A DNA stretch of 56,528 bases from a virus. Shown piece by piece: positions 1 to 56,528 of this stretch. The stretch's first letter is position 1. Each line of letters begins with the position of its first letter. The notes beneath the pieces were generated by a model, which saw nothing but the letters and a program-made list of their open reading frames with translations, was not told where the DNA came from and did not search any database. Location: the IMG/VR virus record IMGVR_UViG_3300020558_000266, positions 1-56,528 of that record; one strand, 5' to 3'. The position numbers were made by a program, and so were the translations under genes.

Positions 1-273
1 GTCGGTATCGGTGGGATTCCAATAATTTTCTGAAACAATTGTATCTGCGCTGAAAACACACGCCGAAGTTTGACATAAAGTTGTTCCACTACTATTAAAA
101 TTGAATTTGAATGGCATTCGATTACCATCATCTTCCCCAATTAATAATGGTGAAAAAATAACTTCTTGGTCGTAACTTTTTTCGTCTGACGCCAGAGATA
201 AATCAGTCACTTCATTGACCGGTTTTAGACCAAATCTTCTAAAATTATATTGATTAATATTTTGATATGCCAT
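1..273 (-). CDS. Partial protein of unknown function (N-terminal 91 residues, cut by window edge)
   Basis: An open frame starts at the ATG at 273-271 and runs off the left edge without a stop. The protein begins MAYQNINQYNFRRFGLKP. A sense-oriented TATTTAT motif lies 9 bases upstream (289-283), the signal seen before most virion genes here, so a structural role is plausible. It diverges from the plus-strand gene starting at 326. I do not recognise the family. Confidence 0.55.
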   Translation of the reverse strand, partial: MAYQNINQYNFRRFGLKPVNEVTDLSLASDEKSYDQEVIFSPLLIGEDDGNRMPFKFNFNSSGTTLCQTSACVFSADTIVSENYWNPTDTD

Positions 274-282
274 AATACTATG

Positions 283-289
283 ATAAATA
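283..289 (-). promoter_or_regulatory. Candidate late promoter TATTTAT for the leftmost minus-strand gene
   Basis: TATTTAT in sense orientation, 9 bases before the ATG at 273. It matches the motif shared by about 18 transcription-unit starts in this window. Confidence 0.4.
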
Positions 290-302
290 CCTGATAAGCG
301 AG

Positions 303-309
303 TATTTAT
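303..309 (+). promoter_or_regulatory. Candidate late promoter TATTTAT
   Basis: TATTTAT preceded by AG and followed by ATATAA, 16 bases before the ATG at 326. Same motif as at other virion-gene starts. Confidence 0.4.
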
Positions 310-325
310 ATATAAAAAAGAAGAG

Positions 326-1156
326 ATGATTACAACAGATGCAGAATTTTATTCATCACCATACTACTTTCTACTAAGAGATAAGGGAGACAAATACTCT
401 TTATACTACTCTGTAGAGGAAAATTTAACAGAAGCTCGTAAAAAAGACGAAGTAATTCATTTTGAAAAAAGTAAAGGTGTTAAGGTTAAAAACCATCTTA
501 AGAAAGTCGCCAAAGAGAAAAAAATTAAAACAACTAAAGGTCTTAAAAAAGATTTAGAGGAATTGGTAAATTTAGATGGAGCATTATCTAATTCTAAAAT
601 CCCGATTCTTGACCCAAGATTACACCCACATAAAACTATGGACCAAACGGTTGCAGCGGCAAGGATTACGAATGACCCTATTTCTCGTGGTTATAGAACA
701 TATTATGGGGAATCTGTTGAAGAGGTTAGTGAAATTGATATGTCCGGCGCATTTGGATATGAGGAAACTGAAGATATGGACGGAGCTCAGACTTACAAAT
801 ATTTAGTAAAAAAGATGGGAATGGAACCGGATGAAGCTAAGGATAGAACAAAACAACAAGGTAAAGACCCTTCAGGAAAAAAAGATAAAAAATCAAAATA
901 TTATCACGATAAAAATTTTGTTACAAGAGCAACTCTATCTGAAATCCAAAAACAAAAAATGATTAAAGTTGTTGAAGATATTCTAATGGGTAAAAAAAAT
1001 TCAGATAATTCTGAAGTTGGTAAAAAAGAAATGGGTAAAAACATTGATGAATTACCATTATTAATTAGAAAAAATTTAAAATCTCTTTTGAATCATGTTG
1101 AAAAAAATGGTTATTCAAAAGAAGATTTAATTAAACTCATAAAAAAAGGTGAATAG
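326..1156 (+). CDS. Hypothetical protein, lysine-rich
   Basis: 276 residues with no recognised domain. It is rich in Lys and Glu, with a basic linker around residues 40-80 and a charged C-terminal part (about 210-276) that looks alpha-helical. The middle (about 95-150) contains a more conserved-looking stretch with DPRLHPHKTMDQTVAAAR. It opens a run of five closely spaced plus-strand genes and has a candidate late promoter just upstream, so it may be virion- or assembly-related. This is inference from context only. Confidence 0.6.
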   Translation: MITTDAEFYSSPYYFLLRDKGDKYSLYYSVEENLTEARKKDEVIHFEKSKGVKVKNHLKKVAKEKKIKTTKGLKKDLEELVNLDGALSNSKIPILDPRLHPHKTMDQTVAAARITNDPISRGYRTYYGESVEEVSEIDMSGAFGYEETEDMDGAQTYKYLVKKMGMEPDEAKDRTKQQGKDPSGKKDKKSKYYHDKNFVTRATLSEIQKQKMIKVVEDILMGKKNSDNSEVGKKEMGKNIDELPLLIRKNLKSLLNHVEKNGYSKEDLIKLIKKGE

Positions 1157-1616
1157 AAGTTTATACGATAAGGAGATTGAATTCCCTTCAGATAAAAGGG
1201 AACACATGAAAAAATGTTTTCATCGGGTAAAAAATGCAAACAACAATACTGAAGGTTACAATAGAAACAAAGAACTCCAAAATCAAAAATTTATAACATA
1301 TAAACAATTAAAAAGAATTAAAAACTTTTTTGACAATTTTAAAGGTAACCAAAATGAACCTTCATTTGTTTTAAATGGTGGTATTGAAATCAAAAATTGG
1401 GTTAACGACGAATTGAGAAAAATGAGAGACTATCTTAAAAATACCAAGACAAATAAAATGAACGCTGGTATGATGAATCAATTTATTGACTCTCATGAGA
1501 AAAAAGACTTCACAAATGTAAGGCCATCTCAAGAACATTCAAAAACTATCGATAGATACAATGCGGCAGTTACTGAAAGTTTAATGAGAATAAACGAATT
1601 AATTTCAAAACTATAA
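1149..1616 (+). CDS. Hypothetical protein
   Basis: 155 residues from a GTG start that overlaps the previous stop by 8 bases (GTGAATAG). An ATG 19 codons further in (MKKCFHRV) is an alternative start. The protein is polar, charged and predicted mostly helical, with no membrane segment or known motif. It is probably translated by coupling to the gene upstream. Function unknown. Confidence 0.5.
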   Translation: MNRSLYDKEIEFPSDKREHMKKCFHRVKNANNNTEGYNRNKELQNQKFITYKQLKRIKNFFDNFKGNQNEPSFVLNGGIEIKNWVNDELRKMRDYLKNTKTNKMNAGMMNQFIDSHEKKDFTNVRPSQEHSKTIDRYNAAVTESLMRINELISKL

Positions 1617-1620
1617 AACT

Positions 1621-1914
1621 ATGCCAGCTCAAATTCCAGTAAATTTAAATCAAACAGAAAATAATCAATTGACGGCACTTTCAGACCAACAAAGAATAAG
1701 TTTAATCCCTAGAAACGATTATAATAGAGTTGGTAATGAATATTCCGCAGTTAATAAAGACGCTCTTGCCGATGGGGATTCTAAAGGTAGAGGAACGGGA
1801 ATATTTTTAGATGTATATAATAATGGGGCGGGAACAATTGAAGATGTAACTGAACGTAAAAATACAATTGTTAAAAATAAATTTAACCCATCTAAAACTT
1901 ACCCTAATTTCTAA
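1621..1914 (+). CDS. Hypothetical protein
   Basis: 97 residues starting 4 bases after the previous stop; its stop overlaps the next ATG (TAATG). The sequence is Asn- and Asp-rich with the repeated-looking stretch NRVGNEYSAVNKDALADG, and no known domain is visible. Tight packing makes it part of the 326-2966 transcription unit. Function unknown. Confidence 0.55.
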   Translation: MPAQIPVNLNQTENNQLTALSDQQRISLIPRNDYNRVGNEYSAVNKDALADGDSKGRGTGIFLDVYNNGAGTIEDVTERKNTIVKNKFNPSKTYPNF

Positions 1915-2312
1915 TGAAACTCCAAGGAGCATTAAAAGGTTTAATTTGTGAGATTGCGTCAATCGATAGTATTGTTGATGCAATAAAAAATAGAAAAGTT
2001 TTAATAATCTATTATGATGGTGATGAACCGGGTGGTAGAGGGTTACGTCAAATTGAACCTGTGTGTTTAGGAGTTAGTAAAGCAGGTAACAAAATTTTAA
2101 GAGCTTGGGATAGTGAAGGAGCTTCTTATACAGGGTTTAAAGGAGAACAACCTTTACCCGGATGGAGGATTTTTAGATTAGATAAAATACTTTCAAGTAA
2201 ACCAACTGGTGAGATTTACAATACTCCACGACCTAATTATAATTTTAATGGAGACAAAAGCATGACTAGTGTAATTATTAATGCTAAATTTGAAGGAACT
2301 CCGGCAACATAA
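1914..2312 (+). CDS. WYL-like domain protein
   Basis: 132 residues. Residues about 18-95 resemble a WYL domain, a small SH3-like beta-barrel that binds nucleic acid or nucleotide ligands. There is an N-terminal helix ending IKNRKVLIIYYDG, then RQIEPVCLGVSKAGNKILRAW and a closing strand PGWRIFRLDKI, the usual order of family blocks. It lacks a DNA-binding HTH, so it is not a standard WYL transcription factor. Free-standing WYL proteins occur in other phages. The start overlaps the upstream stop by one base. Confidence 0.6.
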   Translation: MKLQGALKGLICEIASIDSIVDAIKNRKVLIIYYDGDEPGGRGLRQIEPVCLGVSKAGNKILRAWDSEGASYTGFKGEQPLPGWRIFRLDKILSSKPTGEIYNTPRPNYNFNGDKSMTSVIINAKFEGTPAT

Positions 2313-2330
2313 CAAGAAAATAAATATAAT

Positions 2331-2966
2331 ATGGATAGATTAATGGAAAAATTGGCTTTATCAAAAGCAATTATGGATAAAGCGGATGGAATAAAAAGTT
2401 CTAATTCTTTAAACGGAGGGTTACCACCAACATCGTTACAACAATTAAACGCTCCGGAAACATTTAACATTCCGAATGCAAAATATAATATTCCAAGTGA
2501 ATTTTTAGGCGAATCACAACAAAGAAATCAACCTTTTGTTTCAAACGAACCAAGAGAAAATACAAAACCTGTTGGAGTTCCTACTGTAGACGCTATTAAA
2601 AATTCTAAGTTACCTGATGAAATTAAAAGGTTAATGATGGAACATCCGATTGCTCAACCTCAATCACAAACAACAACTATTTCAAATGAGTTGATTGAGA
2701 AGGCATCAAGGTTAATGAAAAAAAATGAAGGTAGTTATATTCCTGAATCCGCAAAACCAAAACAACAAACACAACAAACTCAATCCTCTACATCGGGTAT
2801 TGATTACGATTTAATTAAAAAGATGATTAATGAGGCGGTAAATGAAGCATTACACGAGAATGGTTTAATCACTGAAAGTTCTGAAAAATCTAATGAGGTT
2901 TTTACATTCAAAGTAGGTAAACATGTATTTGAAGGAAAAGTGACAAAAATTAAAAAATTATCTTAG
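2331..2966 (+). CDS. Hypothetical protein with Gln/Pro-rich middle
   Basis: 211 residues. The N-terminal helix (1-25) is followed by a low-complexity Gln/Ser/Pro region (about 50-160). A C-terminal block then contains an amphipathic helix (about 163-180, with KKMINEAVNEALHENG) and a compact beta part ending in FEGKVTKIKKLS. The layout, a disordered linker before a small C-terminal fold, is common in phage assembly proteins. No family is recognised. It ends the first small-gene group. Confidence 0.5.
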   Translation: MDRLMEKLALSKAIMDKADGIKSSNSLNGGLPPTSLQQLNAPETFNIPNAKYNIPSEFLGESQQRNQPFVSNEPRENTKPVGVPTVDAIKNSKLPDEIKRLMMEHPIAQPQSQTTTISNELIEKASRLMKKNEGSYIPESAKPKQQTQQTQSSTSGIDYDLIKKMINEAVNEALHENGLITESSEKSNEVFTFKVGKHVFEGKVTKIKKLS

Positions 2967-3023
2967 CCCCCCTTTATTCTTAGACTAAAATTACTATATT
3001 TTAAAAAAATATATTAATTAATT

Positions 3024-4235
3024 ATGTCTAAAATCAAAGTATTAGTTGTCCCATCTGATAGAACAGGTGTGGGTAAATTCAGGTCAGTTGACCCTCATGT
3101 CTTCCTACAAAATTTATACGGAAATGAATTCCATGTTGATATAGTTTATGACCCATCATATGATGATATGAACTTTTGGAAGGAGTATCAAATCGTTGCA
3201 TATCATAGAAGTATTGGTCATGATTTTGAAAGAGCTCACGCATTAATTCAAAAATTAAATGACCTTGGAATTGTAACTATTTGTGATATTGATGATTATT
3301 GGATGCCGGGTAAAGAACACCCTATTCACGACATTATTCGAGTTAATAAGATTAATGAAAAAATCGTCGCAAATCTTAGAGTTTCCAAATATGTTACAAC
3401 AACAACTGAATTATTTGCGGACGAGATTCGTAAATACAATAAAAATGTTGTGGTTTTTCCAAACGCAATTAATCCAAATGAACCTCAATTCAAAGAACCT
3501 ACAATAGAATCAGATAGAATGAGAGTTGGGTGGTTAGGTGGGTCATCACATTTACACGATTTACAATTATTAGATTTTACAAGGATTTCTCAATGTAAAG
3601 ACAAACTACAATTTGTTCTATGTGGATTTGATACGAGAGGAACTGTGACCGAGATTAATCAACAAACAGGTGAACATAAAAAAAGAAACATCTTACCTCA
3701 CGAAACGGTTTGGGCTCAATATGAGAAGATATTCACAAAAAATCTTACAACGGTTTCTGAAGAGTATAAAAAATATTTGTTACAATATACCCAAGAAACA
3801 AAATACCCAAATGAGTTAAATGAAGCATATGTTAGAGTTTGGACACAACCTGTAACATCTTATGCGAAGAATTATTCAAAATTTGATATATCTTTAGCTC
3901 CAATTAAAAACCACATGTTTAACCGAATGAAATCTCAATTGAAAGTGATTGAAGCAGGATTTTACAAGAAAGCAATTATCGCGTCAAATATTGGGCCATA
4001 TACCATAGATTTGAAACATTGTTTAGAACATGGTAATTTTGTTGATGGAAATGCTATGTTGGTTGACGAAAAAAGAAATCACTCTGATTGGTCTAAGTAC
4101 ATTGAAAAATTGGTTAAAAATCCAAACATGGTTAAAGATATGGGTGAAAGGTTATATGAAACCGTAAAGGACAAATATGACTTGAATAATGTAACAAAAG
4201 ATAGAGCTTCATTTTATAAATCAGTAATCAAATGA
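3024..4235 (+). CDS. Glycosyltransferase, GT-B fold (GT4-like)
   Basis: 403 residues, the usual length for a single GT-B enzyme. The N-terminal half has Rossmann-like strands (KIKVLVVPSDRTGVGKFR; ICDIDDYWMPG). Residues about 165-180 (RMRVGWLGGSSHLHDL) match the start of the nucleotide-sugar-binding half, and a stretch near 310-330 (KSQLKVIEAGFYKKAIIAS) corresponds to the conserved E-A-G region that binds the donor phosphate in GT4-type enzymes. It opens the long sugar operon and its stop overlaps the next ATG. It probably adds a sugar to a virion or host surface glycan; donor and acceptor are unknown. Confidence 0.75.
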   Translation: MSKIKVLVVPSDRTGVGKFRSVDPHVFLQNLYGNEFHVDIVYDPSYDDMNFWKEYQIVAYHRSIGHDFERAHALIQKLNDLGIVTICDIDDYWMPGKEHPIHDIIRVNKINEKIVANLRVSKYVTTTTELFADEIRKYNKNVVVFPNAINPNEPQFKEPTIESDRMRVGWLGGSSHLHDLQLLDFTRISQCKDKLQFVLCGFDTRGTVTEINQQTGEHKKRNILPHETVWAQYEKIFTKNLTTVSEEYKKYLLQYTQETKYPNELNEAYVRVWTQPVTSYAKNYSKFDISLAPIKNHMFNRMKSQLKVIEAGFYKKAIIASNIGPYTIDLKHCLEHGNFVDGNAMLVDEKRNHSDWSKYIEKLVKNPNMVKDMGERLYETVKDKYDLNNVTKDRASFYKSVIK

Positions 4236-4933
4236 TAAACATACCATTAACAAAACTTTTATTTTTAGATATTGAAACGGTTGGAGTCCAACCTGATTGG
4301 GAATCTCTCAAAACGAACAGACCCGAGTTGGCATTTCAATTTGAAAATTACCACGATTGGTTTCAAAAAAGATTTCCTGAAGATGCCGACAAACCTGTCG
4401 GGGATATGTTTGTTAACCGCTCAGCGTTAGTTCCTGAGTTTGCAAGGATTGCATGTGTAAGTGTTGCTTTCGTAACTGACAAAGGGGAAACCAAAATGCA
4501 ATCATTTAGTAATCCCGATGAAAAAGTGATGTTACAAGAAGTTCAAAAACTATTACATAGAGTTAGTGAATTAGGATTCTTTTTGTGTGGACACAATGTT
4601 AAAGGATTTGATATTCCGATGTTGGCAAAACGAATGATAATGAATGGGATTATGCCACCAAAAATATTACCCGGACACGATACTAAGCCATGGGAAATTA
4701 AAGCGTTAGATACCAAAGAAGTTTGGCAATATGGTGGATATGGTTCAATCGCATCATTAGAACTCATGTGTGTATGTTTAGGTGTTGAGTCTTCTAAAAA
4801 TATGGAAGTAACCGGAAACAAAGTTCATGAAGCTTTTTGGGGGAAAAAAGATATCGAAGGTATTGTAAAATATTGTGAAAAAGACGTATCGGTGTTAATC
4901 GATGTCATAAAAAAATTAAATGAATTAAAATAA
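4232..4933 (+). CDS. 3'-5' exonuclease (DEDD superfamily, PolB-exo-like)
   Basis: 233 residues. The three DEDDy exonuclease motifs are visible: ExoI at 11-16 (FLDIET, with D13 and E15), ExoII near 127-136 (GHNVKGFDIPM) and ExoIII near 210-216 (YCEKDVSVL, with Tyr four residues before Asp). It resembles the stand-alone exonuclease domains related to family B DNA polymerases, with no polymerase domain attached. It would degrade single-stranded DNA 3' to 5', perhaps in proofreading, repair or recombination. It overlaps the upstream stop by 4 bases and the downstream ATG by one. Confidence 0.8.
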   Translation: MINIPLTKLLFLDIETVGVQPDWESLKTNRPELAFQFENYHDWFQKRFPEDADKPVGDMFVNRSALVPEFARIACVSVAFVTDKGETKMQSFSNPDEKVMLQEVQKLLHRVSELGFFLCGHNVKGFDIPMLAKRMIMNGIMPPKILPGHDTKPWEIKALDTKEVWQYGGYGSIASLELMCVCLGVESSKNMEVTGNKVHEAFWGKKDIEGIVKYCEKDVSVLIDVIKKLNELK

Positions 4934-5559
4934 TGTTAGATTTAAATAATATGGGGGCATTTGACCCAAAAATAAAAGAAGAAATTGCCAAACAATTTGA
5001 AAAAATTCAGTCAGAATTAGGGATAGAACCTGATGAAGAATACCAAAAAGAATTAGAAGAAATGTTAGGTCTTTCAATTGAAGACATGGAGGACGAGATT
5101 AATCTGATGTCAAAAACAAGAATAATTAAAGTTGAATTAACAAATGAAGATTCTGTTTTTCCAAAATATGCATATCCGTCTGATTCGGGATTTGATTTAC
5201 ATGCAGCAGAAGAAGTAATTATAGGACCATTTGGAAGAGCCTTAGTCCCAACAGGACTAAAAGTTTCATTTGAAGAAGGTTATGAGATTCAAGTTAGACC
5301 TAAAAGCGGATTGGCAATTAAACAAGGGTTAACGGTTCTTAACACTCCGGGAACTGTAGACCAAGGATATACAGGAGAAATACAAGTGATTGTTTTCAAC
5401 ACAAATAATACGACCGTAACAATTCCTAAAGGAATGAAAGTAGGTCAAGGTGTTTTATGTCCTGTTGTTCAAGGAAAGTATGTTGTATTTGAACAAGTGA
5501 ATAAAGTTGAGGACAAAGACAGAGGTAATAATGGATTCGGTAGTACTGGAATAATTTAA
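4933..5559 (+). CDS. dut: dUTP diphosphatase with N-terminal extension
   Basis: 208 residues. Hydrolyses dUTP to dUMP and PPi, keeping uracil out of DNA and feeding dTMP synthesis. Trimeric dUTPase motifs are clear: I DSGFDLHA (84-91), II VRPKSGLA (121-128), III GTVDQGYTGEI (140-150, catalytic Asp at 143) and V RGNNGFGSTG (197-206). The core is about 145 residues as usual, but about 60 extra acidic helical residues precede it. These are rich in Glu and may bind a partner. A Met at residue 59 (MSKTRIIKVEL) could give the bare enzyme. Confidence 0.9.
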   Translation: MLDLNNMGAFDPKIKEEIAKQFEKIQSELGIEPDEEYQKELEEMLGLSIEDMEDEINLMSKTRIIKVELTNEDSVFPKYAYPSDSGFDLHAAEEVIIGPFGRALVPTGLKVSFEEGYEIQVRPKSGLAIKQGLTVLNTPGTVDQGYTGEIQVIVFNTNNTTVTIPKGMKVGQGVLCPVVQGKYVVFEQVNKVEDKDRGNNGFGSTGII

Positions 5560-5568
5560 TATTAAGAA

Positions 5569-7197
5569 ATGATAACAATAGGATATTCAACAAGAGAACA
5601 TAACCCAAAATTTATTGAATACTTGAAAAAAAGTTCAGGATTCAAAAAAGTTGAGGTGATTGAAAAAATTAATAATGGAGAGAAATCTTTATCTGAAGTT
5701 TATAATGAGATTATCTCAGAATCAAAAACTGATATAGTCGTATTATGTCATGATGACATTTATTTTGACACTTCAAGTTGGTATTATAAACTTAAGTCTC
5801 ATTTTGAAAATAGTGATTATGGGATTTTGGGGGTTGCCGGGACAACTGAAATGCCAACATCAGGTCAATGGTGGGAAGTACGAAGAAAAATGATTGGTAT
5901 TGTAAACCATGAGAGTGGTGGAAAAAAATGGACATCAAAATACTCGGAAGATTTGGGTAAATCAATTAGAGAAACAGTTATCGTTGACGGTGTTTTTATT
6001 GCGTTAAGTAAGTCGAGAATTAAACATAATTTTGATGAAGAGTTTAAAGGTTTCCATTTTTACGACATTGGGTTTTGTTTTAAAAATCAAATAGAAGGTG
6101 TTAAGGTTGGGGTGATTTCAAACATTAGAATTACACACAAATCTATTGGTCAAACCAATCAACAATGGGAAGAAAATAAAAATTTATTCGCCCAAAAATA
6201 TAGTGAAATTTTACCAGTAAAAATTCCATTTGACCCAAATAGAAAATTAAAAGTTTTATTGTCTTGTATCTCATTTAGAAACTTTACAGGCTCAGAATTA
6301 TATGTTTTTGAATTAGCAAAAAGTTTAATCAAGTTAAACTGTAGTGTTACAGTATTATCACAAATTGGTGGTCCTGTGACTGATATGGCTAATAAACTTG
6401 GTATTAAATGTGTTTCATTTGAAAACGCACCTGGATTTAAACTTGGTGACGGACAATGGGGAATGAATACACCTGAAGGATTTAAACCGTCAACACCAAA
6501 TACATTGTATAGAGTTTCAGATGTAGATTACGACATTATTCATTTTCAACATAAACCTGTTGCGGAAAGAATACTTAGTATGTATCCTGAATTACCTAAG
6601 ATAAGTGCAATTCATTCAGAAGTTATTTCATTAGAAGACCCTGTTGTTGACCCAACAATTAAAAAATACATTGCAATTCGTCCTGAGATTAAGGAACACA
6701 TGATTAACAATTTTGACATACCTGAAGAAATGATTGAGGTAATTTATAATCCTGTTGATAATGAAAAGTTCCAATCTAAAACAGTATCTGAAGAAAATTA
6801 TGTTTTGTTTGTTGGTACCATAGATTATTTAAGAAAAGAAACAATCTTGGATTTAATTGAATACACCAGAGAACTTGGAAAAGAACTTTGGTTAGTTGGT
6901 GAAAACAATGGGAATTATTTGGAAAATGTTTTGTTGGAAGACCATGTTAAACATTTTCCATCAACTTGGAAAGTTGAAGACTTCATTTTAAAGTCATATG
7001 AAACAGCTGGAATTCAATTAGGTAGAACAACAATTGAAAGTTGGATGTGCGGAAAATCAAGTTGGATTTACAAAGTAGATAAGGGTGGATTTATTTTATC
7101 AAAAGAAAAATTTGACCCTCCATCAGATATTGAAAAATATCACACTTTAAAAGTATCACAACAAATAAAAGACGAATATATTAAAATTTTATCGTAA
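5569..7197 (+). CDS. Two-domain glycosyltransferase (GT2-like + GT4-like fusion)
   Basis: 542 residues. Residues 1-215 look like a GT-A family 2-type domain: an opening strand MITIGYSTREHN, an acidic site VVLCHDDIYF near 57-66 that stands where the metal-binding DxD lies, and a VDGVFIALSKSR block. Residues 225-542 start a new Rossmann fold (KLKVLLSCISFRNFTGSELYVFELAKSL) and continue as GT-B family 4, with VEVIYNPVDNEKF and an acidic site near ESWMCGKSSW. Such fusions often add two successive sugars. It begins 10 bases after the dUTPase stop in the sugar operon. Confidence 0.75.
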   Translation: MITIGYSTREHNPKFIEYLKKSSGFKKVEVIEKINNGEKSLSEVYNEIISESKTDIVVLCHDDIYFDTSSWYYKLKSHFENSDYGILGVAGTTEMPTSGQWWEVRRKMIGIVNHESGGKKWTSKYSEDLGKSIRETVIVDGVFIALSKSRIKHNFDEEFKGFHFYDIGFCFKNQIEGVKVGVISNIRITHKSIGQTNQQWEENKNLFAQKYSEILPVKIPFDPNRKLKVLLSCISFRNFTGSELYVFELAKSLIKLNCSVTVLSQIGGPVTDMANKLGIKCVSFENAPGFKLGDGQWGMNTPEGFKPSTPNTLYRVSDVDYDIIHFQHKPVAERILSMYPELPKISAIHSEVISLEDPVVDPTIKKYIAIRPEIKEHMINNFDIPEEMIEVIYNPVDNEKFQSKTVSEENYVLFVGTIDYLRKETILDLIEYTRELGKELWLVGENNGNYLENVLLEDHVKHFPSTWKVEDFILKSYETAGIQLGRTTIESWMCGKSSWIYKVDKGGFILSKEKFDPPSDIEKYHTLKVSQQIKDEYIKILS

Positions 7198-8352
7198 ATG
7201 AAAATTGGGATTATTGGATGTGATATAGTGGGACTTGCATTTGGATTATTATGTGAAGAACAGGGACATGATGTATTAATTTCAGATGAGAATGAAGATT
7301 TTATTTATAATTTGAATCAAAAAGTTTGTCTAACTAACGAACCTTTTATTCAAAGTTTGTTGTTGAGCAGTATTCATTTATCGGCAACTACCAACCCAAT
7401 TGAAGTTATTAAACGGTCAGATATTATATTTACTTTTGCCGAAATTAAGTCTTCAATTGAAGGTTCATATGACACCACAAAAATATTTGACACAACTAAA
7501 CATTTTTTTACTTCGACATCATTAGATATTCCGTTATATGATAAAAAATTTGTAGTGTGTTCCACAACAAATCCTGGGGATGTTGAGCAAATTCAAAAAA
7601 GATTGTCAATGTTTAATATTGAGGTTGCATACAACCCTCCAATTATTACTCACGGTGAATTAGTTAATAGTTTCCGAAATTCAAACACAATTATTATTGG
7701 TTCTGAGTATGATAAAATAAAAGAAGATTTATCTATAATTTATAGACAAATCAATATTGATTCGGTTTATCTTTATTTAATGTCAATCAAATCTGCTGAA
7801 GTTGCAAAAATAGGTATTGATGGATTTTTAGCAACAAAAATAACATACGCGAATTTAATATCAAATTTGATGGGAAAAATGGACCTTAACGAAGAAGTGG
7901 ATTTAGTTTTAGATACGATAGGAGGTATTTCAAGAATTGGTAAAAAATACTTAAAAAAAACTTATGGATTTACGGAACCTTCAACAATTAAATCAAGTAG
8001 AGCATTAATCAAATATTTAAAAGATTTGAATATTAATTCTACACTACCTTCATCAATTAAATCCGATAATGACTATCAAATCGAATTTCTTAAAATTAAA
8101 TTTATTGAATCAAATCCTGATAAATCAATACCTTTTATTTTTAGTGACTTAGGTAATTTTAAAGAAATGGTATTTAATGAATCCTCAGAAGTAAAATTAT
8201 GTATTGACTTACTGACTGAAGGATATACAATATACACATATTATGATGGTAAAATACCGTCAGAATTATTAAAATTAAGTGAATCTTACGAAAATAGATT
8301 AAAGTTTTTTAAACCGGGAACTTCTCCCGAAGGATATAAAATTAAATTATGA
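7198..8352 (+). CDS. UDP-glucose/GDP-mannose dehydrogenase homologue lacking the catalytic Cys
   Basis: 384 residues. The N-terminal Rossmann fold (MKIGIIGCDIVGLAFG) and the central helix block (AEVAKIGIDGFLATKITYANL, 200-220) match nucleotide-sugar 6-dehydrogenases, including the conserved Lys residues 204 and 214. The catalytic-Cys motif, normally GFGGxCFPKD, reads YGFTEPSTIKSSRAL (256-270), so the Cys is replaced by Ser or Thr. Oxidation of a sugar C6 alcohol to a carboxylate through a thiohemiacetal should therefore not work normally. The protein may do a partial oxidation, another reduction, or have lost activity. Confidence 0.7.
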   Translation: MKIGIIGCDIVGLAFGLLCEEQGHDVLISDENEDFIYNLNQKVCLTNEPFIQSLLLSSIHLSATTNPIEVIKRSDIIFTFAEIKSSIEGSYDTTKIFDTTKHFFTSTSLDIPLYDKKFVVCSTTNPGDVEQIQKRLSMFNIEVAYNPPIITHGELVNSFRNSNTIIIGSEYDKIKEDLSIIYRQINIDSVYLYLMSIKSAEVAKIGIDGFLATKITYANLISNLMGKMDLNEEVDLVLDTIGGISRIGKKYLKKTYGFTEPSTIKSSRALIKYLKDLNINSTLPSSIKSDNDYQIEFLKIKFIESNPDKSIPFIFSDLGNFKEMVFNESSEVKLCIDLLTEGYTIYTYYDGKIPSELLKLSESYENRLKFFKPGTSPEGYKIKL

Positions 8353-9059
8353 TAATATTAACAACATCGTATAATTGTGAAAAATTCATAGAAAAATCAT
8401 TATTAAGTATAATGAGTCAAAGATTTAAAGATTTTACTTGTTATATAACCGATGATTTATCTACAGATAACACAATCAATATAATTAAGAATACTATTAA
8501 AAATGATAGTAGGTTTATTCTTATTGAGAACAAAACTAAGATGTATCAACCCGGTAATTACGACCAAGTCATTAGGGGGTTAGATATTCCCGACGATGAG
8601 ATTTGTGTTGAAGTTGATGGGGACGATTGGCTACCTAATTCAAATGTTTTTGAATTAATTAATGAAGTTTACAAGGACGAAAATATATGGATGACAAGTG
8701 GGTCTTTTAAATATCATGATGGTAGACCAGGATTTGCCAATCCTCCAACAAATTTTACAAACATTAGAAATCAAACATTCACTTTATCTCACATGAGAAC
8801 ATGGAAATCTTGGTTATGGAAGAAAATTGATGTAGAAGATTTGAAAGATTCAAATGGAAATTATTGGGGTGTTGCAGGGGATTTATCGTTTATGTTCCCC
8901 ATGGTTGAGATGTCAGGGGGAGAACATTTTAAATTTATTCCTGAAGTTTTATATGTCTATAATGAATCGAATCCAATTAACGACCATAAGGTTAATCTTA
9001 ATAATGTTTTTGACATTGCAAAAAAAATTAGAAATAAAAAAATATATAAAAAATTATAA
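8349..9059 (+). CDS. Glycosyltransferase family 2
   Basis: 236 residues with a typical GT2 N-terminus: MIILTTSYNCEKFIEKSLLSI, then ITDDLSTDNT (donor-binding Asp) and EVDGDDWLP near 90-98 containing the metal-binding DxD. The C-terminal part has WGVAGDLSFMFPMVEM, where the family's catalytic Asp region falls. The length fits a single GT-A domain with no membrane anchor. It overlaps the upstream stop by 4 bases (ATGA) and ends 2 bases before the GT6 gene. Confidence 0.85.
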   Translation: MIILTTSYNCEKFIEKSLLSIMSQRFKDFTCYITDDLSTDNTINIIKNTIKNDSRFILIENKTKMYQPGNYDQVIRGLDIPDDEICVEVDGDDWLPNSNVFELINEVYKDENIWMTSGSFKYHDGRPGFANPPTNFTNIRNQTFTLSHMRTWKSWLWKKIDVEDLKDSNGNYWGVAGDLSFMFPMVEMSGGEHFKFIPEVLYVYNESNPINDHKVNLNNVFDIAKKIRNKKIYKKL

Positions 9060-9061
9060 AT

Positions 9062-9745
9062 ATGAAAATTGGTTTATTAATCATAGGAACAAACAAATAC
9101 ACACAATTTCTACAACGTTTAATAACTAGTGCCGATAAACATTTTTTAACTGACAAAGATGTTACTTATTTTATTTTTACAAATAAAGATGATTTTACCA
9201 TAGAGACGAATAGAAATGTGGTTATGGTTCCGGTAGAACACAAGCCATGGCCCTTTATGACGTTATATCGATATAAAATCTTCACACAAAATAGTGACTT
9301 TCTAAAAGATATGGACTATCTCTATTATTGTGATGCAGATATGTTATTTGTAGGTGATTTTGGTGATGAAATTTTAGGTGAGTTGGTTGCAACACAACAT
9401 CCAGGATTTTATGGTAGAAGAGGCACTCCGGAACATAGACCTCAATCTTTGGCATATGTTGGACCTAATGAAAAAATGCAATATTTTGCAGGGGGTTTTA
9501 ATGGGGGTTCAAAAAATGGGTTTCTTAAAATGGCAAAAGAAATAGATAAAAACATAGACATCGATTTTAATAATGGGGTAGTTGCAATTTGGCACGACGA
9601 AAGTCATATGAATAGATATTTTATTAATAACCCACCAACAATAATTTTATCACCTAGTTATTGTTATGGTGAATTAATGAATATACCATTTGAAAAAAAA
9701 TTATTATCGTTAGATAAAAACAATGTGGAAATTAGACAAGAATGA
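9062..9745 (+). CDS. Family GT6 glycosyltransferase (blood-group A/B transferase type)
   Basis: 227 residues, soluble, about the size of bacterial GT6 catalytic domains. Retaining alpha-1,3-Gal or GalNAc transferases of this family share: PWPFMTLYRYKIF (62-74), the DxD site CDADMLF (90-96), TQHPGFYGR with PQSLAYV (111-133), YFAGGFNGGS (141-150) and WHDESHMNRYF (177-187) followed by LSPSYCYGE. All are present in order. Most bacterial GT6 enzymes carry NxN in place of DxD, whereas vertebrate enzymes have DxD; this one has DAD and should use a metal ion. Two genes downstream lies a GT11 fucosyltransferase that could make its classical acceptor. Confidence 0.85.
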   Translation: MKIGLLIIGTNKYTQFLQRLITSADKHFLTDKDVTYFIFTNKDDFTIETNRNVVMVPVEHKPWPFMTLYRYKIFTQNSDFLKDMDYLYYCDADMLFVGDFGDEILGELVATQHPGFYGRRGTPEHRPQSLAYVGPNEKMQYFAGGFNGGSKNGFLKMAKEIDKNIDIDFNNGVVAIWHDESHMNRYFINNPPTIILSPSYCYGELMNIPFEKKLLSLDKNNVEIRQE

Positions 9746-10392
9746 TATCAATATTATTAGCGACATTTAATGGACATAAATTTATCGAAGAGTCAATAAA
9801 TTCAATATTAAACCAAACTTTTAATGATTTTGAGCTTTTAATAGGTTTAAATGGTGAAAATGAAGCAACAAAAAATATCCTAAAAAACTATAATGATAAC
9901 AGGATAAAAATATTTGACTATGGTAATGATAAAGGTAAATCTAAAACTTTAAACAAATTGTTACAAGTTGCAAAATATGATTGGGTTGGAATTCAAGATG
10001 ATGATGACGTTTGGTTACCTCAAAAATTAGAAACTCAAATTAAATTTATCGAACATTTTGATGTAATAGGTAGTTTAATTAACTATATTTCTGAATCCGG
10101 TAAAATAATAGGTTCCCCAAATTTAGCAGTTAACCACGATGAAATAAAAATAAAATCATTATCAGGAGATAATAACATTGCAAACACGAGTGCTATTTTT
10201 AAAAAAGAATGTGCTTTAGAAGTTAACGGTTGGTCAACTAATTTAGATGGGATTGAAGATTTTGATTTTTGGTTAAAATTAATTAGAAATAATAAAAAAA
10301 TAATAAATGTTAATGAAGTGTTAGTTTTACACCGATTACACGGTAAAAGTAATTTTAATACTAAAAAACACGATATAAATAGTATATTATAG
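9742..10392 (+). CDS. Glycosyltransferase family 2
   Basis: 216 residues. Standard GT2 GT-A core: MISILLATFNGHKFIEESI at the start, a central IQDDDDVWLPQKLE (about 83-96) carrying the metal-binding acidic motif, then an INGW-like segment (EVNGWSTNLDGIEDFDFWLKL) typical of the acceptor-side region. It lies between the GT6 and GT11 genes, overlapping the former by 4 bases, so it likely adds a sugar to the same glycan. Specificity cannot be read from the sequence. Confidence 0.85.
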   Translation: MISILLATFNGHKFIEESINSILNQTFNDFELLIGLNGENEATKNILKNYNDNRIKIFDYGNDKGKSKTLNKLLQVAKYDWVGIQDDDDVWLPQKLETQIKFIEHFDVIGSLINYISESGKIIGSPNLAVNHDEIKIKSLSGDNNIANTSAIFKKECALEVNGWSTNLDGIEDFDFWLKLIRNNKKIINVNEVLVLHRLHGKSNFNTKKHDINSIL

Positions 10393-10394
10393 AT

Positions 10395-11195
10395 ATGATT
10401 TATTGTAAACTTAAGGGCGGTTTAGCAAACATGTTATTCCAAATTGCGGGAGCGTTGGGTATCGCTAAACGATATGGAATGACCACTTCATTCCCAAACC
10501 TAAATGAACACTTGAAGTATTTAAATCAAGATAATTTTTATAATTCTAAACTTAAACATGCTGAGGATTATAAAATAATTGTGGGTAAAATCAATCAATC
10601 CCCACCTCCATCACGTCAACTAAAATATATTCATTACCCGTTTCACTATCATGAAATACCACTGAATAATGAAGATTATTTGATTGAAGGTTTTTTCCAA
10701 AGTGAAAAATATTTTAATAATGCAAAGACTGAGATATTCGAATTGTTTGAGGAACCATCAATAGTTGAAAAAATAATAGGGGAAAAGTATCCTCAATATT
10801 CCGGTAGAACAACTTCACTACACGTAAGACGTGGGGATTATTTAAAAATGCCGGATTATCACCCCACACAAACTATATCGTATTATGAAAAGGCGATGGG
10901 AATTTTAAAAGATGATACTGATTATTTTTTGGTCTTTTCAGATGATATTGAATGGTGTAAAGAAAATATCGTCGGTGATAATATTATTTACATCGACAGT
11001 GAAATTGATTATATTGAATTGTTTTTAATGACCAGATGTAATAATAACATAATTGCAAATTCATCATTTTCATGGTGGGGGGCATGGTTAAATAAAAATG
11101 AAAATAAAAAAGTCGTATCTCCAACATTATGGTTCGGTAGTGGTGTTGGTGAAAATACAAATGATATAATACCTGAAAACTGGATAAAAATATAA
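10395..11195 (+). CDS. Alpha-1,2-fucosyltransferase, family GT11
   Basis: 266 residues, close to bacterial GT11 enzymes (about 280-300). Family blocks are in order: N-terminal KLKGGLANMLFQIAGALGIA, the GDP-fucose-binding HVRRGDYL, FSDDIEWCKENI, and the closing block NSSFSWWGAWLN. These inverting enzymes transfer Fuc from GDP-Fuc to Gal, giving the Fuc-alpha1,2-Gal (H-type) unit. GDP-mannose 4,6-dehydratase, the first enzyme towards GDP-Fuc, is encoded 2.4 kb downstream. The second enzyme (GDP-fucose synthase) is not in this window. Confidence 0.88.
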   Translation: MIYCKLKGGLANMLFQIAGALGIAKRYGMTTSFPNLNEHLKYLNQDNFYNSKLKHAEDYKIIVGKINQSPPPSRQLKYIHYPFHYHEIPLNNEDYLIEGFFQSEKYFNNAKTEIFELFEEPSIVEKIIGEKYPQYSGRTTSLHVRRGDYLKMPDYHPTQTISYYEKAMGILKDDTDYFLVFSDDIEWCKENIVGDNIIYIDSEIDYIELFLMTRCNNNIIANSSFSWWGAWLNKNENKKVVSPTLWFGSGVGENTNDIIPENWIKI

Positions 11196-11198
11196 AAC

Positions 11199-11612
11199 AT
11201 GGAAAATATATATTCAAAAGTAGACCCTAACAAATTATTACACATTATTGTTAGAAAAGAAGATTTAGTTAAGGGCAGAAATGAAATTGTCCCTACAAAT
11301 AATTTCATACAATGTGCAATTCTTAATATGGATGAGGGTAAAACTTTTAAACCTCACAAACATATTTGGAAAGAAAGAACTCGAAATGTAATTGCTCAAG
11401 AAAGTTGGGTTGTGATTGAGGGTTCCGTTAAATGTGTTTTTTACGATGTTAATGACCAAGTAATTGCGGAACCAATATTATATCCGGGTGACGCGTCATT
11501 CACTCTTGAAGGAGGTCACACTTATGTAATTTTAGAAGATAATACTTTAGTATACGAATATAAAACAGGACCTTACGAAGGACAATCATTAGACAAAACT
11601 TTTATCGAATAA
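11199..11612 (+). CDS. Cupin-domain protein (sugar-cluster type)
   Basis: 137 residues forming one cupin barrel. Metal or substrate ligands are suggested by PHKHIWKERTRN (about 48-59), VVIEGSVKCVFYD (71-83) and LYPGDASFTLEGGHTYVI (93-110). Cupins of this size occur in O-antigen clusters either as nucleotide-sugar keto-isomerases (FdtA/WxcM type) or as WbuC-type proteins of unclear role. Position, directly before an acyltransferase and near a DegT aminotransferase, supports a sugar-modifying role. I cannot decide between isomerase and non-enzymatic function. Confidence 0.7.
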   Translation: MENIYSKVDPNKLLHIIVRKEDLVKGRNEIVPTNNFIQCAILNMDEGKTFKPHKHIWKERTRNVIAQESWVVIEGSVKCVFYDVNDQVIAEPILYPGDASFTLEGGHTYVILEDNTLVYEYKTGPYEGQSLDKTFIE

Positions 11613-12148
11613 TGATTAAAATTTATGGTAATAATAATTTTGTAGACGAAAGAGCTATAATAAAAAGAGAATTAATAATTAATGGTTCTCACAATGCGGT
11701 GGACGCAGGTGTATACATTTCAACAAATGTTACACTAAACCATTACACTCATATATCACCATATGTAACAATAATCGGTGGTAGTGAAGGTAGATTTGAG
11801 TCTAAAGGTTTTAATAATATCATGGCAGGAGCCAGAATTATCTGTGGTTCTGACAGATTTGATGATAGTGGGTTATTTGGAGCTATGATACCTGAAGAAT
11901 ACAAAGGAACTCAAGTTATTAAACCAGTTATTATGGAAGAATATTCTAATATAGGTAGTAATGCAATAGTATTACCAGGTTCTATTTTACGTAAGGGTGT
12001 ATTATTGGCTGCGGGTAGTTTATTAATTGGGGATACCGAGGAATGGGGAGTTTATAAGGGTAATCCTGCGGTTTTAGTAAAAAAAATTGATGGTGAAAAA
12101 ATAATTAAATTAGGTGAAAAACTTAAAAATAATGAACTATATATTTGA
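11612..12148 (+). CDS. Hexapeptide-repeat acyltransferase (left-handed beta-helix)
   Basis: 178 residues with imperfect hexapeptide repeats through the protein (VDAGVYISTNVTLNHYTHIS; YSNIGSNAIVLPGSILRKGV; GVYKGNPAVLVKK at the end). It matches CoA-dependent sugar O- or N-acetyltransferases, which act as trimers with acetyl-CoA bound between subunits. Neighbouring DegT aminotransferase and GDP-mannose dehydratase genes make N-acetylation of a 4-amino-4,6-dideoxy sugar a likely job. The start overlaps the cupin stop by one base; the next gene overlaps its 3' end by 17 bases. Confidence 0.82.
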   Translation: MIKIYGNNNFVDERAIIKRELIINGSHNAVDAGVYISTNVTLNHYTHISPYVTIIGGSEGRFESKGFNNIMAGARIICGSDRFDDSGLFGAMIPEEYKGTQVIKPVIMEEYSNIGSNAIVLPGSILRKGVLLAAGSLLIGDTEEWGVYKGNPAVLVKKIDGEKIIKLGEKLKNNELYI

Positions 12149-12854
12149 CATTGACGCTGGAGGTATTTTTTCAAAATATATGTTTGGAGTGCAAAATGCC
12201 ATAAAATACGATTTTGATTCAATTTATTTAAACATCATAGACGATAGAACAATCCCAAATGCGTTTGATTTTGTTTTAGACCAAGAAATACAAAACACAT
12301 TTACTAAAATATTTTGTGAAAATTTAGGAACATATGATAAAAAAAACCCTATAGAAAATTCGATAAATTTTAACTATTATAAAGAATTGGCTGAAAAAAT
12401 TAAAATTAAACAAACCATACTTGATAAAGTGAATAAATACGTTAAAAAATTCAATATTAATGAAAACACAATTGGTGTTCATTTAAGACTAACTGATATG
12501 AATATTCATCATAAGAAACAATATGGTGTTTTAACTTTTGAAAATTTTGTTTCTAATATGGATACTAATAAAGATTATTTTATTGCATCAGATAACCATG
12601 AAAGTATTCAAAAATTAAAAGAAATCTTTGGGAATAAGATAAAATATGTCCCTAAAATGATTAGGTGTGAAAAAGAAAACGACGACTCAACTATTTTACA
12701 AATTGATAATTTTAAAAATGAGAAGTTTTGGGTTGAGTCATTCATTGAAATGTTACTCTTGTCGAAGTGTGGTAAAGTAATATGTAGGACCAGTAATTTA
12801 ATCAACGCGTCAATAATACATTCAAATAACATAAAAGAAATAATTAGAATATGA
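12132..12854 (+). CDS. Fucosyltransferase-like protein (GT-B, NodZ/O-FucT-like)
   Basis: 240 residues from the ATG at 12132 (MNYIFDIDAGG), chosen over the ATG at 12114 because it overlaps the upstream gene less and starts at the first conserved-looking strand. Residues about 110-150 hold TIGVHLRLTDMN and DYFIASDN, like the GDP-fucose-binding HxRxxD and A-S-D-N blocks of NodZ/FUT8/POFUT-type enzymes. The C-terminal segment (MLLLSKCGKVICRTSNLINASII) is the usual end of that fold. Donor specificity for GDP-Fuc is inferred, not shown. Confidence 0.6.
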   Translation: MNYIFDIDAGGIFSKYMFGVQNAIKYDFDSIYLNIIDDRTIPNAFDFVLDQEIQNTFTKIFCENLGTYDKKNPIENSINFNYYKELAEKIKIKQTILDKVNKYVKKFNINENTIGVHLRLTDMNIHHKKQYGVLTFENFVSNMDTNKDYFIASDNHESIQKLKEIFGNKIKYVPKMIRCEKENDDSTILQIDNFKNEKFWVESFIEMLLLSKCGKVICRTSNLINASIIHSNNIKEIIRI

Positions 12855-13585
12855 AAATTAATTATAATCCATGGCCAATAGGTAAGGTCCCAAAAGAACT
12901 TCAAAGACCCGAATTAGATAAATTAAAAGAATTAGGTTACCATTGGGATGACCCTAGAGACGTTGTGACAATGTTCGAAGAAAAAGTTGCAAAGTTTTCA
13001 GGTTCAAAATATGCAGTTTCGGTTGATTGTTGCAGTCACGGAATATTTTTGTCGTTACAATATTTAAAATCGATTAAAGAAATTGATGAAAATACCACAA
13101 TAACAATCCCATCAAAAACTTATATTTCACCTCCAATGCAAATTATTCATTCAGGGTTAAAAGTCGAATTTGAGGATATTGAGTGGTCAGGTGTTTATCA
13201 TTTAAAAGGTAGCAGAGTTTGGGACGGTGCTGTTAGATGGACTAAAGATATGTATATTGGCGATAATTCATTACAAGTAATTTCTTTTCAAATGAAAAAA
13301 AGAATACCTATTGGTAAAGGTGGGATAATCTTAACGGATGATGAAGAAGCGTATAAATGGTTAAAATTGGCATCTTATGATGGTAGAAATCTAAATACCC
13401 CCTACACAGATGATGAACACATAACAATCATGGGTTATCATATGTATATGACACCTGAAGACGCAGCTAGAGGTATTATACTAATCGATAATGTAAATAA
13501 AGATTCTGAAATTCATGAAGATAGTGGAAACCACACCAATTATACTGATGTTTCAAACATAATTAAAAAAATATTAAATAACTAA
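12851..13585 (+). CDS. DegT/DnrJ/EryC1/StrS-type sugar aminotransferase (short)
   Basis: 244 residues against about 370 for typical members. N-terminal blocks are intact: FEEKVAKFSGSKYAVSVDCCSHGIFLSL (42-69), TITIPSKTYISPP and a Trp-Asp-Gly-Ala site (124-127) equivalent to the family's E-D-A-A. A candidate PLP lysine lies in SFQMKKRIPIGKGG (145-158). The C-terminal domain, which completes the substrate pocket, is mostly missing. It may be a compact variant or partly degraded. Beside GMD and an acyltransferase it fits conversion of a 4-keto-6-deoxy sugar to the 4-amino sugar. Confidence 0.75.
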   Translation: MKINYNPWPIGKVPKELQRPELDKLKELGYHWDDPRDVVTMFEEKVAKFSGSKYAVSVDCCSHGIFLSLQYLKSIKEIDENTTITIPSKTYISPPMQIIHSGLKVEFEDIEWSGVYHLKGSRVWDGAVRWTKDMYIGDNSLQVISFQMKKRIPIGKGGIILTDDEEAYKWLKLASYDGRNLNTPYTDDEHITIMGYHMYMTPEDAARGIILIDNVNKDSEIHEDSGNHTNYTDVSNIIKKILNN

Positions 13586-13587
13586 AA

Positions 13588-14568
13588 ATGAAAAAAGCAT
13601 TTATTACAGGAATTAACGGCCAAGACGGTTCTTATTTATCAGAATACCTTTTAGGTTTAGGGTATGAAGTTCATGGTATTGTTAGAAGAAATTCGGTATC
13701 AGAAAATCAACAAAATAGATTTTCAGATGAAATTAGAGAAAAATTAAAAATTAGTTATGGCGATTTATTAGACCAGGGTAGTTTAGAAAGATTACTAAGT
13801 GAAATACAACCTGACGAAATTTATAATCTCGCAGCTCAAAGTCACGTTAGGGTTAGTTATGAAATACCACAATTTACCGTCCAAACAAATGCGTTAGGGG
13901 TTCTTAACATATTAGAAGCCTATAGACGAGCATGTCCAAATGCAAAATTTTATCAAGCAAGTTCATCCGAAATGTTCGGGAATTCAATTGATGATGATGG
14001 GTTTCAGAGAGAGACTACAAGGATGACACCGGTCAGCCCTTATGGATGTTCAAAAGTATTTGCATATAACATAGTTAAAAATTATAGAAACGCATATAAT
14101 TTACACGCTTGTAATGGTATTTTATTTAACCATGAATCACCAAGAAGAGGGTCTAACTTTGTAACAAATAAAGTTGTTAAAACTGCGGTTAGAATTAAAT
14201 TAGGTCTTGAGAATAAACTTGAATTGGGTAATATGGATTCATATAGAGATTGGGGTCATTCTAAAGATTATGTAAGGGCAATGCACTTAATTATAAATAA
14301 CGAATTACCTGATGATTTTGTTGTATCCACAAGAGAGACTCACTCAGTTAGAGAGATGGTTGAATATGTTTTTGGAAAACTTGAATTAGATTATAACCAA
14401 TATGTTACCCAAAATTTAAAATTTTTAAGACCCGAAGAGTTAAAATTTTTGAAAGGAGATTCAACAAAAATTAGGACTGAATTAGGGTGGGAACCGGAAT
14501 ATACATTTGAAACAATGTTAGATGAAATGATTGAATATTGGATAAATTATTATAAAACTAATAAATAA
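13588..14568 (+). CDS. gmd: GDP-mannose 4,6-dehydratase
   Basis: 326 residues (family usually 340-370). Converts GDP-D-mannose to GDP-4-keto-6-deoxy-D-mannose, the precursor of GDP-fucose, GDP-rhamnose and GDP-perosamine. Extended SDR features: NADP-binding ITGINGQDGSYL (6-17), the RRNS signature (33-36), NLAAQSHVRVSYE (80-92), SSSE (125-128) and the catalytic pair Y152/K156 in PYGCSK. ILFNHESPRRGSNFVTNK is the GDP-sugar-binding block. It directly follows the DegT gene and precedes a DUF6165-like gene. Confidence 0.93.
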   Translation: MKKAFITGINGQDGSYLSEYLLGLGYEVHGIVRRNSVSENQQNRFSDEIREKLKISYGDLLDQGSLERLLSEIQPDEIYNLAAQSHVRVSYEIPQFTVQTNALGVLNILEAYRRACPNAKFYQASSSEMFGNSIDDDGFQRETTRMTPVSPYGCSKVFAYNIVKNYRNAYNLHACNGILFNHESPRRGSNFVTNKVVKTAVRIKLGLENKLELGNMDSYRDWGHSKDYVRAMHLIINNELPDDFVVSTRETHSVREMVEYVFGKLELDYNQYVTQNLKFLRPEELKFLKGDSTKIRTELGWEPEYTFETMLDEMIEYWINYYKTNK

Positions 14569-14951
14569 TGATACAAATCCCTGTTAGTGTTGGAGAATTA
14601 ATCGATAAATTATCAATCCTATATATAAAACAAACTATGATATCTGATAACTCTAAATTAGAGTTTATTAATAAAGAATTTGAATTGTTATATAATTTTT
14701 CATCTTCATATTTAAACGATGAAAAACTTTTAGAGTTATATCACCAACTAGTTAATGTTAATACTACATTGTGGAAAATTGAAGATGAATTAAGAATAAT
14801 TGAATCTCAAAACATTTTCGATAATAAATTTATTGAGTTATCTAGATTAGTATATAAAAATAACGATATTAGGTTTACTATTAAAAATACAATAAATCAA
14901 TTAACTAATTCTGAAATACAAGAACAGAAAGATTATGTTAATTACCAATAA
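14568..14951 (+). CDS. DUF6165-like protein
   Basis: 127 residues matching, from memory, the DUF6165 pattern: N-terminal IPVSVGELIDKLSILYIK, central LWKIEDELRIIE, then FIELSRLVYKNNDIRFTIKNTIN and a terminal QKDYVNYQ. Members usually sit beside glycosyltransferase genes but have no known activity. It is all-helical and soluble. It overlaps the GMD stop by one base. Confidence 0.65.
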   Translation: MIQIPVSVGELIDKLSILYIKQTMISDNSKLEFINKEFELLYNFSSSYLNDEKLLELYHQLVNVNTTLWKIEDELRIIESQNIFDNKFIELSRLVYKNNDIRFTIKNTINQLTNSEIQEQKDYVNYQ

Positions 14952-14968
14952 ACTTAAAAAAATTTTAA

Positions 14969-15718
14969 ATGGGGAATCCTAGAGCTAAAAGACCATCTTC
15001 AACTGCAACCACAGGACAAGAGGTAAATACTAAAACAAGAAAAGAATTAATCTGTACAATTCTAAAGAAAAAAACTAAAGAAAAATTTTTAACTGTAAAT
15101 CAAAAGAAATATTATGATACTTTAGTCTCAAGTGAAATTACAATATGTTCTGGTCCAGCAGGGGTTGGAAAAAGTTACATAACAATGAAAGCTGCGGTAG
15201 ATTTACTTGCAGACCCAACCACTCCATATGAAAAAATTATTATAGTTAGACCAGCAGTAGAGGCTGAAGAAAAATTAGGTAGTTTACCCGGAAATGTTGA
15301 AGAAAAATTAGACCCGTATATTTTCCCATCTTATTACTTATTAAACAAAATAATCGGTAAAGAAAATAGAGAAAAATTAAAAGAAATTGAGGTTATTGAA
15401 GTATTTGCTTTGGCATTTATGAGAGGGATGAATATTGACAATTCAATTTTAATTTTTGAGGAAGGTCAAAATGCCACTCCAAGTCAAATGAAACTACTAT
15501 TGACAAGAATAGGGTTTAATAGTAAATTTTTCATATCAGGAGATGTTGAACAATCCGATAGATATAAAAATAAAACTCATAGTGGGTTATGGGATGCAAT
15601 GGAAAAGTTTAGAAATGATGAATACGTCTCAACTTTTGAGTTTAAAGATAGAAATGATATTGTTAGAAATCCTTTAATTAGTAAAATTTTACAAAAATAC
15701 GATAACGAAACGGAATGA
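14969..15718 (+). CDS. phoH: PhoH-like P-loop ATPase
   Basis: 249 residues. Walker A at 62-69 (GPAGVGKS), the PhoH-specific IIIVRPAVEAEEKLGSLPG block and Walker B-like SILIFEEGQNATPSQMK, followed by FFISGDVEQSD, are all present. PhoH proteins form ring ATPases, probably RNA helicases, and are common in large and marine phages; their phage role is unsettled. A basic Ser/Thr-rich tail (1-40) precedes the core. It lies 17 bases after the DUF6165-like gene. Confidence 0.92.
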   Translation: MGNPRAKRPSSTATTGQEVNTKTRKELICTILKKKTKEKFLTVNQKKYYDTLVSSEITICSGPAGVGKSYITMKAAVDLLADPTTPYEKIIIVRPAVEAEEKLGSLPGNVEEKLDPYIFPSYYLLNKIIGKENREKLKEIEVIEVFALAFMRGMNIDNSILIFEEGQNATPSQMKLLLTRIGFNSKFFISGDVEQSDRYKNKTHSGLWDAMEKFRNDEYVSTFEFKDRNDIVRNPLISKILQKYDNETE

Positions 15719-16305
15719 GAATCGCAATAGAATTAAATGGAGTATTACGAGATACCTTAAAAAAAATACAACAAGAGTATGAGAAGTGGTATTTAGAAAA
15801 CCCATTCAAAGAAGACGAAGAAAAATCTGATTACGAAGTAATTTCTGATTTAACAACTTTAGATATTTCAAAACATCTTAAGTTTAAAGATGAAGATGAA
15901 TTGTACAATTTTTTATACAAGGAACACACTATGGAAATTTTTGGTCACGCAGGTTCAGTAGAAACTTCAAGTATGATGGACTTTAATGACTTTTATTTAG
16001 ATACGAGAGATAATCATGATATTCTGATAGTTTCCGATGAAATGGGTAAATCAAAACCAGCTTCATTATTTTTCATATCAAAATTTGGTTGTCTTGTTGA
16101 AACAGTTAAATTTTATAGTGAATCAACAATAAATTCAATGTGGGAATCAATAGATGTTTTACTTACCGCGAATCCTAACTTATTATTAAACCATCCTAAA
16201 GATAAAGTTGTTATTAAATATGAAACATCATATAATCAAGAAATTAATGTAGAACATTCAATAACAAAATTAAAGGAATTACAAAATAAAATAAAAGAAC
16301 TATGA
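15715..16305 (+). CDS. HAD-like protein with altered catalytic Asp pair
   Basis: 196 residues. The N-terminus MRIAIELNGVLRDT lines up with the HAD nucleophile loop (DxDGVLxDT), but both Asp positions are changed (Glu at 6, Asn at 8). Other HAD landmarks remain: ILIVSDEMGKSKPASLFFISKFG resembles motif II/III, and a C-terminal VDVLLTANPNLLLN stands where D-D is expected. It may be a non-catalytic binding protein. It overlaps the PhoH stop by 4 bases and the next ATG by 4. Confidence 0.55.
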   Translation: MRIAIELNGVLRDTLKKIQQEYEKWYLENPFKEDEEKSDYEVISDLTTLDISKHLKFKDEDELYNFLYKEHTMEIFGHAGSVETSSMMDFNDFYLDTRDNHDILIVSDEMGKSKPASLFFISKFGCLVETVKFYSESTINSMWESIDVLLTANPNLLLNHPKDKVVIKYETSYNQEINVEHSITKLKELQNKIKEL

Positions 16306-16592
16306 TTGAAGTATTAGGTGAAAACTACTTTATTGATTTAGATAAAGTGGAGGAATATTTGGACATGTCAGACCAAAATTTCGAAAATGTATCTTCTGGT
16401 GAAACAGAAGTAAAAATTAATATGTTAAAATTTGAAATGGTAAAAATGTTATTTGACACTATTTTAACTGAACATAATGACATTGATGATAAAATTTTGA
16501 ACTCAAGTTCAAAATCAGGAGGTAATACCAGCATACCTTTTAGGATTGCATTCAACAGCTTATTAAATAAAAAACTTATAAATCGATATTAA
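16302..16592 (+). CDS. Hypothetical protein
   Basis: 96 residues, acidic in its N-terminal half, with a predicted helical C-terminus (residues 40-96). There is no cysteine, membrane segment or motif I recognise. It starts inside the preceding stop (ATGA overlap) and ends just before a glycosyltransferase gene, so it is a member of the operon. Function unknown. Confidence 0.6.
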   Translation: MIEVLGENYFIDLDKVEEYLDMSDQNFENVSSGETEVKINMLKFEMVKMLFDTILTEHNDIDDKILNSSSKSGGNTSIPFRIAFNSLLNKKLINRY

Positions 16593-16593
16593 A

Positions 16594-17646
16594 ATGGATA
16601 CATCATTAAATGAAAAAGTAAAAAAATCGATACAGAACCTAAGGGAAAAACAATCAAGAATTTATTTTCTTGTTCAAGACACCAAAGGAAATGCTAAAGC
16701 TTCTGTTAGATTAATTTATCAAATGGCGAAATCGCTATTAGATGCAGGTTTTAACCCTATAATTCTCCACGAGAAAAAAGAATATGCAGGTGTTATTGCT
16801 TGGTTAGATGAGGAATATATGTCAATACCTCACATGTCAATTGAAGGCCAAAATTTGGAAATTTCACCGGAAGATTTCATAATCATTCCTGAGGTATTTG
16901 GTTATGTTATGGAACAAATTAAAAATTTACCTTGTGGTAAAATTGTTTTAACTCAAAACTATAATCATATTGTTGAGACATTACAACCTGGTCAAAATTG
17001 GGCTCAATATGGTGTTTTCAAATGTTTAACTACAACAACAAAACAACAAGAGTATATTGAGACAGTAATGAGACAATCGTCTTTTGACATAATCAAACCT
17101 TTAATAACTGATAATTTTTACCCTAAGAATCTTCCACCGATGCCAATTATTGGTGTTCATACTAAAGACCAATCAGATACAATTAATATAATTAAAACAT
17201 TCTACCTTAAATTCCCTCAATATAGATGGTTCACTTTTAGAGATTTAAGAGGTCTTTCAGAAAAAGAGTTTGGTAATTCATTAAGAGAATGTTTTATGAG
17301 TGTTTGGATTGACGATGAAAGCGGTTTTGGAACTTTTCCATTAGAGTCTATGGCATCAGGAGTTCCTGTTATTGGGAAAGTTCCTTACATTCAACCTGAA
17401 TGGATGAACGAAGACAATGGGATATGGGTAACAAACAAACCAATGATGTGTGATTTCATTGCTGACTTTATTCAAAATTGGTTAGAAGATAATATTAAAC
17501 CTGAACTTTATGATAATATGAAGAAGACGGTAGAATCCTATACTAATAAACAAGAGTTTGACTCTAGTGTTATTTCATTATTTGAAAATTACTTAAATAC
17601 AAGAGCTGACTCATTCGAACAACAAATATCTAAAACTGAAGAATAA
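16594..17646 (+). CDS. Glycosyltransferase, GT-B fold
   Basis: 350 residues. Residues 20-50 form the first Rossmann unit (RIYFLVQDTKGNAKASVRLIYQMAKSLLDAGF). The C-terminal half carries ESGFGTFPLESMASGVPVIGK (about 247-266), the E-x7-E/SxxxG pattern that binds the donor nucleotide-sugar phosphates in GT4-type enzymes. No membrane anchor. It is followed within 2 bases by a GT2 gene, and the pair probably acts on the same glycan. Confidence 0.8.
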   Translation: MDTSLNEKVKKSIQNLREKQSRIYFLVQDTKGNAKASVRLIYQMAKSLLDAGFNPIILHEKKEYAGVIAWLDEEYMSIPHMSIEGQNLEISPEDFIIIPEVFGYVMEQIKNLPCGKIVLTQNYNHIVETLQPGQNWAQYGVFKCLTTTTKQQEYIETVMRQSSFDIIKPLITDNFYPKNLPPMPIIGVHTKDQSDTINIIKTFYLKFPQYRWFTFRDLRGLSEKEFGNSLRECFMSVWIDDESGFGTFPLESMASGVPVIGKVPYIQPEWMNEDNGIWVTNKPMMCDFIADFIQNWLEDNIKPELYDNMKKTVESYTNKQEFDSSVISLFENYLNTRADSFEQQISKTEE

Positions 17647-17647
17647 T

Positions 17648-18454
17648 ATGGAAAATAAATTATCAATATCAATTATATTACCGATAAAATCGTCTAAATC
17701 TAGAGATTTTAATGAATATTTTGAAAAAGCAATAACATCAATCAATAATCAATCAGTAGGTGTTGAGGAATTAGTTATTGTCCACACATCTGAAGAATCG
17801 TTAATCGAATTTTTAAACAACTATGATTTTGGTTCATTAAACGTTGTTAAATTATTATGGGATAAAGAACCTAGTTATGCTGAACAGGTTAATTACGGAA
17901 TTAAAAAGGCTAAAGGTGAGTGGATATCACTTTTTGAATTTGACGATGAATATTCCTCAATTTGGTTTAAAAATGTTAAAAAATATATCGAATCATATCC
18001 TGAATCTAAAGTATTTTTACCGGTTGTCGTTGAAACCGATGAGAAAGGAGTATTTGCAGGGTTTACTAACGAAGCAACATTTGCCGCTAACTTCAGTCAA
18101 GAAATGGGAGTACTAACTAATGAAACATTACAAGACTATCAAAATTTCCAAACTGCAGGTGCAGTAATTAAAAAACAAGTTATTGAGGATTTCGGTGGTT
18201 TTAAACCTTCAATTAAATTAACTTTTGTTTATGAGTTTTTACTAAGATTAACTTATAATTCGGTTCATATTATGTCAATACCTAAACTTGGATATAAACA
18301 CACTAATATGAGAGAAGGTTCAATATTTTGGAATTATAAACATGGTGAAAACAAAATGTTAGAAGATGAAGTTAAATTTTGGGTTCAAACGGCAAAAAAA
18401 GAATTTTTCTTTGTAGAAGATAGAAACATAAATTATCAAGTTGAAAATGAATAA
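17648..18454 (+). CDS. Glycosyltransferase family 2-like
   Basis: 268 residues. The start LSISIILPIKSSKSRDFNEYFEKAI and the following INNQSVGVEELVIVHTS are GT2-like. The acidic stretch EWISLFEFDDEYSS (about 98-111) stands where the DxD metal site lies, though spaced FDDEY. It lacks an obvious C-terminal membrane segment. It overlaps the sigma-factor start by one base, which ties glycan genes and the late regulator into one transcript. Confidence 0.7.
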   Translation: MENKLSISIILPIKSSKSRDFNEYFEKAITSINNQSVGVEELVIVHTSEESLIEFLNNYDFGSLNVVKLLWDKEPSYAEQVNYGIKKAKGEWISLFEFDDEYSSIWFKNVKKYIESYPESKVFLPVVVETDEKGVFAGFTNEATFAANFSQEMGVLTNETLQDYQNFQTAGAVIKKQVIEDFGGFKPSIKLTFVYEFLLRLTYNSVHIMSIPKLGYKHTNMREGSIFWNYKHGENKMLEDEVKFWVQTAKKEFFFVEDRNINYQVENE

Positions 18455-19203
18455 TGCAGGACACCCTATCAGCAATAACGGAAGATACTTCATCGAAAAA
18501 AAGAGGTAGGAAGACCGTAAATGTAAATTATTTTGACACAAGAGAAGAGGATGCGGTTAAAGAATTTTTAATCGCAAAAACTTCTGAAGAAAAAAATAGA
18601 ATATACAATGACTTTTTAAAGGCGCCTTTAGATAAAATGATATCTTCAATCATAAGAAGATATAAATTATATCGTAAAGATATGGACTTTGACGAAATTC
18701 ATTGTGACACTCATTCATTTTTAATGACTAAGGTCGACAAATTTAAACCATCAAAAGAAAAGAAGGCGTATTCTTATTTTGGAACTATATGTAAAAATTA
18801 TTTGATGGGTCAAATTATAAAAGACCAAAAAGAAACTAATCGAAAAATTTCATATGAGGACGTATCCGAAAGTATTGAGCGACGCCCTGATATGACGTAT
18901 AGGATAGATGAAGAGTATACAGACACTAGTACAATTATTGGTGAATATTCGAATGAATTAAAATTGTTTATTGAAGGTGAGAATCTAAGTGACAATGAAA
19001 AAAAATTAGGTTATGCCCTGATAGATTTATTTGAGAATTACGAAACCATATTTTCCAGTGCGGATAATAATAAATTCAATAAAAATATTATCTTATTGTC
19101 ATTAAGAGAAATGACAAATCTTAGTACCAAAGAAATACGAAGTTCTATGAAAAGATTCAAAAAATTATATATTTTGATTCAAAATAAAATGAAAACCGAT
19201 TAA
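18454..19203 (+). CDS. Late transcription sigma factor, T4 gp55-like
   Basis: 249 residues (T4 gp55 is 185). Residues about 45-140 carry a sigma-70 region 2-like block: FDEIHCDTHSFLMTKVDKFKP, then KKAYSYFGTICKNYLMGQI (core-binding and promoter-melting helices) followed by KETNRKISYEDV. No canonical region 4 is obvious, as in gp55, although the C-terminal helix TNLSTKEIRSSMKRFKKLY could be a weak one. It would direct host RNA polymerase to late promoters, probably the TATTTAT motif that first appears 5 bases after its stop. An N-terminal basic tail (residues 13-24) is extra. Confidence 0.7.
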   Translation: MQDTLSAITEDTSSKKRGRKTVNVNYFDTREEDAVKEFLIAKTSEEKNRIYNDFLKAPLDKMISSIIRRYKLYRKDMDFDEIHCDTHSFLMTKVDKFKPSKEKKAYSYFGTICKNYLMGQIIKDQKETNRKISYEDVSESIERRPDMTYRIDEEYTDTSTIIGEYSNELKLFIEGENLSDNEKKLGYALIDLFENYETIFSSADNNKFNKNIILLSLREMTNLSTKEIRSSMKRFKKLYILIQNKMKTD

Positions 19204-19207
19204 AAAG

Positions 19208-19214
19208 TATTTAT
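19208..19214 (+). promoter_or_regulatory. Candidate late promoter TATTTAT at the start of the tail block
   Basis: GTATTTATAGGTATG: the motif ends 4 bases before the ATG at 19219. It separates the sugar/sigma operon from the structural genes, where a late promoter is expected. The spacing predicts a leaderless or near-leaderless transcript. Confidence 0.5.
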
Positions 19215-19218
19215 AGGT

Positions 19219-19587
19219 ATGCCTAGACCACAAAGAAAAGAAATTAATTTTACTAAAGACTCCATTTTAGCATTAATGCAGGAAATTTACAATGAGCTTG
19301 TTGAACAGAGACAAACTGCAATAAGAATTCAAAATAAAATGTTATCAATGTTAAAAGACCCATCTGATATGACTAAAATAGGTCCTGTCATTGAGAAACA
19401 ACAAAAAATCGTTAATGATTGTGTTGAAAAAAAGATTAGTTTGTCAAAATTACAATCCAGTATATGGGAAAAATCAAATACCAATAACAATGAATCATTT
19501 TCACTTGCAGATTTAGATGATGACCTTATTCAAAATCTAATTGAGAAGGATGTTGCAAATGACGAAGAAATGTATAAAATGAAGTAA
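19219..19587 (+). CDS. Hypothetical protein, coiled coil
   Basis: 122 residues, largely helical. Residues 14-85 have heptad-like spacing of Leu, Ile and Met (ILALMQEIYNELVEQRQTAI) and end in an acidic tail (DLDDDLIQNLIEKD). It opens the structural block behind a candidate late promoter and is followed 3 bases later by a large structural gene, so a chaperone or tail-assembly role is likely. No family recognised. Confidence 0.6.
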   Translation: MPRPQRKEINFTKDSILALMQEIYNELVEQRQTAIRIQNKMLSMLKDPSDMTKIGPVIEKQQKIVNDCVEKKISLSKLQSSIWEKSNTNNNESFSLADLDDDLIQNLIEKDVANDEEMYKMK

Positions 19588-19590
19588 TAG

Positions 19591-21642
19591 ATGGCAGATT
19601 TAAATGCAAGTTTTGGTAGTGCTAAAAGTCAGATTAATTCATTAAAATCTTATATTGAGATTTCTTCTGCCGCAAAACAATTAAAAAGGTCTGCGGGTAA
19701 CTCATTTGCCCAATCAAAGGCGGAGTTGAACACATCGTTAGAGAATATCACCAAAGACCAAAAAAGATATACTCGAAATCAACCGACATCATCAGACCAA
19801 GTATTAGATTTAATCAATATTGTTAACGGTAGCGGTATTGGTACCACAAAATATTTGAAAAAAAAATTTTTAGATGTTGTAGTAAAAATCGAACCTGACG
19901 TAAGAAAAATTATAACCGAAAGTGCAATCAAATCACTTGGTTGTTCTCAAGAACAAACATTTGTTGGTTATGATAAAACAACTTTACAATTACAATTAGA
20001 CCAATTATCTACTCTCCCTGTTGGTCAAGGAATTTATGTTCCTGTACAATCTTTAGATTTAGCTTCATTATTAAAAACACCTCTTGATAGTAAATTAGGT
20101 CAAATATCGTTTGAAAAACTAGAACCTTCAGTTCAAAATGGTACATTTAAACCTTATTTAGGACCGTTGTCATTCCCCATGAACAAAGCGTTAAGGGAAC
20201 AATTAAACACAACACAATCCTTTTACCAACAATACGGAAAATTTTATCAAGGAACTTCAAATTTACCATTATTTGATTTTGCTTATTCCGAAACAAACCA
20301 ATTTAATGTCAATCAACCTTGTTATCAAGTCATGCTTATAGATAAACCGACTCCAAATAAAGTTGGTGATTTTTTAAACGATTACTATTCAACTATTAAA
20401 TTGGTTGATAGTGTTGATGTTACCGAAATTTTAATAAATGTCATATCCGGAGCAATTAGTATTCAAGGTAGTGAAAGTGCTGGCACAATAGGTGAAAACT
20501 CAAAATTTCAAACAATTCTTAATAGAATATTGGGACTTTGTTTTGACAGTAGAAGAGAAATTGATGTTAGTGGTATTTCTAAAATTGCGGAATTAGATGG
20601 TGTGGATAATTCATTTTTCGAATTGACCGATATTGATTTAAGAAATATTGATATACGAATTTCAAATATTCAAAACGGGGTAATGGAGTTTGTGGATTGT
20701 GATAATGTTAAACTACCAGTTGATTATCAAACATTAGTTGACGAGTTAATTAAATTTAGAAACACATTAGATGACCAAACACCGGAACAACAAGTTAATA
20801 GTATCAGTAATATTTTAGATACTATATATCAAAACCCAGATTGGAAGGAGTTATTACCAACAAATTTCAATTTAGAATTAGCGGTTAATAAAGAATTTTT
20901 AAAACAAATTCCTTTAGCGGTTGCCTCAGCAGTATTAAGCCCAAAAGTTTTATTACCTATTTTCATATTACTTCAAGTTGTTGAGAGTGAGGCAAAAAAT
21001 AATTATAACCAAAATGTAACTTCAGCAAATACTTATGTCCAATCCGGTAATACATCTCTCGGCGATGTTAATAATATTGTTAATAACTCAACTGATTTTT
21101 TACAAGTATTTAAAAGTTTTAATGTTGAGGTAGTGTCCAGAATTGGTGCAATATTTTTAAGTGTTTTATATGAGGAACTTAAAAAAGACATACTAAATCT
21201 TTTGGGTTCAATAATCACAGATGTTGTAAAAACCCAAAAATTAAAAAAATATAAGATAATATTAAGATTAATTGATATACTGTTAATATTATCTCAATTG
21301 ATAGATGATTATCGTAAATGTAAGTCATTAATTAATAATATATTACTATTATTAAAAACAATTTTCGGTCGTCCTGATGGGTCAATCCCGCAACCTTTAT
21401 TATTGTTGACCCAATTTTTACCGGGTTATTCACCTGAGAGGTCAACTATAAATACGATAGAATTATTACAATCTGTTGGAATCCCAACCGGTCCATTACC
21501 TGATGGTTCACCTAATTTAATGGGAATCTATAGTTTAATGAATCATAGGGGTGCCGATTCGGAAGATGCAGAAAATAGTAAGGTTGAATCAACAGTGATT
21601 ACCCCTTTTGGGATATTTCCGGTATTTGGTAAAAAAAGATAA
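19591..21642 (+). CDS. Large virion protein, probably tail/baseplate
   Basis: 683 residues. The N-terminus (1-60) is helical and Ala/Ser-rich. The middle is mixed with several TLPVGQGIYVPVQSL-like strands. Residues about 450-600 contain hydrophobic helices (VLLPIFILLQVVESEAK; IILRLIDILLILSQLIDD) that are unusually apolar for a soluble tail protein and could be a membrane-active or bundle region. The start follows the previous stop by 3 bases. Neighbouring gp5-like and baseplate-like genes support a baseplate role. The exact T4 counterpart cannot be read off. Confidence 0.6.
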   Translation: MADLNASFGSAKSQINSLKSYIEISSAAKQLKRSAGNSFAQSKAELNTSLENITKDQKRYTRNQPTSSDQVLDLINIVNGSGIGTTKYLKKKFLDVVVKIEPDVRKIITESAIKSLGCSQEQTFVGYDKTTLQLQLDQLSTLPVGQGIYVPVQSLDLASLLKTPLDSKLGQISFEKLEPSVQNGTFKPYLGPLSFPMNKALREQLNTTQSFYQQYGKFYQGTSNLPLFDFAYSETNQFNVNQPCYQVMLIDKPTPNKVGDFLNDYYSTIKLVDSVDVTEILINVISGAISIQGSESAGTIGENSKFQTILNRILGLCFDSRREIDVSGISKIAELDGVDNSFFELTDIDLRNIDIRISNIQNGVMEFVDCDNVKLPVDYQTLVDELIKFRNTLDDQTPEQQVNSISNILDTIYQNPDWKELLPTNFNLELAVNKEFLKQIPLAVASAVLSPKVLLPIFILLQVVESEAKNNYNQNVTSANTYVQSGNTSLGDVNNIVNNSTDFLQVFKSFNVEVVSRIGAIFLSVLYEELKKDILNLLGSIITDVVKTQKLKKYKIILRLIDILLILSQLIDDYRKCKSLINNILLLLKTIFGRPDGSIPQPLLLLTQFLPGYSPERSTINTIELLQSVGIPTGPLPDGSPNLMGIYSLMNHRGADSEDAENSKVESTVITPFGIFPVFGKKR

Positions 21643-21646
21643 AATT

Positions 21647-21850
21647 ATGAATAAAGAAGAATTTGAAACAATTTTAAAAGAAGTTAATGATTTAAAGAAT
21701 TTACCTAATAGTAGGTTAATTGAGGTTATGGATAAAATAACCACTGATTTTGAAACCACTAAAACAAATATAATCAATATGACCGTTTATTTAGATAAAC
21801 TTGAGGAATTGTATAATAAAACACTATCAGAATACGAAACACGAAAATAA
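21647..21850 (+). CDS. Small helical protein in tail block
   Basis: 67 residues starting MNKEEFETILKEVNDLKN. I use the ATG at 21647, 4 bases after the previous stop, rather than upstream frames that run inside that gene. It is entirely helical and coiled-coil-like. The last base of its stop overlaps the ATG of the next gene (TAATG). Perhaps a chaperone or small baseplate component. Confidence 0.6.
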   Translation: MNKEEFETILKEVNDLKNLPNSRLIEVMDKITTDFETTKTNIINMTVYLDKLEELYNKTLSEYETRK

Positions 21851-23403
21851 TGCAAGATAATACAATACTTTTTCAAGCGGTAGTTATTGATAATCAAGAC
21901 CCAATGATGTTAGGTCGGGTTAGAGCAAGGTTCTTGAATCCTCCTTCAGATATGGGTAGTTATGAGGATATTATTAGGTCAATCAATAATCCAATATGGA
22001 ATGAAGAAAAGGATAAGTGGACTCTAAGAGACCCTTTCATATTTTTACCATTACTACCTTACTTTATGTATCAAGTCCCTAAGGTAGATGAATTTATTCA
22101 ACTAATTTATTTAAATAAAGATTATAAATTTCAGAATCAATTTTATATTCAGAGTAATTTTTCAACTCCTACCGCAACTAAATTTGAATATTTTCAAGGA
22201 GGTAATAAATTTACGGGTATTGGAACTCAATTCGCCGCACCAAAACCATTAAAAAATCAAGACGGTACCTATACTGATTCCGCAATACATAAGGGTGTAT
22301 TCCCTGAACCGGGAGACAACGCATTACTTGGTCGTGGTAGTGCGGATGTAGTTGTTAAAGAAAATGAAGTATTAGTTAGGGCTGGTAAATTTAAAGGAGA
22401 TTCTTTACAACCAAACGTTATACCTAGCTCCAATTCTCAACGAGGGTTTTTACAATTATCAAGATTTAATTTATCGAAAATTAAACAACCCGATAAAATA
22501 GTTTCAGAGATTAACGAACAAGTGGTTTCAGTTAATTATTTAATTGAGTGGGTCATTACTAACCCTGAAAATACTCAAGATAGGTTTACAGGGTCGGTTT
22601 ATTTATATCGATTAAAAAATGACATCTCAACTAACTCAAAAAATTTAACTATAGGAAGTGTTTTGAATGAAAATTTAAAATCAATGGTTGCATCCGAAAG
22701 TTTTAGTATGTTAACTAAACAGGAGACAATCGAGTTTATAAATATTTTTGTTCAAACTTGTAATTCATTGAATGTTACAAAAACAGGTAAAGTTTTATTT
22801 ACAGATTCAAATAATAAATTTCCAATTTTCTATAGACCGAATAATTTAACTTATAATGTTTTAAAAACTTCAGTACCAACAACCGGCACAACTTCTCAAA
22901 CCTCATCTGCATTAAAAAATGTAACCGACATCTATAATCAAATTAAACTCCAACCAGCGCTTAAACAAGGTGGTTATGGGTTAATTTATGCTCAAGATAA
23001 AGTGGGAACGCCAATCAGTTTTAAATCAACTAAAGTTCCTCAATCATCTTATTTAACCGACTCATCCACATATGGAGCATTGGCAAGTGATAATTTATTT
23101 TTGTTATCACATAGTTCCTCAATTCCGGGAAAAGGTAAGATTAATTTTGATGATACATTATATGGGATTAGTTTGGACCAATTTGTTGATGAAATATTAC
23201 CAAAGACCTCAAGTTTAGTCAGAGGAGAAGAACTTTTAGAATTAATTAATTTAATTGTTAGATTCCTTTTAACTCATACTCACGCTTATCCTGGATTGGC
23301 ACCTGTACCAATAACTCAAGATGGTTCTAATGTTCAAGACATCCTGACTGAACTACAAAACGCATCAACAAAAATTCTTAATAAAAATATTCGACTTAAT
23401 TGA
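21850..23403 (+). CDS. Baseplate hub/spike-type protein with gp5-like OB domain
   Basis: 517 residues. Residues 8-32 (LFQAVVIDNQDPMMLGRVRARFLNP) match the start of the OB-fold found in T4 gp5 and VgrG-type spike proteins, which carry a D-P-x-x-x-G-R-V signature. A block near 140-180 (VFPEPGDNALLGRGSADVVVKENEVLVRAG) looks like a second beta domain, and FLLTHTHAYPGLAP (about 473-486) resembles the H-x-H segment of baseplate proteins. No lysozyme domain is visible. Likely part of the central hub or spike that first contacts the cell envelope. Confidence 0.65.
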   Translation: MQDNTILFQAVVIDNQDPMMLGRVRARFLNPPSDMGSYEDIIRSINNPIWNEEKDKWTLRDPFIFLPLLPYFMYQVPKVDEFIQLIYLNKDYKFQNQFYIQSNFSTPTATKFEYFQGGNKFTGIGTQFAAPKPLKNQDGTYTDSAIHKGVFPEPGDNALLGRGSADVVVKENEVLVRAGKFKGDSLQPNVIPSSNSQRGFLQLSRFNLSKIKQPDKIVSEINEQVVSVNYLIEWVITNPENTQDRFTGSVYLYRLKNDISTNSKNLTIGSVLNENLKSMVASESFSMLTKQETIEFINIFVQTCNSLNVTKTGKVLFTDSNNKFPIFYRPNNLTYNVLKTSVPTTGTTSQTSSALKNVTDIYNQIKLQPALKQGGYGLIYAQDKVGTPISFKSTKVPQSSYLTDSSTYGALASDNLFLLSHSSSIPGKGKINFDDTLYGISLDQFVDEILPKTSSLVRGEELLELINLIVRFLLTHTHAYPGLAPVPITQDGSNVQDILTELQNASTKILNKNIRLN

Positions 23404-23410
23404 TATTTAT
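23404..23410 (+). promoter_or_regulatory. Candidate late promoter TATTTAT
   Basis: GATATTTATAAATAAAA lies in the 19-base gap between two tail genes, 12 bases before the ATG at 23423. The overlapping TATAAATA is also the T4 late -10 sequence. Confidence 0.45.
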
Positions 23411-23422
23411 AAATAAAAATTA

Positions 23423-24940
23423 ATGTCAATTTTAAGGTCATACATAGATAAGAATAATACAATCATATCAAATTCATTGGTTAATACAGGAAGAAACCCT
23501 GTTATTGAGTTGAATTTTGGAGCATCAAACTTTGTTGTTCCAAATTATGGATTCACCCGATTTTTATTCGATTTAGATTTAGATTTATTACAAGAAAATA
23601 TTGCATCAGGTGTTATTTCCACGGGATGCACAACAGGGATGACTCACTCTCTATTCATGACAAATACTTCATCATTTGATAATGAATTGTTAAATACATT
23701 TATGTCAAATGAAAGAAGACGAGCAACTTCATTTGATTTGATTTTATTTAGAATTCCAAAAACATCAGGAAGTACAGGTAATCCTCAACTTTGGGATGAA
23801 GGTGTCGGTTACGATTACACCGATTTTAATATCGCTCAAAATACGCCATCTGGTGGGTCAACTCCATTAACTTACGTGGATAGTAGAGCTTATTCGACTC
23901 GACCATCCAATTGGTTTCAAACAACCACTATTAGTAATTGGTCTCAACCGGGAGTATATAACAATAAGAATGAAGGTTCTGTAAATTACTCAGGGTTAAC
24001 TATCGTAGCCAGACAACATTTTGAATTAGGGAACGAAAATCTTGAGATGGATATGACCAATGAAATAAACGGAATATTGAATGGAACCATAACCGGAGTT
24101 ACAGGGTGGGGAATTGCCTACTTACCTCAAATAGAAAATATAACAGGTCTTACCGATAGTTATAGTGTTGCCTTCTTTTCAAGACACACTCAAACATTTT
24201 ATCAACCATTCTTACAGACAACATATAATGATTTAGTTACTGATGATAGAAATTTATTTCTAAAGAGTCAACAAAATAAATTATATCTATACATTTATCA
24301 AAATGGTGATTTTGCGAATTTAGACTCGAATCCTGTTGTTAGAATTGAAGACCGAAATGGAAATGCGGTTACAGGAATGGCAACATTGTCAACTTGTTTG
24401 AGAACAAAAGGGATTTATGAAGTAATAGTTCCAAATGGATTTTCAGGTTCTCCAACACCTTGTCAATACTATGATGTGTGGTCAGGGTTAACAATTAACG
24501 GACAATCACTTCCAAATGTAACAAATCAATTCACATTACAACAATATACTGCAGGAATACAAATAGGTTCCAAATCAAAAGAACCATCAAAATACGGGTT
24601 TGATTTTTATGGTATATTACAAAATGAACAAATTATTAATACCGACATTAGAAAGGTTGGGGTTACAATTAAAAAGGCTTATACCGGACAAGCACCTTTA
24701 GAAAATGTTTCGGCATTTTATCGAGTGTATGTGAAGGAAGGAACTACCGAAGTTTTAGTCCAAGATTGGACTCCGATTAACCGAACTCCAAATGAGTATT
24801 ATTTCATATTTGATATGAGAGATAAAATACCAAATCAATATTATGTTGATATTCAGGTGAATACTTCGGGAGAGAAAGATACTTATAAGAGACAATTAAC
24901 ATTTAACATAGTTAATAAAAAACAAAATTATACTACATAA
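23423..24940 (+). CDS. Virion protein, probable baseplate or tail-associated
   Basis: 505 residues, rich in Thr, Asn, Ser and aromatic residues and predicted beta-rich. Residues about 380-500 look like one or two immunoglobulin-like or fibronectin-like strands sets (KVGVTIKKAYTGQAPLENVSAFYRVYVKEG). The N-terminus contains FVVPNYGFTRFLFDLDLDLL. No enzyme motif is seen. Located after the gp5-like gene with its own late-type promoter, it could be a wedge or fibre-network protein. Confidence 0.6.
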   Translation: MSILRSYIDKNNTIISNSLVNTGRNPVIELNFGASNFVVPNYGFTRFLFDLDLDLLQENIASGVISTGCTTGMTHSLFMTNTSSFDNELLNTFMSNERRRATSFDLILFRIPKTSGSTGNPQLWDEGVGYDYTDFNIAQNTPSGGSTPLTYVDSRAYSTRPSNWFQTTTISNWSQPGVYNNKNEGSVNYSGLTIVARQHFELGNENLEMDMTNEINGILNGTITGVTGWGIAYLPQIENITGLTDSYSVAFFSRHTQTFYQPFLQTTYNDLVTDDRNLFLKSQQNKLYLYIYQNGDFANLDSNPVVRIEDRNGNAVTGMATLSTCLRTKGIYEVIVPNGFSGSPTPCQYYDVWSGLTINGQSLPNVTNQFTLQQYTAGIQIGSKSKEPSKYGFDFYGILQNEQIINTDIRKVGVTIKKAYTGQAPLENVSAFYRVYVKEGTTEVLVQDWTPINRTPNEYYFIFDMRDKIPNQYYVDIQVNTSGEKDTYKRQLTFNIVNKKQNYTT

Positions 24941-24941
24941 T

Positions 24942-25406
24942 ATGAAACAAATAGTAAAATTAACAGAATCAGATTTAAACCGAATCGTAAAAAAAGTTCT
25001 TATCGAACAGGAGGTTGAACTTGCAAATTATATGTTCTTTTCAAATTTACAACAAATGAAAAGACAAATCGAAATGATGTTAGACATGGACCCTGAAAAA
25101 ATTAATGAAATTATTCAAAATGGTCATGATTGGGCTGACGACCATATTTCAGAAGCTAAAACGAATATGGACCAAGTATTTGATTTTTTAAAAAATGAGA
25201 TGGAAATCGAAGAAGCGGAATACGAAGACATTTACGAAGGTAGAAAAAAAACGGGAACAAAACTTTGTGCTAGAGGATTAGCTGCTGCTAAAGGAAAATT
25301 TAAAGTTCACCCCTCAGCTTATAGTAATGGTTATGGTGTTCAAGTATGTAAAGGAACAAAACCAGGACTAGATGGAAAGAAAAAATGTTCATCACCGTAT
25401 TGTTAA
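24942..25406 (+). CDS. Candidate internal head protein with N-terminal packaging-type peptide
   Basis: 154 residues. The first 23 residues include KLTESDLNRIVKKVLIEQ, an amphipathic helix ending in L-I-E, the (L/I)-x-E site that T4-type prohead proteases cut after. The same peptide is repeated in the proteins at 27271 and 40025. The C-terminal part (about 102-154) has a Cys-containing module, LCARGLAAAKGKFKVHPSAY to KPGLDGKKKCSSPYC, that I recall from phage proteins of the DUF5872 type. It begins 2 bases after the tail gene. Function unknown. Confidence 0.6.
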   Translation: MKQIVKLTESDLNRIVKKVLIEQEVELANYMFFSNLQQMKRQIEMMLDMDPEKINEIIQNGHDWADDHISEAKTNMDQVFDFLKNEMEIEEAEYEDIYEGRKKTGTKLCARGLAAAKGKFKVHPSAYSNGYGVQVCKGTKPGLDGKKKCSSPYC

Positions 25407-25442
25407 TTTTTAAAAAACATTTTTTATTTCTATATTTTTGTT

Positions 25443-25450
25443 TATCTTTG
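25443..25450 (+). promoter_or_regulatory. Bacteroidetes-type promoter, -7 element TATCTTTG
   Basis: TATCTTTG in the gap before the gene at 25473. The upstream TTG element is poor. It would give a leader of about 20 bases. Confidence 0.5.
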
Positions 25451-25472
25451 TAAAAAATAATTTACAGATATT

Positions 25473-25877
25473 ATGACAGACTTAGTTCACAAACTAAAAA
25501 GAAAAATTCAAAAGAAATACATATCATTATTTAGAGCGCTTCAATATCAAAATAACCAAAAAACAATATATGAATCTGAATGTATATCAATTTGTAAAAA
25601 ATTGATTAACAAAGATGATTCTATTCTTCTGACGACACCTATTTCTAATAAGAAATATATTAGAAATGAAGAAAATGACATATTTGTTATTTTAGATTCG
25701 AACAATGTCCAAGTAATTAATCATATTTATTCTTACAATGTTCTATTAAGTGATAAATCTTGGGAATTCTTAACAAGTCATTTCAATAATGAAGTTGAAA
25801 GACGAAGAATTGAATTCGAAAGAGAAATAACATCAAATATTCAACATTCTTTAAAAAATATTTTAACTAAACTATAA
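25473..25877 (+). CDS. Hypothetical protein
   Basis: 134 residues. A basic N-terminus (KLKRKIQKKY) is followed by a mixed fold with LINKDDSILLTTPISNKKYI and a helical, charged C-terminus (NEVERRRIEFEREI). There is no recognised domain. A host-type promoter precedes it and its stop overlaps the next ATG, so the two form a small operon. Function unknown. Confidence 0.6.
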   Translation: MTDLVHKLKRKIQKKYISLFRALQYQNNQKTIYESECISICKKLINKDDSILLTTPISNKKYIRNEENDIFVILDSNNVQVINHIYSYNVLLSDKSWEFLTSHFNNEVERRRIEFEREITSNIQHSLKNILTKL

Positions 25878-26287
25878 TGAAAAATAAGGCATTTAAATCC
25901 ACATTATATGTTGGTACATTAATGGTTGTGGTGGTTATTTTACTAATGATATCATTAATGTTTAACATTTACAATTATGTTAGACCAAAAGTAAATGACG
26001 CTATTAATAAAATCAAAACAGAACAACAAGATAGTAGTTGTGAAACTACGTCGACATTTACTCTTGAACCTGACACTACAAAATTCGAGGTTATTGAGAA
26101 ATATACTAAAGTAGATAGTCAACCAAAAATATCTATTATACCTATGGTTGAGAGTAGTCCTAAGAAAACTATTATACCTATGATTGAGAGCAACCCTAAG
26201 AAAACTATTAAAGTAGATATGTCTAACAATGACACATCTTCAATTAGAACTAATAAAACAGAATTGGTTAGAGATAGTGTAGGTTAA
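25877..26287 (+). CDS. Single-pass membrane protein
   Basis: 136 residues. Residues 10-33 (STLYVGTLMVVVVILLMISL and onward) form one strong transmembrane helix with a short basic N-terminus inside. The rest is a polar Thr/Ser/Lys-rich stretch with a short imperfect duplication (about residues 92-115: PKISIIPMVES, PKKTIIPMIES, PKKTIKVDM). It could be an inner-membrane protein of a lysis or exclusion system; a spanin-like role is possible but unsupported. Overlaps the upstream gene by one base and the convergent gene at its 3' end. Confidence 0.6.
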   Translation: MKNKAFKSTLYVGTLMVVVVILLMISLMFNIYNYVRPKVNDAINKIKTEQQDSSCETTSTFTLEPDTTKFEVIEKYTKVDSQPKISIIPMVESSPKKTIIPMIESNPKKTIKVDMSNNDTSSIRTNKTELVRDSVG

Positions 26288-26973
26288 GAATTTTTAACCT
26301 CGTTTAAGACCTGTATAATGATTTCTCGTAGAGATTCATTTCTTGGTTTGTACGATACCATAGTTGGCTTGTTACCTTTTCCTGTCTTAGGGTCTTTTTT
26401 CTCTTCTCTTCTTTTTTGAGCACATGCAGATTTTTTTTGAGCATCCGTCATTTTAGACGCAACACCCGCAGCTCTACATTTAGGATAACCTTTTGAATCT
26501 GCCTCAGGTCTACCACATGGTGGATGTCCCCCACCTTCTTTTTTTCTGCAAATATTTACCCAAGGACCTTTTGGTTGTTTACTACCTTTTGGTTTCTTTT
26601 TCGTTCCGAACCATACCGCCAAATCTTCTTTTAGCGGACCAACTACCTGATGAATAATATCATCCGGGGAATCTACACTGGCAATGTCACCACCTTCTTC
26701 ATCATTTTGACCGGTATAAAATTTTTTCAAACGCATACTAACTTTGGATAATAATTTAGTTCTCTTTTCAATCTTTTCTCTTTGACTTGGAGTTTCTTTG
26801 AAATCTCCGTCAGCTTCTTCGTATGCCAATTCGGCATTTGTATAATGATAGACAGGTTCATTAAAAGGACCCAATTGTTTCTCGTTCCAATCTTGGGGTG
26901 CCAAAACTATAGGGACTTTAAAATTTCCAGCGTTTGCTGCCCCAGTTGCTTCACTAATACGATTTCTTTTCAT
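26284..26973 (-). CDS. Hypothetical protein with Cys-rich module, possibly virion-packaged
   Basis: 229 residues. The N-terminus starts MKRNRISEATGAANAGNF. Residues about 145-185 hold a module seen in many phage proteins (GPWVNICRKKEGGGHPPCGR, then GYPKCRAAGV) followed by a Lys-rich stretch. The C-terminus ends SLREIIIQVLNEVKNS, again an amphipathic helix with an L-x-E site. It carries a TATTTAT motif 9 bases upstream. Function unknown; the Cys module may be a small metal or disulfide fold. Confidence 0.6.
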   Translation of the reverse strand: MKRNRISEATGAANAGNFKVPIVLAPQDWNEKQLGPFNEPVYHYTNAELAYEEADGDFKETPSQREKIEKRTKLLSKVSMRLKKFYTGQNDEEGGDIASVDSPDDIIHQVVGPLKEDLAVWFGTKKKPKGSKQPKGPWVNICRKKEGGGHPPCGRPEADSKGYPKCRAAGVASKMTDAQKKSACAQKRREEKKDPKTGKGNKPTMVSYKPRNESLREIIIQVLNEVKNS

Positions 26974-26982
26974 ATACTTATT

Positions 26983-26989
26983 ATAAATA
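26983..26989 (-). promoter_or_regulatory. Candidate late promoter TATTTAT (near-palindromic, may serve both strands)
   Basis: On the minus strand TATATTTATAATAAG lies 9 bases before the ATG at 26973. The complement reads TATAAATA and lies 15 bases before the plus-strand ATG at 27005, so the 31-base gap could hold divergent promoters. Confidence 0.4.
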
Positions 26990-27004
26990 TATTGATATTA
27001 CATT

Positions 27005-27211
27005 ATGGAACAAGAAAAACAACCAATTGCATATCTATTTGAAGAGGTTGCAATATACAAACATGAAGACATTGATAATTTAATTGACAATTTAAGTGAT
27101 GAACAATCAAAGTTTATGATAATCCGAGCCGTTCAGATGGCATATAAAAATGGATTATTTTCACTAACCGAAGCTGAAATCGTTTCAAAATCTTTAAGAA
27201 GATTAAAATAA
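27005..27211 (+). CDS. Small hypothetical protein
   Basis: 68 residues, acidic and helical (HEDIDNLIDNLSDEQSKFMI; AVQMAYKNGLFSLTEAEI). It is divergent from the gene at 26973 and followed directly by a strong terminator, so it is a one-gene transcript. No known family. Confidence 0.6.
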   Translation: MEQEKQPIAYLFEEVAIYKHEDIDNLIDNLSDEQSKFMIIRAVQMAYKNGLFSLTEAEIVSKSLRRLK

Positions 27212-27219
27212 AAAAGAGT

Positions 27220-27248
27220 CTCACGGGACTCTTTTTTTAATAAACATG
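27220..27248 (+). terminator. Rho-independent terminator
   Basis: GAGTC-TCACGG-GACTC stem within A6...T7, giving AAAAAAGAGTC and GACTCTTTTTTT. It starts 9 bases after the stop of the 68-residue gene. Confidence 0.85.
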
Positions 27249-27249
27249 A

Positions 27250-27256
27250 TATTTAT
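27250..27256 (+). promoter_or_regulatory. Candidate late promoter TATTTAT
   Basis: GATATTTATATAAAAA, 14 bases before the ATG at 27271 and just after the preceding terminator. Confidence 0.45.
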
Positions 27257-27270
27257 ATAAAAAACCAAAA

Positions 27271-27819
27271 ATGAAAAAAGTAATACGTTTAAGTGAAAAT
27301 GACTTAATTAATATCGTTAAAAGAATTGTTAATGAACAAGATGGAAGTGCATCTACTGATACCGAATACCCGGTAGTAAATAAAGATAATCAATCAGTTG
27401 ATGGTGAAAAACCGTTTAAACAAACATACCAAGACAGGTTAAATAAATACTTAAAGTGGTATGAAGGAAGTGATTATCCTGAAATTCAAGAATATATCAG
27501 CAAAACTTACGGTATGCCTCGTTTATTTAATCCAACTTCATTACAAACCTACGATAAACAAAATAAAGAATACTCCCGCTTTCAACTATTTTTAGAAACA
27601 GTAGACGAATTACTAGCTAACGCCGCAAAACTTAATCAAAATGGTAATTTATTCTTAAAGTATAACTTAATTGAAGGATTAAAAAAACGAGATAATATAT
27701 ATTTTATTCAAAACTTACAGGACATGTTACCATTAGATATGGGTCAGTTACCAAAATTTAAACAATTTGTTTCAAAAGTTATTGACACTAGAAGAAGAGC
27801 AATTGGATTAGTTAAATAA
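27271..27819 (+). CDS. Candidate internal head protein with shared N-terminal peptide
   Basis: 182 residues. The N-terminus MKKVIRLSENDLINIVKRIV then N-E-Q is a close variant of the peptide in the proteins at 24942 and 40025, ending at a Glu that could be a prohead-protease site. The remainder is soluble and helical (YQDRLNKYLKWYEGSDYPEI; FQLFLETVDELLANAAKLNQ) with no known domain. A late-type promoter precedes it. Its 3' end overlaps the convergent gene by 8 bases. Confidence 0.6.
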   Translation: MKKVIRLSENDLINIVKRIVNEQDGSASTDTEYPVVNKDNQSVDGEKPFKQTYQDRLNKYLKWYEGSDYPEIQEYISKTYGMPRLFNPTSLQTYDKQNKEYSRFQLFLETVDELLANAAKLNQNGNLFLKYNLIEGLKKRDNIYFIQNLQDMLPLDMGQLPKFKQFVSKVIDTRRRAIGLVK

Positions 27820-28249
27820 TTCCTTTTAAACCTATTGGATACCCAAAATAACCTTTTTGTTTTATAAGGTCTTTATCCAAAGTTAATACAATAATAATGT
27901 CTTTATAAGTTCCTTTTTCAGTCGCAATAGCCAATTTATAAAGTTCTCCCTTAGGACCTAAAAACTCAATATACACCCATTTTTCTTTTAAGTCAGACTC
28001 GGACCTAACAATAGTGATAATTTTTTCCCCAACTTTAAATATTTTCTTTTTCAAGTCAATTGTCCAAACATGTCTTTTAATTTTTTTTAAATCAAAATAT
28101 TCAATTTTATTTAATACCACCGATTCATTAGGACTTAAATTTGCAGGACATTTAAATACTTGTATCGTATCCAATTCAAATGAAATTACTTGGGAATACG
28201 ATACTGAGGTTACAAACAATAATGAGATAATTACAAATAGTTTTTTCAT
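27812..28249 (-). CDS. Secreted protein with signal peptide
   Basis: 145 residues. Residues 1-19 form a typical signal peptide (MKKLFVIISLLFVTSVSYSQ) with a cleavage site after S-Y-S, common in Bacteroidetes periplasmic proteins. The mature part is beta-rich (KRHVWTIDLKKKIFKVGEKI). A host-type promoter with a 20-base stretch identical to the tmRNA promoter lies just upstream. It may act at the host envelope during infection, for example in exclusion of other phages. That is inference. Confidence 0.65.
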   Translation of the reverse strand: MKKLFVIISLLFVTSVSYSQVISFELDTIQVFKCPANLSPNESVVLNKIEYFDLKKIKRHVWTIDLKKKIFKVGEKIITIVRSESDLKEKWVYIEFLGPKGELYKLAIATEKGTYKDIIIVLTLDKDLIKQKGYFGYPIGLKGII

Positions 28250-28257
28250 GATGATTA

Positions 28258-28277
28258 CGATTTAGAATACAAAGATA
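28258..28277 (-). promoter_or_regulatory. Host-type promoter with extended conserved start region
   Basis: On the minus strand this is TATCTTTGTATTCTAAATCG, identical over 20 bases to 49367-49386 before the tmRNA; 18 of the 20 recur at 56436-56453. TATCTTTG is the -7 element (28277-28270). Confidence 0.65.
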
Positions 28278-28288
28278 ATATAATTTTT

Positions 28289-28975
28289 TTAATTATTAAA
28301 AATTTTATTTGATTTTCGAATATTTTCTTCTCCCCACATTGGTTGGAGGTTTTCTAATGACCAACATTTCATAAATTCACTGTCACCCATTTCTTGGATA
28401 TTAAATGATGAGATAGGTTGTTTATGGTCAACATGCCATTCACCATAATTTTCCCATGTTATTCTTTCGGTAAATTGTTTTTCCAAATGAACTATTAATT
28501 GCTCAGGAGTGTATTGTAACACATCAAAATATGATTGATTCTTATCGACCCGGTTCTCTTTTAATACCTGATATATTGCAGTTCTAAAATTACTGATTAG
28601 CTTATAGAGGGGGTCAGTGGCTTTACGATTTCTCTCATATTCACGTTTAGTTTTTCTAATATCGTCGGCGTTTTTTTCACGATATTCCTTAAGATATTTT
28701 TTTCGGTGCTCTTGATTATTTTTCTGCCATTCAGAAAAATATTGTAATCGTTTCTCCCTATTTTTAAGGTAGTGTCGTTTATCTGATTCGGATTTTCCAC
28801 CCTTAAATTTTCTACCAGAAGGGCCAACAATTATCCCATTTTCTTTTAGTGTTCGTAATACAACTTGTTTTGTTAGGTTTAATTTTTCCGATATAGATGG
28901 AGAACCTAACATCTCATCATTATATAATCTCAAAATTTCATCGACAACCGATTTCTCTAATATTATTTTTTTCAT
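28289..28975 (-). CDS. HNH endonuclease with N-terminal helix-turn-helix
   Basis: 228 residues. The C-terminal 60 hold the HNH fold: GEWHVDHKQPISSFN (His-Asp-His metal/catalytic segment), LENLQPMWGEENIRKSNK (the N and final Asn/His positions). The N-terminal 50 (VVDEILRLYNDEMLGSPSI, SEKLNLTKQVVLRTLKENGI) look like a helix-turn-helix, and the middle is a long basic coiled region (KREYERNRKATD). This is the layout of free-standing homing endonucleases, which often sit between phage structural genes, here beside the capsid gene. It may be a selfish insertion. Confidence 0.8.
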   Translation of the reverse strand: MKKIILEKSVVDEILRLYNDEMLGSPSISEKLNLTKQVVLRTLKENGIIVGPSGRKFKGGKSESDKRHYLKNREKRLQYFSEWQKNNQEHRKKYLKEYREKNADDIRKTKREYERNRKATDPLYKLISNFRTAIYQVLKENRVDKNQSYFDVLQYTPEQLIVHLEKQFTERITWENYGEWHVDHKQPISSFNIQEMGDSEFMKCWSLENLQPMWGEENIRKSNKIFNN

Positions 28976-28980
28976 ATATT

Positions 28981-28987
28981 ATAAATA
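28981..28987 (-). promoter_or_regulatory. Candidate late promoter TATTTAT before the HNH gene
   Basis: GTATTTATAATATATG: the motif ends 5 bases before the ATG at 28975. Confidence 0.45.
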
Positions 28988-29009
28988 CAACCATAAACTT
29001 GATTGTTCA

Positions 29010-29017
29010 CAAATATA
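29010..29017 (-). promoter_or_regulatory. Host-type -7 element TATATTTG before the HNH gene
   Basis: TATATTTG on the minus strand about 35 bases before the start at 28975. The gene therefore seems to have both promoter classes. Confidence 0.4.
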
Positions 29018-29020
29018 TAT

Positions 29021-29050
29021 AAAAAAAAGGGACATATAGTCCCTTTTTTT
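29021..29050 (-). terminator. Bidirectional-looking terminator after the capsid gene
   Basis: GGGAC-ATATA-GTCCC stem flanked by A8 and T7, 20 bases beyond the capsid stop codon. Confidence 0.85.
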
Positions 29051-29070
29051 GTTAAATATTGAGATTTTGA

Positions 29071-30897
29071 TTATCTCAACTCTCTTAAATCAAATGTTCT
29101 AACACCATCTACAGTAATTCTGCCGTAAAATCTATTATTTACCATCTTCTTCGCGTATCTAGTCATGATACCTTTGATTGGTGTAAAGTTAAACGGATTG
29201 TACATAGTTGGAGTTAATTGTAATGGAACGTATGGTGCGTAAATGTAACCTGTATCTAATAAAGATGTTCCTTTGTGTCCCATTAACACTTGGTTAGGTG
29301 GGAAGTAAGGGTCTCTATATACTTGGTAACGACCAGCTAAAGTTCCAACTCTTTCAATACCCATGTTGTATTGGTCTTGTTCAGGAGCCGCGTTTGATAC
29401 GTGGAAATATTCCAAATCATCAAAAATTGCACTGATTTCAGAAGAAACAACTATCCAGTTTGCTCCACCTCTCAATGTAGATTTGTGGATTTGAGCTGAA
29501 ATTTGGTTGATTGCTGTGATTAAAGTTTGGTTCCAATCTTTTTGAGTATAAGGAACTGCACTTGAACCAAGACGTTTCCAACCATTGTAATCCCATCTCA
29601 AGTTCCAAGCTGCACCTTTACGTAAATCTCTTAAGATTTCACGGTCGATTTCAGCCGCAACTTGCTCAGATAACAATGCAGTTAACTCAGCTTCAGCGTC
29701 AATGTTATGGAAAGCCGCAACGTCTTGTGCCATTTCAGGAGACCATTGTGCTCTTAATTTTCTTTCTGTTACAGAAACAGTTACTGATTGAAGGTCAAAA
29801 GAAACCTCACCAATTCTATCTTCAAACTCTAAGTTTTTGTAGATTCTGTAAGTTGCAGTAAATGCACAACCTGCGTTAGCAACAACGTTTGTTGTTGTTG
29901 AAGAGAATGTTGAACCAGTATATCCGTCTAATGAACCTCCACACGTAATACATACTGGAACTTGTAAATCAACTTCTAAGTAAATTTTACCATCAGGAGT
30001 ACATAGGTTATCATATTGACCACCTCCAGTTTTACTGTTAGGGAATATTGCAGTAGAGTTGTTATTACCATATTCTACAATACCTTTACCATACTTTTGA
30101 GTTACTACTCTGAATAAGTAAGGGTTATTTGCGTTTGCCGCAGTTGTTGGATTGTTAGCGTTACCTTTGATAGTCAAATCAGCTAAGAATGATTCATTAT
30201 CCATTGGTTGACCATCAGGACCAATTAATTTACCAGCTCCGTCAGATGCAAAACCTGACATAACCACTAATACTTTTCTATAGTTATCTGTACCATAACC
30301 TGAAACGATTAACTCAGACCCTTCCCAAACAACAGTAGAAACTAATGCAGTAATCGCTGAGTATTGTCCTTTAGAATAGTCAAATAAACCTGGTGGGTCT
30401 AATGCTGGTTCATTACCTTCATAAAATCTATCATAAAGGTCTTTAGTTGCGTTATAGTCGTAACCACTGTTTGGTGTTTGTGTATCAGATGCGTTTGGTG
30501 AACCATACGGTGCGTAGTGGATACCTGTGTCAGGATAGTTAGCATCTAATACGTTTTCGTAAGATTGAATGTTAGGTACAAAGTAGAACAATTTACCAAT
30601 TGGTAAGTTCATAGCCTGTACTGAAACGATGTCGTTCGCTAATAATTTAGAGAATACACGTCTTACAATTGGGAAAACTACTGTTTCAAATGCACCTGTA
30701 TCAGATGTAGTTGATGCCTCATTAATTAAATATGATGCTTGGTTTTCGTATAATTGTGCTACGTTTTCTCTCATGTGACCTTTAAGACCCTCTAAGAATC
30801 CTAATTTGTCCCATTTGTTGATTGTGTCTTCTTTAATAACTTTAAGGTGTTTCAACCCGATGTTACCAACAAGACCTGATTCTAATAATGCTCCCAT
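29071..30897 (-). CDS. Major capsid protein, T4 gp23-like
   Basis: 608 residues (T4 gp23 521). Forms the hexamers of the head. The N-terminal 60 residues look like a propeptide: helical and charged, ending YLINE/ASTTSDTGAF, which parallels the gp23 site FLTE/AE where the prohead protease cuts; the predicted mature chain starts at Ala61. The next block PIVRRVFSKLLANDIVSVQAM corresponds to gp23 just after its cleavage site. A Gly/Ser/Asn-rich part (about 110-260) may be an insertion, and the C-terminus YGRITVDGVRTFDLREL is conserved-looking. Gene order after scaffold matches T4 22-23. Confidence 0.88.
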   Translation of the reverse strand: MGALLESGLVGNIGLKHLKVIKEDTINKWDKLGFLEGLKGHMRENVAQLYENQASYLINEASTTSDTGAFETVVFPIVRRVFSKLLANDIVSVQAMNLPIGKLFYFVPNIQSYENVLDANYPDTGIHYAPYGSPNASDTQTPNSGYDYNATKDLYDRFYEGNEPALDPPGLFDYSKGQYSAITALVSTVVWEGSELIVSGYGTDNYRKVLVVMSGFASDGAGKLIGPDGQPMDNESFLADLTIKGNANNPTTAANANNPYLFRVVTQKYGKGIVEYGNNNSTAIFPNSKTGGGQYDNLCTPDGKIYLEVDLQVPVCITCGGSLDGYTGSTFSSTTTNVVANAGCAFTATYRIYKNLEFEDRIGEVSFDLQSVTVSVTERKLRAQWSPEMAQDVAAFHNIDAEAELTALLSEQVAAEIDREILRDLRKGAAWNLRWDYNGWKRLGSSAVPYTQKDWNQTLITAINQISAQIHKSTLRGGANWIVVSSEISAIFDDLEYFHVSNAAPEQDQYNMGIERVGTLAGRYQVYRDPYFPPNQVLMGHKGTSLLDTGYIYAPYVPLQLTPTMYNPFNFTPIKGIMTRYAKKMVNNRFYGRITVDGVRTFDLRELR

Positions 30898-30933
30898 TTT
30901 AGTATTTGTTTTGTTTTAGATTTATTTTTATTA

Positions 30934-32448
30934 TTACCCCAACTTACTAATCAAATCCTTCATTCTTAATAATTGTGGATTCTCATAGGTTTTAGTTTCA
31001 ATTAGAGTAGTTGATGAACCTGTAGATACGGTTTTATTTAATTTAGTACCTACTGATTCGTTGATTGATTTTGTTTCTACCTTAGATAATTCATCTTTGA
31101 TTGACTTATAAAGAGTTTTAGATTCTTTTAAAGTGTCAACATTGTCAAATCTTCTAAGGATATTTATTTTTTCTTTTTTAGTAGTTGAATGTTCTGTGAA
31201 CAATCTTGTAGCGTAAGCTAAGTTTGAGTTGAAGATTGCAACTTCATTAAGTTTTTCTCTGAAAACATTTAATGCTTTTCTGTATTCTTCATTTTTTTCT
31301 CTCAACATACTAACTTCTTCTTGAGTAGATTCAGTTTTAACACCATTTTTACCATAAACATAGTTTCTGTTAGGTGTAATACCTTTTCTTAATCCTCTAC
31401 CTTCTTTAGAACCCATTCCATAAGTTCTTGCCGCTTCCTTAGTTTCTTCTTTTTCGAAAGCCTTTCTTTTAAGAGTGTCTCCTTTTTTAGTTGTGTAATC
31501 TTCTTTACCTTTCATTGTTTTGGACATATCACCTTTATTCATTCCGTAATCGCCCTCTTTAGTTTCAGATTTAACAACTTTGGACTTACCTTCCATGTTC
31601 GCACCTTTCTTGTATTCGAATTTAGCTTTTCCGGTTCCCATTGTTTTAGGACCTTGTTTTTTGTCTTCTTTAAATCCTCCTGATGCTTTGTCTTTGTAAG
31701 AGAATTTAGGACCTTTACCAATTCCAACACCTTTAGGTTTGTAGGTTTCATTAGTCATGTCATCCATGTCTTCGTCATCCATGTCATCCATGTCTTCTTC
31801 GTCCATTTCGATTTCGTAAACAACTTCGTCCATGTCTTCTTCGTCCATGTCTTCTTCGTCCATTTCGATTTCGTAAACAACTTCGTCCATGTCTTCTTCC
31901 TCTTCGTCCATACCTGACATATCACCACTAAAAATAGCGTCGATAATATCATTAGTAGTCTCATCATCTTCTTCCATCATGTCGTCATATTCTTCCATCA
32001 TGTCTTCTTCAGATTCCCCAAGTTTTACAAGATATTCAACATCAGCATCACTATCAGTTAAATGAACATCATCACCGTCTTTTTTTACGATAATACCATC
32101 ATTTTCTCCCATAGCTTTGAATACTTTTAGAATTTCTTCATCAGAAGCGTTGGTTAAGTCAATTGGCATTTCATCAGAATCCATTTCCATGTCAAAATCC
32201 ATTTCCATGTCATCATCCGAACCAAAATCCATATCCGTCTCTACGTCATCGTTATCAGCGGACATTTCCATGTCAGCGTCTAAATTAACCTCATCTTCCT
32301 CATCTTGTTCAGAAAGAGATTCCTTTACTAATTGATTGATTTCTTCCTTCATTGTAGAAGCAAGTATTCCTTTTGCATTTTCGGCTATAGCTTCTTCAAC
32401 TTGTTTCATTTGAATAAGGGCCTCTTGAACTAATTTGTTTTCACTCAT
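30934..32448 (-). CDS. Prohead scaffold/core protein (gp22 position), highly acidic
   Basis: 504 residues. The N-terminal 45 are helical (ALIQMKQVEEAIAENAKGIL; EEINQLVKESLSEQDEEDE, with a likely protease site after L-S-E). Residues about 45-240 are extremely acidic with Met-Asp-Glu repeats, including an exact 19-residue duplication. Residues 240-360 are basic, Lys/Gly-rich, and 370-504 helical. The position between protease and capsid genes is that of T4 gene 22, whose product forms the core and is degraded by gp21. Acidic/basic blocks suit a core that must be removed. Exact homology to gp22 is not shown. Confidence 0.7.
   Translation of the reverse strand: MSENKLVQEALIQMKQVEEAIAENAKGILASTMKEEINQLVKESLSEQDEEDEVNLDADMEMSADNDDVETDMDFGSDDDMEMDFDMEMDSDEMPIDLTNASDEEILKVFKAMGENDGIIVKKDGDDVHLTDSDADVEYLVKLGESEEDMMEEYDDMMEEDDETTNDIIDAIFSGDMSGMDEEEEDMDEVVYEIEMDEEDMDEEDMDEVVYEIEMDEEDMDDMDDEDMDDMTNETYKPKGVGIGKGPKFSYKDKASGGFKEDKKQGPKTMGTGKAKFEYKKGANMEGKSKVVKSETKEGDYGMNKGDMSKTMKGKEDYTTKKGDTLKRKAFEKEETKEAARTYGMGSKEGRGLRKGITPNRNYVYGKNGVKTESTQEEVSMLREKNEEYRKALNVFREKLNEVAIFNSNLAYATRLFTEHSTTKKEKINILRRFDNVDTLKESKTLYKSIKDELSKVETKSINESVGTKLNKTVSTGSSTTLIETKTYENPQLLRMKDLISKLG
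31791..31904. repeat. Tandem 57-bp duplication inside the scaffold gene
   Basis: Two near-identical 57-base units (31791-31847 and 31848-31904) encode a duplicated 19-residue block containing VVYEIEMDEEDMDEEDM. The unit is a multiple of three, so copy changes keep the frame. Confidence 0.8.
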
Positions 32449-32473
32449 ATCGGAAATATATTTATTTTAACTA

Positions 32474-32480
32474 ATAAATA
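32474..32480 (-). promoter_or_regulatory. Candidate late promoter TATTTAT before scaffold-capsid genes
   Basis: AATATTTATTAGTTAA, about 25 bases before the scaffold ATG at 32448 and downstream of a terminator. It would drive scaffold and major capsid together. Confidence 0.5.
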
Positions 32481-32573
32481 TTACCAAAAAATTAAAAATC
32501 CCATTTATTGATTGGGAAATATTATTTTTTTGAATATTAGTAGGTTTATTTATTTGATAAATATCACCGAGCA

Positions 32574-32602
32574 TAAAAAAAGTGGTCAAAATAGACCACT
32601 TT
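32574..32602 (-). terminator. Rho-independent terminator after the protease/small-gene unit
   Basis: AGTGGTC-AAAATA-GACCACT stem with a T run on the minus strand. A second perfect hairpin lies just before it at 32608-32629 (AATTGGTTT stem with AAAT loop). Confidence 0.85.
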
Positions 32603-32645
32603 AACTTAATTGGTTTAAATAAACCAATTTATTTTTTGTTTTAGA

Positions 32646-32855
32646 TTAATCAATAACTTCATCAATCTTACTTTCAGATACCGATGTGATTCTCCATTCA
32701 TGAGTAAATCCTTGGTATTTTTCAGTTACCTTTGCTTCCACATCTGTAACAGAGTATCCCTTTACAAGTTTTTCCTCTCTGATTTTTTTAATTTTACCAC
32801 TATTCTCATCTGGTAAATCATACTGAACTTTTGCTACAAAAAATTTTTCTTCCAT
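32646..32855 (-). CDS. DUF4494-like small protein
   Basis: 69 residues starting MEEKFFVAKVQYDLPDENSG. The order KIREEKLVKGYSVTDVEAKV, then WRITSVSESKIDEV resembles DUF4494, a small alpha/beta protein family of Bacteroidetes and their phages (recalled, not searched). Ten bases separate it from the upstream protease stop, so they are co-transcribed, and a terminator follows. Function unknown. Confidence 0.65.
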   Translation of the reverse strand: MEEKFFVAKVQYDLPDENSGKIKKIREEKLVKGYSVTDVEAKVTEKYQGFTHEWRITSVSESKIDEVID

Positions 32856-32864
32856 ATTTTAATT

Positions 32865-33587
32865 TTATTTTCCCAAATAATCGGTTAATTTTCTCATTAA
32901 GTCAACCCCTTTCGTTTGAAATTCTGAATTTTCAGGTGATTTATATTTTTTTTCTTCCTCTAAATTCTCTTCATACTTCTCTCTATCTTCAGGTTTAGTG
33001 AACAAATACGCTCCCGGTGTTGATGGAGATGATACTAAGTCAAAACAAATTAATTCAAAATCATCTTGAACTTCATTTCTTTCTCCAACCTTTTTCAAAG
33101 AACCAACTCCTCTTGAAGAAACTCCCATAGTTACACCTTGTCTCATAAGATTTGCCGCTTGGTCTCCCTTAGTCGATACAATACCTCTTTCGTGAAATCC
33201 TGGTGATGTTAATAACTTAAGTTTTCCCATTAGGATATTCTTATCCCACCATATATCTGTAATAATGTGTGATACTCTATCTAAATCAATAAGAGATGAC
33301 TCAGGGTGATTAAGTTCTGAAGTTGATAATCCTTTAGCAATTGCTTTCTTATAGTTGTCAGCTTCTCTTTTTAATATTCTTTCAGGATAGAATCTTCCGT
33401 TTCTATTTGGAGTATCGTATTTCTGTAAAACCGCATAAAATTCAAATGGATTTCTATAATCTAAATTTGAGGCTTCTTTTAATATATCCGCATTACGTAT
33501 GTCTTTTGGAGATACCCAACCGGCATCCATTTCGATTAAAATACCATGACCAATTTCATTCGCTTCTAAAATTCTTAATTGTTTCAT
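32865..33587 (-). CDS. Prohead core protease, T4 gp21-like
   Basis: 240 residues (gp21 212). Serine protease of the herpesvirus-assemblin type that cleaves the prohead scaffold and capsid propeptides after Glu. Catalytic-type residues: His94 in TSELNHPESS, Ser157 or Ser158 in GVSSRGVGS (155-163), and an acidic partner such as Asp183. The block FEFYAVLQKYDTPNRNGRFYP (48-68) is typical of the family. Its position between portal and scaffold genes matches T4. A TATTTAT motif lies 14 bases upstream. Confidence 0.88.
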   Translation of the reverse strand: MKQLRILEANEIGHGILIEMDAGWVSPKDIRNADILKEASNLDYRNPFEFYAVLQKYDTPNRNGRFYPERILKREADNYKKAIAKGLSTSELNHPESSLIDLDRVSHIITDIWWDKNILMGKLKLLTSPGFHERGIVSTKGDQAANLMRQGVTMGVSSRGVGSLKKVGERNEVQDDFELICFDLVSSPSTPGAYLFTKPEDREKYEENLEEEKKYKSPENSEFQTKGVDLMRKLTDYLGK

Positions 33588-33601
33588 TGATTGTTTTTAA
33601 G

Positions 33602-33608
33602 ATAAATA
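33602..33608 (-). promoter_or_regulatory. Candidate late promoter TATTTAT before the prohead protease
   Basis: GATATATTTATCTTAAA, 14 bases before the ATG at 33587. Confidence 0.45.
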
Positions 33609-33624
33609 TATCGAAATGTAATCT

Positions 33625-34056
33625 TTATTTACTTTTTGATATAGAAAACGTAAAGAATTTATTTTCAATTACATTATCTTTAACAATATTTTTTATTATT
33701 TTTTTAACAGACTCTTTTAATTCCGGACATTTAAAGTCCAATTCCTTTGTGGTATAAAGATTAACCTCTAAATTAAAAAATGATTTTTTACCTTTAGATA
33801 ATCCACTCGACCTTAAATCTAAATCAACAATACTTTGTTCTTTAAACAAATTAGTATCGATTGAATTAAACACGGAATGTTTTATTTCTTTATTTAAATC
33901 CCCTACCACTCGGTTCCAATTATCGTGTTCAAATTTTGGGGAAACCCACGACTGAATGTTAATGTATAATGATTTTAAATTTTTAGAATCCACTGTCCCA
34001 TATACTGATTTTATTGGACTGAATAAATTCAATTTCACACTTTTACCTTTTTTCAT
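33625..34056 (-). CDS. Hypothetical protein
   Basis: 143 residues. Basic start MKKGKSVKLNLFSPIKSVYG, beta-rich centre (LYINIQSWVSPKFEHDNWNR; IVDLDLRSSGLSKG), helical end (ELKESVKKIIKNIVKDNVIE). It lies between bS21 (opposite strand) and the protease gene with a 37-base gap. No family recognised; context suggests head assembly. Confidence 0.55.
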   Translation of the reverse strand: MKKGKSVKLNLFSPIKSVYGTVDSKNLKSLYINIQSWVSPKFEHDNWNRVVGDLNKEIKHSVFNSIDTNLFKEQSIVDLDLRSSGLSKGKKSFFNLEVNLYTTKELDFKCPELKESVKKIIKNIVKDNVIENKFFTFSISKSK

Positions 34057-34115
34057 TAATCATAATTCTTGCTTATGTTTATTTTTTTTTATAAAAGTAA
34101 CAAAAATATTGTGTG

Positions 34116-34149
34116 TTGTCAAAATTTTTTCACTAAATTGCGATATTTG
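34116..34149 (+). promoter_or_regulatory. Host-type promoter for the bS21 gene
   Basis: TTG at 34116-34118 and GATATTTG at 34142-34149 (one mismatch to TAnnTTTG), spacer 23. The ATG follows only 6 bases later, so the mRNA should have almost no leader. Confidence 0.6.
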
Positions 34150-34155
34150 TTATAT

Positions 34156-34344
34156 ATGATTATTGTAGAAATTAATAATAATGAGATTGAGAAAGCATTA
34201 AAGACTTTCAAATACAAGGTAAATAAAACTAAACAGAATAAAATTCTTTTAGAAAAAAAAGAATTTGTTAAAAAATCTATTAGTAGGAGAACTCAAATAT
34301 TAAAGGCTTCCTATACTCAAAAAATTAAAAATTCCTTAGATTGA
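34156..34344 (+). CDS. rpsU: Ribosomal protein bS21
   Basis: 62 residues starting MIIVEINNNEIEKALKTFKY, then basic KVNKTKQNK and KKSISRRTQILKAS, the full bS21 pattern (family 55-70 residues). bS21 sits on the 30S platform near the 16S rRNA 3' end and, in Flavobacteria, helps hide the anti-Shine-Dalgarno sequence. Phage copies are thought to redirect host ribosomes to phage mRNA. I start at 34156 rather than in-frame starts further up because the promoter lies between them. It is the only plus-strand gene within the head block. No Shine-Dalgarno sequence is present. Its 3' end overlaps the convergent gene. Confidence 0.9.
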   Translation: MIIVEINNNEIEKALKTFKYKVNKTKQNKILLEKKEFVKKSISRRTQILKASYTQKIKNSLD

Positions 34345-35034
34345 CTCTTCTAAGTTTTTTAACTTAAGAAAATTTAATTGGTCAAACTTTTCAGTTTTTA
34401 ATTTATCAATAGTTTCTGACAATTTTGTTTTTAATTCAAACTCCTGCTCTTTTTCTAACATCAAGTTAAGTTTTGTAATTGCACTTTCGCGAATTGTTTC
34501 AAACTTATTCTCAAGAGTTTCTGTATCTTCAGAAATCAATTGAATAAATTCTTTTCTTGAAGATTCATCCAAAGTATCGATATATTTTTGTAATGTTTGA
34601 TTTGCAATACTTACCATTGATTTTAGTGGTAAGTTAACAGATTCTTTTATTGGTGTTTCATTAGACGTTAAAACATTAGTGATATTCTTTTTTGAATTTA
34701 CCCTTTCCAATAAATTTAATTTGTTTGAATATACAAGAGAATCAATATCAGAATATTTGTTTTCAATATTTTCCGATAAAGTTTTTGGCAACTTAATATT
34801 TGGTAATATTTGTTGAATTAAATTAACACCTTCTTCTAAAAAATCTTTGGCGTCGGATTCATTTAAACCCTGTGGCGTACTTAATTGGTCGTATAATGAA
34901 TACAACTTTGCCATGTGTTTATTATTCAAAACATTGTGTTTGAATTCTTTTAAAGATTTTTTGAATTCCTTTTCACTTTTGTAGGATTCAATAAGATTTT
35001 TCTCTATTAAAGATTTAATTTGTCCGAAAGTCAT
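34336..35034 (-). CDS. Hypothetical helical protein between portal and protease
   Basis: 232 residues, nearly all helical and charged (EKNLIESYKSEKEFKKSLKE; IRESAITKLNLMLEKEQEFE). No cysteines or membrane segments. Its place, next to the portal gene, is where T4 encodes small prohead core proteins (gp67, gp68), and internal (L/I)-x-E sites (LISE, LIES) would be cut by the protease. A role as a prohead core component is inferred. It has its own late-type promoter. Confidence 0.55.
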   Translation of the reverse strand: MTFGQIKSLIEKNLIESYKSEKEFKKSLKEFKHNVLNNKHMAKLYSLYDQLSTPQGLNESDAKDFLEEGVNLIQQILPNIKLPKTLSENIENKYSDIDSLVYSNKLNLLERVNSKKNITNVLTSNETPIKESVNLPLKSMVSIANQTLQKYIDTLDESSRKEFIQLISEDTETLENKFETIRESAITKLNLMLEKEQEFELKTKLSETIDKLKTEKFDQLNFLKLKNLEESI

Positions 35035-35051
35035 TATACTGTGTTTTCAAT

Positions 35052-35058
35052 ATAAATA
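35052..35058 (-). promoter_or_regulatory. Candidate late promoter TATTTAT
   Basis: AATATTTATATTGAAA, 17 bases before the ATG at 35034, overlapping the portal stop region. Confidence 0.4.
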
Positions 35059-36912
35059 TTATGAATTTAGTAACTTATCCAATTCTTTTGAAATTTCTCC
35101 TAAAGATTCTTGTGCTTGGCCTAAATCGAGTATTTTTGACCCCTCTAAAAGATTACTTTCTATTAATAAGTTCATGTTTTTTTGTTTGGATTCAGGAGTG
35201 ATTTCTGCTCCACCTCCTGCTTCAGGTGCTTCTCCGCCCGCTGGAGGTAATGGTGATTCTCCGCCCGCTGGAGGTAATGGAGACTCTCCTCCAAATCCTC
35301 CTCCTGAAGTATCGTCTGTTCCCTCAGGTGGTGTTTGTCCCGGAGCTGCAGGTTTTACATTATTTCCATATAACTTATCAATATTATCAAAAATACCTGT
35401 TTTAGAGATAACTGTAGGGGTTGCTTTAAGTTCTTCACCAACAGCTCGTTCAATTCTTTGTTGTTGTAAATCCAATCTTATCTCCTCATCAGACCATCCA
35501 AAGATATGTTTTTTAGCCCATGTTGATGATGTAGGTTGGATACCATTTCCTGGGTCTGAAACCAAGTCTTTGTATAATAAAACCTTTTCTTTCCAAACAT
35601 CAATTTTTAATAAATCAGCCTGTGTAGATGGGTTAGATAATCCTAATGTAAAGTTCTGTAATTCATCTTCAAATCCTAATAGAAATAAGTGAACGATTGC
35701 AATTTTATTCAATTCTGCAATCATACTTTTTTGAATTCTATTAATAGTTCTTGCAAAACGAATATCTTGTAATGATAAATTTTTTCCATCACCAACAACT
35801 TCTTCAAACCCTAAAAATGCTTTAGGGACACGAAGAGCCGTTAATAATTTCTTTTGAATATATTCAATATCGGCAATTTCCGATAAGTTTGTTGCACCTG
35901 GTAATGTACTAATTGGGTCTGGTGCTGCAGGGTCACGAACAGGGATAAAATAATCTTGGTCAACCGCCATTTGATTAAATCTCATATCCACATTACCTGT
36001 TTTTGAATCTACAACTTGTTCTCTTTTAAACTTGTTTGCAACACGGTTTACGTATGCTTCAACATCATCATCATTCATGTTACCCACAAATACTTTAAAT
36101 AATTTTCTTTCAGGTGCACGTGATGTACGATAGATTAACATTGCATCTTCACATAACAATAATTGTTTCCAAATACGTCTTGCTTTTTCCAACATAGAAG
36201 TACCATAAGGAAGTTTTCGGTCATCACCCAATAATCTAAAATGTGCAACTTCCCATGATTGAAACTCCATATTTCTAGTTTTCCAAGTAAAGTGAAGAGC
36301 TTTTTTATCCTCATCTTTTTCTTTTGAAATATCTTGTGAAATTCTACCTGAAACACCAATCTCATGTCTTTCAATTTCAATTGTTGGTAATTGTTGACAA
36401 CCAATAATACCTTTTTCAGGGTCTAATTTTAAGTAAACAAAGTTATCACCATATTTACATGTGTTTCTTGTCCACATTGGTAAATTGGTATTAATGTCGA
36501 GTGCGTTGTTAAATAAATCAGCTAAAACAGATTTAATCCTTTTTGATTCTGAAAAAATTTGAAGAATAAATCCATCCTCATTTGTTGTTGTAGATTCTTC
36601 AGAATATATGTCCAATGCTGCAGAAATTTCCGGAGTATACTCCATTGATTCGTAGTCATATTGTGCAGATAATCTTGATGGTTCGTAATATATTGCTTGA
36701 GAGTATAAGTTGTTTTCAACTTTAGCCCATTGGTTTGTTAAATAAAACGTTTGTTGTGCCTGAAGTTTTTCTCTTTCAAAATCATCCCTATTTGTAGTTC
36801 TTAAAAGTTCTTTTTTATCAAACTTAAAAGTTGGATAATCTTGTTTTAATAAAGAGTTCGGTCCGAATGTCTTGGACAACCTCTGCCAAACTGTAAGATT
36901 GTTTTCGTTCAT
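35059..36912 (-). CDS. Portal vertex protein, T4 gp20-like
   Basis: 617 residues (gp20 524). Forms the dodecameric ring through which DNA enters. Visible portal blocks: YDYESMEYTPEISAALDIYSEEST (about 84-107), a HFTWKTRNMEFQSWEVAHFRL segment (about 207-227), LPYGTSMLEKARRIWKQLLL, EDAMLIYRTSRAPERKLFKV and VGDGKNLSLQDIRFARTINR. The C-terminal 120 residues include a Gly/Pro/Glu-rich linker (about 520-575) not expected in gp20, ahead of a terminal helix. A portion of the antisense strand is also open but has no coding signs. It follows the terminase. Confidence 0.88.
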   Translation of the reverse strand: MNENNLTVWQRLSKTFGPNSLLKQDYPTFKFDKKELLRTTNRDDFEREKLQAQQTFYLTNQWAKVENNLYSQAIYYEPSRLSAQYDYESMEYTPEISAALDIYSEESTTTNEDGFILQIFSESKRIKSVLADLFNNALDINTNLPMWTRNTCKYGDNFVYLKLDPEKGIIGCQQLPTIEIERHEIGVSGRISQDISKEKDEDKKALHFTWKTRNMEFQSWEVAHFRLLGDDRKLPYGTSMLEKARRIWKQLLLCEDAMLIYRTSRAPERKLFKVFVGNMNDDDVEAYVNRVANKFKREQVVDSKTGNVDMRFNQMAVDQDYFIPVRDPAAPDPISTLPGATNLSEIADIEYIQKKLLTALRVPKAFLGFEEVVGDGKNLSLQDIRFARTINRIQKSMIAELNKIAIVHLFLLGFEDELQNFTLGLSNPSTQADLLKIDVWKEKVLLYKDLVSDPGNGIQPTSSTWAKKHIFGWSDEEIRLDLQQQRIERAVGEELKATPTVISKTGIFDNIDKLYGNNVKPAAPGQTPPEGTDDTSGGGFGGESPLPPAGGESPLPPAGGEAPEAGGGAEITPESKQKNMNLLIESNLLEGSKILDLGQAQESLGEISKELDKLLNS

Positions 36913-36941
36913 AATTTAAATTTACTAATTACCTTGATAAT

Positions 36942-36948
36942 ATAAATA
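36942..36948 (-). promoter_or_regulatory. Candidate late promoter TATTTAT before the portal gene
   Basis: CTATTTATATTATC in the 40-base gap between terminase and portal, 29 bases before the ATG at 36912. Confidence 0.4.
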
Positions 36949-36952
36949 GTTA

Positions 36953-38713
36953 TTAAGCCCCAAATAACCACCCATATTTCTGATAATCACTTTTAGTTGC
37001 TTCTCCGGTATTGTTTAAATTACCATTCCTACCCATTTGTGGAACCATTGGGTTAAAGAAGTCGGAAGAGTTTTTATTTTCATTAACTGTGGTTGCCCAT
37101 GAGTTAATCATCGCCTTAGTATGATTAGTTACTTTCTCTAAAGATTGGAATGATTTTTCCGCAACATATAACGCCATGGAAATACCCATAATACAATCGT
37201 CATGGTGACCCTTTTGATGGTCAGGTCTACCATTGATATAAACAAAGGTATTCATCTCATTATACAACCTATTAGAATAGGTTTTAAACCCATGTCTAAC
37301 GGCCTCTTCAAAAGCAGCAATAATTTGAACTCTTTTGGAGTTGAAATTAATACCCGGTATTTTATCATTTATTTTTGGGTCCCATTTCCACTTATTACTT
37401 GTATCAACATTATCAACATATAAACCACCTTGATAGTTTAATTCTTGCATTTTTCTCGCGGTTGATATACCCATACCTCCCGTAATATCTATTACACAAT
37501 AAGCATTATACATCGTTCCCCATTTGTAGGCAATTTCCGCCAAAATATCAGGTGGAACTTTAGCTACATACTCCAACACCTGTTCTCTTTCGTCAAAATC
37601 GATAATTTGGATACACGAGAAATCTTCAGAATCACCTCGAGATACATCCACACCCATAACATATTTGTGACCATTCACAGGTTCTTTAAATATCCATAGT
37701 GACCCACCCATTAACTTTGCTTGAGCGTCACGCAACATATTTTTAGCGATACCTTGCATTAAGTCAGATTCAAATACATTATCACCTGACCCTAAGAAAT
37801 TACACTCCAACTCTTGAGCAACTTTTCTTCGGTCAAATTTTAACTTTTTAACCATTCCTTCAAACCATGATGAACATGGTTTATATCCTTGTGATATGTA
37901 ATCGGTAACAACCGAATGGTCTCTATCATACGGATTTTCCATTGATAAATCAATAGTATCTTTATCAGAATATTCTTCTCTATTCAACAAGAAGTGAACC
38001 AAATCATTAGTTTTAACCATATACAAATCTTTTGTATATCTTGGGTCACGATACCAAAACATCTCAGATATTTTGAAATCATTCATGTTTCTTAATGATT
38101 GGTCGTAAATCTCATAATAAATCGGGTCATATCCGTTTGGAGTGGACACCACAATAACTTTACCTCCGGTAGATAAGGACGCCATACACGCAGACCAGAA
38201 ATCTGAATCCGCTTCGATAAACGCCGCCTCGTCAAATACAAGAATGGTTGGGGTATAACCTCTCAAGGCATCCTTTGAGGTTGCAACCGATTTTACTTCA
38301 CAATCATTACTTAACTTAAAGTGTCTTTGCGAATTTTTTTCTTTCGAGAATGTAACTCCGACCCATGCCGGCCATTGTTCGGTAAAACCTCTCACCTTAT
38401 TAGCCATCTCAACAGACGTATCTAATTTGTTTGCAATAATTAGGATTTTTTCAGGTTTGTTTTTCTTTGCAAAAACTAATCTTTTTGATATCCAAGCTGC
38501 GGTAACCGTAGACACACCGGCTTGACGATACTTTAACGCAATATTCTCGTTATACCTATCGTAATCTTCAATTAAACTAACTTGGTCGGGAAATAAGTCC
38601 AATGGGACATATTTTGATACGGTATTATCGTAAGTTTGTAAATAAGTTCGAAGTGCGTAAGGAGTATTCCTCATACACTTCGTAACTTCAATTATTAATT
38701 GTTCTCTATTCAC
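36953..38713 (-). CDS. Terminase large subunit, T4 gp17-like
   Basis: 586 residues (gp17 610). Packages DNA using an ATPase and cuts concatemers with an RNase H-like nuclease. Walker A region ALKYRQAGVSTVTAAW (59-74) keeps the Arg-Gln-x-Gly but has Val where gp17 has Lys, a variant seen in some terminase groups. Walker B ILVFDEAAF (157-165), coupling motif STPNG (190-194), nuclease Asp in MGVDVSRGDSEDF (353-365), IDITGG, and HHDDCIMG near the end are present. Starts at GTG 38713, 3 bases after the upstream stop. Confidence 0.92.
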   Translation of the reverse strand: MNREQLIIEVTKCMRNTPYALRTYLQTYDNTVSKYVPLDLFPDQVSLIEDYDRYNENIALKYRQAGVSTVTAAWISKRLVFAKKNKPEKILIIANKLDTSVEMANKVRGFTEQWPAWVGVTFSKEKNSQRHFKLSNDCEVKSVATSKDALRGYTPTILVFDEAAFIEADSDFWSACMASLSTGGKVIVVSTPNGYDPIYYEIYDQSLRNMNDFKISEMFWYRDPRYTKDLYMVKTNDLVHFLLNREEYSDKDTIDLSMENPYDRDHSVVTDYISQGYKPCSSWFEGMVKKLKFDRRKVAQELECNFLGSGDNVFESDLMQGIAKNMLRDAQAKLMGGSLWIFKEPVNGHKYVMGVDVSRGDSEDFSCIQIIDFDEREQVLEYVAKVPPDILAEIAYKWGTMYNAYCVIDITGGMGISTARKMQELNYQGGLYVDNVDTSNKWKWDPKINDKIPGINFNSKRVQIIAAFEEAVRHGFKTYSNRLYNEMNTFVYINGRPDHQKGHHDDCIMGISMALYVAEKSFQSLEKVTNHTKAMINSWATTVNENKNSSDFFNPMVPQMGRNGNLNNTGEATKSDYQKYGWLFGA

Positions 38714-38716
38714 ACA

Positions 38717-40021
38717 TTAATTTCTTGGTGCTCTAGGTATACCTAAGTCACTTAAAAAGTCATCTAACATGTCATCATCGTCATCATTACCATCACTATC
38801 TGAACCAACACCTTGTTCTTCCTTATAATCTTCAAACTCTTGTTTCATAACCATTGCTTCTTTAACGATTTCTTTAAATCTGTTTGTCGCTAGTTTGACT
38901 TTTGATTTATCGTCAGAAATTGCATTACCAATTACATCTAAAAATTCCTGAGCTTCTATTTGATATAATAAGATATGAAACCAATTTATCAACCCTTTAT
39001 TACTTGGGTCAAATATTTCATTCGGTAACGCAAATCTAATTCTCTCCACTATTTCAGGACCAATTCTTAATTGCATTGGTTCATTACTTAAAGTATCTGT
39101 TTGACTTAAAACTTTATTAGCTAATTTTTGGTCTTTAGGGTATCCGTGTCGTCCTTTGGCTTCTTCTAAACCTTTTATAATTTCATGACAAAGTATTGGA
39201 AATATAAGTCCGGTTGCCATAATTTTAGTATCAGGTTGGTCTTCACCTCCTTCACCATCTTCATCCTCATCAGCATCACCTAATTCAACTTTACCTGCAA
39301 CACCTTGACCTGTTTGACTCATCATTTCAATCATTTGTTCCATACTGAAATACATGAAATCATTAATTGCCATTATACCCAAATAATCTCGATATAAAGA
39401 TGGGTCAATCGCGTCTAATCTTGACTTAATTTCCGGTTTTTGGAAAATGTAGTGTCCTTTTTTTGCCGCTCCCTGAATAATAGCATTAATTATATTTCTT
39501 TTGTGTTTTTCTAACTCTAAAATTTCTTCATCGGTTAAGTCTTCAATATCAAATGAAGGTATACCAGGTTGTTCATCCTCTTCTTCCTCATCATCTTCCT
39601 CATCTTCAGGATTAAATCTAAAATTAGATGCATTTGGCATTCCTAAATTAGCCTCAATTTGATACCATCCTTCTGGCGTTTCAGTTTCATCCAAAGAAGC
39701 ATCAATTGCCAATTGAATCAACTCATCTCTATGTCTACCTTCAATACTCATAATATTAGGAAGTTTTCTCATCATTTCTGAGTAAATCATTTGTTGGACT
39801 TGTTTTGAACTAAGGTCTTCAATACCAGTAACTTGACTTAATTTTTGAGCAACTTTTTGAAATCTTTTACTCACCAATTTTTGAACATCTTCAACCCCAC
39901 CTTTCAATGCTGGGTTTTTTGCATAAAGGTTTTCAGGACTACCTAATTTTCGTTCCAAGTTTGGGTCCATTCTTTCAGGTCTATCCCCATAATCAAATTG
40001 TTCTTTGAATTTCTTTTTCAT
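38717..40021 (-). CDS. Hypothetical protein, acidic, terminase-adjacent
   Basis: 434 residues. Three parts: a helical N-terminus (50-135; VQKLVSKRFQKVAQKLSQVT, then LSSKQVQQMIYSEMMRKLPN), acidic linkers (145-165, 250-265, 405-420), and a helical domain (170-245 and 280-400; GRHGYPKDQKLANKVLSQTD). Terminal acidic patch DSDGNDDDDDMLDDFLSDL. It lies between the terminase and further assembly genes and could be a small-terminase or head-completion analogue, but I see no DNA-binding motif. Function unknown. Confidence 0.55.
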   Translation of the reverse strand: MKKKFKEQFDYGDRPERMDPNLERKLGSPENLYAKNPALKGGVEDVQKLVSKRFQKVAQKLSQVTGIEDLSSKQVQQMIYSEMMRKLPNIMSIEGRHRDELIQLAIDASLDETETPEGWYQIEANLGMPNASNFRFNPEDEEDDEEEEDEQPGIPSFDIEDLTDEEILELEKHKRNIINAIIQGAAKKGHYIFQKPEIKSRLDAIDPSLYRDYLGIMAINDFMYFSMEQMIEMMSQTGQGVAGKVELGDADEDEDGEGGEDQPDTKIMATGLIFPILCHEIIKGLEEAKGRHGYPKDQKLANKVLSQTDTLSNEPMQLRIGPEIVERIRFALPNEIFDPSNKGLINWFHILLYQIEAQEFLDVIGNAISDDKSKVKLATNRFKEIVKEAMVMKQEFEDYKEEQGVGSDSDGNDDDDDMLDDFLSDLGIPRAPRN

Positions 40022-40024
40022 ATA

Positions 40025-40876
40025 TTATTTTTCTAAGATGTTCATTATTATATCAATTACCTTTTCTTTTGCCGTATCAGGACTAATTTTACCTGCCTTT
40101 GGAGCTGGTTTAACCGCTGGTGCAGGATTTTTTCCCGGACTAAATGGTTTTTCCTTTGGAGTAGTACTTGGTCTTGTTGTTGGTTTTGTTGCCGGTTTTG
40201 CTGGTGCCGGAGCGGTTGCCTGTTCTTTAGTTTCACGCTTTTTTGTAGGACCAGGTTTTGGATAAGTAGGTGCTACACCAGGTTTTGATGGTTCACTACC
40301 TTTAGTCGATTCTTTAACAATTTTTAATAAATCACTTTTTGTAATTCTTGGGGGTATATGTTTTTCCACAATTCTTTCTATTTGAGTTTCAAGGAACAAA
40401 GATAATGGATTTTTTCCTTCTTTCAATTGTTTTTTTACCGCCATTACACATCTCTCCCATTTTCTTGATTTTTTTGGTCCTACTTGAGCGTGACATATAG
40501 CCCATGGATTTGGTTGATTATTCTTTTCCTCAGACATCCCAATCATTTTACTATCATGATTTTCAGGTGATGTATCATCATCCATACCATCATCCGCAGC
40601 TTGATATTCATCATGAGAACCTTGTTGACCTGTATAGTCTTGGTCAGCATCTAAATCAAAATCATCATCCTCTTCAAGTTCTTTTTCATAAACTTGGAAT
40701 GGTTTTTTTTCCGTTTTTAATTTATTGATTGTTTCCGTATCCGTTTTTGAAACCATTGTTTGTTCACTTATCATTCTTGAATATAAAGTATCGATTTGTG
40801 ATTCAGTTAATTTACTAACAGTTTTAGATGATAGTCCCTTATCAATTAATTTAAGTGCTTTTTTGTTGATTTTCAT
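40025..40876 (-). CDS. Candidate internal head protein with shared peptide and Cys module
   Basis: 283 residues. Residues 21-39 carry KLTESQIDTLYSRMISEQ, a variant of the peptide at the N-terminus of the proteins at 24942 and 27271, with an I-S-E site. Residues about 105-135 hold a small Cys module (NPWAICHAQVGPKKSRKWER then CVMAVKKQ), familiar from many phage proteins. The region 185-270 is Pro/Ala/Lys-rich and disordered. It is packed between two head genes, 3 bases from the next. Function unknown; packaging with DNA is inferred. Confidence 0.55.
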   Translation of the reverse strand: MKINKKALKLIDKGLSSKTVSKLTESQIDTLYSRMISEQTMVSKTDTETINKLKTEKKPFQVYEKELEEDDDFDLDADQDYTGQQGSHDEYQAADDGMDDDTSPENHDSKMIGMSEEKNNQPNPWAICHAQVGPKKSRKWERCVMAVKKQLKEGKNPLSLFLETQIERIVEKHIPPRITKSDLLKIVKESTKGSEPSKPGVAPTYPKPGPTKKRETKEQATAPAPAKPATKPTTRPSTTPKEKPFSPGKNPAPAVKPAPKAGKISPDTAKEKVIDIIMNILEK

Positions 40877-40878
40877 AG

Positions 40879-41259
40879 TTATTTTTTTTCAAAGTCCAAT
40901 AACAAATCTCGTTCTTGGAGTTTATTATTTATTTCTTCTTCTGACATTCCAAATCTAAACACCAGTCGTTTTTGAGATTCAATCTCCTCTGTTTCCCATG
41001 CTAATGCGACAATGTCATCTATTGAGTCTATCATAGAAAAAAAATCGGAGTTCTGAATCAATTCCAATTTCACATCGGTATCTCTCAAAACTCCTACTCT
41101 TTTAATATATTGTAATTCAGGTGGTGATGGGTATCCGTTGGATGGTCTACTATCCCAAGAATCTCCCCAAACCTCCAAACTATCCGAAAAAATGAATTCA
41201 TATAAGTTATCTCCTTTATAGTTAGGACCCAGTCCATTAACATAAATTAAATGACTCAT
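40879..41259 (-). CDS. Hypothetical protein
   Basis: 126 residues. Starts MSHLIYVNGLGPNYKGDNLY and has a beta-strand-rich N-terminal half (YEFIFSDSLEVWGDSWDSRP) followed by helices and a charged end (ERDLLLDFEKK). It overlaps the upstream acidic gene by 4 bases and is 2 bases from the next gene, so it is made from the same head transcript. No known domain. Confidence 0.6.
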   Translation of the reverse strand: MSHLIYVNGLGPNYKGDNLYEFIFSDSLEVWGDSWDSRPSNGYPSPPELQYIKRVGVLRDTDVKLELIQNSDFFSMIDSIDDIVALAWETEEIESQKRLVFRFGMSEEEINNKLQERDLLLDFEKK

Positions 41260-42473
41260 ATAATTTCTCCTGTCGGTGTAATTTTAATTTGTCCTTTTTT
41301 AGTTTCAAAAACTAAATTCTTTTTATTTGTTTTTCCCACAAAATTAGAATTTATATTTTCTTTTAAGAATTTCTCAGCACTTAATTCTTGTTCAATAGTT
41401 TCGGTCATTTTAATAACAGAATCCATTATTTGTTTTACTTGTGATTTTTTTCTTAAAGTTTTTTCAACTTGTTTTTCTTTACTCTCTCTGATTTCTTTTT
41501 TAGATACTTCAAAATATTTTGAAATAACTTTATCAACTTTTGATTCTCCAAAGATACTATCAAATATTGCTCCGTTACCATAATCTCCTTCTTCCATTTC
41601 AGATTCAACCGCAACATCCATATCAGCTTGAATATCTTCAACTTCAGTATCGTCTGTCATATCTTCACCATCCATATCATCTTCTTGACCAAAATCTTCA
41701 GTTTCATCTTCTTCAAATTTATCTAATATATCTTCTCTATCTTCTTCAGATAATGAATTTAAATCAAACGAAGATAAAACCATGTTAATAACATACTTGA
41801 TGTCTTCTGAAGTCATTCCTTCTTGACTTTCAAGAGTTCTAATTTTTTGAGTTAATTTACCAGTAAGTTTTTGGATTGATTTGAAAGTAACTTGGTCTTC
41901 ATCACCACCTTCTTCCGGAGTAACTTCTACTTCAGTATCCATTTCAATATCATCACCTTCAGGAGATTCCATTCCCATGTCGTCCATTCCCATATCTTCA
42001 CCTCCATCCATTGGTGATGGTGGTAATTCAGGTGATGGAACTGCTGGTGGTGCTGCCGGAACTGCCGGTACTTCAGCTTCAGGAGCTGCCGGTTTTGGAG
42101 TTTTTAATGTGAATTTTTTTTGTTCACCATATAAAGAAACACCTTCTTCATTTTCATTAACACGATTTAATTCTCCTGCTAATAGATTTAACCTTTTGAA
42201 TGCCTGAGAATACGAAGAATAGTATTTTCTATTTTTCATTGGCTCTACATAATCAGTTTCTGATTCAGAAATAGTTTTCTTAATAATATATCCTTGTCTT
42301 TCTTTAACAATTTGGTAACTATTACCATCTGCAAGAGATATTGCATACTCTGATTTAGCGGTCTCATTTATAACTTGAGGAATTGTCTCGTTAAAACGAG
42401 CAATCTCCATGATTCTGTTGATTTTATCTTGTCCTGTTAGTTTTTCACTACCAATTGGTTTTAATCCTGACAT
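41256..42473 (-). CDS. Acidic head-assembly protein with disordered Pro/Ala linker
   Basis: 405 residues. N-terminal fold (1-110; SYQIVKERQGYIIKKTISES looks like beta strands), Pro/Ala-rich linker (125-150), long acidic region (150-285, Asp/Glu/Met repeats), then a helical basic C-terminus (300-405) ending FETKKGQIKITPTGEII. This blocky design resembles the scaffold gene at 30934. It may be a second core protein or a decoration. I-N-E and L-S-A-E-like sites suggest proteolysis. Exact role unknown. Confidence 0.5.
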   Translation of the reverse strand: MSGLKPIGSEKLTGQDKINRIMEIARFNETIPQVINETAKSEYAISLADGNSYQIVKERQGYIIKKTISESETDYVEPMKNRKYYSSYSQAFKRLNLLAGELNRVNENEEGVSLYGEQKKFTLKTPKPAAPEAEVPAVPAAPPAVPSPELPPSPMDGGEDMGMDDMGMESPEGDDIEMDTEVEVTPEEGGDEDQVTFKSIQKLTGKLTQKIRTLESQEGMTSEDIKYVINMVLSSFDLNSLSEEDREDILDKFEEDETEDFGQEDDMDGEDMTDDTEVEDIQADMDVAVESEMEEGDYGNGAIFDSIFGESKVDKVISKYFEVSKKEIRESKEKQVEKTLRKKSQVKQIMDSVIKMTETIEQELSAEKFLKENINSNFVGKTNKKNLVFETKKGQIKITPTGEII

Positions 42474-42491
42474 ATTTTTATTGTTTTAGTT

Positions 42492-43337
42492 TTAATTATT
42501 TAACCCGTTAATACCACCTAAGGTTATCGCATTTAACTGAGCATATGGTACTCCATTTGCATCTGTATATATTGGGTGAGGAGCAACTGCATCTGCAGGA
42601 CCTCCTTCAGTAACCGAACCTCCACTGAAGTTACCTAAAATTTCTATAGTATAAGCATATTGTTGATTAACACTATAACCGGTTAAAGGATACGGTGATG
42701 GAGATGGAGTAGGTGTATTTGTTGGTGTTGGCGTATTAGTTGGAGTTACAGTTGGTGTTGTAGTTTTTGTAGGAGTTATTGTAGGAGTAACTGTTGGTGT
42801 TGCAGTGCTTGTTGGTGTTATTGTTGGAGTAGAAGTTACTGTTGGAGTAACTGTTGTAGTTGGAGTAACTGTTGGAGTAGAAGTTACTGTTGGGGTTACT
42901 GTTGATGTTGGAGTTTGAGTTGGTGTTGAAGTTACCGTTGGTGTTGTTGTTACGGTTGGAGTAACGGAGCTTGTAGGAGTAACTGTTGGTGTTGTTGTTA
43001 CGGTTGGAGTAACAGTTTTAGTTGGAGTAATACTTGGAGTAACTGTTGGTGTTGTTGTTACGGTTGGAGTAACAGTATTTGTAGGTGTTGGAGTTGGAGT
43101 TGGGTTTGCAGATAAACAAGTCGAACAATCACCATAATCAATTGATAATGTTAAAACTTTGTCAACTCCTGTTGCCGGTTCCGCATTGTCAATAATATCA
43201 TAACATCCTTGAGTTGTTCCCCCTGTAAATGTTAAGTAATAATTACCAAATACCGCTGGTAATGATGAACTATCAAAGTCAACTAATATTGACGCTCCTC
43301 CCGAACAGGGGCCTATAAGATATGTAACTAATGCCAT
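42492..43337 (-). CDS. Thr/Pro-repeat virion protein
   Basis: 281 residues in three parts. A small N-terminal domain (1-76) with Cys pairs (PCSGGASI, GCYD, CSTC) looks like a beta fold. Residues 79-216 are a low-complexity array of TPTVT-type units with almost only Thr, Pro, Val and Ser. A C-terminal domain (217-281; GYSVNQQYAYTIEILGNFSG) is Gly- and Tyr-rich. Stalk-like Thr/Pro repeats are usually extended and surface-exposed, possibly glycosylated, so a head fibre or adhesin-like decoration is likely. A late-type promoter lies 14 bases upstream. Confidence 0.6.
   Translation of the reverse strand: MALVTYLIGPCSGGASILVDFDSSSLPAVFGNYYLTFTGGTTQGCYDIIDNAEPATGVDKVLTLSIDYGDCSTCLSANPTPTPTPTNTVTPTVTTTPTVTPSITPTKTVTPTVTTTPTVTPTSSVTPTVTTTPTVTSTPTQTPTSTVTPTVTSTPTVTPTTTVTPTVTSTPTITPTSTATPTVTPTITPTKTTTPTVTPTNTPTPTNTPTPSPSPYPLTGYSVNQQYAYTIEILGNFSGGSVTEGGPADAVAPHPIYTDANGVPYAQLNAITLGGINGLNN
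42690..43103. repeat. Degenerate Thr/Pro codon repeat array
   Basis: About 414 bases of imperfect short repeats (units of 15-18 bases around GTTGGAGTAACTGTT on the plus strand) encode residues 79-216 of the Thr/Pro protein. Unit lengths are multiples of three. Confidence 0.85.
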
Positions 43338-43351
43338 CTAATTTTTTAATT

Positions 43352-43358
43352 ATAAATA
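43352..43358 (-). promoter_or_regulatory. Candidate late promoter TATTTAT
   Basis: CATATATTTATAATTAAA, 14 bases before the ATG at 43337. Confidence 0.45.
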
Positions 43359-43381
43359 TATGATTAAATCAAATAATTTAA

Positions 43382-44107
43382 TTATTCTTGAATTGTTCTT
43401 TCAATTGATAATTCTTTATCTGTTTGTTTATTTAAAATATCGAATAGTTTTTCAATGTGTCCCGACCTTCTTAAGAACTTAAATACCAAATTTTCGTATG
43501 ACAATTCTCCATCTTTTTCTAATCCTGATTTTCGATAATCTTTGAGTTTTGACTTTAAAGACTCCAAATCTTTTTCTTCCTCAATTGCAGTGTCTATCTT
43601 CTCAATCCAAGATTTTATTTTATTTTCAAGGACTGACTTGTCGATATTACCTTTGAATTTTTTTGGATTGGTTATCCATTCATTATTCATTATTGAATAA
43701 ACACCAGAACTAACATGAGGTTCACTTTCATCCTGAGCATATAGTTCAACATCGTATCCAAAAATTTTAATATTATGTTTGTCATTAAAAACTTGTTTCT
43801 TCAGATTGAATAATTCTTTATATAATTCAGATTGTTCCTCAAATTGTTTGAAATCTATAATTAGGTGTAAATCAAAATCGGAGAACTCGGACCAATTGTA
43901 ATTTGCTAAAGACCCCGTAAGATGAATGTCATCAACAAAAATATCTTCTCCTAAAAACTCGGTAAATTTTTCCGCAATACGCATAAGAGCCTTTCTAACT
44001 TTTGGTTTCATAACCGAATTGCTAGCATCATCAGGGTTCTCCCAAATTTTTGGATTCAAAGTATCTTTGACAGAAAAACTATCAATAATTTTTTTAAAAT
44101 TACTCAT
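43382..44107 (-). CDS. Nucleotidyltransferase-fold protein
   Basis: 241 residues. Residues 62-86 carry the Pol beta-type nucleotidyltransferase signature: LTGSLANYNWSEFSDFDLHL, with G65-S66 and the metal-binding D77-x-D79. Further acidic residue FGYDVELYAQDE lies about 40 residues on, where the third Asp is expected. The C-terminal half is helical. Such small enzymes transfer NMPs to proteins, RNA or drugs; the target is unknown. A TATTTAT motif ends 5 bases before the start, predicting leaderless expression. Confidence 0.75.
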   Translation of the reverse strand: MSNFKKIIDSFSVKDTLNPKIWENPDDASNSVMKPKVRKALMRIAEKFTEFLGEDIFVDDIHLTGSLANYNWSEFSDFDLHLIIDFKQFEEQSELYKELFNLKKQVFNDKHNIKIFGYDVELYAQDESEPHVSSGVYSIMNNEWITNPKKFKGNIDKSVLENKIKSWIEKIDTAIEEEKDLESLKSKLKDYRKSGLEKDGELSYENLVFKFLRRSGHIEKLFDILNKQTDKELSIERTIQE

Positions 44108-44112
44108 CCTTA

Positions 44113-44119
44113 ATAAATA
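44113..44119 (-). promoter_or_regulatory. Candidate late promoter TATTTAT, 5 bases from ATG
   Basis: AGTATTTATTAAGGATG before the nucleotidyltransferase gene at 44107. Confidence 0.5.
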
Positions 44120-44365
44120 CTAGGAAAGTTTTTTATATTGATAATTTTTTGCAATATCTGTGGTGAAAAATTTTCCTTGGGATTCCGACAATCTAAATTT
44201 AGTATAAACTTGGTGAGGAACATTATCGTATTTGTATTTCACCCCGTTATTAAATTCAATAACCAAATCCTTTGTTTCTGTATCGTATTCGGTTGACTTA
44301 ATGTTTGACGATTTAATTTGATTCTTAATTTTCGTCCCATCGATTTCTTCTTTTATTATTGCCAT
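44120..44365 (-). CDS. KTSC-domain protein
   Basis: 81 residues. The block SSNIKSTEYDTETKDLVIEF, NNGVKYKYDNVPHQVYTKF, SESQGKFFTTDI matches the KTSC domain, a small fold found in phage and bacterial proteins and sometimes fused to lysyl-tRNA synthetases; its function is uncertain. It is a stand-alone copy. A late-type promoter lies about 40 bases upstream, downstream of the UVR gene terminator. Confidence 0.8.
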   Translation of the reverse strand: MAIIKEEIDGTKIKNQIKSSNIKSTEYDTETKDLVIEFNNGVKYKYDNVPHQVYTKFRLSESQGKFFTTDIAKNYQYKKLS

Positions 44366-44406
44366 AACTATTTTTTTTATTTAATATACATAAAATTTTT
44401 ATGCAT

Positions 44407-44413
44407 ATAAATA
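44407..44413 (-). promoter_or_regulatory. Candidate late promoter TATTTAT
   Basis: TGTATTTATATGCAT between the terminator at 44416-44442 and the KTSC gene. Confidence 0.4.
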
Positions 44414-44415
44414 CA

Positions 44416-44442
44416 AAACCCCCACTTTTTAGTGAGGGTTTT
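44416..44442 (-). terminator. Terminator after the UVR-domain gene
   Basis: Minus-strand stem AACCCTCACT-aaaaa-AGTGGGGGTT, one G-T pair, followed by TTTTG. Confidence 0.75.
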
Positions 44443-44444
44443 AA

Positions 44445-44876
44445 TTAAGATTTTAATTTTTTTAGTTGGTCTCGTAGTTCGATGGACTTTTCAAAATTTT
44501 GGTCTTCAATCGATTTTTTAAGTTCTAGTTCGATTTTTTTAATTTCATCTTGATTGGTTTCAAGTTTTTTAATCTCATCACGAAGTTTTACCGCTTCTTC
44601 AAAGTTCTCTTCCTCGATTGCGATTTGGAGTTTCTTTTTTAATGGAGTAATCCCTGAACTTTTGTTAGGTTTGTAATTACCACCTGTTCTAACAAAATTA
44701 GTGATAAGAACACCTCCATCCGGTGATTTATAGGTTTCTTTTGTCCAATTACCGAATTCATCGGTTCCTGATTCTGTTTTACCATTATTTGGTGTTACAC
44801 CAAACATAGAATCGAAATCGCCAAACATTGAGTCGAATTCTCTAAATAAATCATTAAGGTTTTTTCTGTTAAACAT
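44445..44876 (-). CDS. UVR-motif protein, McsA-like partner of Clp
   Basis: 143 residues. Two UVR motifs end the protein: KKKLQIAIEEENFEEAVKLRD (about 80-100) and ELKKSIEDQNFEKSIELRDQ (about 117-136). UVR motifs are Clp/UvrB-UvrC interaction helices; in Gram-positive bacteria the UVR protein McsA is encoded with and activates ClpC. The N-terminus (1-30) has a duplicated FDSMFG. No zinc-binding cysteines of McsA are present. The gene is divergent from the ClpC-like gene, sharing a 211-base intergenic region with putative operators. A Clp adaptor role is inferred from motif and neighbour. Confidence 0.7.
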   Translation of the reverse strand: MFNRKNLNDLFREFDSMFGDFDSMFGVTPNNGKTESGTDEFGNWTKETYKSPDGGVLITNFVRTGGNYKPNKSSGITPLKKKLQIAIEEENFEEAVKLRDEIKKLETNQDEIKKIELELKKSIEDQNFEKSIELRDQLKKLKS

Positions 44877-44884
44877 ATTTTTTC

Positions 44885-44913
44885 TTGTTTTTAAAATTTA
44901 TTGTTTATCTTTG
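44885..44913 (+). promoter_or_regulatory. Upstream host-type promoter (P1) for clpC
   Basis: TTG at 44885-44887, 18-base spacer, TATCTTTG at 44906-44913. It would give a leader of about 170 bases that crosses the operator array. Confidence 0.55.
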
Positions 44914-44944
44914 CTTCAACAATTTTTATTCCACTAACAATTAT

Positions 44945-45031
44945 ATGACATTTTTTCATAAAATTAAATAGTGAATGACACAATGTCATGACAGATTGTC
45001 ATATAAAATAAAAAACATGACAATATGTCAA
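44945..45031. promoter_or_regulatory. Array of four inverted repeats ATGACA-N3-TGTCAT (putative operators)
   Basis: Copies at 44945-44959 (second half degenerate, TTTCAT), 44975-44989 (perfect), 44988-45002 (perfect, sharing 2 bases with the last) and 45017-45031 (one mismatch). They sit between promoter P1 and the proximal promoter P2 of clpC, the fourth ending 5 bases before the P2 TTG element. This is the arrangement of a repressor-binding array. The regulator is not identified. Confidence 0.7.
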
Positions 45032-45035
45032 TATT

Positions 45036-45067
45036 TTGGATAGGAATGAAATTTGTTATTATATTTG
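45036..45067 (+). promoter_or_regulatory. Proximal host-type promoter (P2) for clpC
   Basis: TTG at 45036-45038, 21-base spacer, TATATTTG at 45060-45067, 20 bases before the ATG at 45088. Confidence 0.7.
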
Positions 45068-45087
45068 CATTATAAAATTATAAAATT

Positions 45088-47100
45088 ATGAACGATTTAA
45101 TGGACGACGACGACAAAATGATGAGTAAAAAAACAAAATCATCAGATTCCAGTACACCTGTATTGGACAATTTCAGTAGAGATTTGAATAAACTTGCTGA
45201 AGCCGGTAAACTTGACCCTGTAGTTGGTCGTGAACGAGAAATTTTGAGAATTGCTCAGATTTTATCCCGTAGAAAGAAAAATAACCCAATTATACTCGGT
45301 GAACCGGGTTGTGGTAAGACCGCACTTGTTGAAGGTTTGGCAATCAAAATAGTGAAGGGCGAATGTCCTAGAAATTTAATGGATAAAAGAATTGTCAATC
45401 TTGACCTTACATCTGTTGTTGCTGGTACAAAATATCGTGGACAATTTGAAGAAAGAATGAAAGTAATTCTTGAAGAACTTCAATCAAATCCAAACATCAT
45501 TGTGTTTATCGATGAGATTCACACATTGGTTGGTTCAGGAAATTCTTCAGGTTCTATGGATGGTTCTAATATCTTTAAACCCGCTCTTGCTCGTGGAGAG
45601 GTTCAATGTATCGGAGCGACCACTTTAGATGAATTCCGTAAGAATATTGAAAAGGACGGAGCCTTGGAGCGTAGATTCCAAAAAGTAGTTGTTGAGCCGT
45701 CATCGGTTGCTGAAACAATTCAAATTTTAAAAAATGTTCGTGGCAAATACGAAGAATATCACAAAGTAAATTATAGTGATGAGGTAATTGAAACTTGTGT
45801 TAAGTTGGCGGACAGATATATTACGGACAGAGAGTTTCCGGATAAAGCATTTGATATTTTGGATGAAGTTGGAGCAAGAATGCAAACCGATTTGAAAGTT
45901 CCGGAAATAATTGAGGAACTTAAGAAGAAAGCGGCGGAAATAAAAGAACAAAAAATTGATGTAGTTAAAAGACAAAATTACGAACAAGCAGCAGAACTTC
46001 GTGATAAAGAGAAAAAATTGTTAATCAAACTTGATAATGAGAAATTGAGGTTTGAACAACAAATGGCTAAAGAAAAACAAATCATATTGTTAGAACATGT
46101 TTATGATGTTGTTTCAAATATGACTAAAATCCCGGTTAATAAGATGAGTGTTGATGATACTAAAGCATTAATAGATTTGGATAAAAACTTGGTAGGTAAA
46201 GTTATTGGTCAAGACGACGCAGTTATCAAGATTGCGAAATCAATCAAAAGAAATCGTTTAGGTATTAAAGACCCGAATAAACCAATTGGTTCATTTGTGT
46301 TCTTGGGTTCTACGGGTGTTGGTAAAACTTATTTGGCAAAACAATTGGCTAAAGAAATGTTTGGCTCCGAAGATTCACTTATTCGTGTTGATATGTCTGA
46401 ATATCAGGAGAAACATACGGTATCTAAATTGGTTGGAGCTCCTCCGGGATATGTTGGTTATGAAGAAGGTGGAATGTTGACTGAAAAGGTTAAAAACAAA
46501 CCATACTCTGTTATTTTGTTTGATGAGGTTGAAAAAGCCCATAAAGATGTATTCACCATTTTACTTCAAATCTTGGACGATGGTCATGTTACCGATAGTT
46601 TGGGTCGTAAAATCAACTTCAAGAATACTTTGATTATTTTAACATCAAACTTGGGAGTTAAAAAATTACAAGATTTTGGAAATGGCATTGGGTTTTCATC
46701 TAATTCCTATAGTAACGAAGAAGCTAAAAAACAAATGTTGATGAAAGAGATGAAGAATTTCTTCTCTCCTGAGTTCTTAAATCGTTTGGATGATACGATT
46801 GTATTCAACTCACTATCTCAAGAAGATATAAAGAAGATTACAGACATTGAATTGAAAAGATTGGTGACTCGTCTTACGGATATGAAATACTCAATCAGTT
46901 ATGATGAAACTTTGGTTGATTACTTGGCAAAAATCGGATTCGATGAATTGTATGGAGCTCGACCATTAAAAAGAGCAATTCAAGATAAAGTCGAGGACTT
47001 GTTATCTGAGGAGGTTCTAACCGGTAAATTGGTTGAGGGTAAAACCTATGTTATCAAAGTTGTTGATGACAATGTCGTTATTCAAAAGAAAGGACGATAA
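45088..47100 (+). CDS. clpC: ClpC-like AAA+ unfoldase lacking the N-domain
   Basis: 670 residues against about 810 for ClpC: the double N-terminal repeat domain is replaced by about 25 acidic/polar residues. D1: Walker A GEPGCGKT (71-78), pore GTKYRGQFEER, Walker B IIVFIDEIH (137-145). The middle domain is short and has a UVR-like helix, VVKRQNYEQAAELRDKEKK (292-310), the ClpC hallmark rather than the long ClpB one. D2: Walker A GSTGVGKT (407-414), pore GYVG (454-457), Walker B VILFDEVEKAH. A GIGF loop (533-536) matches the ClpP-docking tripeptide. It probably unfolds proteins into host ClpP. It has two promoters and an operator array. Confidence 0.9.
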   Translation: MNDLMDDDDKMMSKKTKSSDSSTPVLDNFSRDLNKLAEAGKLDPVVGREREILRIAQILSRRKKNNPIILGEPGCGKTALVEGLAIKIVKGECPRNLMDKRIVNLDLTSVVAGTKYRGQFEERMKVILEELQSNPNIIVFIDEIHTLVGSGNSSGSMDGSNIFKPALARGEVQCIGATTLDEFRKNIEKDGALERRFQKVVVEPSSVAETIQILKNVRGKYEEYHKVNYSDEVIETCVKLADRYITDREFPDKAFDILDEVGARMQTDLKVPEIIEELKKKAAEIKEQKIDVVKRQNYEQAAELRDKEKKLLIKLDNEKLRFEQQMAKEKQIILLEHVYDVVSNMTKIPVNKMSVDDTKALIDLDKNLVGKVIGQDDAVIKIAKSIKRNRLGIKDPNKPIGSFVFLGSTGVGKTYLAKQLAKEMFGSEDSLIRVDMSEYQEKHTVSKLVGAPPGYVGYEEGGMLTEKVKNKPYSVILFDEVEKAHKDVFTILLQILDDGHVTDSLGRKINFKNTLIILTSNLGVKKLQDFGNGIGFSSNSYSNEEAKKQMLMKEMKNFFSPEFLNRLDDTIVFNSLSQEDIKKITDIELKRLVTRLTDMKYSISYDETLVDYLAKIGFDELYGARPLKRAIQDKVEDLLSEEVLTGKLVEGKTYVIKVVDDNVVIQKKGR

Positions 47101-47105
47101 TTAAG

Positions 47106-47134
47106 AAGAGGTCTTTATGACCTCTTTTTTTTTT
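47106..47134 (+). terminator. Terminator after clpC
   Basis: GAGGTC-TTTAT-GACCTC stem followed by T10, six bases after the clpC stop. Confidence 0.9.
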
Positions 47135-47139
47135 ATTCA

Positions 47140-47146
47140 TATTTAT
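47140..47146 (+). promoter_or_regulatory. Candidate late promoter TATTTAT, 4 bases from ATG
   Basis: CATATTTATTGTTATG directly after the clpC terminator and before the zinc-ribbon gene at 47151. Confidence 0.5.
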
Positions 47147-47150
47147 TGTT

Positions 47151-47327
47151 ATGAAAGAATTAATTAGAAAAATTTTAAGAGAAACCATCAAAAACAACAA
47201 AGTTATTTGTGATGGATGTGGATGGTCTTGGGATTTATCCGATGGTGGTGATGACCCGTATATTTGTCATAAATGTGGTCATGATAATGAGCAAAAAAAA
47301 TCGGATGATTTCTCATCCGACTTATAA
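47151..47327 (+). CDS. Small zinc-ribbon protein with packaging-type N-terminus
   Basis: 58 residues. MKELIRKILRETIKNN is an amphipathic helix with an L-R-E site, like the shared peptides of other candidate head proteins. It is followed by CDGCGWSWDLSDGGDDPY and CHKCGHDN, two Cys pairs that should bind one zinc ion. The same ribbon occurs at the end of many phage proteins (recalled). The last 35 bases form a terminator for the opposite strand. It is preceded by a late-type motif 4 bases from the ATG. Confidence 0.75.
   Translation: MKELIRKILRETIKNNKVICDGCGWSWDLSDGGDDPYICHKCGHDNEQKKSDDFSSDL
47293..47320 (-). terminator. Terminator for the M20 peptidase, embedded in an opposite-strand gene
   Basis: On the minus strand TCGGATGA-GAAA-TCATCCGA (8-bp stem, GAAA loop) followed by T8. 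It begins 8 bases beyond the peptidase stop and lies within the zinc-ribbon coding sequence. Confidence 0.85.
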
Positions 47328-48170
47328 TTAAAACACCGACCTACTTCTCCAATCGTAGTTAACTGACTTTTTATAGTGTAATTTATTACCCAAATTTTCA
47401 ATCATTTTTCTACCCATGTCAATACCATTGAATACATCTTCAACTACAACATATTCATTTTTGGTATGGTAGTTGTAATACCCGATTGAAATATTAATAC
47501 AAGAAAAGTCAAACTTACCTCTCAAAGCGTAAACGTCGGTATAAGGATGAACCATATACTCCATATCATTTTGATTCATACCTTCAGTCAAAACTTTATC
47601 ACAAGTTTCAAAAAATTCGGTTTCTCTATCAAATAAAACTTGTCCGAAACATTTTTCAGTAATCATCCAGTTTTCCGGAGCGTCGAATTGGATTCCATAA
47701 CCAACATTTGAAAAGAAATCTTCACTTGCTTTTAATGAACCATGACAACCGGTTTCTTCAGATACGAAGAATGCCGCTTTCAAGTAAGGTAATTCTTGTA
47801 ACAAGGTTAAACATGCAAACACACCACATTTATCATCACCACCAATACCTGTTGGTTTTCCTTGGTCATTATATGCCTTATACGACAACTTTATTTCGCG
47901 TTGAGCGTTTGGTAACATTTCTTCAGAGATGTTAATCGTATCAATGTTATGAACGGTATCCGTATGTGAGATAACACAAGGGAAATAAAAATCTTCAGGT
48001 AACTCTTGGGATTCTTGTTTTGTTGCATAAACATTGTTGAATTCATCCACAAAATGTGAAATATTGTTTTCGGTTAACCAGTTAACCAAAAATTCAACCA
48101 TTTTTTCTTCTTGATATGTCTTTGTTGGGACACTCAACACTTCTCTAAGTAATTTTGTATTTTTTTCCAT
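47328..48170 (-). CDS. M20/M42-type zinc metallopeptidase
   Basis: 280 residues, shorter than typical two-domain M20 enzymes (about 370-410), so the dimerisation insert is probably missing. Metal-site motifs: ISHTDTVH (67-74, His69 and Asp71), GIGGDDKCG (108-116, bridging Asp), SEETGCHGS (137-145, catalytic Glu), FDAPENW with a metal Asp, and a terminal YYNYHTKNE His. It should remove residues from short peptides in the cytoplasm. No signal peptide. It lies between the ClpC and tmRNA genes and has its own host-type promoter 4 bases from the ATG. Confidence 0.85.
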   Translation of the reverse strand: MEKNTKLLREVLSVPTKTYQEEKMVEFLVNWLTENNISHFVDEFNNVYATKQESQELPEDFYFPCVISHTDTVHNIDTINISEEMLPNAQREIKLSYKAYNDQGKPTGIGGDDKCGVFACLTLLQELPYLKAAFFVSEETGCHGSLKASEDFFSNVGYGIQFDAPENWMITEKCFGQVLFDRETEFFETCDKVLTEGMNQNDMEYMVHPYTDVYALRGKFDFSCINISIGYYNYHTKNEYVVVEDVFNGIDMGRKMIENLGNKLHYKKSVNYDWRSRSVF

Positions 48171-48174
48171 AGCA

Positions 48175-48182
48175 CAAATATA
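48175..48182 (-). promoter_or_regulatory. Host-type -7 element TATATTTG, 4 bases from ATG
   Basis: TATATTTGTGCTATG before the M20 gene at 48170. With transcription starting about 4 bases after the element, the mRNA would be leaderless. Confidence 0.6.
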
Positions 48183-48217
48183 ATAAAAATTATTTTAAAT
48201 GTTATGAAAAAAATGTT

Positions 48218-49312
48218 TTAAGTGTCAAATCTATCAAATAATTCCGGTTGGTATAATAAATTGTTAAAATTTTCTTCACTTAAACTAAGTTTTCGAGTTC
48301 CTTTAGTAGGGTGCATTAAAAGAACGATTACTCGATTATCAACTCTATCAAATCCCTCAATTCTAAATTGAACTTTTGGTTCTTTAGGTAACTTATACCA
48401 TATATCCGATTTAAATTTTTTACCAATACGCTGTCTAAATTGAATAAATTCATTTATTTTAAGCCTTTCATTATCAAAATCACTTTCGATAGAATCATAA
48501 ATGTCATCTAATTTATTTTCAACATAGTTGTTAAACCCTTTATCATCCCAATTTTCATCATTGTGATACTCATACATAACATCTGCCCATCCACCTATCC
48601 TTGATGAGCCATTAGCTTCCATAATTTCTTTAACTAAACTTTTGATATCCGAGTTTTGAGCATTTAATCTTATTGCCCACATATATAAATTCGCCGCGGT
48701 TGTTGAAATTTCATCATATTTACGATAAACCTCAAAGTCAATTTTTTCCATAAAATTTTCCAAGTCCTTATTAACCTCATCTTGAGCAGTCTTCATCATC
48801 TCATCATTTTTCTTATATGTCCAATCTTGAATAATGTCTTCAATTTCACCCTCAAACAATTCAAGAATAGTTTTACTTAATAAAATCCTGTATTTTTCAT
48901 CATTTAAATTAAATTCTTTCTCAGGTACGATTATTTCTGCAATTTCCTTTAATTTTTCAATATTCTCAGGATTAAAGTAATTTAAAATTCCATATCCTTC
49001 AAGAAAATCATCCAAAACTTGACCATAATCATAAAAATCATAATCTGAATATGGTGAATTCATCATTCCTTCAAACCATATATCATCATCACTTAATTCC
49101 AACACATTTTCAAAAAAATCCGTATCATTTTTATACTCAATTATAATGTCACTCATACCCAAAGGATTTCTAATCCTAACACCAATATCATCATAAAGGT
49201 CTTCTAACTCTCTAGCATTAATCTTACCTCGAACAAAATCTTTCAAATTTTTAATAAGGTTGTCAGTATCAGGCAACTCTTCGTTATTCTCATTGTCTTC
49301 GTATAACCTCAC
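48218..49312 (-). CDS. Hypothetical protein
   Basis: 364 residues from a GTG start (MRLYEDNENNEELPDTDN). Acidic, Asp/Tyr/Asn-rich and helical, with LENFMEKIDFEVYRKYDEIS in the middle and a small beta-like C-terminus (KVQFRIEGFDRVDNRVIVLL). No membrane segment, no cysteines and no known motif. A TATTTAT motif lies 15 bases upstream, back-to-back with the tmRNA promoter. Function unknown. Confidence 0.6.
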   Translation of the reverse strand: MRLYEDNENNEELPDTDNLIKNLKDFVRGKINARELEDLYDDIGVRIRNPLGMSDIIIEYKNDTDFFENVLELSDDDIWFEGMMNSPYSDYDFYDYGQVLDDFLEGYGILNYFNPENIEKLKEIAEIIVPEKEFNLNDEKYRILLSKTILELFEGEIEDIIQDWTYKKNDEMMKTAQDEVNKDLENFMEKIDFEVYRKYDEISTTAANLYMWAIRLNAQNSDIKSLVKEIMEANGSSRIGGWADVMYEYHNDENWDDKGFNNYVENKLDDIYDSIESDFDNERLKINEFIQFRQRIGKKFKSDIWYKLPKEPKVQFRIEGFDRVDNRVIVLLMHPTKGTRKLSLSEENFNNLLYQPELFDRFDT

Positions 49313-49327
49313 AATTGTTTTTTTATA

Positions 49328-49334
49328 ATAAATA
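49328..49334 (-). promoter_or_regulatory. Candidate late promoter TATTTAT
   Basis: GAGTATTTATTATAAAA, 15 bases before the GTG at 49312. Confidence 0.4.
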
Positions 49335-49344
49335 CTCTTTTGAT

Positions 49345-49374
49345 TTGGAAATTAAATATTTATTTGTATCTTTG
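49345..49374 (+). promoter_or_regulatory. Host-type promoter for the tmRNA
   Basis: TTG at 49345-49347, 19-base spacer, TATCTTTG at 49367-49374, 46 bases before the mature tmRNA 5' end. The 20 bases from 49367 are identical to the promoter at 28277-28258. Confidence 0.75.
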
Positions 49375-49420
49375 TATTCTAAATCGAAAGAAACGATTTT
49401 AATTGTTCTTTGAAAAATAT

Positions 49421-49803
49421 GGGGGTAAAATGGAATTGACTGGCATTGTTGGGTGTAGGTGGCACGTCGAAGCTGAATTAACTTCGTTATCAACTGATTC
49501 AAAACAACAGACGGCAACGTTCTAAACAAAATGGCTCTAGTAGGTCTTGTTAAACAAGATGAGCTTGTAGCAGTAGCCTAGTCTCTACTACATTCGGGTC
49601 GGGAGGACATTAACCCAGGAACAGGAGTCCTTAATGGGTGGAAAAACGATTAAACCTTAAATTGAGTCGTCCATTGGTTGTTAGGTTTACGATGGTGAAG
49701 AACAAACCGACTATTTCGGAATCTTAGAAAAGATTGTCCTAAACGTGTAGTCACTTATGGTCAAAATGGACAACACGAGGTTTCGAAACCTCTACCTCCA
49801 CCA
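49421..49803 (+). ncRNA. ssrA: tmRNA (transfer-messenger RNA), one-piece, 383 nt
   Basis: tmRNA rescues stalled ribosomes by acting first as an alanine tRNA and then as an mRNA for a degradation tag. The ends pair as a 7-bp acceptor stem, GGGGGTA (49421-49427) with TACCTCC (49793-49799), including the G3-U70 pair that alanyl-tRNA synthetase requires. Discriminator A and encoded CCA follow. The T arm GAGGTTTCGAAACCTC is canonical, and TGGAATTGACTGGCA matches the conserved 5' region. An open tag frame ends ELVAVA then TAG (49561-49581) inside a helix, as in other tmRNAs. Length, promoter and terminator all fit. The tag appears long (about 22 residues if it starts at GGC 49513) and ends VAVA, not LAA. 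Confidence 0.93.
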
Positions 49804-49808
49804 AATAA

Positions 49809-49835
49809 AGGGTCTCTTATGAGACCTTTTTTTTT
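49809..49835 (+). terminator. tmRNA terminator
   Basis: GGTCTC-TTAT-GAGACC stem with T9, 7 bases after the CCA end. Confidence 0.9.
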
Positions 49836-49848
49836 ATTCATATTGTAA

Positions 49849-49855
49849 TATTTAT
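49849..49855 (+). promoter_or_regulatory. Candidate late promoter TATTTAT, 5 bases from ATG
   Basis: AATATTTATAAGATATG before the gene at 49861. Confidence 0.5.
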
Positions 49856-49860
49856 AAGAT

Positions 49861-51375
49861 ATGAAATTATTACAAATCCTATTACAAGAGGGTCGAAAAG
49901 AAGATTTACGAAAAAAATACACTGAAAAATTTAAGGAGTATCTTGACACTTTGGATTTTATTTTGAGTATTTCTGATTTGGCAGACACCAATTTCAAATA
50001 TACGGATTTCGTATTAAAATATACACATCCAAATGCATCTCCTGAAGAAGTTGAAGACATTGTAGACCTTGTTAAAGATTTTGATAGATTCAAACAATCA
50101 TTAGAGGTTAAAGATATTAACAAATATGATTTAGATGGGTTAAAACTTGAAATTGAACTTCACAAAGAGACTTCAAAATCTCAACAAAGGAAGTCGTTTG
50201 ATGCATCTGGTGCAAAAAAAATATTTGAAGATAATAACCTTTTAATTGTTAGACCTTTAACTTATGAGGCTTCTTGTAAATATGGTTCAGGTACCAGATG
50301 GTGTACTACTACTGCAGGTAACCCATCGTATTTTGAAAGTCATTCCGGAGGTAATCAAGCATTATATTATATTATACTTAAAAATTTCAATAGAGATAAT
50401 AAATTTTACAAAATTGCAGTTCATATAACACCAAGTTCTGAAATTTGGTATGATGCAACAGATGAAAAAATGAGTGAAAGAGAAAAAGAGGTTTTTAATT
50501 TGGGTGCCCCAAAAGTAATTCAAACTATCAGAGACGATTATTCTAAGTCTAAAAATTTTAATTATCAAATATTCTTTAAAAATTTATTTAATTCTCGTAG
50601 AGATGAAAAGGTAGATGTTTCCAAATCATTTAAGTCAAATCACAAAATAGAAGTTATATTTAAAGAACCAACACTCATACCTGACATGCCAAATAATGCA
50701 ATAATGATGATGAGAATTCTTTTGGATGGTGAAACTATAGACCAATACGAGGTTATGATTACATATCAAATTTCCGATAAAATTTATTTTGATATTGGAT
50801 ATGCTTATGATGATTTTGATATATTTGACGTTATTGAAACTAAATTTAATTTTAATCTTGAAGATGAAGTTACTCAATTTCAATTACCCCTTAATGATAT
50901 TACCACTTCTGATAATGGAAAAATTGAAACTATTTTCAACAATATGTGTAGTAAAATTACATACCAAGTAGTTAATACTATGAAAAAAAATGACGAATTT
51001 ATGTCATCGATTCATGATAATATTTCTGTTTGGGAACCGAGAAGAGGGAGTTATGGATATACTTTCAGTAAGAATAAAGGAATGGTTAAAGATTTGATTG
51101 ATTATTTGGATGAAGGTAATAGAGGAACAAAATTAGATTTTTTAGTTCATCAAGGAATTTTAAAACAAAAAGAAATAAATGGTAAACCATATTATTCAAG
51201 ACCAAATGAAAATAATTGGCAAATAGGGTCTGCGTTTAGAGGACAAAACAGCGGATTTTTTAATTCCGCAAGATTGGCAAAGATTATTGATTACGATAAA
51301 AAAGGTAATCAGTTTTATTTGAAAAAAGGACCTAATTTTGATAAATTCAAATTAGGACAACTAAGAGCACTTTAA
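49861..51375 (+). CDS. Large phage protein of unknown function with a GTRWCTT motif
   Basis: 504 residues. Starts MKLLQILLQEGRKEDL, again an amphipathic helix with an L-x-E-like site. Residues about 124-175 (LLIVRPLTYEASCKYGSGTR, WCTTTAGNPSYFESH, ALYYIILKN) form a conserved-looking block known from uncharacterised phage proteins, containing a Cys-Tyr/Trp-Cys arrangement that might be a catalytic or metal site. The C-terminal 120 residues (ISVWEPRRGSYGYTFSKNKG onward) look like a winged-helix or small mixed fold. A late-type promoter precedes it. I cannot assign a function. Confidence 0.65.
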   Translation: MKLLQILLQEGRKEDLRKKYTEKFKEYLDTLDFILSISDLADTNFKYTDFVLKYTHPNASPEEVEDIVDLVKDFDRFKQSLEVKDINKYDLDGLKLEIELHKETSKSQQRKSFDASGAKKIFEDNNLLIVRPLTYEASCKYGSGTRWCTTTAGNPSYFESHSGGNQALYYIILKNFNRDNKFYKIAVHITPSSEIWYDATDEKMSEREKEVFNLGAPKVIQTIRDDYSKSKNFNYQIFFKNLFNSRRDEKVDVSKSFKSNHKIEVIFKEPTLIPDMPNNAIMMMRILLDGETIDQYEVMITYQISDKIYFDIGYAYDDFDIFDVIETKFNFNLEDEVTQFQLPLNDITTSDNGKIETIFNNMCSKITYQVVNTMKKNDEFMSSIHDNISVWEPRRGSYGYTFSKNKGMVKDLIDYLDEGNRGTKLDFLVHQGILKQKEINGKPYYSRPNENNWQIGSAFRGQNSGFFNSARLAKIIDYDKKGNQFYLKKGPNFDKFKLGQLRAL

Positions 51376-51422
51376 GTCCTTTTATATATTTCACAAAATG
51401 TCAATATCTTTTCAAAAATTAT

Positions 51423-51453
51423 TTGGATATTAGTTATCTTTTTACTATATTTG
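51423..51453 (+). promoter_or_regulatory. Host-type promoter, 4 bases from ATG
   Basis: TTG at 51423-51425, 20-base spacer, TATATTTG at 51446-51453, then TAGA and the ATG at 51458. Leaderless mRNA predicted. Confidence 0.7.
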
Positions 51454-51457
51454 TAGA

Positions 51458-52024
51458 ATGAAAGTTATGTTTTTAGACCATGATGGTGTAATTTGTTTAT
51501 CTAATAATTGGGGTAGTCGGTTTAAAAAACAGGCTAAATGGGGTGGTAAAACCTCATCAATGAGTATGCAAGACATACCATTACAATACCGATTTGATGA
51601 CTTTGACACTAAATCAATTAAAATCTTGAATGAAATGTTAATTGAAACCGACGCAGAAATCGTGGTTTCCTCCGATTGGAAACGTTGGGCGACTCTTGAA
51701 GAAATGGGGGAACACTATGAATCAAAAGGTATCATTAAAAAACCTATTGCTCTTACTCCAAACTTAGGTCAATGTACTTGGTATGATAATTGGGCTTGGT
51801 CAAGAGATTGGGATTTGGAAATGACTCGTGTTATTGAAATCAAACAATACTTACACGACCATCCCGAAATCACTCATTGGGTTTCAATTGATGACCTTGA
51901 CATGGGTAAAAATGGGGAATCTTGGAAAGATTGGGGGTTAGATAACTTTGTTCTTACACCGAAAAGTAATCAGGGTATTAAACAATCAGGAGTTAAAGAA
52001 AAAATTTTAAAATTATTAAATTAA
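51458..52024 (+). CDS. HAD-superfamily hydrolase
   Basis: 188 residues. MKVMFLDHDGVICL holds the catalytic D7-x-D9; VVSSDWKRW (about 66-74) is motif II (Ser/Thr) and VSIDDLDMG (about 145-153) is motif IV with acidic residues. A cap insert rich in Trp (WYDNWAWSRDWD) lies between. The pattern resembles the HAD domains found in RNA-repair-like proteins and phage phosphatases. It would dephosphorylate a nucleotide, polynucleotide end or small metabolite. Own promoter, single gene. Confidence 0.8.
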   Translation: MKVMFLDHDGVICLSNNWGSRFKKQAKWGGKTSSMSMQDIPLQYRFDDFDTKSIKILNEMLIETDAEIVVSSDWKRWATLEEMGEHYESKGIIKKPIALTPNLGQCTWYDNWAWSRDWDLEMTRVIEIKQYLHDHPEITHWVSIDDLDMGKNGESWKDWGLDNFVLTPKSNQGIKQSGVKEKILKLLN

Positions 52025-52034
52025 AATATTATAT

Positions 52035-52217
52035 ATGAAAAAATTAGAAAGACCGAGAATATCAACAATTGGTGGAGTATGCGAAGGAATTGGAAATTAC
52101 ATTGGTATTGATGGAACTATCATTAAACTTATATTTTTTGGGTTATTCTTCACTCCAATCCCAATTACAACGATATATTTAATATTGTGGTTTTTTATCC
52201 CTAAAGAAGAATTTTAG
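52035..52217 (+). CDS. PspC-domain membrane protein
   Basis: 60 residues, almost exactly one PspC domain: KLERPRISTIGGVCEGIGNY then IGIDGTIIKLIFFGLFFTPI and one long hydrophobic segment (about 31-56) ending WFFIPKEEF. In bacteria PspC helps sense damage to the inner membrane; a phage copy could protect or delay collapse of the membrane before lysis. It follows the HAD gene by 10 bases and is probably co-transcribed. Confidence 0.8.
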   Translation: MKKLERPRISTIGGVCEGIGNYIGIDGTIIKLIFFGLFFTPIPITTIYLILWFFIPKEEF

Positions 52218-52227
52218 AAATTTCGAG

Positions 52228-52234
52228 TATTTAT
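52228..52234 (+). promoter_or_regulatory. Candidate late promoter TATTTAT, 4 bases from ATG
   Basis: GAGTATTTATTAGTATG before the M15-like peptidase gene at 52239. Confidence 0.5.
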
Positions 52235-52238
52235 TAGT

Positions 52239-52895
52239 ATGAATACTCGAAATAAAACAATTAAAGAAATCTTATCGTTATACGATGTCATTCTTGAGAA
52301 CAAGAATGTTACAGAGGCATCGGATGTGTATGATGATGTAGATTTTGAAAATATCGGTGAGGGTAATCCTGCCTCCGATAACATTAATACTTCACTATTA
52401 CAAGATGTTCAAAGCGCCGCAAAATCAGCTGGTCTTAAAGTAAATATTACAACGGCAGTGAGTGGTCATAAAACAGGTACTAGACACGAAACAGGTGATG
52501 CGGTGGATGTTGCAAGGATAAATGGAATTGGTTCAGGTGGAGCAACTAACAGTACTAATGGTAATGCCAAATTTAGAGAACTTGGTAATAAATTAAAAGA
52601 TGCGTTGGTTTCAATGGGATATGTTTGGAACACAGAGTCAGGTAATCCTAAAGCGGTCTTATGGCAAACAAACACAGGAGGAAACCATTTTAATCACGTA
52701 CATATTTCAAACACAACCTCAACACCATCATCAGCATCTACTGAATCAAACAAAGTCTCTTCAGGAACTAATGATGTTGAATTTGAAAGAGACCCATTAA
52801 TTTCGGCAATTGGGGATTCATTAGTGAATTTTTTTGGTATAAAGGAATCTAAAAAAGTGTCGGAAAATATAAAAAGAATTAAAGGTTTACTATAA
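52239..52895 (+). CDS. M15-like peptidase, lysin candidate
   Basis: 218 residues. Residues about 48-170 resemble the D-Ala-D-Ala carboxypeptidase/L-Ala-D-Glu endopeptidase fold: VSGHKTGTRHETGDAVDVAR (zinc His and Asp), then a C-terminal GGNHFNHVHIS with the third His ligand. Such enzymes cut peptidoglycan stems. It lacks a signal peptide. The N-terminal 45 residues carry helices ending in L-E and T-E-A sites and the C-terminus is an extra helix, so it could be a virion-associated rather than a holin-dependent enzyme. Late-type promoter 4 bases from the ATG; terminator follows. Confidence 0.7.
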   Translation: MNTRNKTIKEILSLYDVILENKNVTEASDVYDDVDFENIGEGNPASDNINTSLLQDVQSAAKSAGLKVNITTAVSGHKTGTRHETGDAVDVARINGIGSGGATNSTNGNAKFRELGNKLKDALVSMGYVWNTESGNPKAVLWQTNTGGNHFNHVHISNTTSTPSSASTESNKVSSGTNDVEFERDPLISAIGDSLVNFFGIKESKKVSENIKRIKGLL

Positions 52896-52897
52896 CA

Positions 52898-52926
52898 AAA
52901 AAATCCACCAATTGGTGGATTTTTTA
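52898..52926. terminator. Bidirectional terminator
   Basis: Perfect palindrome ATCCACCAATTGGTGGAT (52903-52920) with A and T runs on both sides, between convergent genes ending at 52895 (plus) and 52949 (minus). Confidence 0.9.
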
Positions 52927-52948
52927 ATTTAATCATCTTCTATTTTAA

Positions 52949-53113
52949 TTATTTACTTTCGGTCATTGTTGTGTCTACAACTAATGAAGTTGTGTCAATA
53001 CACGCAATTGAATCAACAACCATTGTCGTATCTTCAGAGCTAATTTCAGTTGATGTTCCACTACCACAAGAAACCAATGTTACGATTGTGATTAAAGCTA
53101 AGATTTTTTTCAT
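52949..53113 (-). CDS. Small lipoprotein
   Basis: 54 residues. MKKILALITIVTLVSCGSG is a type II signal peptide with lipobox LVSC (Cys16), so the mature 39-residue chain should be lipid-anchored. The rest is Thr/Ser/Asp-rich with alternating VVDTT-like repeats and one further Cys (38). Too short for a usual length cut-off. A host-type promoter lies about 45 bases upstream. It might block superinfection, as small phage lipoproteins do in other systems; this is inference. Confidence 0.75.
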   Translation of the reverse strand: MKKILALITIVTLVSCGSGTSTEISSEDTTMVVDSIACIDTTSLVVDTTMTESK

Positions 53114-53158
53114 TTTTACTAAATTTTTTTTGTTTATAAATTATTATTCTTGAGATTA

Positions 53159-53188
53159 TAAATATACGAATAATTTGTCTTTTGTCAA
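53159..53188 (-). promoter_or_regulatory. Host-type promoter for the small lipoprotein gene
   Basis: TTGACA-type element (TTG at 53188-53186), 19-base spacer, TATATTTA at 53166-53159 (last base of consensus differs). It overlaps the end of the aminotransferase gene. Confidence 0.55.
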
Positions 53189-54420
53189 TAATATGCTAAA
53201 TTATCTAAAGAATGTAAAATCTCGTCAACATTATTTGGGTCTACACCACCTATCGACATTCTAAACCATCCTTCGTTTTCTTTTGAACCAAAATATTCAA
53301 AAGGTACCAATCCAATACCACATCTATCAATTAAGAATTTGGTATAAATTTGCATGTTTAGAAATGATAATGATTCACCCAAATAAATTGAAATGTAAAT
53401 TCCACCTTCAGGTCTTTGACAATCAATACGAAATCCCTTTTCTTTTAATTCATCAATCTTATCACATATTTTGGCCGATATTTCAGAATATTGTTTTGTT
53501 TTCATTGTGACAAACCCTGTCATGTCTTCATAATCATTTAGGTACTTTGCAACAGCGTTTTGTTCAGGTTTTGGAGCCCAAGCTCCAATGTGAGAGAAAA
53601 CCTCTGTCATCTTACCCATAATGTCTTGAGGTCCAAATGCCCAACCAACTCTGATACCTGTGGCGCATAATGATTTGGAAACACCATCAACACAAATCAA
53701 ATAGTTACGAATTTCAGGACATAATGTTAAAGGATGGACAAATGAACCATCAACACTCAAGTCAGAATAAATTTGGTCAAAGAACAAATACAATGGTCTT
53801 GAACCTACCTGATTTGCTCTAACATTATTCTCATTAACAATCAAATCACAAATACCTTTCAATGTTTTAGGGTTAATAACACGACCTGTTGGATTTTGTG
53901 GTGAACAAATACAAATTAGAGATGTATTGTCATTTATTGCCGTATCAATATCATCAACCGTTGGAAAAAATGAATTTTCAGGTGTACATTCGATTTCTTG
54001 TTTGACCGCTCCATGTAAAAAACTATAATGGTTATTATTCCAAGATGGAACAGGATAGATTACGCCCTCACCGCTATTAACCAATGTTTTGTAGATTGTA
54101 TAAATTAACGGACGAACACCGCCACCAATTAATATTTCATTCTCACTATAATCAACACCTTGTCTTTTTTTAAGGTATTCACTAACTGATTGTCTTAAGT
54201 TTAATTGACCCGCAGATAAAGGATAGTTTGTTAGATTTTCATTATAAGATTCAATAATGTAATCTTTAAGTTTTTCAGGTATTGGATTTATGTTTGAATC
54301 AAAGTCACCAATGGTTAAATTTAATATTTTTTTTGTTTTTGAAATCTCTTTGATTTGTTGAGAGATTTTGATGATTTCAGAACCTACAATGTTGTTTCCT
54401 ACGTGTGATAATTTTTCCAT
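53185..54420 (-). CDS. PLP-dependent class I/II aminotransferase
   Basis: 411 residues, the normal length. Fold type I landmarks: NYPLSAGQLNLRQSV (65-79), IGGGVRPLIYTIYKTL (98-113), SPQNPTGR (173-180), FFDQIYSD (213-220, PLP-ring Asp and Tyr), VDGVSKSLCATGIRVGW (244-260, with PLP Lys249 and carboxylate-binding Arg257). It most resembles aspartate/aromatic-type aminotransferases, but substrate choice cannot be read. Rare in phages. A near-consensus host-type promoter ends 4 bases before the ATG, and a tRNA array begins just upstream. Confidence 0.88.
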   Translation of the reverse strand: MEKLSHVGNNIVGSEIIKISQQIKEISKTKKILNLTIGDFDSNINPIPEKLKDYIIESYNENLTNYPLSAGQLNLRQSVSEYLKKRQGVDYSENEILIGGGVRPLIYTIYKTLVNSGEGVIYPVPSWNNNHYSFLHGAVKQEIECTPENSFFPTVDDIDTAINDNTSLICICSPQNPTGRVINPKTLKGICDLIVNENNVRANQVGSRPLYLFFDQIYSDLSVDGSFVHPLTLCPEIRNYLICVDGVSKSLCATGIRVGWAFGPQDIMGKMTEVFSHIGAWAPKPEQNAVAKYLNDYEDMTGFVTMKTKQYSEISAKICDKIDELKEKGFRIDCQRPEGGIYISIYLGESLSFLNMQIYTKFLIDRCGIGLVPFEYFGSKENEGWFRMSIGGVDPNNVDEILHSLDNLAYY

Positions 54421-54424
54421 GTTG

Positions 54425-54454
54425 CAAATATAATATTTTCTTTTTGTTTTTCAA
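54425..54454 (-). promoter_or_regulatory. Host-type promoter, 4 bases from ATG
   Basis: TTG at 54454-54452, 19-base spacer, TATATTTG at 54432-54425, then CAAC and the ATG at 54420. Leaderless aminotransferase mRNA predicted. Confidence 0.75.
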
Positions 54455-54459
54455 AATTT

Positions 54460-54548
54460 TGGAGGAAGGTGAGGGGCTCGAACCCTCGCGACTTTTACAT
54501 CCTACTTGTTTAGCAAACAAGCCCCTTCACCAACTTGGGTAACCTTCC
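54460..54548 (-). tRNA. tRNA-Ser (GCT)
   Basis: Acceptor GGAAGGT/ACCTTCC, anticodon stem CTTGT/ACAAG with loop TTGCTAA (anticodon GCT), long variable arm, T arm GAGGG-TTCGAGC-CCCTC. CCA seems encoded (54462-54460). The discriminator base is T, whereas G is usual for Ser. Confidence 0.88.
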
Positions 54549-54549
54549 A

Positions 54550-54870
54550 TTATTTTAACCATTCTAACATATAATAACTTAACTTATACCCTGTAAAAGC
54601 GCCTAATGCTGATGATGTTGGAAATATAACGATTTTGCCAAGGTCGGTAACATATTTTGGTCGATTGATTATCTTACCCACATAAGAATAATAAATGAGA
54701 TAAGCACCTAACACCGCGATATCCATTTTAGTTGCAATGGCCACCACTATGACCGCACCTAAAAATCCGTATAAAGCATTATCTATTATCGCTTCTATGA
54801 TTTCTCTTGTGGTCGCATCTTTATACTCTTTAACAATTTTTTGAAATGATTTTCTATTTTTCCGTAACAT
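54550..54870 (-). CDS. Membrane protein, unknown
   Basis: 106 residues. A basic N-terminus (MLRKNRKSFQKIVKEYKD) is followed by three hydrophobic segments (about 33-47 ALYGFLGAVIVVAIA; 50-66 MDIAVLGAYLIYYSYVG; 78-98 GKIVIFPTSSALGAFTGYKL). The size and topology recall holins or small stress membrane proteins, but no clear family match. A host-type promoter lies upstream. The gene is inserted within the tRNA array between Ser and Met. Confidence 0.6.
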   Translation of the reverse strand: MLRKNRKSFQKIVKEYKDATTREIIEAIIDNALYGFLGAVIVVAIATKMDIAVLGAYLIYYSYVGKIINRPKYVTDLGKIVIFPTSSALGAFTGYKLSYYMLEWLK

Positions 54871-54890
54871 AATATAATTTTATTAAAATA

Positions 54891-54921
54891 CAAATATAAA
54901 AAAAATCTCACTAATTTCCAA
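54891..54921 (-). promoter_or_regulatory. Host-type promoter for the membrane protein
   Basis: TTG at 54921-54919, 20-base spacer, TATATTTG at 54898-54891. Confidence 0.65.
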
Positions 54922-54951
54922 ATCAAAAGGACATCATTTGTGAAAAAATTG

Positions 54952-55023
54952 TTGCGATGGAAGGAATTGAACCTTCGACTTCTTGGATATGAATCAAGTG
55001 TTCTACCACTGAACTACATCGCA
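54952..55023 (-). tRNA. tRNA-Met (CAT)
   Basis: Acceptor TGCGATG/CATCGCA, D arm GTTC/GAAC, loop TTCATAT with anticodon CAT, T arm GAAGG-TTCAATT-CCTTC. Anticodon stem has one mismatch at 31-39. It could also be an Ile tRNA with a modified CAT anticodon. CCA not encoded. Confidence 0.87.
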
Positions 55024-55028
55024 ATTTG

Positions 55029-55100
55029 CGGTTTTGGAAGGATTCGAACCCTCACTAAAAAGGCCGTAACTTCTCGTGCTATCCGTTACACTACAAAACC
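55029..55100 (-). tRNA. tRNA-Arg (ACG)
   Basis: Acceptor GGTTTTG/CAAAACC, D arm GTGT/GCAC, anticodon loop TTACGGC (ACG), T arm GAGGG-TTCGAAT-CCTTC. ACG in bacteria needs A34 to inosine editing. CCA not encoded. Confidence 0.9.
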
Positions 55101-55105
55101 AATAG

Positions 55106-55177
55106 TTATCCGACCTGGATTCGAACCAAGACAAGCAGGCTCAAAACCTGTTATGCTAACCGTTACATCATCGGACA
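55106..55177 (-). tRNA. tRNA-Gln (TTG)
   Basis: Acceptor TGTCCGA/TCGGATA, D arm ATGT/GCAT, anticodon loop TTTTGAG (TTG), T arm CTTGG-TTCGAAT-CCAGG. CCA not encoded. Confidence 0.9.
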
Positions 55178-55184
55178 ATAAATG

Positions 55185-55266
55185 TGGGAGTGATAGGACT
55201 CGAACCTATGAACTCAAATGAGGGCTGATTTACAGTCAGCTGCAATTGCCGCTATGCGACACTCCC
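55185..55266 (-). tRNA. tRNA-Tyr (GTA)
   Basis: Acceptor GGGAGTG/CACTCCC, anticodon stem-loop CTGACTGTAAATCAG (GTA), long variable arm as expected for bacterial Tyr, T loop TTCGAGT. Confidence 0.9.
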
Positions 55267-55277
55267 AATTAAATTTG

Positions 55278-55349
55278 CACGGGTGGGGAATTACGATATC
55301 CCGACACCTAGTTTTGGAGACTAGTGCTCTGCCCCTGAGCTACACCCGT
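55278..55349 (-). tRNA. tRNA-Trp (CCA), atypical T loop
   Basis: Acceptor ACGGGTG/CACCCGT, D arm GCTC/GAGC, anticodon loop CTCCAAA (CCA), discriminator G as expected for Trp. The T loop reads ATCGTAA instead of TTCGAAT and the T stem has a T-T mismatch (GGGAT/TTCCC). Confidence 0.85.
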
Positions 55350-55358
55350 ATTTTTTTG

Positions 55359-55430
55359 AGTTTGGAGTCGGAATCGAACCGACCTATCTCATTTTGCAGA
55401 CGAGAACCTAAACCACTCGGCCATCCAAAC
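55359..55430 (-). tRNA. tRNA-Cys (GCA)
   Basis: Acceptor GTTTGGA/TCCAAAC, anticodon loop CTGCAAA (GCA), T loop TTCGATT, discriminator T as expected for Cys. Confidence 0.9.
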
Positions 55431-55440
55431 ATAAAATTTG

Positions 55441-55511
55441 TTCCCCCGGATGGTACCGACCCAACTTCTCGATATTAAAAGTATCGTGCTTCACCTTAAA
55501 GCTTCGAGGGA
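55441..55511 (-). tRNA. tRNA-Lys (TTT), atypical T loop
   Basis: Acceptor TCCCTCG/CGGGGGA, D arm GCTT/AAGC, anticodon stem CGATA/TATCG with loop CTTTTAA (TTT). The T arm is GTTGG-GTCGGTA-CCATC with one mismatch and a loop unlike TTCGAAT. Confidence 0.85.
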
Positions 55512-55585
55512 AAATTACAGGATATCGATTAACCTGCGGTGTTGATATCATTACACACCTTCACTCGTGACCGAGTAACGATTTT
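55512..55585 (-). other. Degenerate tRNA-like element
   Basis: Lies exactly where a tRNA is expected in the array. A weak acceptor (AAAATCG with TAATTTT), a perfect D-type stem ACTC/GAGT, a GGTGT/ACACC stem with a 12-base loop containing TGATATCA, and a T-like hairpin CAGG/CCTG with an 11-base loop can be drawn. No 7-base anticodon loop forms. Probably a decayed or highly modified tRNA. Confidence 0.35.
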
Positions 55586-55589
55586 TTTG

Positions 55590-55661
55590 TTGTCACAGTA
55601 GGATTCGAACCTACGACCGCTTTCGTATCAGAAAAGAACTCTACCACTGAGTTATGTGACA
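55590..55661 (-). tRNA. tRNA-Ile (GAT)
   Basis: Acceptor TGTCACA/TGTGACA, anticodon stem CTTTT/GAAAG with loop CTGATAC (GAT), T loop TTCGAAT, discriminator A. Confidence 0.9.
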
Positions 55662-55667
55662 ATATAG

Positions 55668-55739
55668 TAGGGGTAGCGAGAGTCGAACTCGCCGCTTCTT
55701 GGTCCCAAACCAAGCGTCTCACCCCGAGACTATACCCCT
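55668..55739 (-). tRNA. tRNA-Pro (TGG)
   Basis: Acceptor AGGGGTA/TACCCCT, anticodon arm CTTGG-TTTGGGA-CCAAG (TGG), T loop TTCGACT, discriminator A. Confidence 0.92.
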
Positions 55740-55830
55740 GTTTTTATGGTTACATTATTTCAAAGAACAATTTCGTTTTTTATTTGACGATACAAAGTCA
55801 CAACTTTTTTTTTATCAGGGTATAAAAACA

Positions 55831-55864
55831 AAAAACCCCAAACTTTTTTTAGAAGTTCGGGGTT
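55831..55864 (-). terminator. Terminator upstream of the tRNA run
   Basis: AACCCC pairs with GGGGTT across an inner AAGTT/AACTT stem; on the minus strand it is followed by TTTTTTG. It would end the small-ORF transcript before the tRNAs, or attenuate it. Confidence 0.8.
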
Positions 55865-55892
55865 CTCGATTTTATTACTAATTAATTTAATC

Positions 55893-56003
55893 TTAACTTA
55901 TATTGGATTCACCAATAACCGAACTATGCGTAATACGCGGATACCAACAGATACTAATCTGGGGTTGACGTTTACTAATCATATTTTTGTTTATTGGTTT
56001 CAT
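55893..56003 (-). CDS. Small ORF, possible leader peptide
   Basis: 36 residues, MKPINKNMISKRQPQISICW then YPRITHSSVIGESNIS, in a transcript unit with a promoter 39 bases upstream and a terminator 29 bases downstream. The A-rich bases just before the ATG are typical of Bacteroidetes start sites. The promoter-ORF-terminator layout ahead of a tRNA run is what a transcription-attenuation leader would look like, but no stalling codon run is obvious and coding is not proven. Confidence 0.4.
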   Translation of the reverse strand: MKPINKNMISKRQPQISICWYPRITHSSVIGESNIS

Positions 56004-56041
56004 TTTTTTTAAAATTTTTGTTGTTTAATATATAACTATCT

Positions 56042-56071
56042 CAATAGTAGAAAAAGTTCCTGAAATGTCAA
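56042..56071 (-). promoter_or_regulatory. Host-type promoter for the small ORF
   Basis: TTGACA (56071-56066), 19 bases from the TTG, TACTATTG (56049-56042; one mismatch to TAnnTTTG). Confidence 0.5.
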
Positions 56072-56091
56072 TTTTTTTTTATTTTTTTTTG

Positions 56092-56208
56092 AAGTCGGAA
56101 CAGGATTCGAACCTGTAATTAAGAGAGGTCACTTACCGCTGATGGGACATATACCATCACCCTCTGTATTGCCATACCGCGTCGCGTTACCAGTTCCGCC
56201 ACCCAACT
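56092..56208 (-). other. tRNA-like gene with enlarged anticodon region (117 nt)
   Basis: Acceptor AGTTGGG/TCCGACT, Leu-like D region (TGGCGGAACTGGTAACGCG) and canonical T arm ACAGG-TTCGAAT-CCTGT are intact. Between them are about 70 bases with two extra hairpins (TGATGG/CCATCA with an 8-base loop; GTAT/ATAC) enclosed by AGAGG/CCTCT. No standard 5+7+5 anticodon arm can be drawn, so no anticodon is assigned. It may carry a small insertion or be decayed. Confidence 0.5.
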
Positions 56209-56213
56209 AAATT

Positions 56214-56426
56214 TTAATTTACTTCAATATCCTTTAATTCAATGTCCTCTCCTTGTATGTGTCTATATACCCTAGTGAAAAATTCACCTAATAATTTGTA
56301 GTCTTCAGGTATCATTCGACAATAATCAAATGCCGGTATTGTATCAAATATCCGGTGTTGAATTACTTTTTCAACACCATCAGGAATGTATTCAAAAATT
56401 ATATTTCCTCTAAAAATATATTTCAT
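56214..56426 (-). CDS. Small hypothetical protein
   Basis: 70 residues starting MKYIFRGNIIFEYIPDGVEK. I use the ATG at 56426 because the host-type promoter (TATCTTTG at 56453-56446) lies over the upstream in-frame ATG at 56459, which would not be in the mRNA. Mixed alpha/beta, acidic end (QGEDIELKDIEVN), no known motif. It is placed between two tRNA-type genes. Confidence 0.6.
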   Translation of the reverse strand: MKYIFRGNIIFEYIPDGVEKVIQHRIFDTIPAFDYCRMIPEDYKLLGEFFTRVYRHIQGEDIELKDIEVN

Positions 56427-56435
56427 ATCTCTATA

Positions 56436-56453
56436 ATTTAGAATACAAAGATA
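56436..56453 (-). promoter_or_regulatory. Host-type promoter with conserved start region
   Basis: TATCTTTGTATTCTAAAT on the minus strand, 18 bases shared with the tmRNA promoter and the promoter at 28277. Confidence 0.6.
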
Positions 56454-56488
56454 AGACATTTGTCTTAAATGGTGGAATTTTTTTTTTG

Positions 56489-56528
56489 AAGTCAGGACAG
56501 GATTCGAACCTGTATGCGTAACTTTCTT
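56489..56528 (-). tRNA. tRNA, 3' part only (cut by window end)
   Basis: T arm ACAGG-TTCGAAT-CCTGT and acceptor 3' strand CCTGACT are visible; the anticodon lies beyond the window, so identity is unknown. Confidence 0.75.

Follow-up and report, generated by a model that had tools for sequence, protein, structure and literature searches.

The closest described systems to the locus studied here come from bacteria and from cyanophages. In Escherichia coli O86, the genes for the B-antigen O-unit encode WbnJ, WbnK, and WbnI, a GT2, a GT11, and a GT6 that act one after the other. This set is like the one described below, with the differences that it is bacterial, that its product is of the B type, and that the likeness is drawn by description rather than by sequence. 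The WbnJ/K/I pathway has been described (PMC4506291), and WbnI uses Fuc-alpha2-Gal (PMC4202792). A second bacterial enzyme, the A-antigen synthase BoGT6a of Bacteroides ovatus, forms the A unit from UDP-GalNAc and 2'-fucosyllactose (PMC3961637).

In phages, the glycan clusters of T4-like cyanophages (P-SSM2, ACG-2014f, Bellamy, and DSL-LC02) hold a DxD-type GT6 together with a GT11, often with a GT2, a GDP-mannose 4,6-dehydratase (GMD), and a fucose synthase as well; GT6 and GT11 are annotated in some public records, and those of P-SSM2 and ACG-2014f already show both in one cluster. In cyanophages, GT6 had been noted by 2014, when one paper put the number of such phages at just two (PMC3961637), and a description of GT6-GT11 pairing in phages was not found in the literature searched. 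Here, we analyze IMG/VR virus record IMGVR_UViG_3300020558_000266, a 56.5-kb contig and a fragment of a phage genome (the window, 56,528 nucleotides in all), which likewise encodes a DxD-type GT6 and a GT11. It differs from the cyanophage clusters in belonging to another phage group and in carrying a distinct GDP-sugar cassette (WbuC, acetyltransferase, DegT, and GMD), where the cyanophages often have GT25 and fucose synthase. The reading we favor, at slightly short of an even chance, is that GT6 and GT11 meet on one galactose to build an A-type unit.

The phage and its glycan operon

Profile matches to a T4-type gp20 portal (6e-75) and gp23 capsid protein (7e-72), together with a gp17-like terminase, mark the window as T4-like myovirus DNA and confirm the phage origin proposed from the letters alone. 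The terminase is nearest to those of an uncultured 484-kb phage and of Flavobacterium phages, at just 24-27% identity, and the leaders of the 23 genes inspected in the surroundings of the operon are rich in A/T and show no evident Shine-Dalgarno motifs, as is usual in Bacteroidota. Leaders and terminase relatives together suggest a Bacteroidota host, and the contig probably derives from a large T4-like phage of such a bacterium. Elsewhere in the window lie genes for a ClpA/B-type ATPase (45088-47100), an M20-type peptidase (47328-48170), and a class I/II aminotransferase (53185-54420), nine tRNA genes (54460-55739), and, upstream of the operon, a small protein resembling WYL domains (1914-2312), whose PF13280 match only just reaches the cut-off.

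The glycan genes form a tightly packed operon on the plus strand (about 3024-18454; gaps mostly -4 to +17 bases). It combines several nucleotide-sugar genes with nine that encode glycosyltransferases or proteins like them (Table 1); behind it come one late-sigma-like and one baseplate-like gene. The sequence-only reading had placed GT6 and GT11 one GT2 gene apart with GMD in the same operon, and open reading frames and Pfam profiles bear this out, with matches much stronger than chance would give (gaps of -4, then +2 bases from GT6 through GT2b to GT11); its genes and coordinates are real, while the operon is larger than it described. Scanning the operon for promoters and terminators yielded sites no more than in shuffles. 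GT2b is a recurrent neighbor of GT6 in the nearest phages and a candidate for making the acceptor backbone, and the glycosyltransferase pair at the far end is kept behind GMD-PhoH in relatives.

Table 1 Features of the glycan operon and of its GT6 active site
Feature	Position	Strand	Evidence
Two-domain GT2/GT4 glycosyltransferase	5569-7197	+	PF13712 6.1e-28, PF13439 3.9e-9
Nucleotide-sugar dehydrogenase-like protein	7198-8352	+	PF03721 4.4e-15
GT2a, GT2 glycosyltransferase; in relatives often upstream of GT6 or GT11	8349-9059	+	PF00535 8.6e-15
GT6, 227 aa, predicted metal-dependent retaining alpha1,3-GalNAc(/Gal)-transferase	9062-9745	+	PF03414 1.6e-46
DAD, GT6 residues 91-93, metal-binding DxD motif	9332-9340	+	Aligns with BoGT6a N95-A-N97 and vertebrate DxD
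AGG, GT6 residues 143-145, donor-selecting triplet (ABO residues 266-268)	9488-9496	+	Identical in GalNAc-transferring BoGT6a
WHDES, GT6 residues 177-181, catalytic Glu motif (BoGT6a E192)	9590-9604	+	Alignment
GT2b, GT2 glycosyltransferase	9742-10392	+	PF00535 3.4e-23
GT11, 266 aa, predicted alpha1,2-fucosyltransferase	10395-11195	+	PF01531 3.3e-24; phrog_2644 1.6e-56
WbuC-family cupin, first gene of GMD cassette	11199-11612	+	TIGR04366 4.5e-11, just above cut-off
Hexapeptide-repeat sugar acetyltransferase-like protein	11612-12148	+	PF00132; NeuD/PglB-like 1.9e-11, below cut-off
Second fucosyltransferase-like protein with a fold of NodZ/FUT8/POFUT type (uncertain start, perhaps the ATG at 12132)	12114-12854	+	AF2, Foldseek
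Short DegT-type sugar aminotransferase with PLP-lysine motif	12851-13585	+	PF01041 8e-17
GDP-mannose 4,6-dehydratase (GMD)	13588-14568	+	PF16363 3.3e-117; TIGR01472 387 bits, below 415 cut-off
GT1-like glycosyltransferase, far end of operon	16594-17646	+	Kept behind GMD-PhoH in relatives
GT2 glycosyltransferase, far end of operon	17648-18454	+	Kept behind GMD-PhoH in relatives

The GT6 enzyme and its relatives

The assignment of the first of these enzymes to GT6 is beyond doubt. Its match to PF03414 spans the catalytic domain at 159 bits (cut-off 25), the best PDB relatives are BoGT6a (1.4e-44) and the human ABO transferase (3.3e-39), with alpha3GT more distant, and the AF2 model (pLDDT 92.9) has a GT-A fold that Foldseek superimposes on BoGT6a (4cjc) at TM 0.94 and on GTA at 0.92. 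The catalytic Glu in WHDE and the UDP-binding Lys are present. Identity to BoGT6a is 36-37% over the fold, and of the substrate-contact positions checked, taken from the BoGT6a list in PMC3961637, all are kept except N69, which is Met, and NxN, which is Asp-Asp; equivalents of His122 and Trp189 are also kept, as in nearly all GT6 examined, and hence do not discriminate. GTA carries Leu266/Gly268 and GTB Met266/Ala268, a pair that decides between GalNAc and Gal (PMC4692239, PMC4202792). The window enzyme has the residues expected for a GalNAc/Gal donor, with Gly at position 268, as in GTA, and its AGG triplet, as in BoGT6a, makes GalNAc the better guess. Differing from BoGT6a, which is NxN and metal-independent, it has DxD; since a bacterial DxD GT6 needs metal (PMC3961637), metal dependence is a fair prediction by analogy. 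With donor and acceptor residues that agree with those of BoGT6a, there is good support for an alpha1,3-GalNAc(/Gal)-transferase that depends on metal.

The sequence-only reading had taken the DAD site to be "as in animal enzymes" rather than bacterial ones, and had proposed a GT6 phylogeny as a check; neither comparison sustains the animal link. Among the matches listed, DxD occurs in 133 of the 134 phage or viral-contig GT6 sequences examined, and the lone exception, an NxN enzyme from a human-faeces record, is placed in the bacterial clade. With DxD usual in phages, DAD is uninformative on an animal source, and an animal origin of the gene deduced from it is rejected. In a tree of 158 sequences, the window enzyme falls in a phage-only clade of 17 (SH-aLRT 98), the NxN enzymes including BoGT6a form one clade (SH-aLRT 97), another clade of 22 DxD enzymes is mostly from Dependentiae, Chlamydiae, and unnamed bacteria (SH-aLRT 99), and the branch of the vertebrate enzyme is long and has no firm position.

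The sequence-only reading had also suggested that the glycan could make the host surface resemble gut or animal glycans. These placements bear on the idea that the phage makes such a blood-group mimic, under selection for contact with glycans of the gut or of animals. All that speaks for it is that GT6 and GT11 are similar to enzymes of the ABO pathway; against it stand the annotated phage relatives, which are aquatic and nearly all from cyanophages, the NxN faecal phage enzyme within the bacterial clade, and the unplaced vertebrate branch, and we consider such mimicry extremely improbable.

Two groups of relatives deserve separate mention. A DxD clade in metagenome-assembled genomes of Dependentiae/Babeliales and Chlamydiae (loci L136-L160), mostly without GT11, is among the closest bacterial relatives of phage GT6. 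In one cyanophage clade (L003, L004, L005, L010, L012, L013, L014), whose GT6 often stands directly behind GT11, QGC replaces the AGG seen in the window, and to judge from this exchange the enzymes probably use another donor sugar.

GT11 and its association with GT6

The alignment of 10395-11195 contains the GT11 family motifs HVRRGD and NSSFSWWGAWL, and a PDB sequence search with the product gave no convincing relative. Characterized GT11 enzymes take GDP-fucose, and one of them forms alpha1,3 linkages (PMC4202792). The second fucosyltransferase-like protein has a GVHLRLTDM motif and matches no Pfam family above cut-off; its moderate AF2 model (pLDDT 76.8) finds NodZ (7.9e-9) and FUT8 (1.6e-7) by Foldseek and also resembles POFUT1, such that it may represent an undescribed phage fucosyltransferase family.

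The association between GT6 and GT11 was evaluated by locus scans, each covering the best 80 matches, on truncated contigs and with rows related by descent. Within these matches, GT11 lies at most 8 kb from GT6 in 52 of 66 non-redundant viral GT6 loci, versus 25 of 47 GMD-anchored loci (Fisher p 0.007, with rows related by descent). The base rate of GT11 in phage glycan clusters is high in any case, at 23/33 in GT25-anchored loci. Counting phage GT6 gene clusters, named phages included, 61 of 77 (79%) have GT11. Order within the clusters gives a different picture, as adjacent GT6-GT11 pairs in phages number 12 against 11.5 expected by within-cluster permutation, compared with 19 against 7.8 (p about 1e-5) in bacteria whose GT6 is NxN. 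A functional pairing is thus clear for bacteria, as in the E. coli O86 pathway, and no more than suggestive for phages, where the permutation does not support reading adjacency of the two genes as proof that they act together.

The main rival reading, which we rate only somewhat less probable than the favored one, is that GT6 and GT11 modify separate residues within a single complex glycan. The GT6 family includes enzymes with unfucosylated acceptors, namely alpha3GT and the Forssman synthase; in their manner, the window enzyme would add alpha1,3-GalNAc or Gal to an unfucosylated beta-Gal or GalNAc, GT11 would branch elsewhere, and the common operon would reflect mere membership of a large exchangeable set of glycosyltransferases. 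The chance-level phage permutation speaks for this reading, and the cyanophage GT25-anchored set, where GT6 and GT11 have no positive association, agrees with it, as do the 6 of 65 GT11-anchored loci with a GT6 (among the best 80 matches), three phage contigs of 210-332 kb, possibly partial, with GT6 and GT11 nowhere, and the nearest bacterial DxD clade, where a neighboring GT11 is mostly absent. However, GT11 is still commoner near GT6 than near GMD, H-acceptor enzymes outrank alpha3GT by both sequence and fold, and the bacterial pairing is clearly non-random.

GDP-sugar supply and the proposed glycan

Downstream of GT11, the window (11199-14568) and its relatives (L376-L450) share a cassette in the order WbuC, hexapeptide acetyltransferase, short DegT, GMD, and (PhoH), without fucose synthase. 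Among the matches listed, 63 GMD-anchored relatives have room upstream. Of these, 59 have a DegT homologue as the gene immediately before GMD, 55 have a WbuC cupin nearby, 51 have a hexapeptide acetyltransferase, only 2 have a fucose synthase, and 20 have GT11 immediately before WbuC; the short DegT has 195-253 aa in nearly all relatives and keeps its PLP-lysine region. A fucose-synthase query found no match in the window, itself a fragment, which of the two GDP-L-fucose pathway genes has GMD only, and none in eight of nine long relatives (up to 362 kb) with the GMD cassette; the ninth gave a weak epimerase-like match (28% identity, E 5e-14). GMD, an aminotransferase, and an acetyltransferase, all three found together here, are the logic of GDP-N-acetylperosamine synthesis, and by gene content the cassette fits a GDP-perosamine-type sugar better than GDP-fucose and is possibly a minimal GDP-N-acetylperosamine route. 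Thus, GMD is in the operon as the sequence-only reading had it, while its use as evidence for the fucose pathway does not hold: with this conserved cassette around it, GMD alone lends no support to GDP-fucose, let alone proof of its supply.

The GDP-sugar made by the window genes may be something other than fucose. In that case the short DegT would aminate the GMD product, the hexapeptide protein would acetylate it, and both GT11 and the NodZ-like protein would take this GDP-N-acetylperosamine-type sugar or another GDP-6-deoxy sugar as donor, so that no H or A unit would arise. The conservation of the cassette, the position of GT11 directly before WbuC in some relatives, and the lack of a convincing fucose synthase in the long ones argue for this scenario. 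Nevertheless, characterized GT11 enzymes use GDP-fucose, many Bacteroidota hosts could supply it, and in L016 (GMD, GT2a, GT6, GT2b, GT11, fucose synthase), L021, and L029 the GT6/GT11 block is accompanied by both GMD and fucose synthase, so that we consider the scenario quite unlikely. Including L018, where GMD and fucose synthase are again near GT6 and GT11, these loci indicate that the block in near relatives travels with a full GDP-fucose route.

For the A-type unit, the reading we favor, we envisage that a GT2 enzyme (probably GT2b) would place a beta-hexose, taken as galactose, on the growing chain, that GT11 would then add fucose alpha1,2 to that galactose, and that GT6, with Mn2+ or Mg2+ held through DAD, would attach GalNAc, or with less likelihood Gal, to this residue in alpha1,3 linkage. 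The unit would belong to a larger glycan, in which the GMD, short DegT, and acetyltransferase genes would account for a further, acetamido sugar of the GDP-perosamine type; the host, or phage genes beyond the contig, would supply GDP-fucose. This reading is favored by the proximity of GT6 to BoGT6a and the ABO synthases in sequence and fold, the AGG triplet, the GT11 motifs, the excess of GT11 near GT6 over GMD, the bacterial pairing, the near relatives with GMD and fucose synthase, and the second, NodZ/FUT8-like fucosyltransferase. It is weakened by the fucose-synthase searches in the window and the nine long relatives, the chance-level phage pairing, the unassociated GT25 set, the GT6 contigs and the nearest bacterial DxD clade without GT11, and the existence of GT6 enzymes acting on unfucosylated acceptors. 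ABO-like antigen synthesis, the central proposal of the sequence-only reading, accordingly keeps its families, donor site, and operon and loses its GMD argument, and synthesis of an A-like antigen by the phage is plausible.

The glycan would go onto the host surface or the virion, and the position of the operon beside late genes is compatible with either. Cyanophage authors prefer host-surface change as the glycan role (PMC9602691), and virion glycosylation is known in mycobacteriophages from work cited in PMC12619734. Near the capsid genes, 42492-43337 on the minus strand encodes a protein with a long Thr/Pro repeat (mucin-like), conceivably an acceptor for phage glycosylation; its N-terminus shows hardly any conservation among relatives, and a search for it as a conserved glycan acceptor gave one weak match.

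Enzyme sets of this kind are common in phages; GT6/GT11 phage clusters were already visible, as in P-SSM2, and the window adds a distinct GDP-sugar cassette; at least 557 GT6 relatives were confirmed in viral contigs in one scan. A broader and rather doubtful view is that T4-like phages of Bacteroidota and cyanobacteria are the largest non-animal reservoir of metal-dependent (DxD) GT6, that GT2, GT11, and GT6 here give virions or infected cells a genuine A-type antigen, and that the bacterial NxN enzymes are one derived branch. If the product is A-type, phages would carry part of the capacity for blood-group-like sugars among aquatic microbes, and the ABO enzyme family would gain a large metal-dependent viral branch; otherwise, what the locus offers is a phage cassette, conserved among relatives, for making a modified GDP-sugar.

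Follow-up and report, generated by a model that had tools for sequence, protein, structure and literature searches.

A virus from a widespread lineage of large viruses tied to Bacteroidota carries, in one block, a tmRNA (ssrA) gene with an unusual tag peptide together with genes for an N-domain-less ClpC-type unfoldase, an M20 peptidase, a double-UVR protein and orf48218. In our interpretation the set is a module by which the phage carries out trans-translation and proteolysis of its own, its degron having been rewritten; we give this reading about an even chance (probability roughly 0.5). It suggests that proteins in infected cells are tagged and destroyed by a line that belongs to the virus. 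The window, i.e. the whole stretch of DNA analysed, comprises positions 1 to 56,528 of IMGVR_UViG_3300020558_000266, with the feature block at 44445-49835 (Table 1). An initial annotation made from the sequence had already picked out the tmRNA, unfoldase, UVR protein and peptidase as a set, and the evidence for that set is now stronger than it stated; orf48218, flanked by the M20 and tmRNA genes, is an additional member of the conserved block.

Table 1. Features of the block, in window coordinates.
Feature	Position	Strand	Evidence
Double-UVR protein, 143 aa, candidate ClpC adaptor	44445..44876	-	PF02151 56 bits, two stretches; divergent to ClpC gene
Bacteroidota-type promoter-like motif upstream of ClpC gene	45035..45067	+	TTTG-N17-22-TAnnTTTG scan
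N-domain-less ClpC-type AAA+ unfoldase, 670 aa	45088-47100	+	AAA_2 236 bits, ClpB_D2-small 83 bits, phrog_4871 799 bits
M20 family metallopeptidase, 280 aa	47328-48170	-	PF01546 24.8 bits (cut-off 24.6), phrog_4191 119 bits
orf48218, 364 aa, divergent neighbour of tmRNA	48218..49312	-	No family assigned
Bacteroidota-type promoter-like motif upstream of tmRNA	49344..49374	+	Motif scan
tmRNA (ssrA), one-piece, CCA included	49421-49803	+	RF00023 73.2 bits, E 1.3e-26
Tag reading frame GNVLNKMALVGLVKQDELVAVA-stop, resume codon GGC	49513-49581	+	Read from tmRNA
Terminator-like hairpin ggtctc-ttat-gagacc, then nine T	49811..49835	+	Directly 3' of tmRNA; by eye, no tool score

The tmRNA and its tag peptide

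The window tmRNA is complete, as first annotated, and has the G3:U70 alanine identity: its RF00023 score lies above the Rfam gathering cut-off of 47 bits and all pairs of the acceptor stem form (7/7), whilst the RF00023 alignment fits poorly in the middle and ARAGORN missed the gene. Of the 67 full phage tmRNAs, 64 have a G-U at position 3, the exceptions being two in which the start of the fit is shifted (L017 and L019) and one in which only 5/7 pairs form (L035). The promoter-like motifs follow a published Bacteroidota consensus (available part of PMC7366714). A slightly looser motif was found at most 120 nt upstream of 55/69 related tmRNAs vs 182/9518 control windows; the form TTTG-N17-22-TAnnTTTG occurs 12 times in the window, with a mean of 5.5 and a maximum of 13 in 100 simulated sequences, and for the ClpC gene the motif is weak since only 19/85 relatives have a similar one there.

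The resume GGC lies at an offset of 92 from the tmRNA 5' end, host GGC codons being at offsets of 92-97. Every full phage tmRNA (67/67, 66 distinct as DNA) gave a tag of about 20-22 residues that contains the internal core K-[M/L]-x3-G-L; the search expression requires G-L but excluded no full tmRNA, and the first residue is uncertain in a few tags. Among the 49 distinct peptides the G-L core is invariant, the K is kept in 47 and none ends in ALAA or AMAA, some ending in VTI, VEA, VKA, VGA or VTVS. In contrast, the Bacteroidota host tags, read in 22 of 25 host tmRNAs, are all GENNYALAA-like 9-mers ending in ALAA or AMAA, and the tag is thus as unusual as had been claimed. In frame, the tag gave a pS of 0.57 vs a pN of 0.31 (ratio 0.54), and the two shifted frames gave pS/pN values of 0.36/0.27 (0.74) and 0.31/0.37 (1.19); the test is modest and ignores phylogeny, and pS exceeds pN in one shifted frame too. 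From this pattern the tag looks selected as a peptide. Against the module reading, two relatives (L003 and L004) have ClpC proteins 94% and 92% identical to that of the window, yet their tag subtypes differ. A search for the tag core as a natural degron in window proteins gave no match in frames of at least 50 residues.

Unfoldase, peptidase and accessory proteins

The window ClpC comprises D1, an M-domain with a UVR motif, D2 and an IGF loop, the last reading GIGF at the position where ClpC and ClpA dock on ClpP. Together with the AAA_2 and ClpB_D2-small matches this loop bears out the annotated ClpC-like AAA+ unfoldase with a putative ClpP-docking loop. An [ILV]GF loop is kept in 80/80 full phage ClpC proteins and the D1 pore loop is host-like in 85/85, whilst the D2 pore loop of the same 85 is GAPPGYVG in 56, GSPPGYVG in 24 and unmatched by the search expression in 5. 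Judged by these motifs, the unfoldase core of the phage ClpC is intact, IGF loop included. The Clp_N domain was present in both host genomes (2/2) but absent from the window ClpC, where the frame 5' of the start is interrupted by stops, and from all phage records searched (0/31), and because of this absence we name the protein ClpC-derived and N-domain-less. The phage ClpCs form one clade (80/80, support 0.79).

ClpP (PF00574) is absent from the window. The gene is found ~10 kb beyond, on a contig that matches the right end of the window with 99.0% identity. A survey of records, whose searches used 50 of 87 distinct contigs picked for length and UVR matches, placed ClpP downstream of ClpC in 21/51, at a distance of 13-31 kb and with the same strand. 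Where records held at least 24 kb of room, ClpP was found in 20/25; the 5/25 in which it was not found count against the module reading. The phage ClpP, which scores 189 bits against PF00574 in one contig outside the window (G076), is full-length and Bacteroidota-like, and its SMG, HQ and RD positions, which hold the Ser-His-Asp triad, align with those of Bacteroidota ClpP (in this alignment two huge-phage ClpPs carry the 'h_' label meant for hosts). We therefore consider the ClpP of the phage itself a likelier protease partner for the phage ClpC than host ClpP. The window encodes a separate T4-type S77 prohead protease, so a capsid role for ClpP is unnecessary, and with a ClpP that is full-length and Bacteroidota-like we rejected capsid maturation as its likeliest role. 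SmpB is likewise absent from the window; it was found in 4/51 records, in three of them at most 0.9 kb after the tmRNA.

For the peptidase the PF01546 score is barely above the cut-off, but with the phrog_4191 match and the metal-site His/Asp/Glu/Asp/His residues, which are conserved in 70/70 sequences, it upholds the original assignment. It counts against the module reading that 357 phage records have a peptidase of the M20 type. No match to orf48218 was found in Pfam or PHROG, and its confident AF2 model (pLDDT 88.6) gave no Foldseek match in PDB or BFVD at E<=0.001.

The UVR protein had been described as McsA-like and divergently encoded. Its two PF02151 stretches and its orientation agree with this, but the likeness to McsA is too specific a claim: besides UVR, McsA has zinc-binding CxxC motifs, and these are absent from the window protein, which is without cysteine, so that 'McsA-like' is valid for the UVR motif only. 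Homologues are adjacent and divergent at 37/80 ClpC-selected loci (four of the 43 misses hold too little upstream sequence to judge); the protein is therefore not an obligatory tag reader, and we rejected a general tag-reading role as the rule. Its AF2 model (pLDDT 62) has a helical C-terminal half and is too weak for a structure search.

Gene order in relatives and what it may mean

The initial annotation had proposed co-occurrence in related phages as the first check that could overturn it, and in IMG/VR the set proved to be kept and syntenic. At 63/80 ClpC loci a tmRNA of the same orientation follows, 4.0-7.6 kb past the point where the ClpC match begins. Among the loci with at least 8 kb of downstream sequence this is true of 48/48, and the 17 loci lacking a tmRNA all end within 7.6 kb. 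In the reverse direction, a search from the tag DNA recovered a tmRNA in 116/122 stretches (21 of the 122 on contigs also in the ClpC and UVR sets), with the M20 peptidase in 81/81 and orf48218 in 78/81 tag-selected loci having at least 2 kb upstream, and ClpC in 34/35 having at least 6.5 kb. The more distal downstream genes are rarer (orf49861 at 20/80 and HAD51458 at 16/80 loci, partly through contig ends). Near-identical contigs count separately in these surveys, and since the data come mostly from one phage lineage the synteny may partly reflect shared descent. The ClpC-to-tmRNA synteny and promoter-motif counts used a first nhmmer model of 31 tmRNAs in which minus-strand members were misoriented, the better-scoring strand of each match being kept and verified by tag and acceptor stem; the model for the reverse search was built from re-oriented sequences. 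A search of 50,697 phage records for cultivated relatives of the block gave no match for the UVR protein, tmRNA or orf48218.

In the module that we propose, ribosomes stalled during infection would be served by the phage tmRNA with host SmpB (phage SmpB in a few relatives), which would end the chains in a phage-specific tag of about 22 residues instead of the host GENNYALAA. The changed tag would steer chains to the N-domain-less ClpC of the phage, acting on phage ClpP, and away from host recognition of the ClpXP type, which reads a C-terminal ALAA; after this the M20 peptidase might trim the released peptides to amino acids. Loss of the ClpC N-domain may isolate the unfoldase from host adaptors, and the double-UVR protein, where present, could activate or load ClpC via its UVR-containing M-domain. 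The sequences show what the set consists of and that it is conserved; we infer that phage ClpCP reads the tag, that the UVR protein is an adaptor and that ClpCP and M20 work in series. A fully orthogonal viral channel, with its own degron, host ClpXP bypassed, degradation by phage ClpC(deltaN)-ClpP only, a tag-specific phage adaptor (either orf48218, which is almost always adjacent, or the UVR protein) and recycling by M20, is a possibility that we put forward tentatively, as less likely than not.

The alternative that survives best, though we consider it unlikely, is plain rescue of ribosomes from mRNAs cut in host shut-off, with ClpC, ClpP and M20 as housekeeping neighbours by descent. This would agree with the Cellulophaga phages phi38:1 and Calle_1, which keep a tmRNA with no ClpC match, with the huge phages LR745206 and LR756502, which have ClpC and ClpP but no tmRNA over the cut-off, and with trans-translation genes already described in huge phages (available part of PMC7162821); yet synteny is tight in both directions, whereas orf49861 and HAD51458 are found less often, and the tag core is kept in every full tmRNA with a coding-like pattern. 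It is quite improbable that the tag serves stealth, i.e. that rescued chains are spared from host ClpXP whilst ClpC and ClpP serve otherwise: the lack of any ALAA or AMAA end in the distinct tags would suit this, as would the phi38:1 tag, which ends in AVGV in a phage with no ClpC match, but if the tag were inert, there would be no need for a core conserved in all 67 tmRNAs. We give little credence to ClpC-ClpP as a protease that serves host takeover independently of the tag, with the UVR protein directing it to particular host proteins, for although the UVR gene is adjacent and divergent at 37/80 loci and Gp53 of phage SPO1 modulates host ClpCP in an adaptor-like manner, acting on host ClpC (available part of PMC6873191), ClpC and tmRNA stay together where UVR is absent. 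Least probable of all is the docking of the phage unfoldase on host ClpP, as originally proposed, which the retained IGF loop and the lack of ClpP in the window and in five relatives with ample room would allow, but which we correct in view of the ClpP genes in the near-identical contig and in 21/51 records.

It is long known that phages encode tmRNAs, none of which has, to our knowledge, a demonstrated purpose. Here the tag has been rewritten and then kept throughout a widespread lineage, in a gene that stays next to those for an unfoldase and a peptidase and close to ClpP, which makes that purpose directly testable.

Comparison with known systems

As in bacterial trans-translation (tmRNA-SmpB with ClpXP/ClpAP), the phage tmRNA is one-piece, with a G3:U70 alanine-type stem, the same kind of resume-codon offset and a tag that ends in small or hydrophobic residues; unlike it, the phage tag is about 20-22 aa long, conserves a core in its interior and does not end in ALAA, an N-domain-less ClpC stands beside the tmRNA and the whole set is virus-carried. 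With ClpC-ClpP and its adaptors (MecA, McsA/McsB) the phage proteins share the D1-M-D2 order, the UVR motif of the M-domain, the IGF/VGF loop and a putative ClpP partner, but the phage ClpC is without the N-terminal domain and the phage UVR protein, without cysteines, is not McsA.

Viral tmRNAs are on record from mycobacteriophages (Bxz1 and others), Bacillus phage G, Melnitz and huge phages, the last with tmRNA plus SmpB, and the available parts of these sources describe no linked unfoldase, ClpP, peptidase or conserved rewritten tag (PMC4131195, PMC9004378, PMC7162821). In whole-record searches with stricter filters, no ClpC-tmRNA linkage was found in four ClpC-bearing huge phages (LR756502, LR745206, LR756508 and LR756501), which have a tmRNA over the cut-off near ClpC in 0/4 and anywhere in 1/4, a point against the module reading; in LR756501 a match of 344 nt scores below the cut-off and lies far from ClpC. 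All three genes, tmRNA, ClpP and ClpC, occur in LR756504, with tmRNA and ClpP ~11 kb apart and ClpC distant. Flavobacterium phage immuto has a T4-type portal in common with the window, and searches for tmRNA and ClpC found neither in it.

Phages phi38:1 and Calle_1 (Pervagoviridae) are of a different phage family but resemble the window in having a tmRNA, a 30-aa non-ALAA tag and an M20 gene ~1.3 kb downstream; with no ClpC match found in them, a changed tag does not require ClpC, and this too counts against the module reading. Both are cultivated, and this related tmRNA-peptidase arrangement offers a laboratory entry. The remaining comparison is with Mesoplasma florum, which has a long non-standard tmRNA tag and a dedicated orthogonal Lon protease (available part of PMC9097571). 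That system is cellular, uses Lon rather than ClpCP and has a tag unrelated by eye to those of the phages, yet if the phage set does provide a private degradation route it would be a viral counterpart of the Mesoplasma tag and Lon, from which an orthogonal degron system could be drawn.

The block in the window and in related phages

The tmRNA, ClpC-like unfoldase, UVR protein and M20 peptidase named by the initial annotation were all found in the window using Rfam and domain searches, together with an additional gene, orf48218; ARAGORN, run on the same window, did not call the tmRNA. Window proteins include a portal, a major head protein, an S77 prohead protease and a T4-type terminase, and the window, a 56,528-base IMG/VR record, is taken as a piece of a T4-type myophage genome.

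Features of the window and of compared phages
Feature	Location	Strand	Remarks
tmRNA, complete	window 49421-49803	+	Rfam 73.2 bits (cut-off 47), E 1.3e-26
Two-module AAA+ protein, ClpC kind	window 45088-47100	+	GIGF loop at ClpP-docking position; no N-domain
UVR protein, 143 aa, divergent	window 44445-44876	-	two UVR motifs
M20-type peptidase	window 47328-48170	-	
orf48218	window 48218-49312	-	between M20 peptidase and tmRNA
Protein with long Thr/Pro-rich repeat stretch	window 42492-43337		
Nucleotidyltransferase-like gene	window 43382-44107		upstream neighbour of ClpC in 74/80 loci
KTSC-domain gene	window 44120-44365		upstream of ClpC in 76/80 loci
HAD domain, 'Swiss Army Knife' RNA-repair type	window 51458-52024		66.8 bits; downstream of tmRNA
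tRNA match, 117 nt	window 56092-56208	-	34.8 bits; long insert, either an intron or a long variable arm; no ARAGORN call
Group I introns in 3' (T-arm) part of tmRNA genes, three phage stretches	L030:12871-13087; L041:15130-15346; L071:15113-15340		RF00028, 72-98 bits
phi38:1 tmRNA	stretch L482:6321-6682 (NC_021796.1 26803-27164)		87.6 bits; absent from the stretch's annotation
Calle_1 tmRNA	stretch L481:13321-13682 (MT732432.1)		annotated tmRNA offset ~50 bases from Rfam match
Huge phage tmRNA	LR756504.1 280507-280863		long tag ending MAVAA
Huge phage ClpP	LR756504.1 291834-292493		~11 kb from tmRNA
Huge phage ClpC	LR756504.1 534524-536422		N-domain-less size; elsewhere in genome

At least 599 stretches of viral sequence encode ClpC relatives of some degree, and the counts that follow refer to the 80 best loci among them. 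A tmRNA was present in 63 of these, every time on the ClpC strand and at a distance of 4.0-7.6 kb from where the ClpC match begins, including all 48 loci with at least 8 kb downstream; the 17 loci lacking one all stop within 7.6 kb. M20 was found in 75/80 loci; in the five others the sequence ends no more than 2.1 kb from the start of ClpC. The initial annotation had proposed searching related phages for co-occurrence of tmRNA, N-domain-less ClpC and a UVR gene; ClpC, tmRNA and M20 are kept as a set, but the UVR gene occurs in only 37/80 loci. A reverse search by tag, with ClpC unused, retrieved 122 stretches using two degenerate DNA patterns (21 on contigs already in the sample), of which 116 contained the tmRNA. 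Where at least 2 kb of upstream sequence was available M20 was present in 81/81 and orf48218 in 78/81, and with at least 6.5 kb ClpC was present in 34/35 and UVR in 12/35. These locus counts include close relatives and the gene order is partly explained by common descent; the same arrangement is kept at ClpC identities as low as ~63% (lower still where a contig end truncates the match) and at orf48218 identities as low as ~24%. The introns of three related tmRNA genes lie in the T-arm part; for bacterial tmRNAs, introns in the T-loop have been described (PMC11915505).

The tag peptide

Bacteroidota host tags are 9-mers such as GENNYALAA, ending ALAA or AMAA in 22/22 read (of 25 tmRNAs, three not being read), whilst phage tmRNAs, with a similar resume offset, encode tags of about 20-22 residues. 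The window tag is GNVLNKMALVGLVKQDELVAVA and that of one relative GNTFAKMAALGLTREAVVVAA. A long tag was encoded by 67/67 full phage tmRNAs, giving 49 distinct peptides in which G-L is invariant, K at -5 occurs in 47/49 and none ends ALAA or AMAA, bearing out the earlier description of the tag as unusual. In a phylogeny-blind calculation the tag reading frame had pS 0.57 and pN 0.31 (ratio 0.54, against 0.74 and 1.19 in the shifted frames), and variation was lowest at second and highest at third codon positions, a modest sign from the codon pattern that the peptide is under selection. The conserved part is internal in phages and at the end in hosts, which fits a different reader.

Host group, ClpP and SmpB

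The nearest 80 cellular ClpC relatives, at 57-62% identity, are mostly Bacteroidota by record titles, many of them Flavobacteriia, and the phage ClpCs form a single clade (80/80, support 0.79). A motif of the Bacteroidota sigma-ABfr-type promoter consensus (PMC7366714, available part) lies within 120 nt upstream of 55/69 related tmRNAs, compared with 182/9518 control windows, and is less regular ahead of ClpC (19/85) and M20 (50/77).

No ClpP was found in the window. A 19.5-kb contig matching its right end (99.0% over 5,445 bases) carries a ClpP gene of the same orientation, whose calculated place is ~66.5 kb in window positions. ClpP occurs in 21/51 records, all on the ClpC strand and 13-31 kb downstream, and in 20/25 records with at least 24 kb of room. 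Contrary to the initial proposal of host ClpP, a phage ClpP is the more likely partner; the five roomy records without one may use the host's. The phage ClpP, whose triad is intact in sequence alignment, has 41-51% identity to the best-matching ClpP from 11 host genomes, one per genome, and 66% to that of huge phage LR745206. SmpB was found in 4/51 records, in three within 0.9 kb after the tmRNA.

A possible degradation route and its standing

The tmRNA carries the alanine identity pair, the phage ClpC combines a ClpP loop with a D1 pore loop like that of hosts, and the putative metal residues of the M20 peptidase are conserved. Tagged chains would pass to phage ClpCP, the UVR protein may bind the UVR-containing M-domain of ClpC, and the M20 peptidase could finish off the peptides. 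Because tmRNA, M20 and orf48218 stay linked also where UVR is missing, orf48218 is a second adaptor candidate; its predicted structure is a confident model for which no structural match was found, and its C-terminal YQPELF motif resembles a clamp-binding motif.

Tag subtypes are mixed among phages with close ClpCs, which counts against the proposed tag-ClpCP mechanism. Cellulophaga phages phi38:1 and Calle_1 both encode the 30-aa non-ALAA tag GNNTNAVNAQIEANMEAVNAILNLEVAVGV, and no ClpC match was found in either; a long tag under these circumstances makes strict tag-ClpC pairing less likely. Their M20 peptidase lies ~1.3 kb downstream of the tmRNA, hinting at a tmRNA-peptidase link that spans phage families, and this distance in a 72-kb genome could also be chance; there are 357 phage records with M20-type peptidases. 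In four huge phages ClpC is present and no tmRNA above cut-off lies nearby.

The gene combination described here is real and conserved. It is undescribed within the open-access literature searched (most subscription journals lie outside it), where neither this tag nor linkage of ClpC or ClpP to a phage tmRNA is described in the available text of the matches listed. The central step, in which phage ClpCP would read the tag, is testable. On related systems, phage tmRNAs have been listed (PMC4131195) and counted in 402/18,146 phages, with tagging of host proteins for recycling already suggested (PMC9004378); huge phages carry tmRNA and SmpB (PMC7162821); one tmRNA was noted in Calle (PMC8776804); clpP and clpC are among virome genes (PMC11054999); a phage adaptor-like protein acts on host ClpC (PMC6873191); and a long Mesoplasma tag is paired with Lon (PMC9097571).
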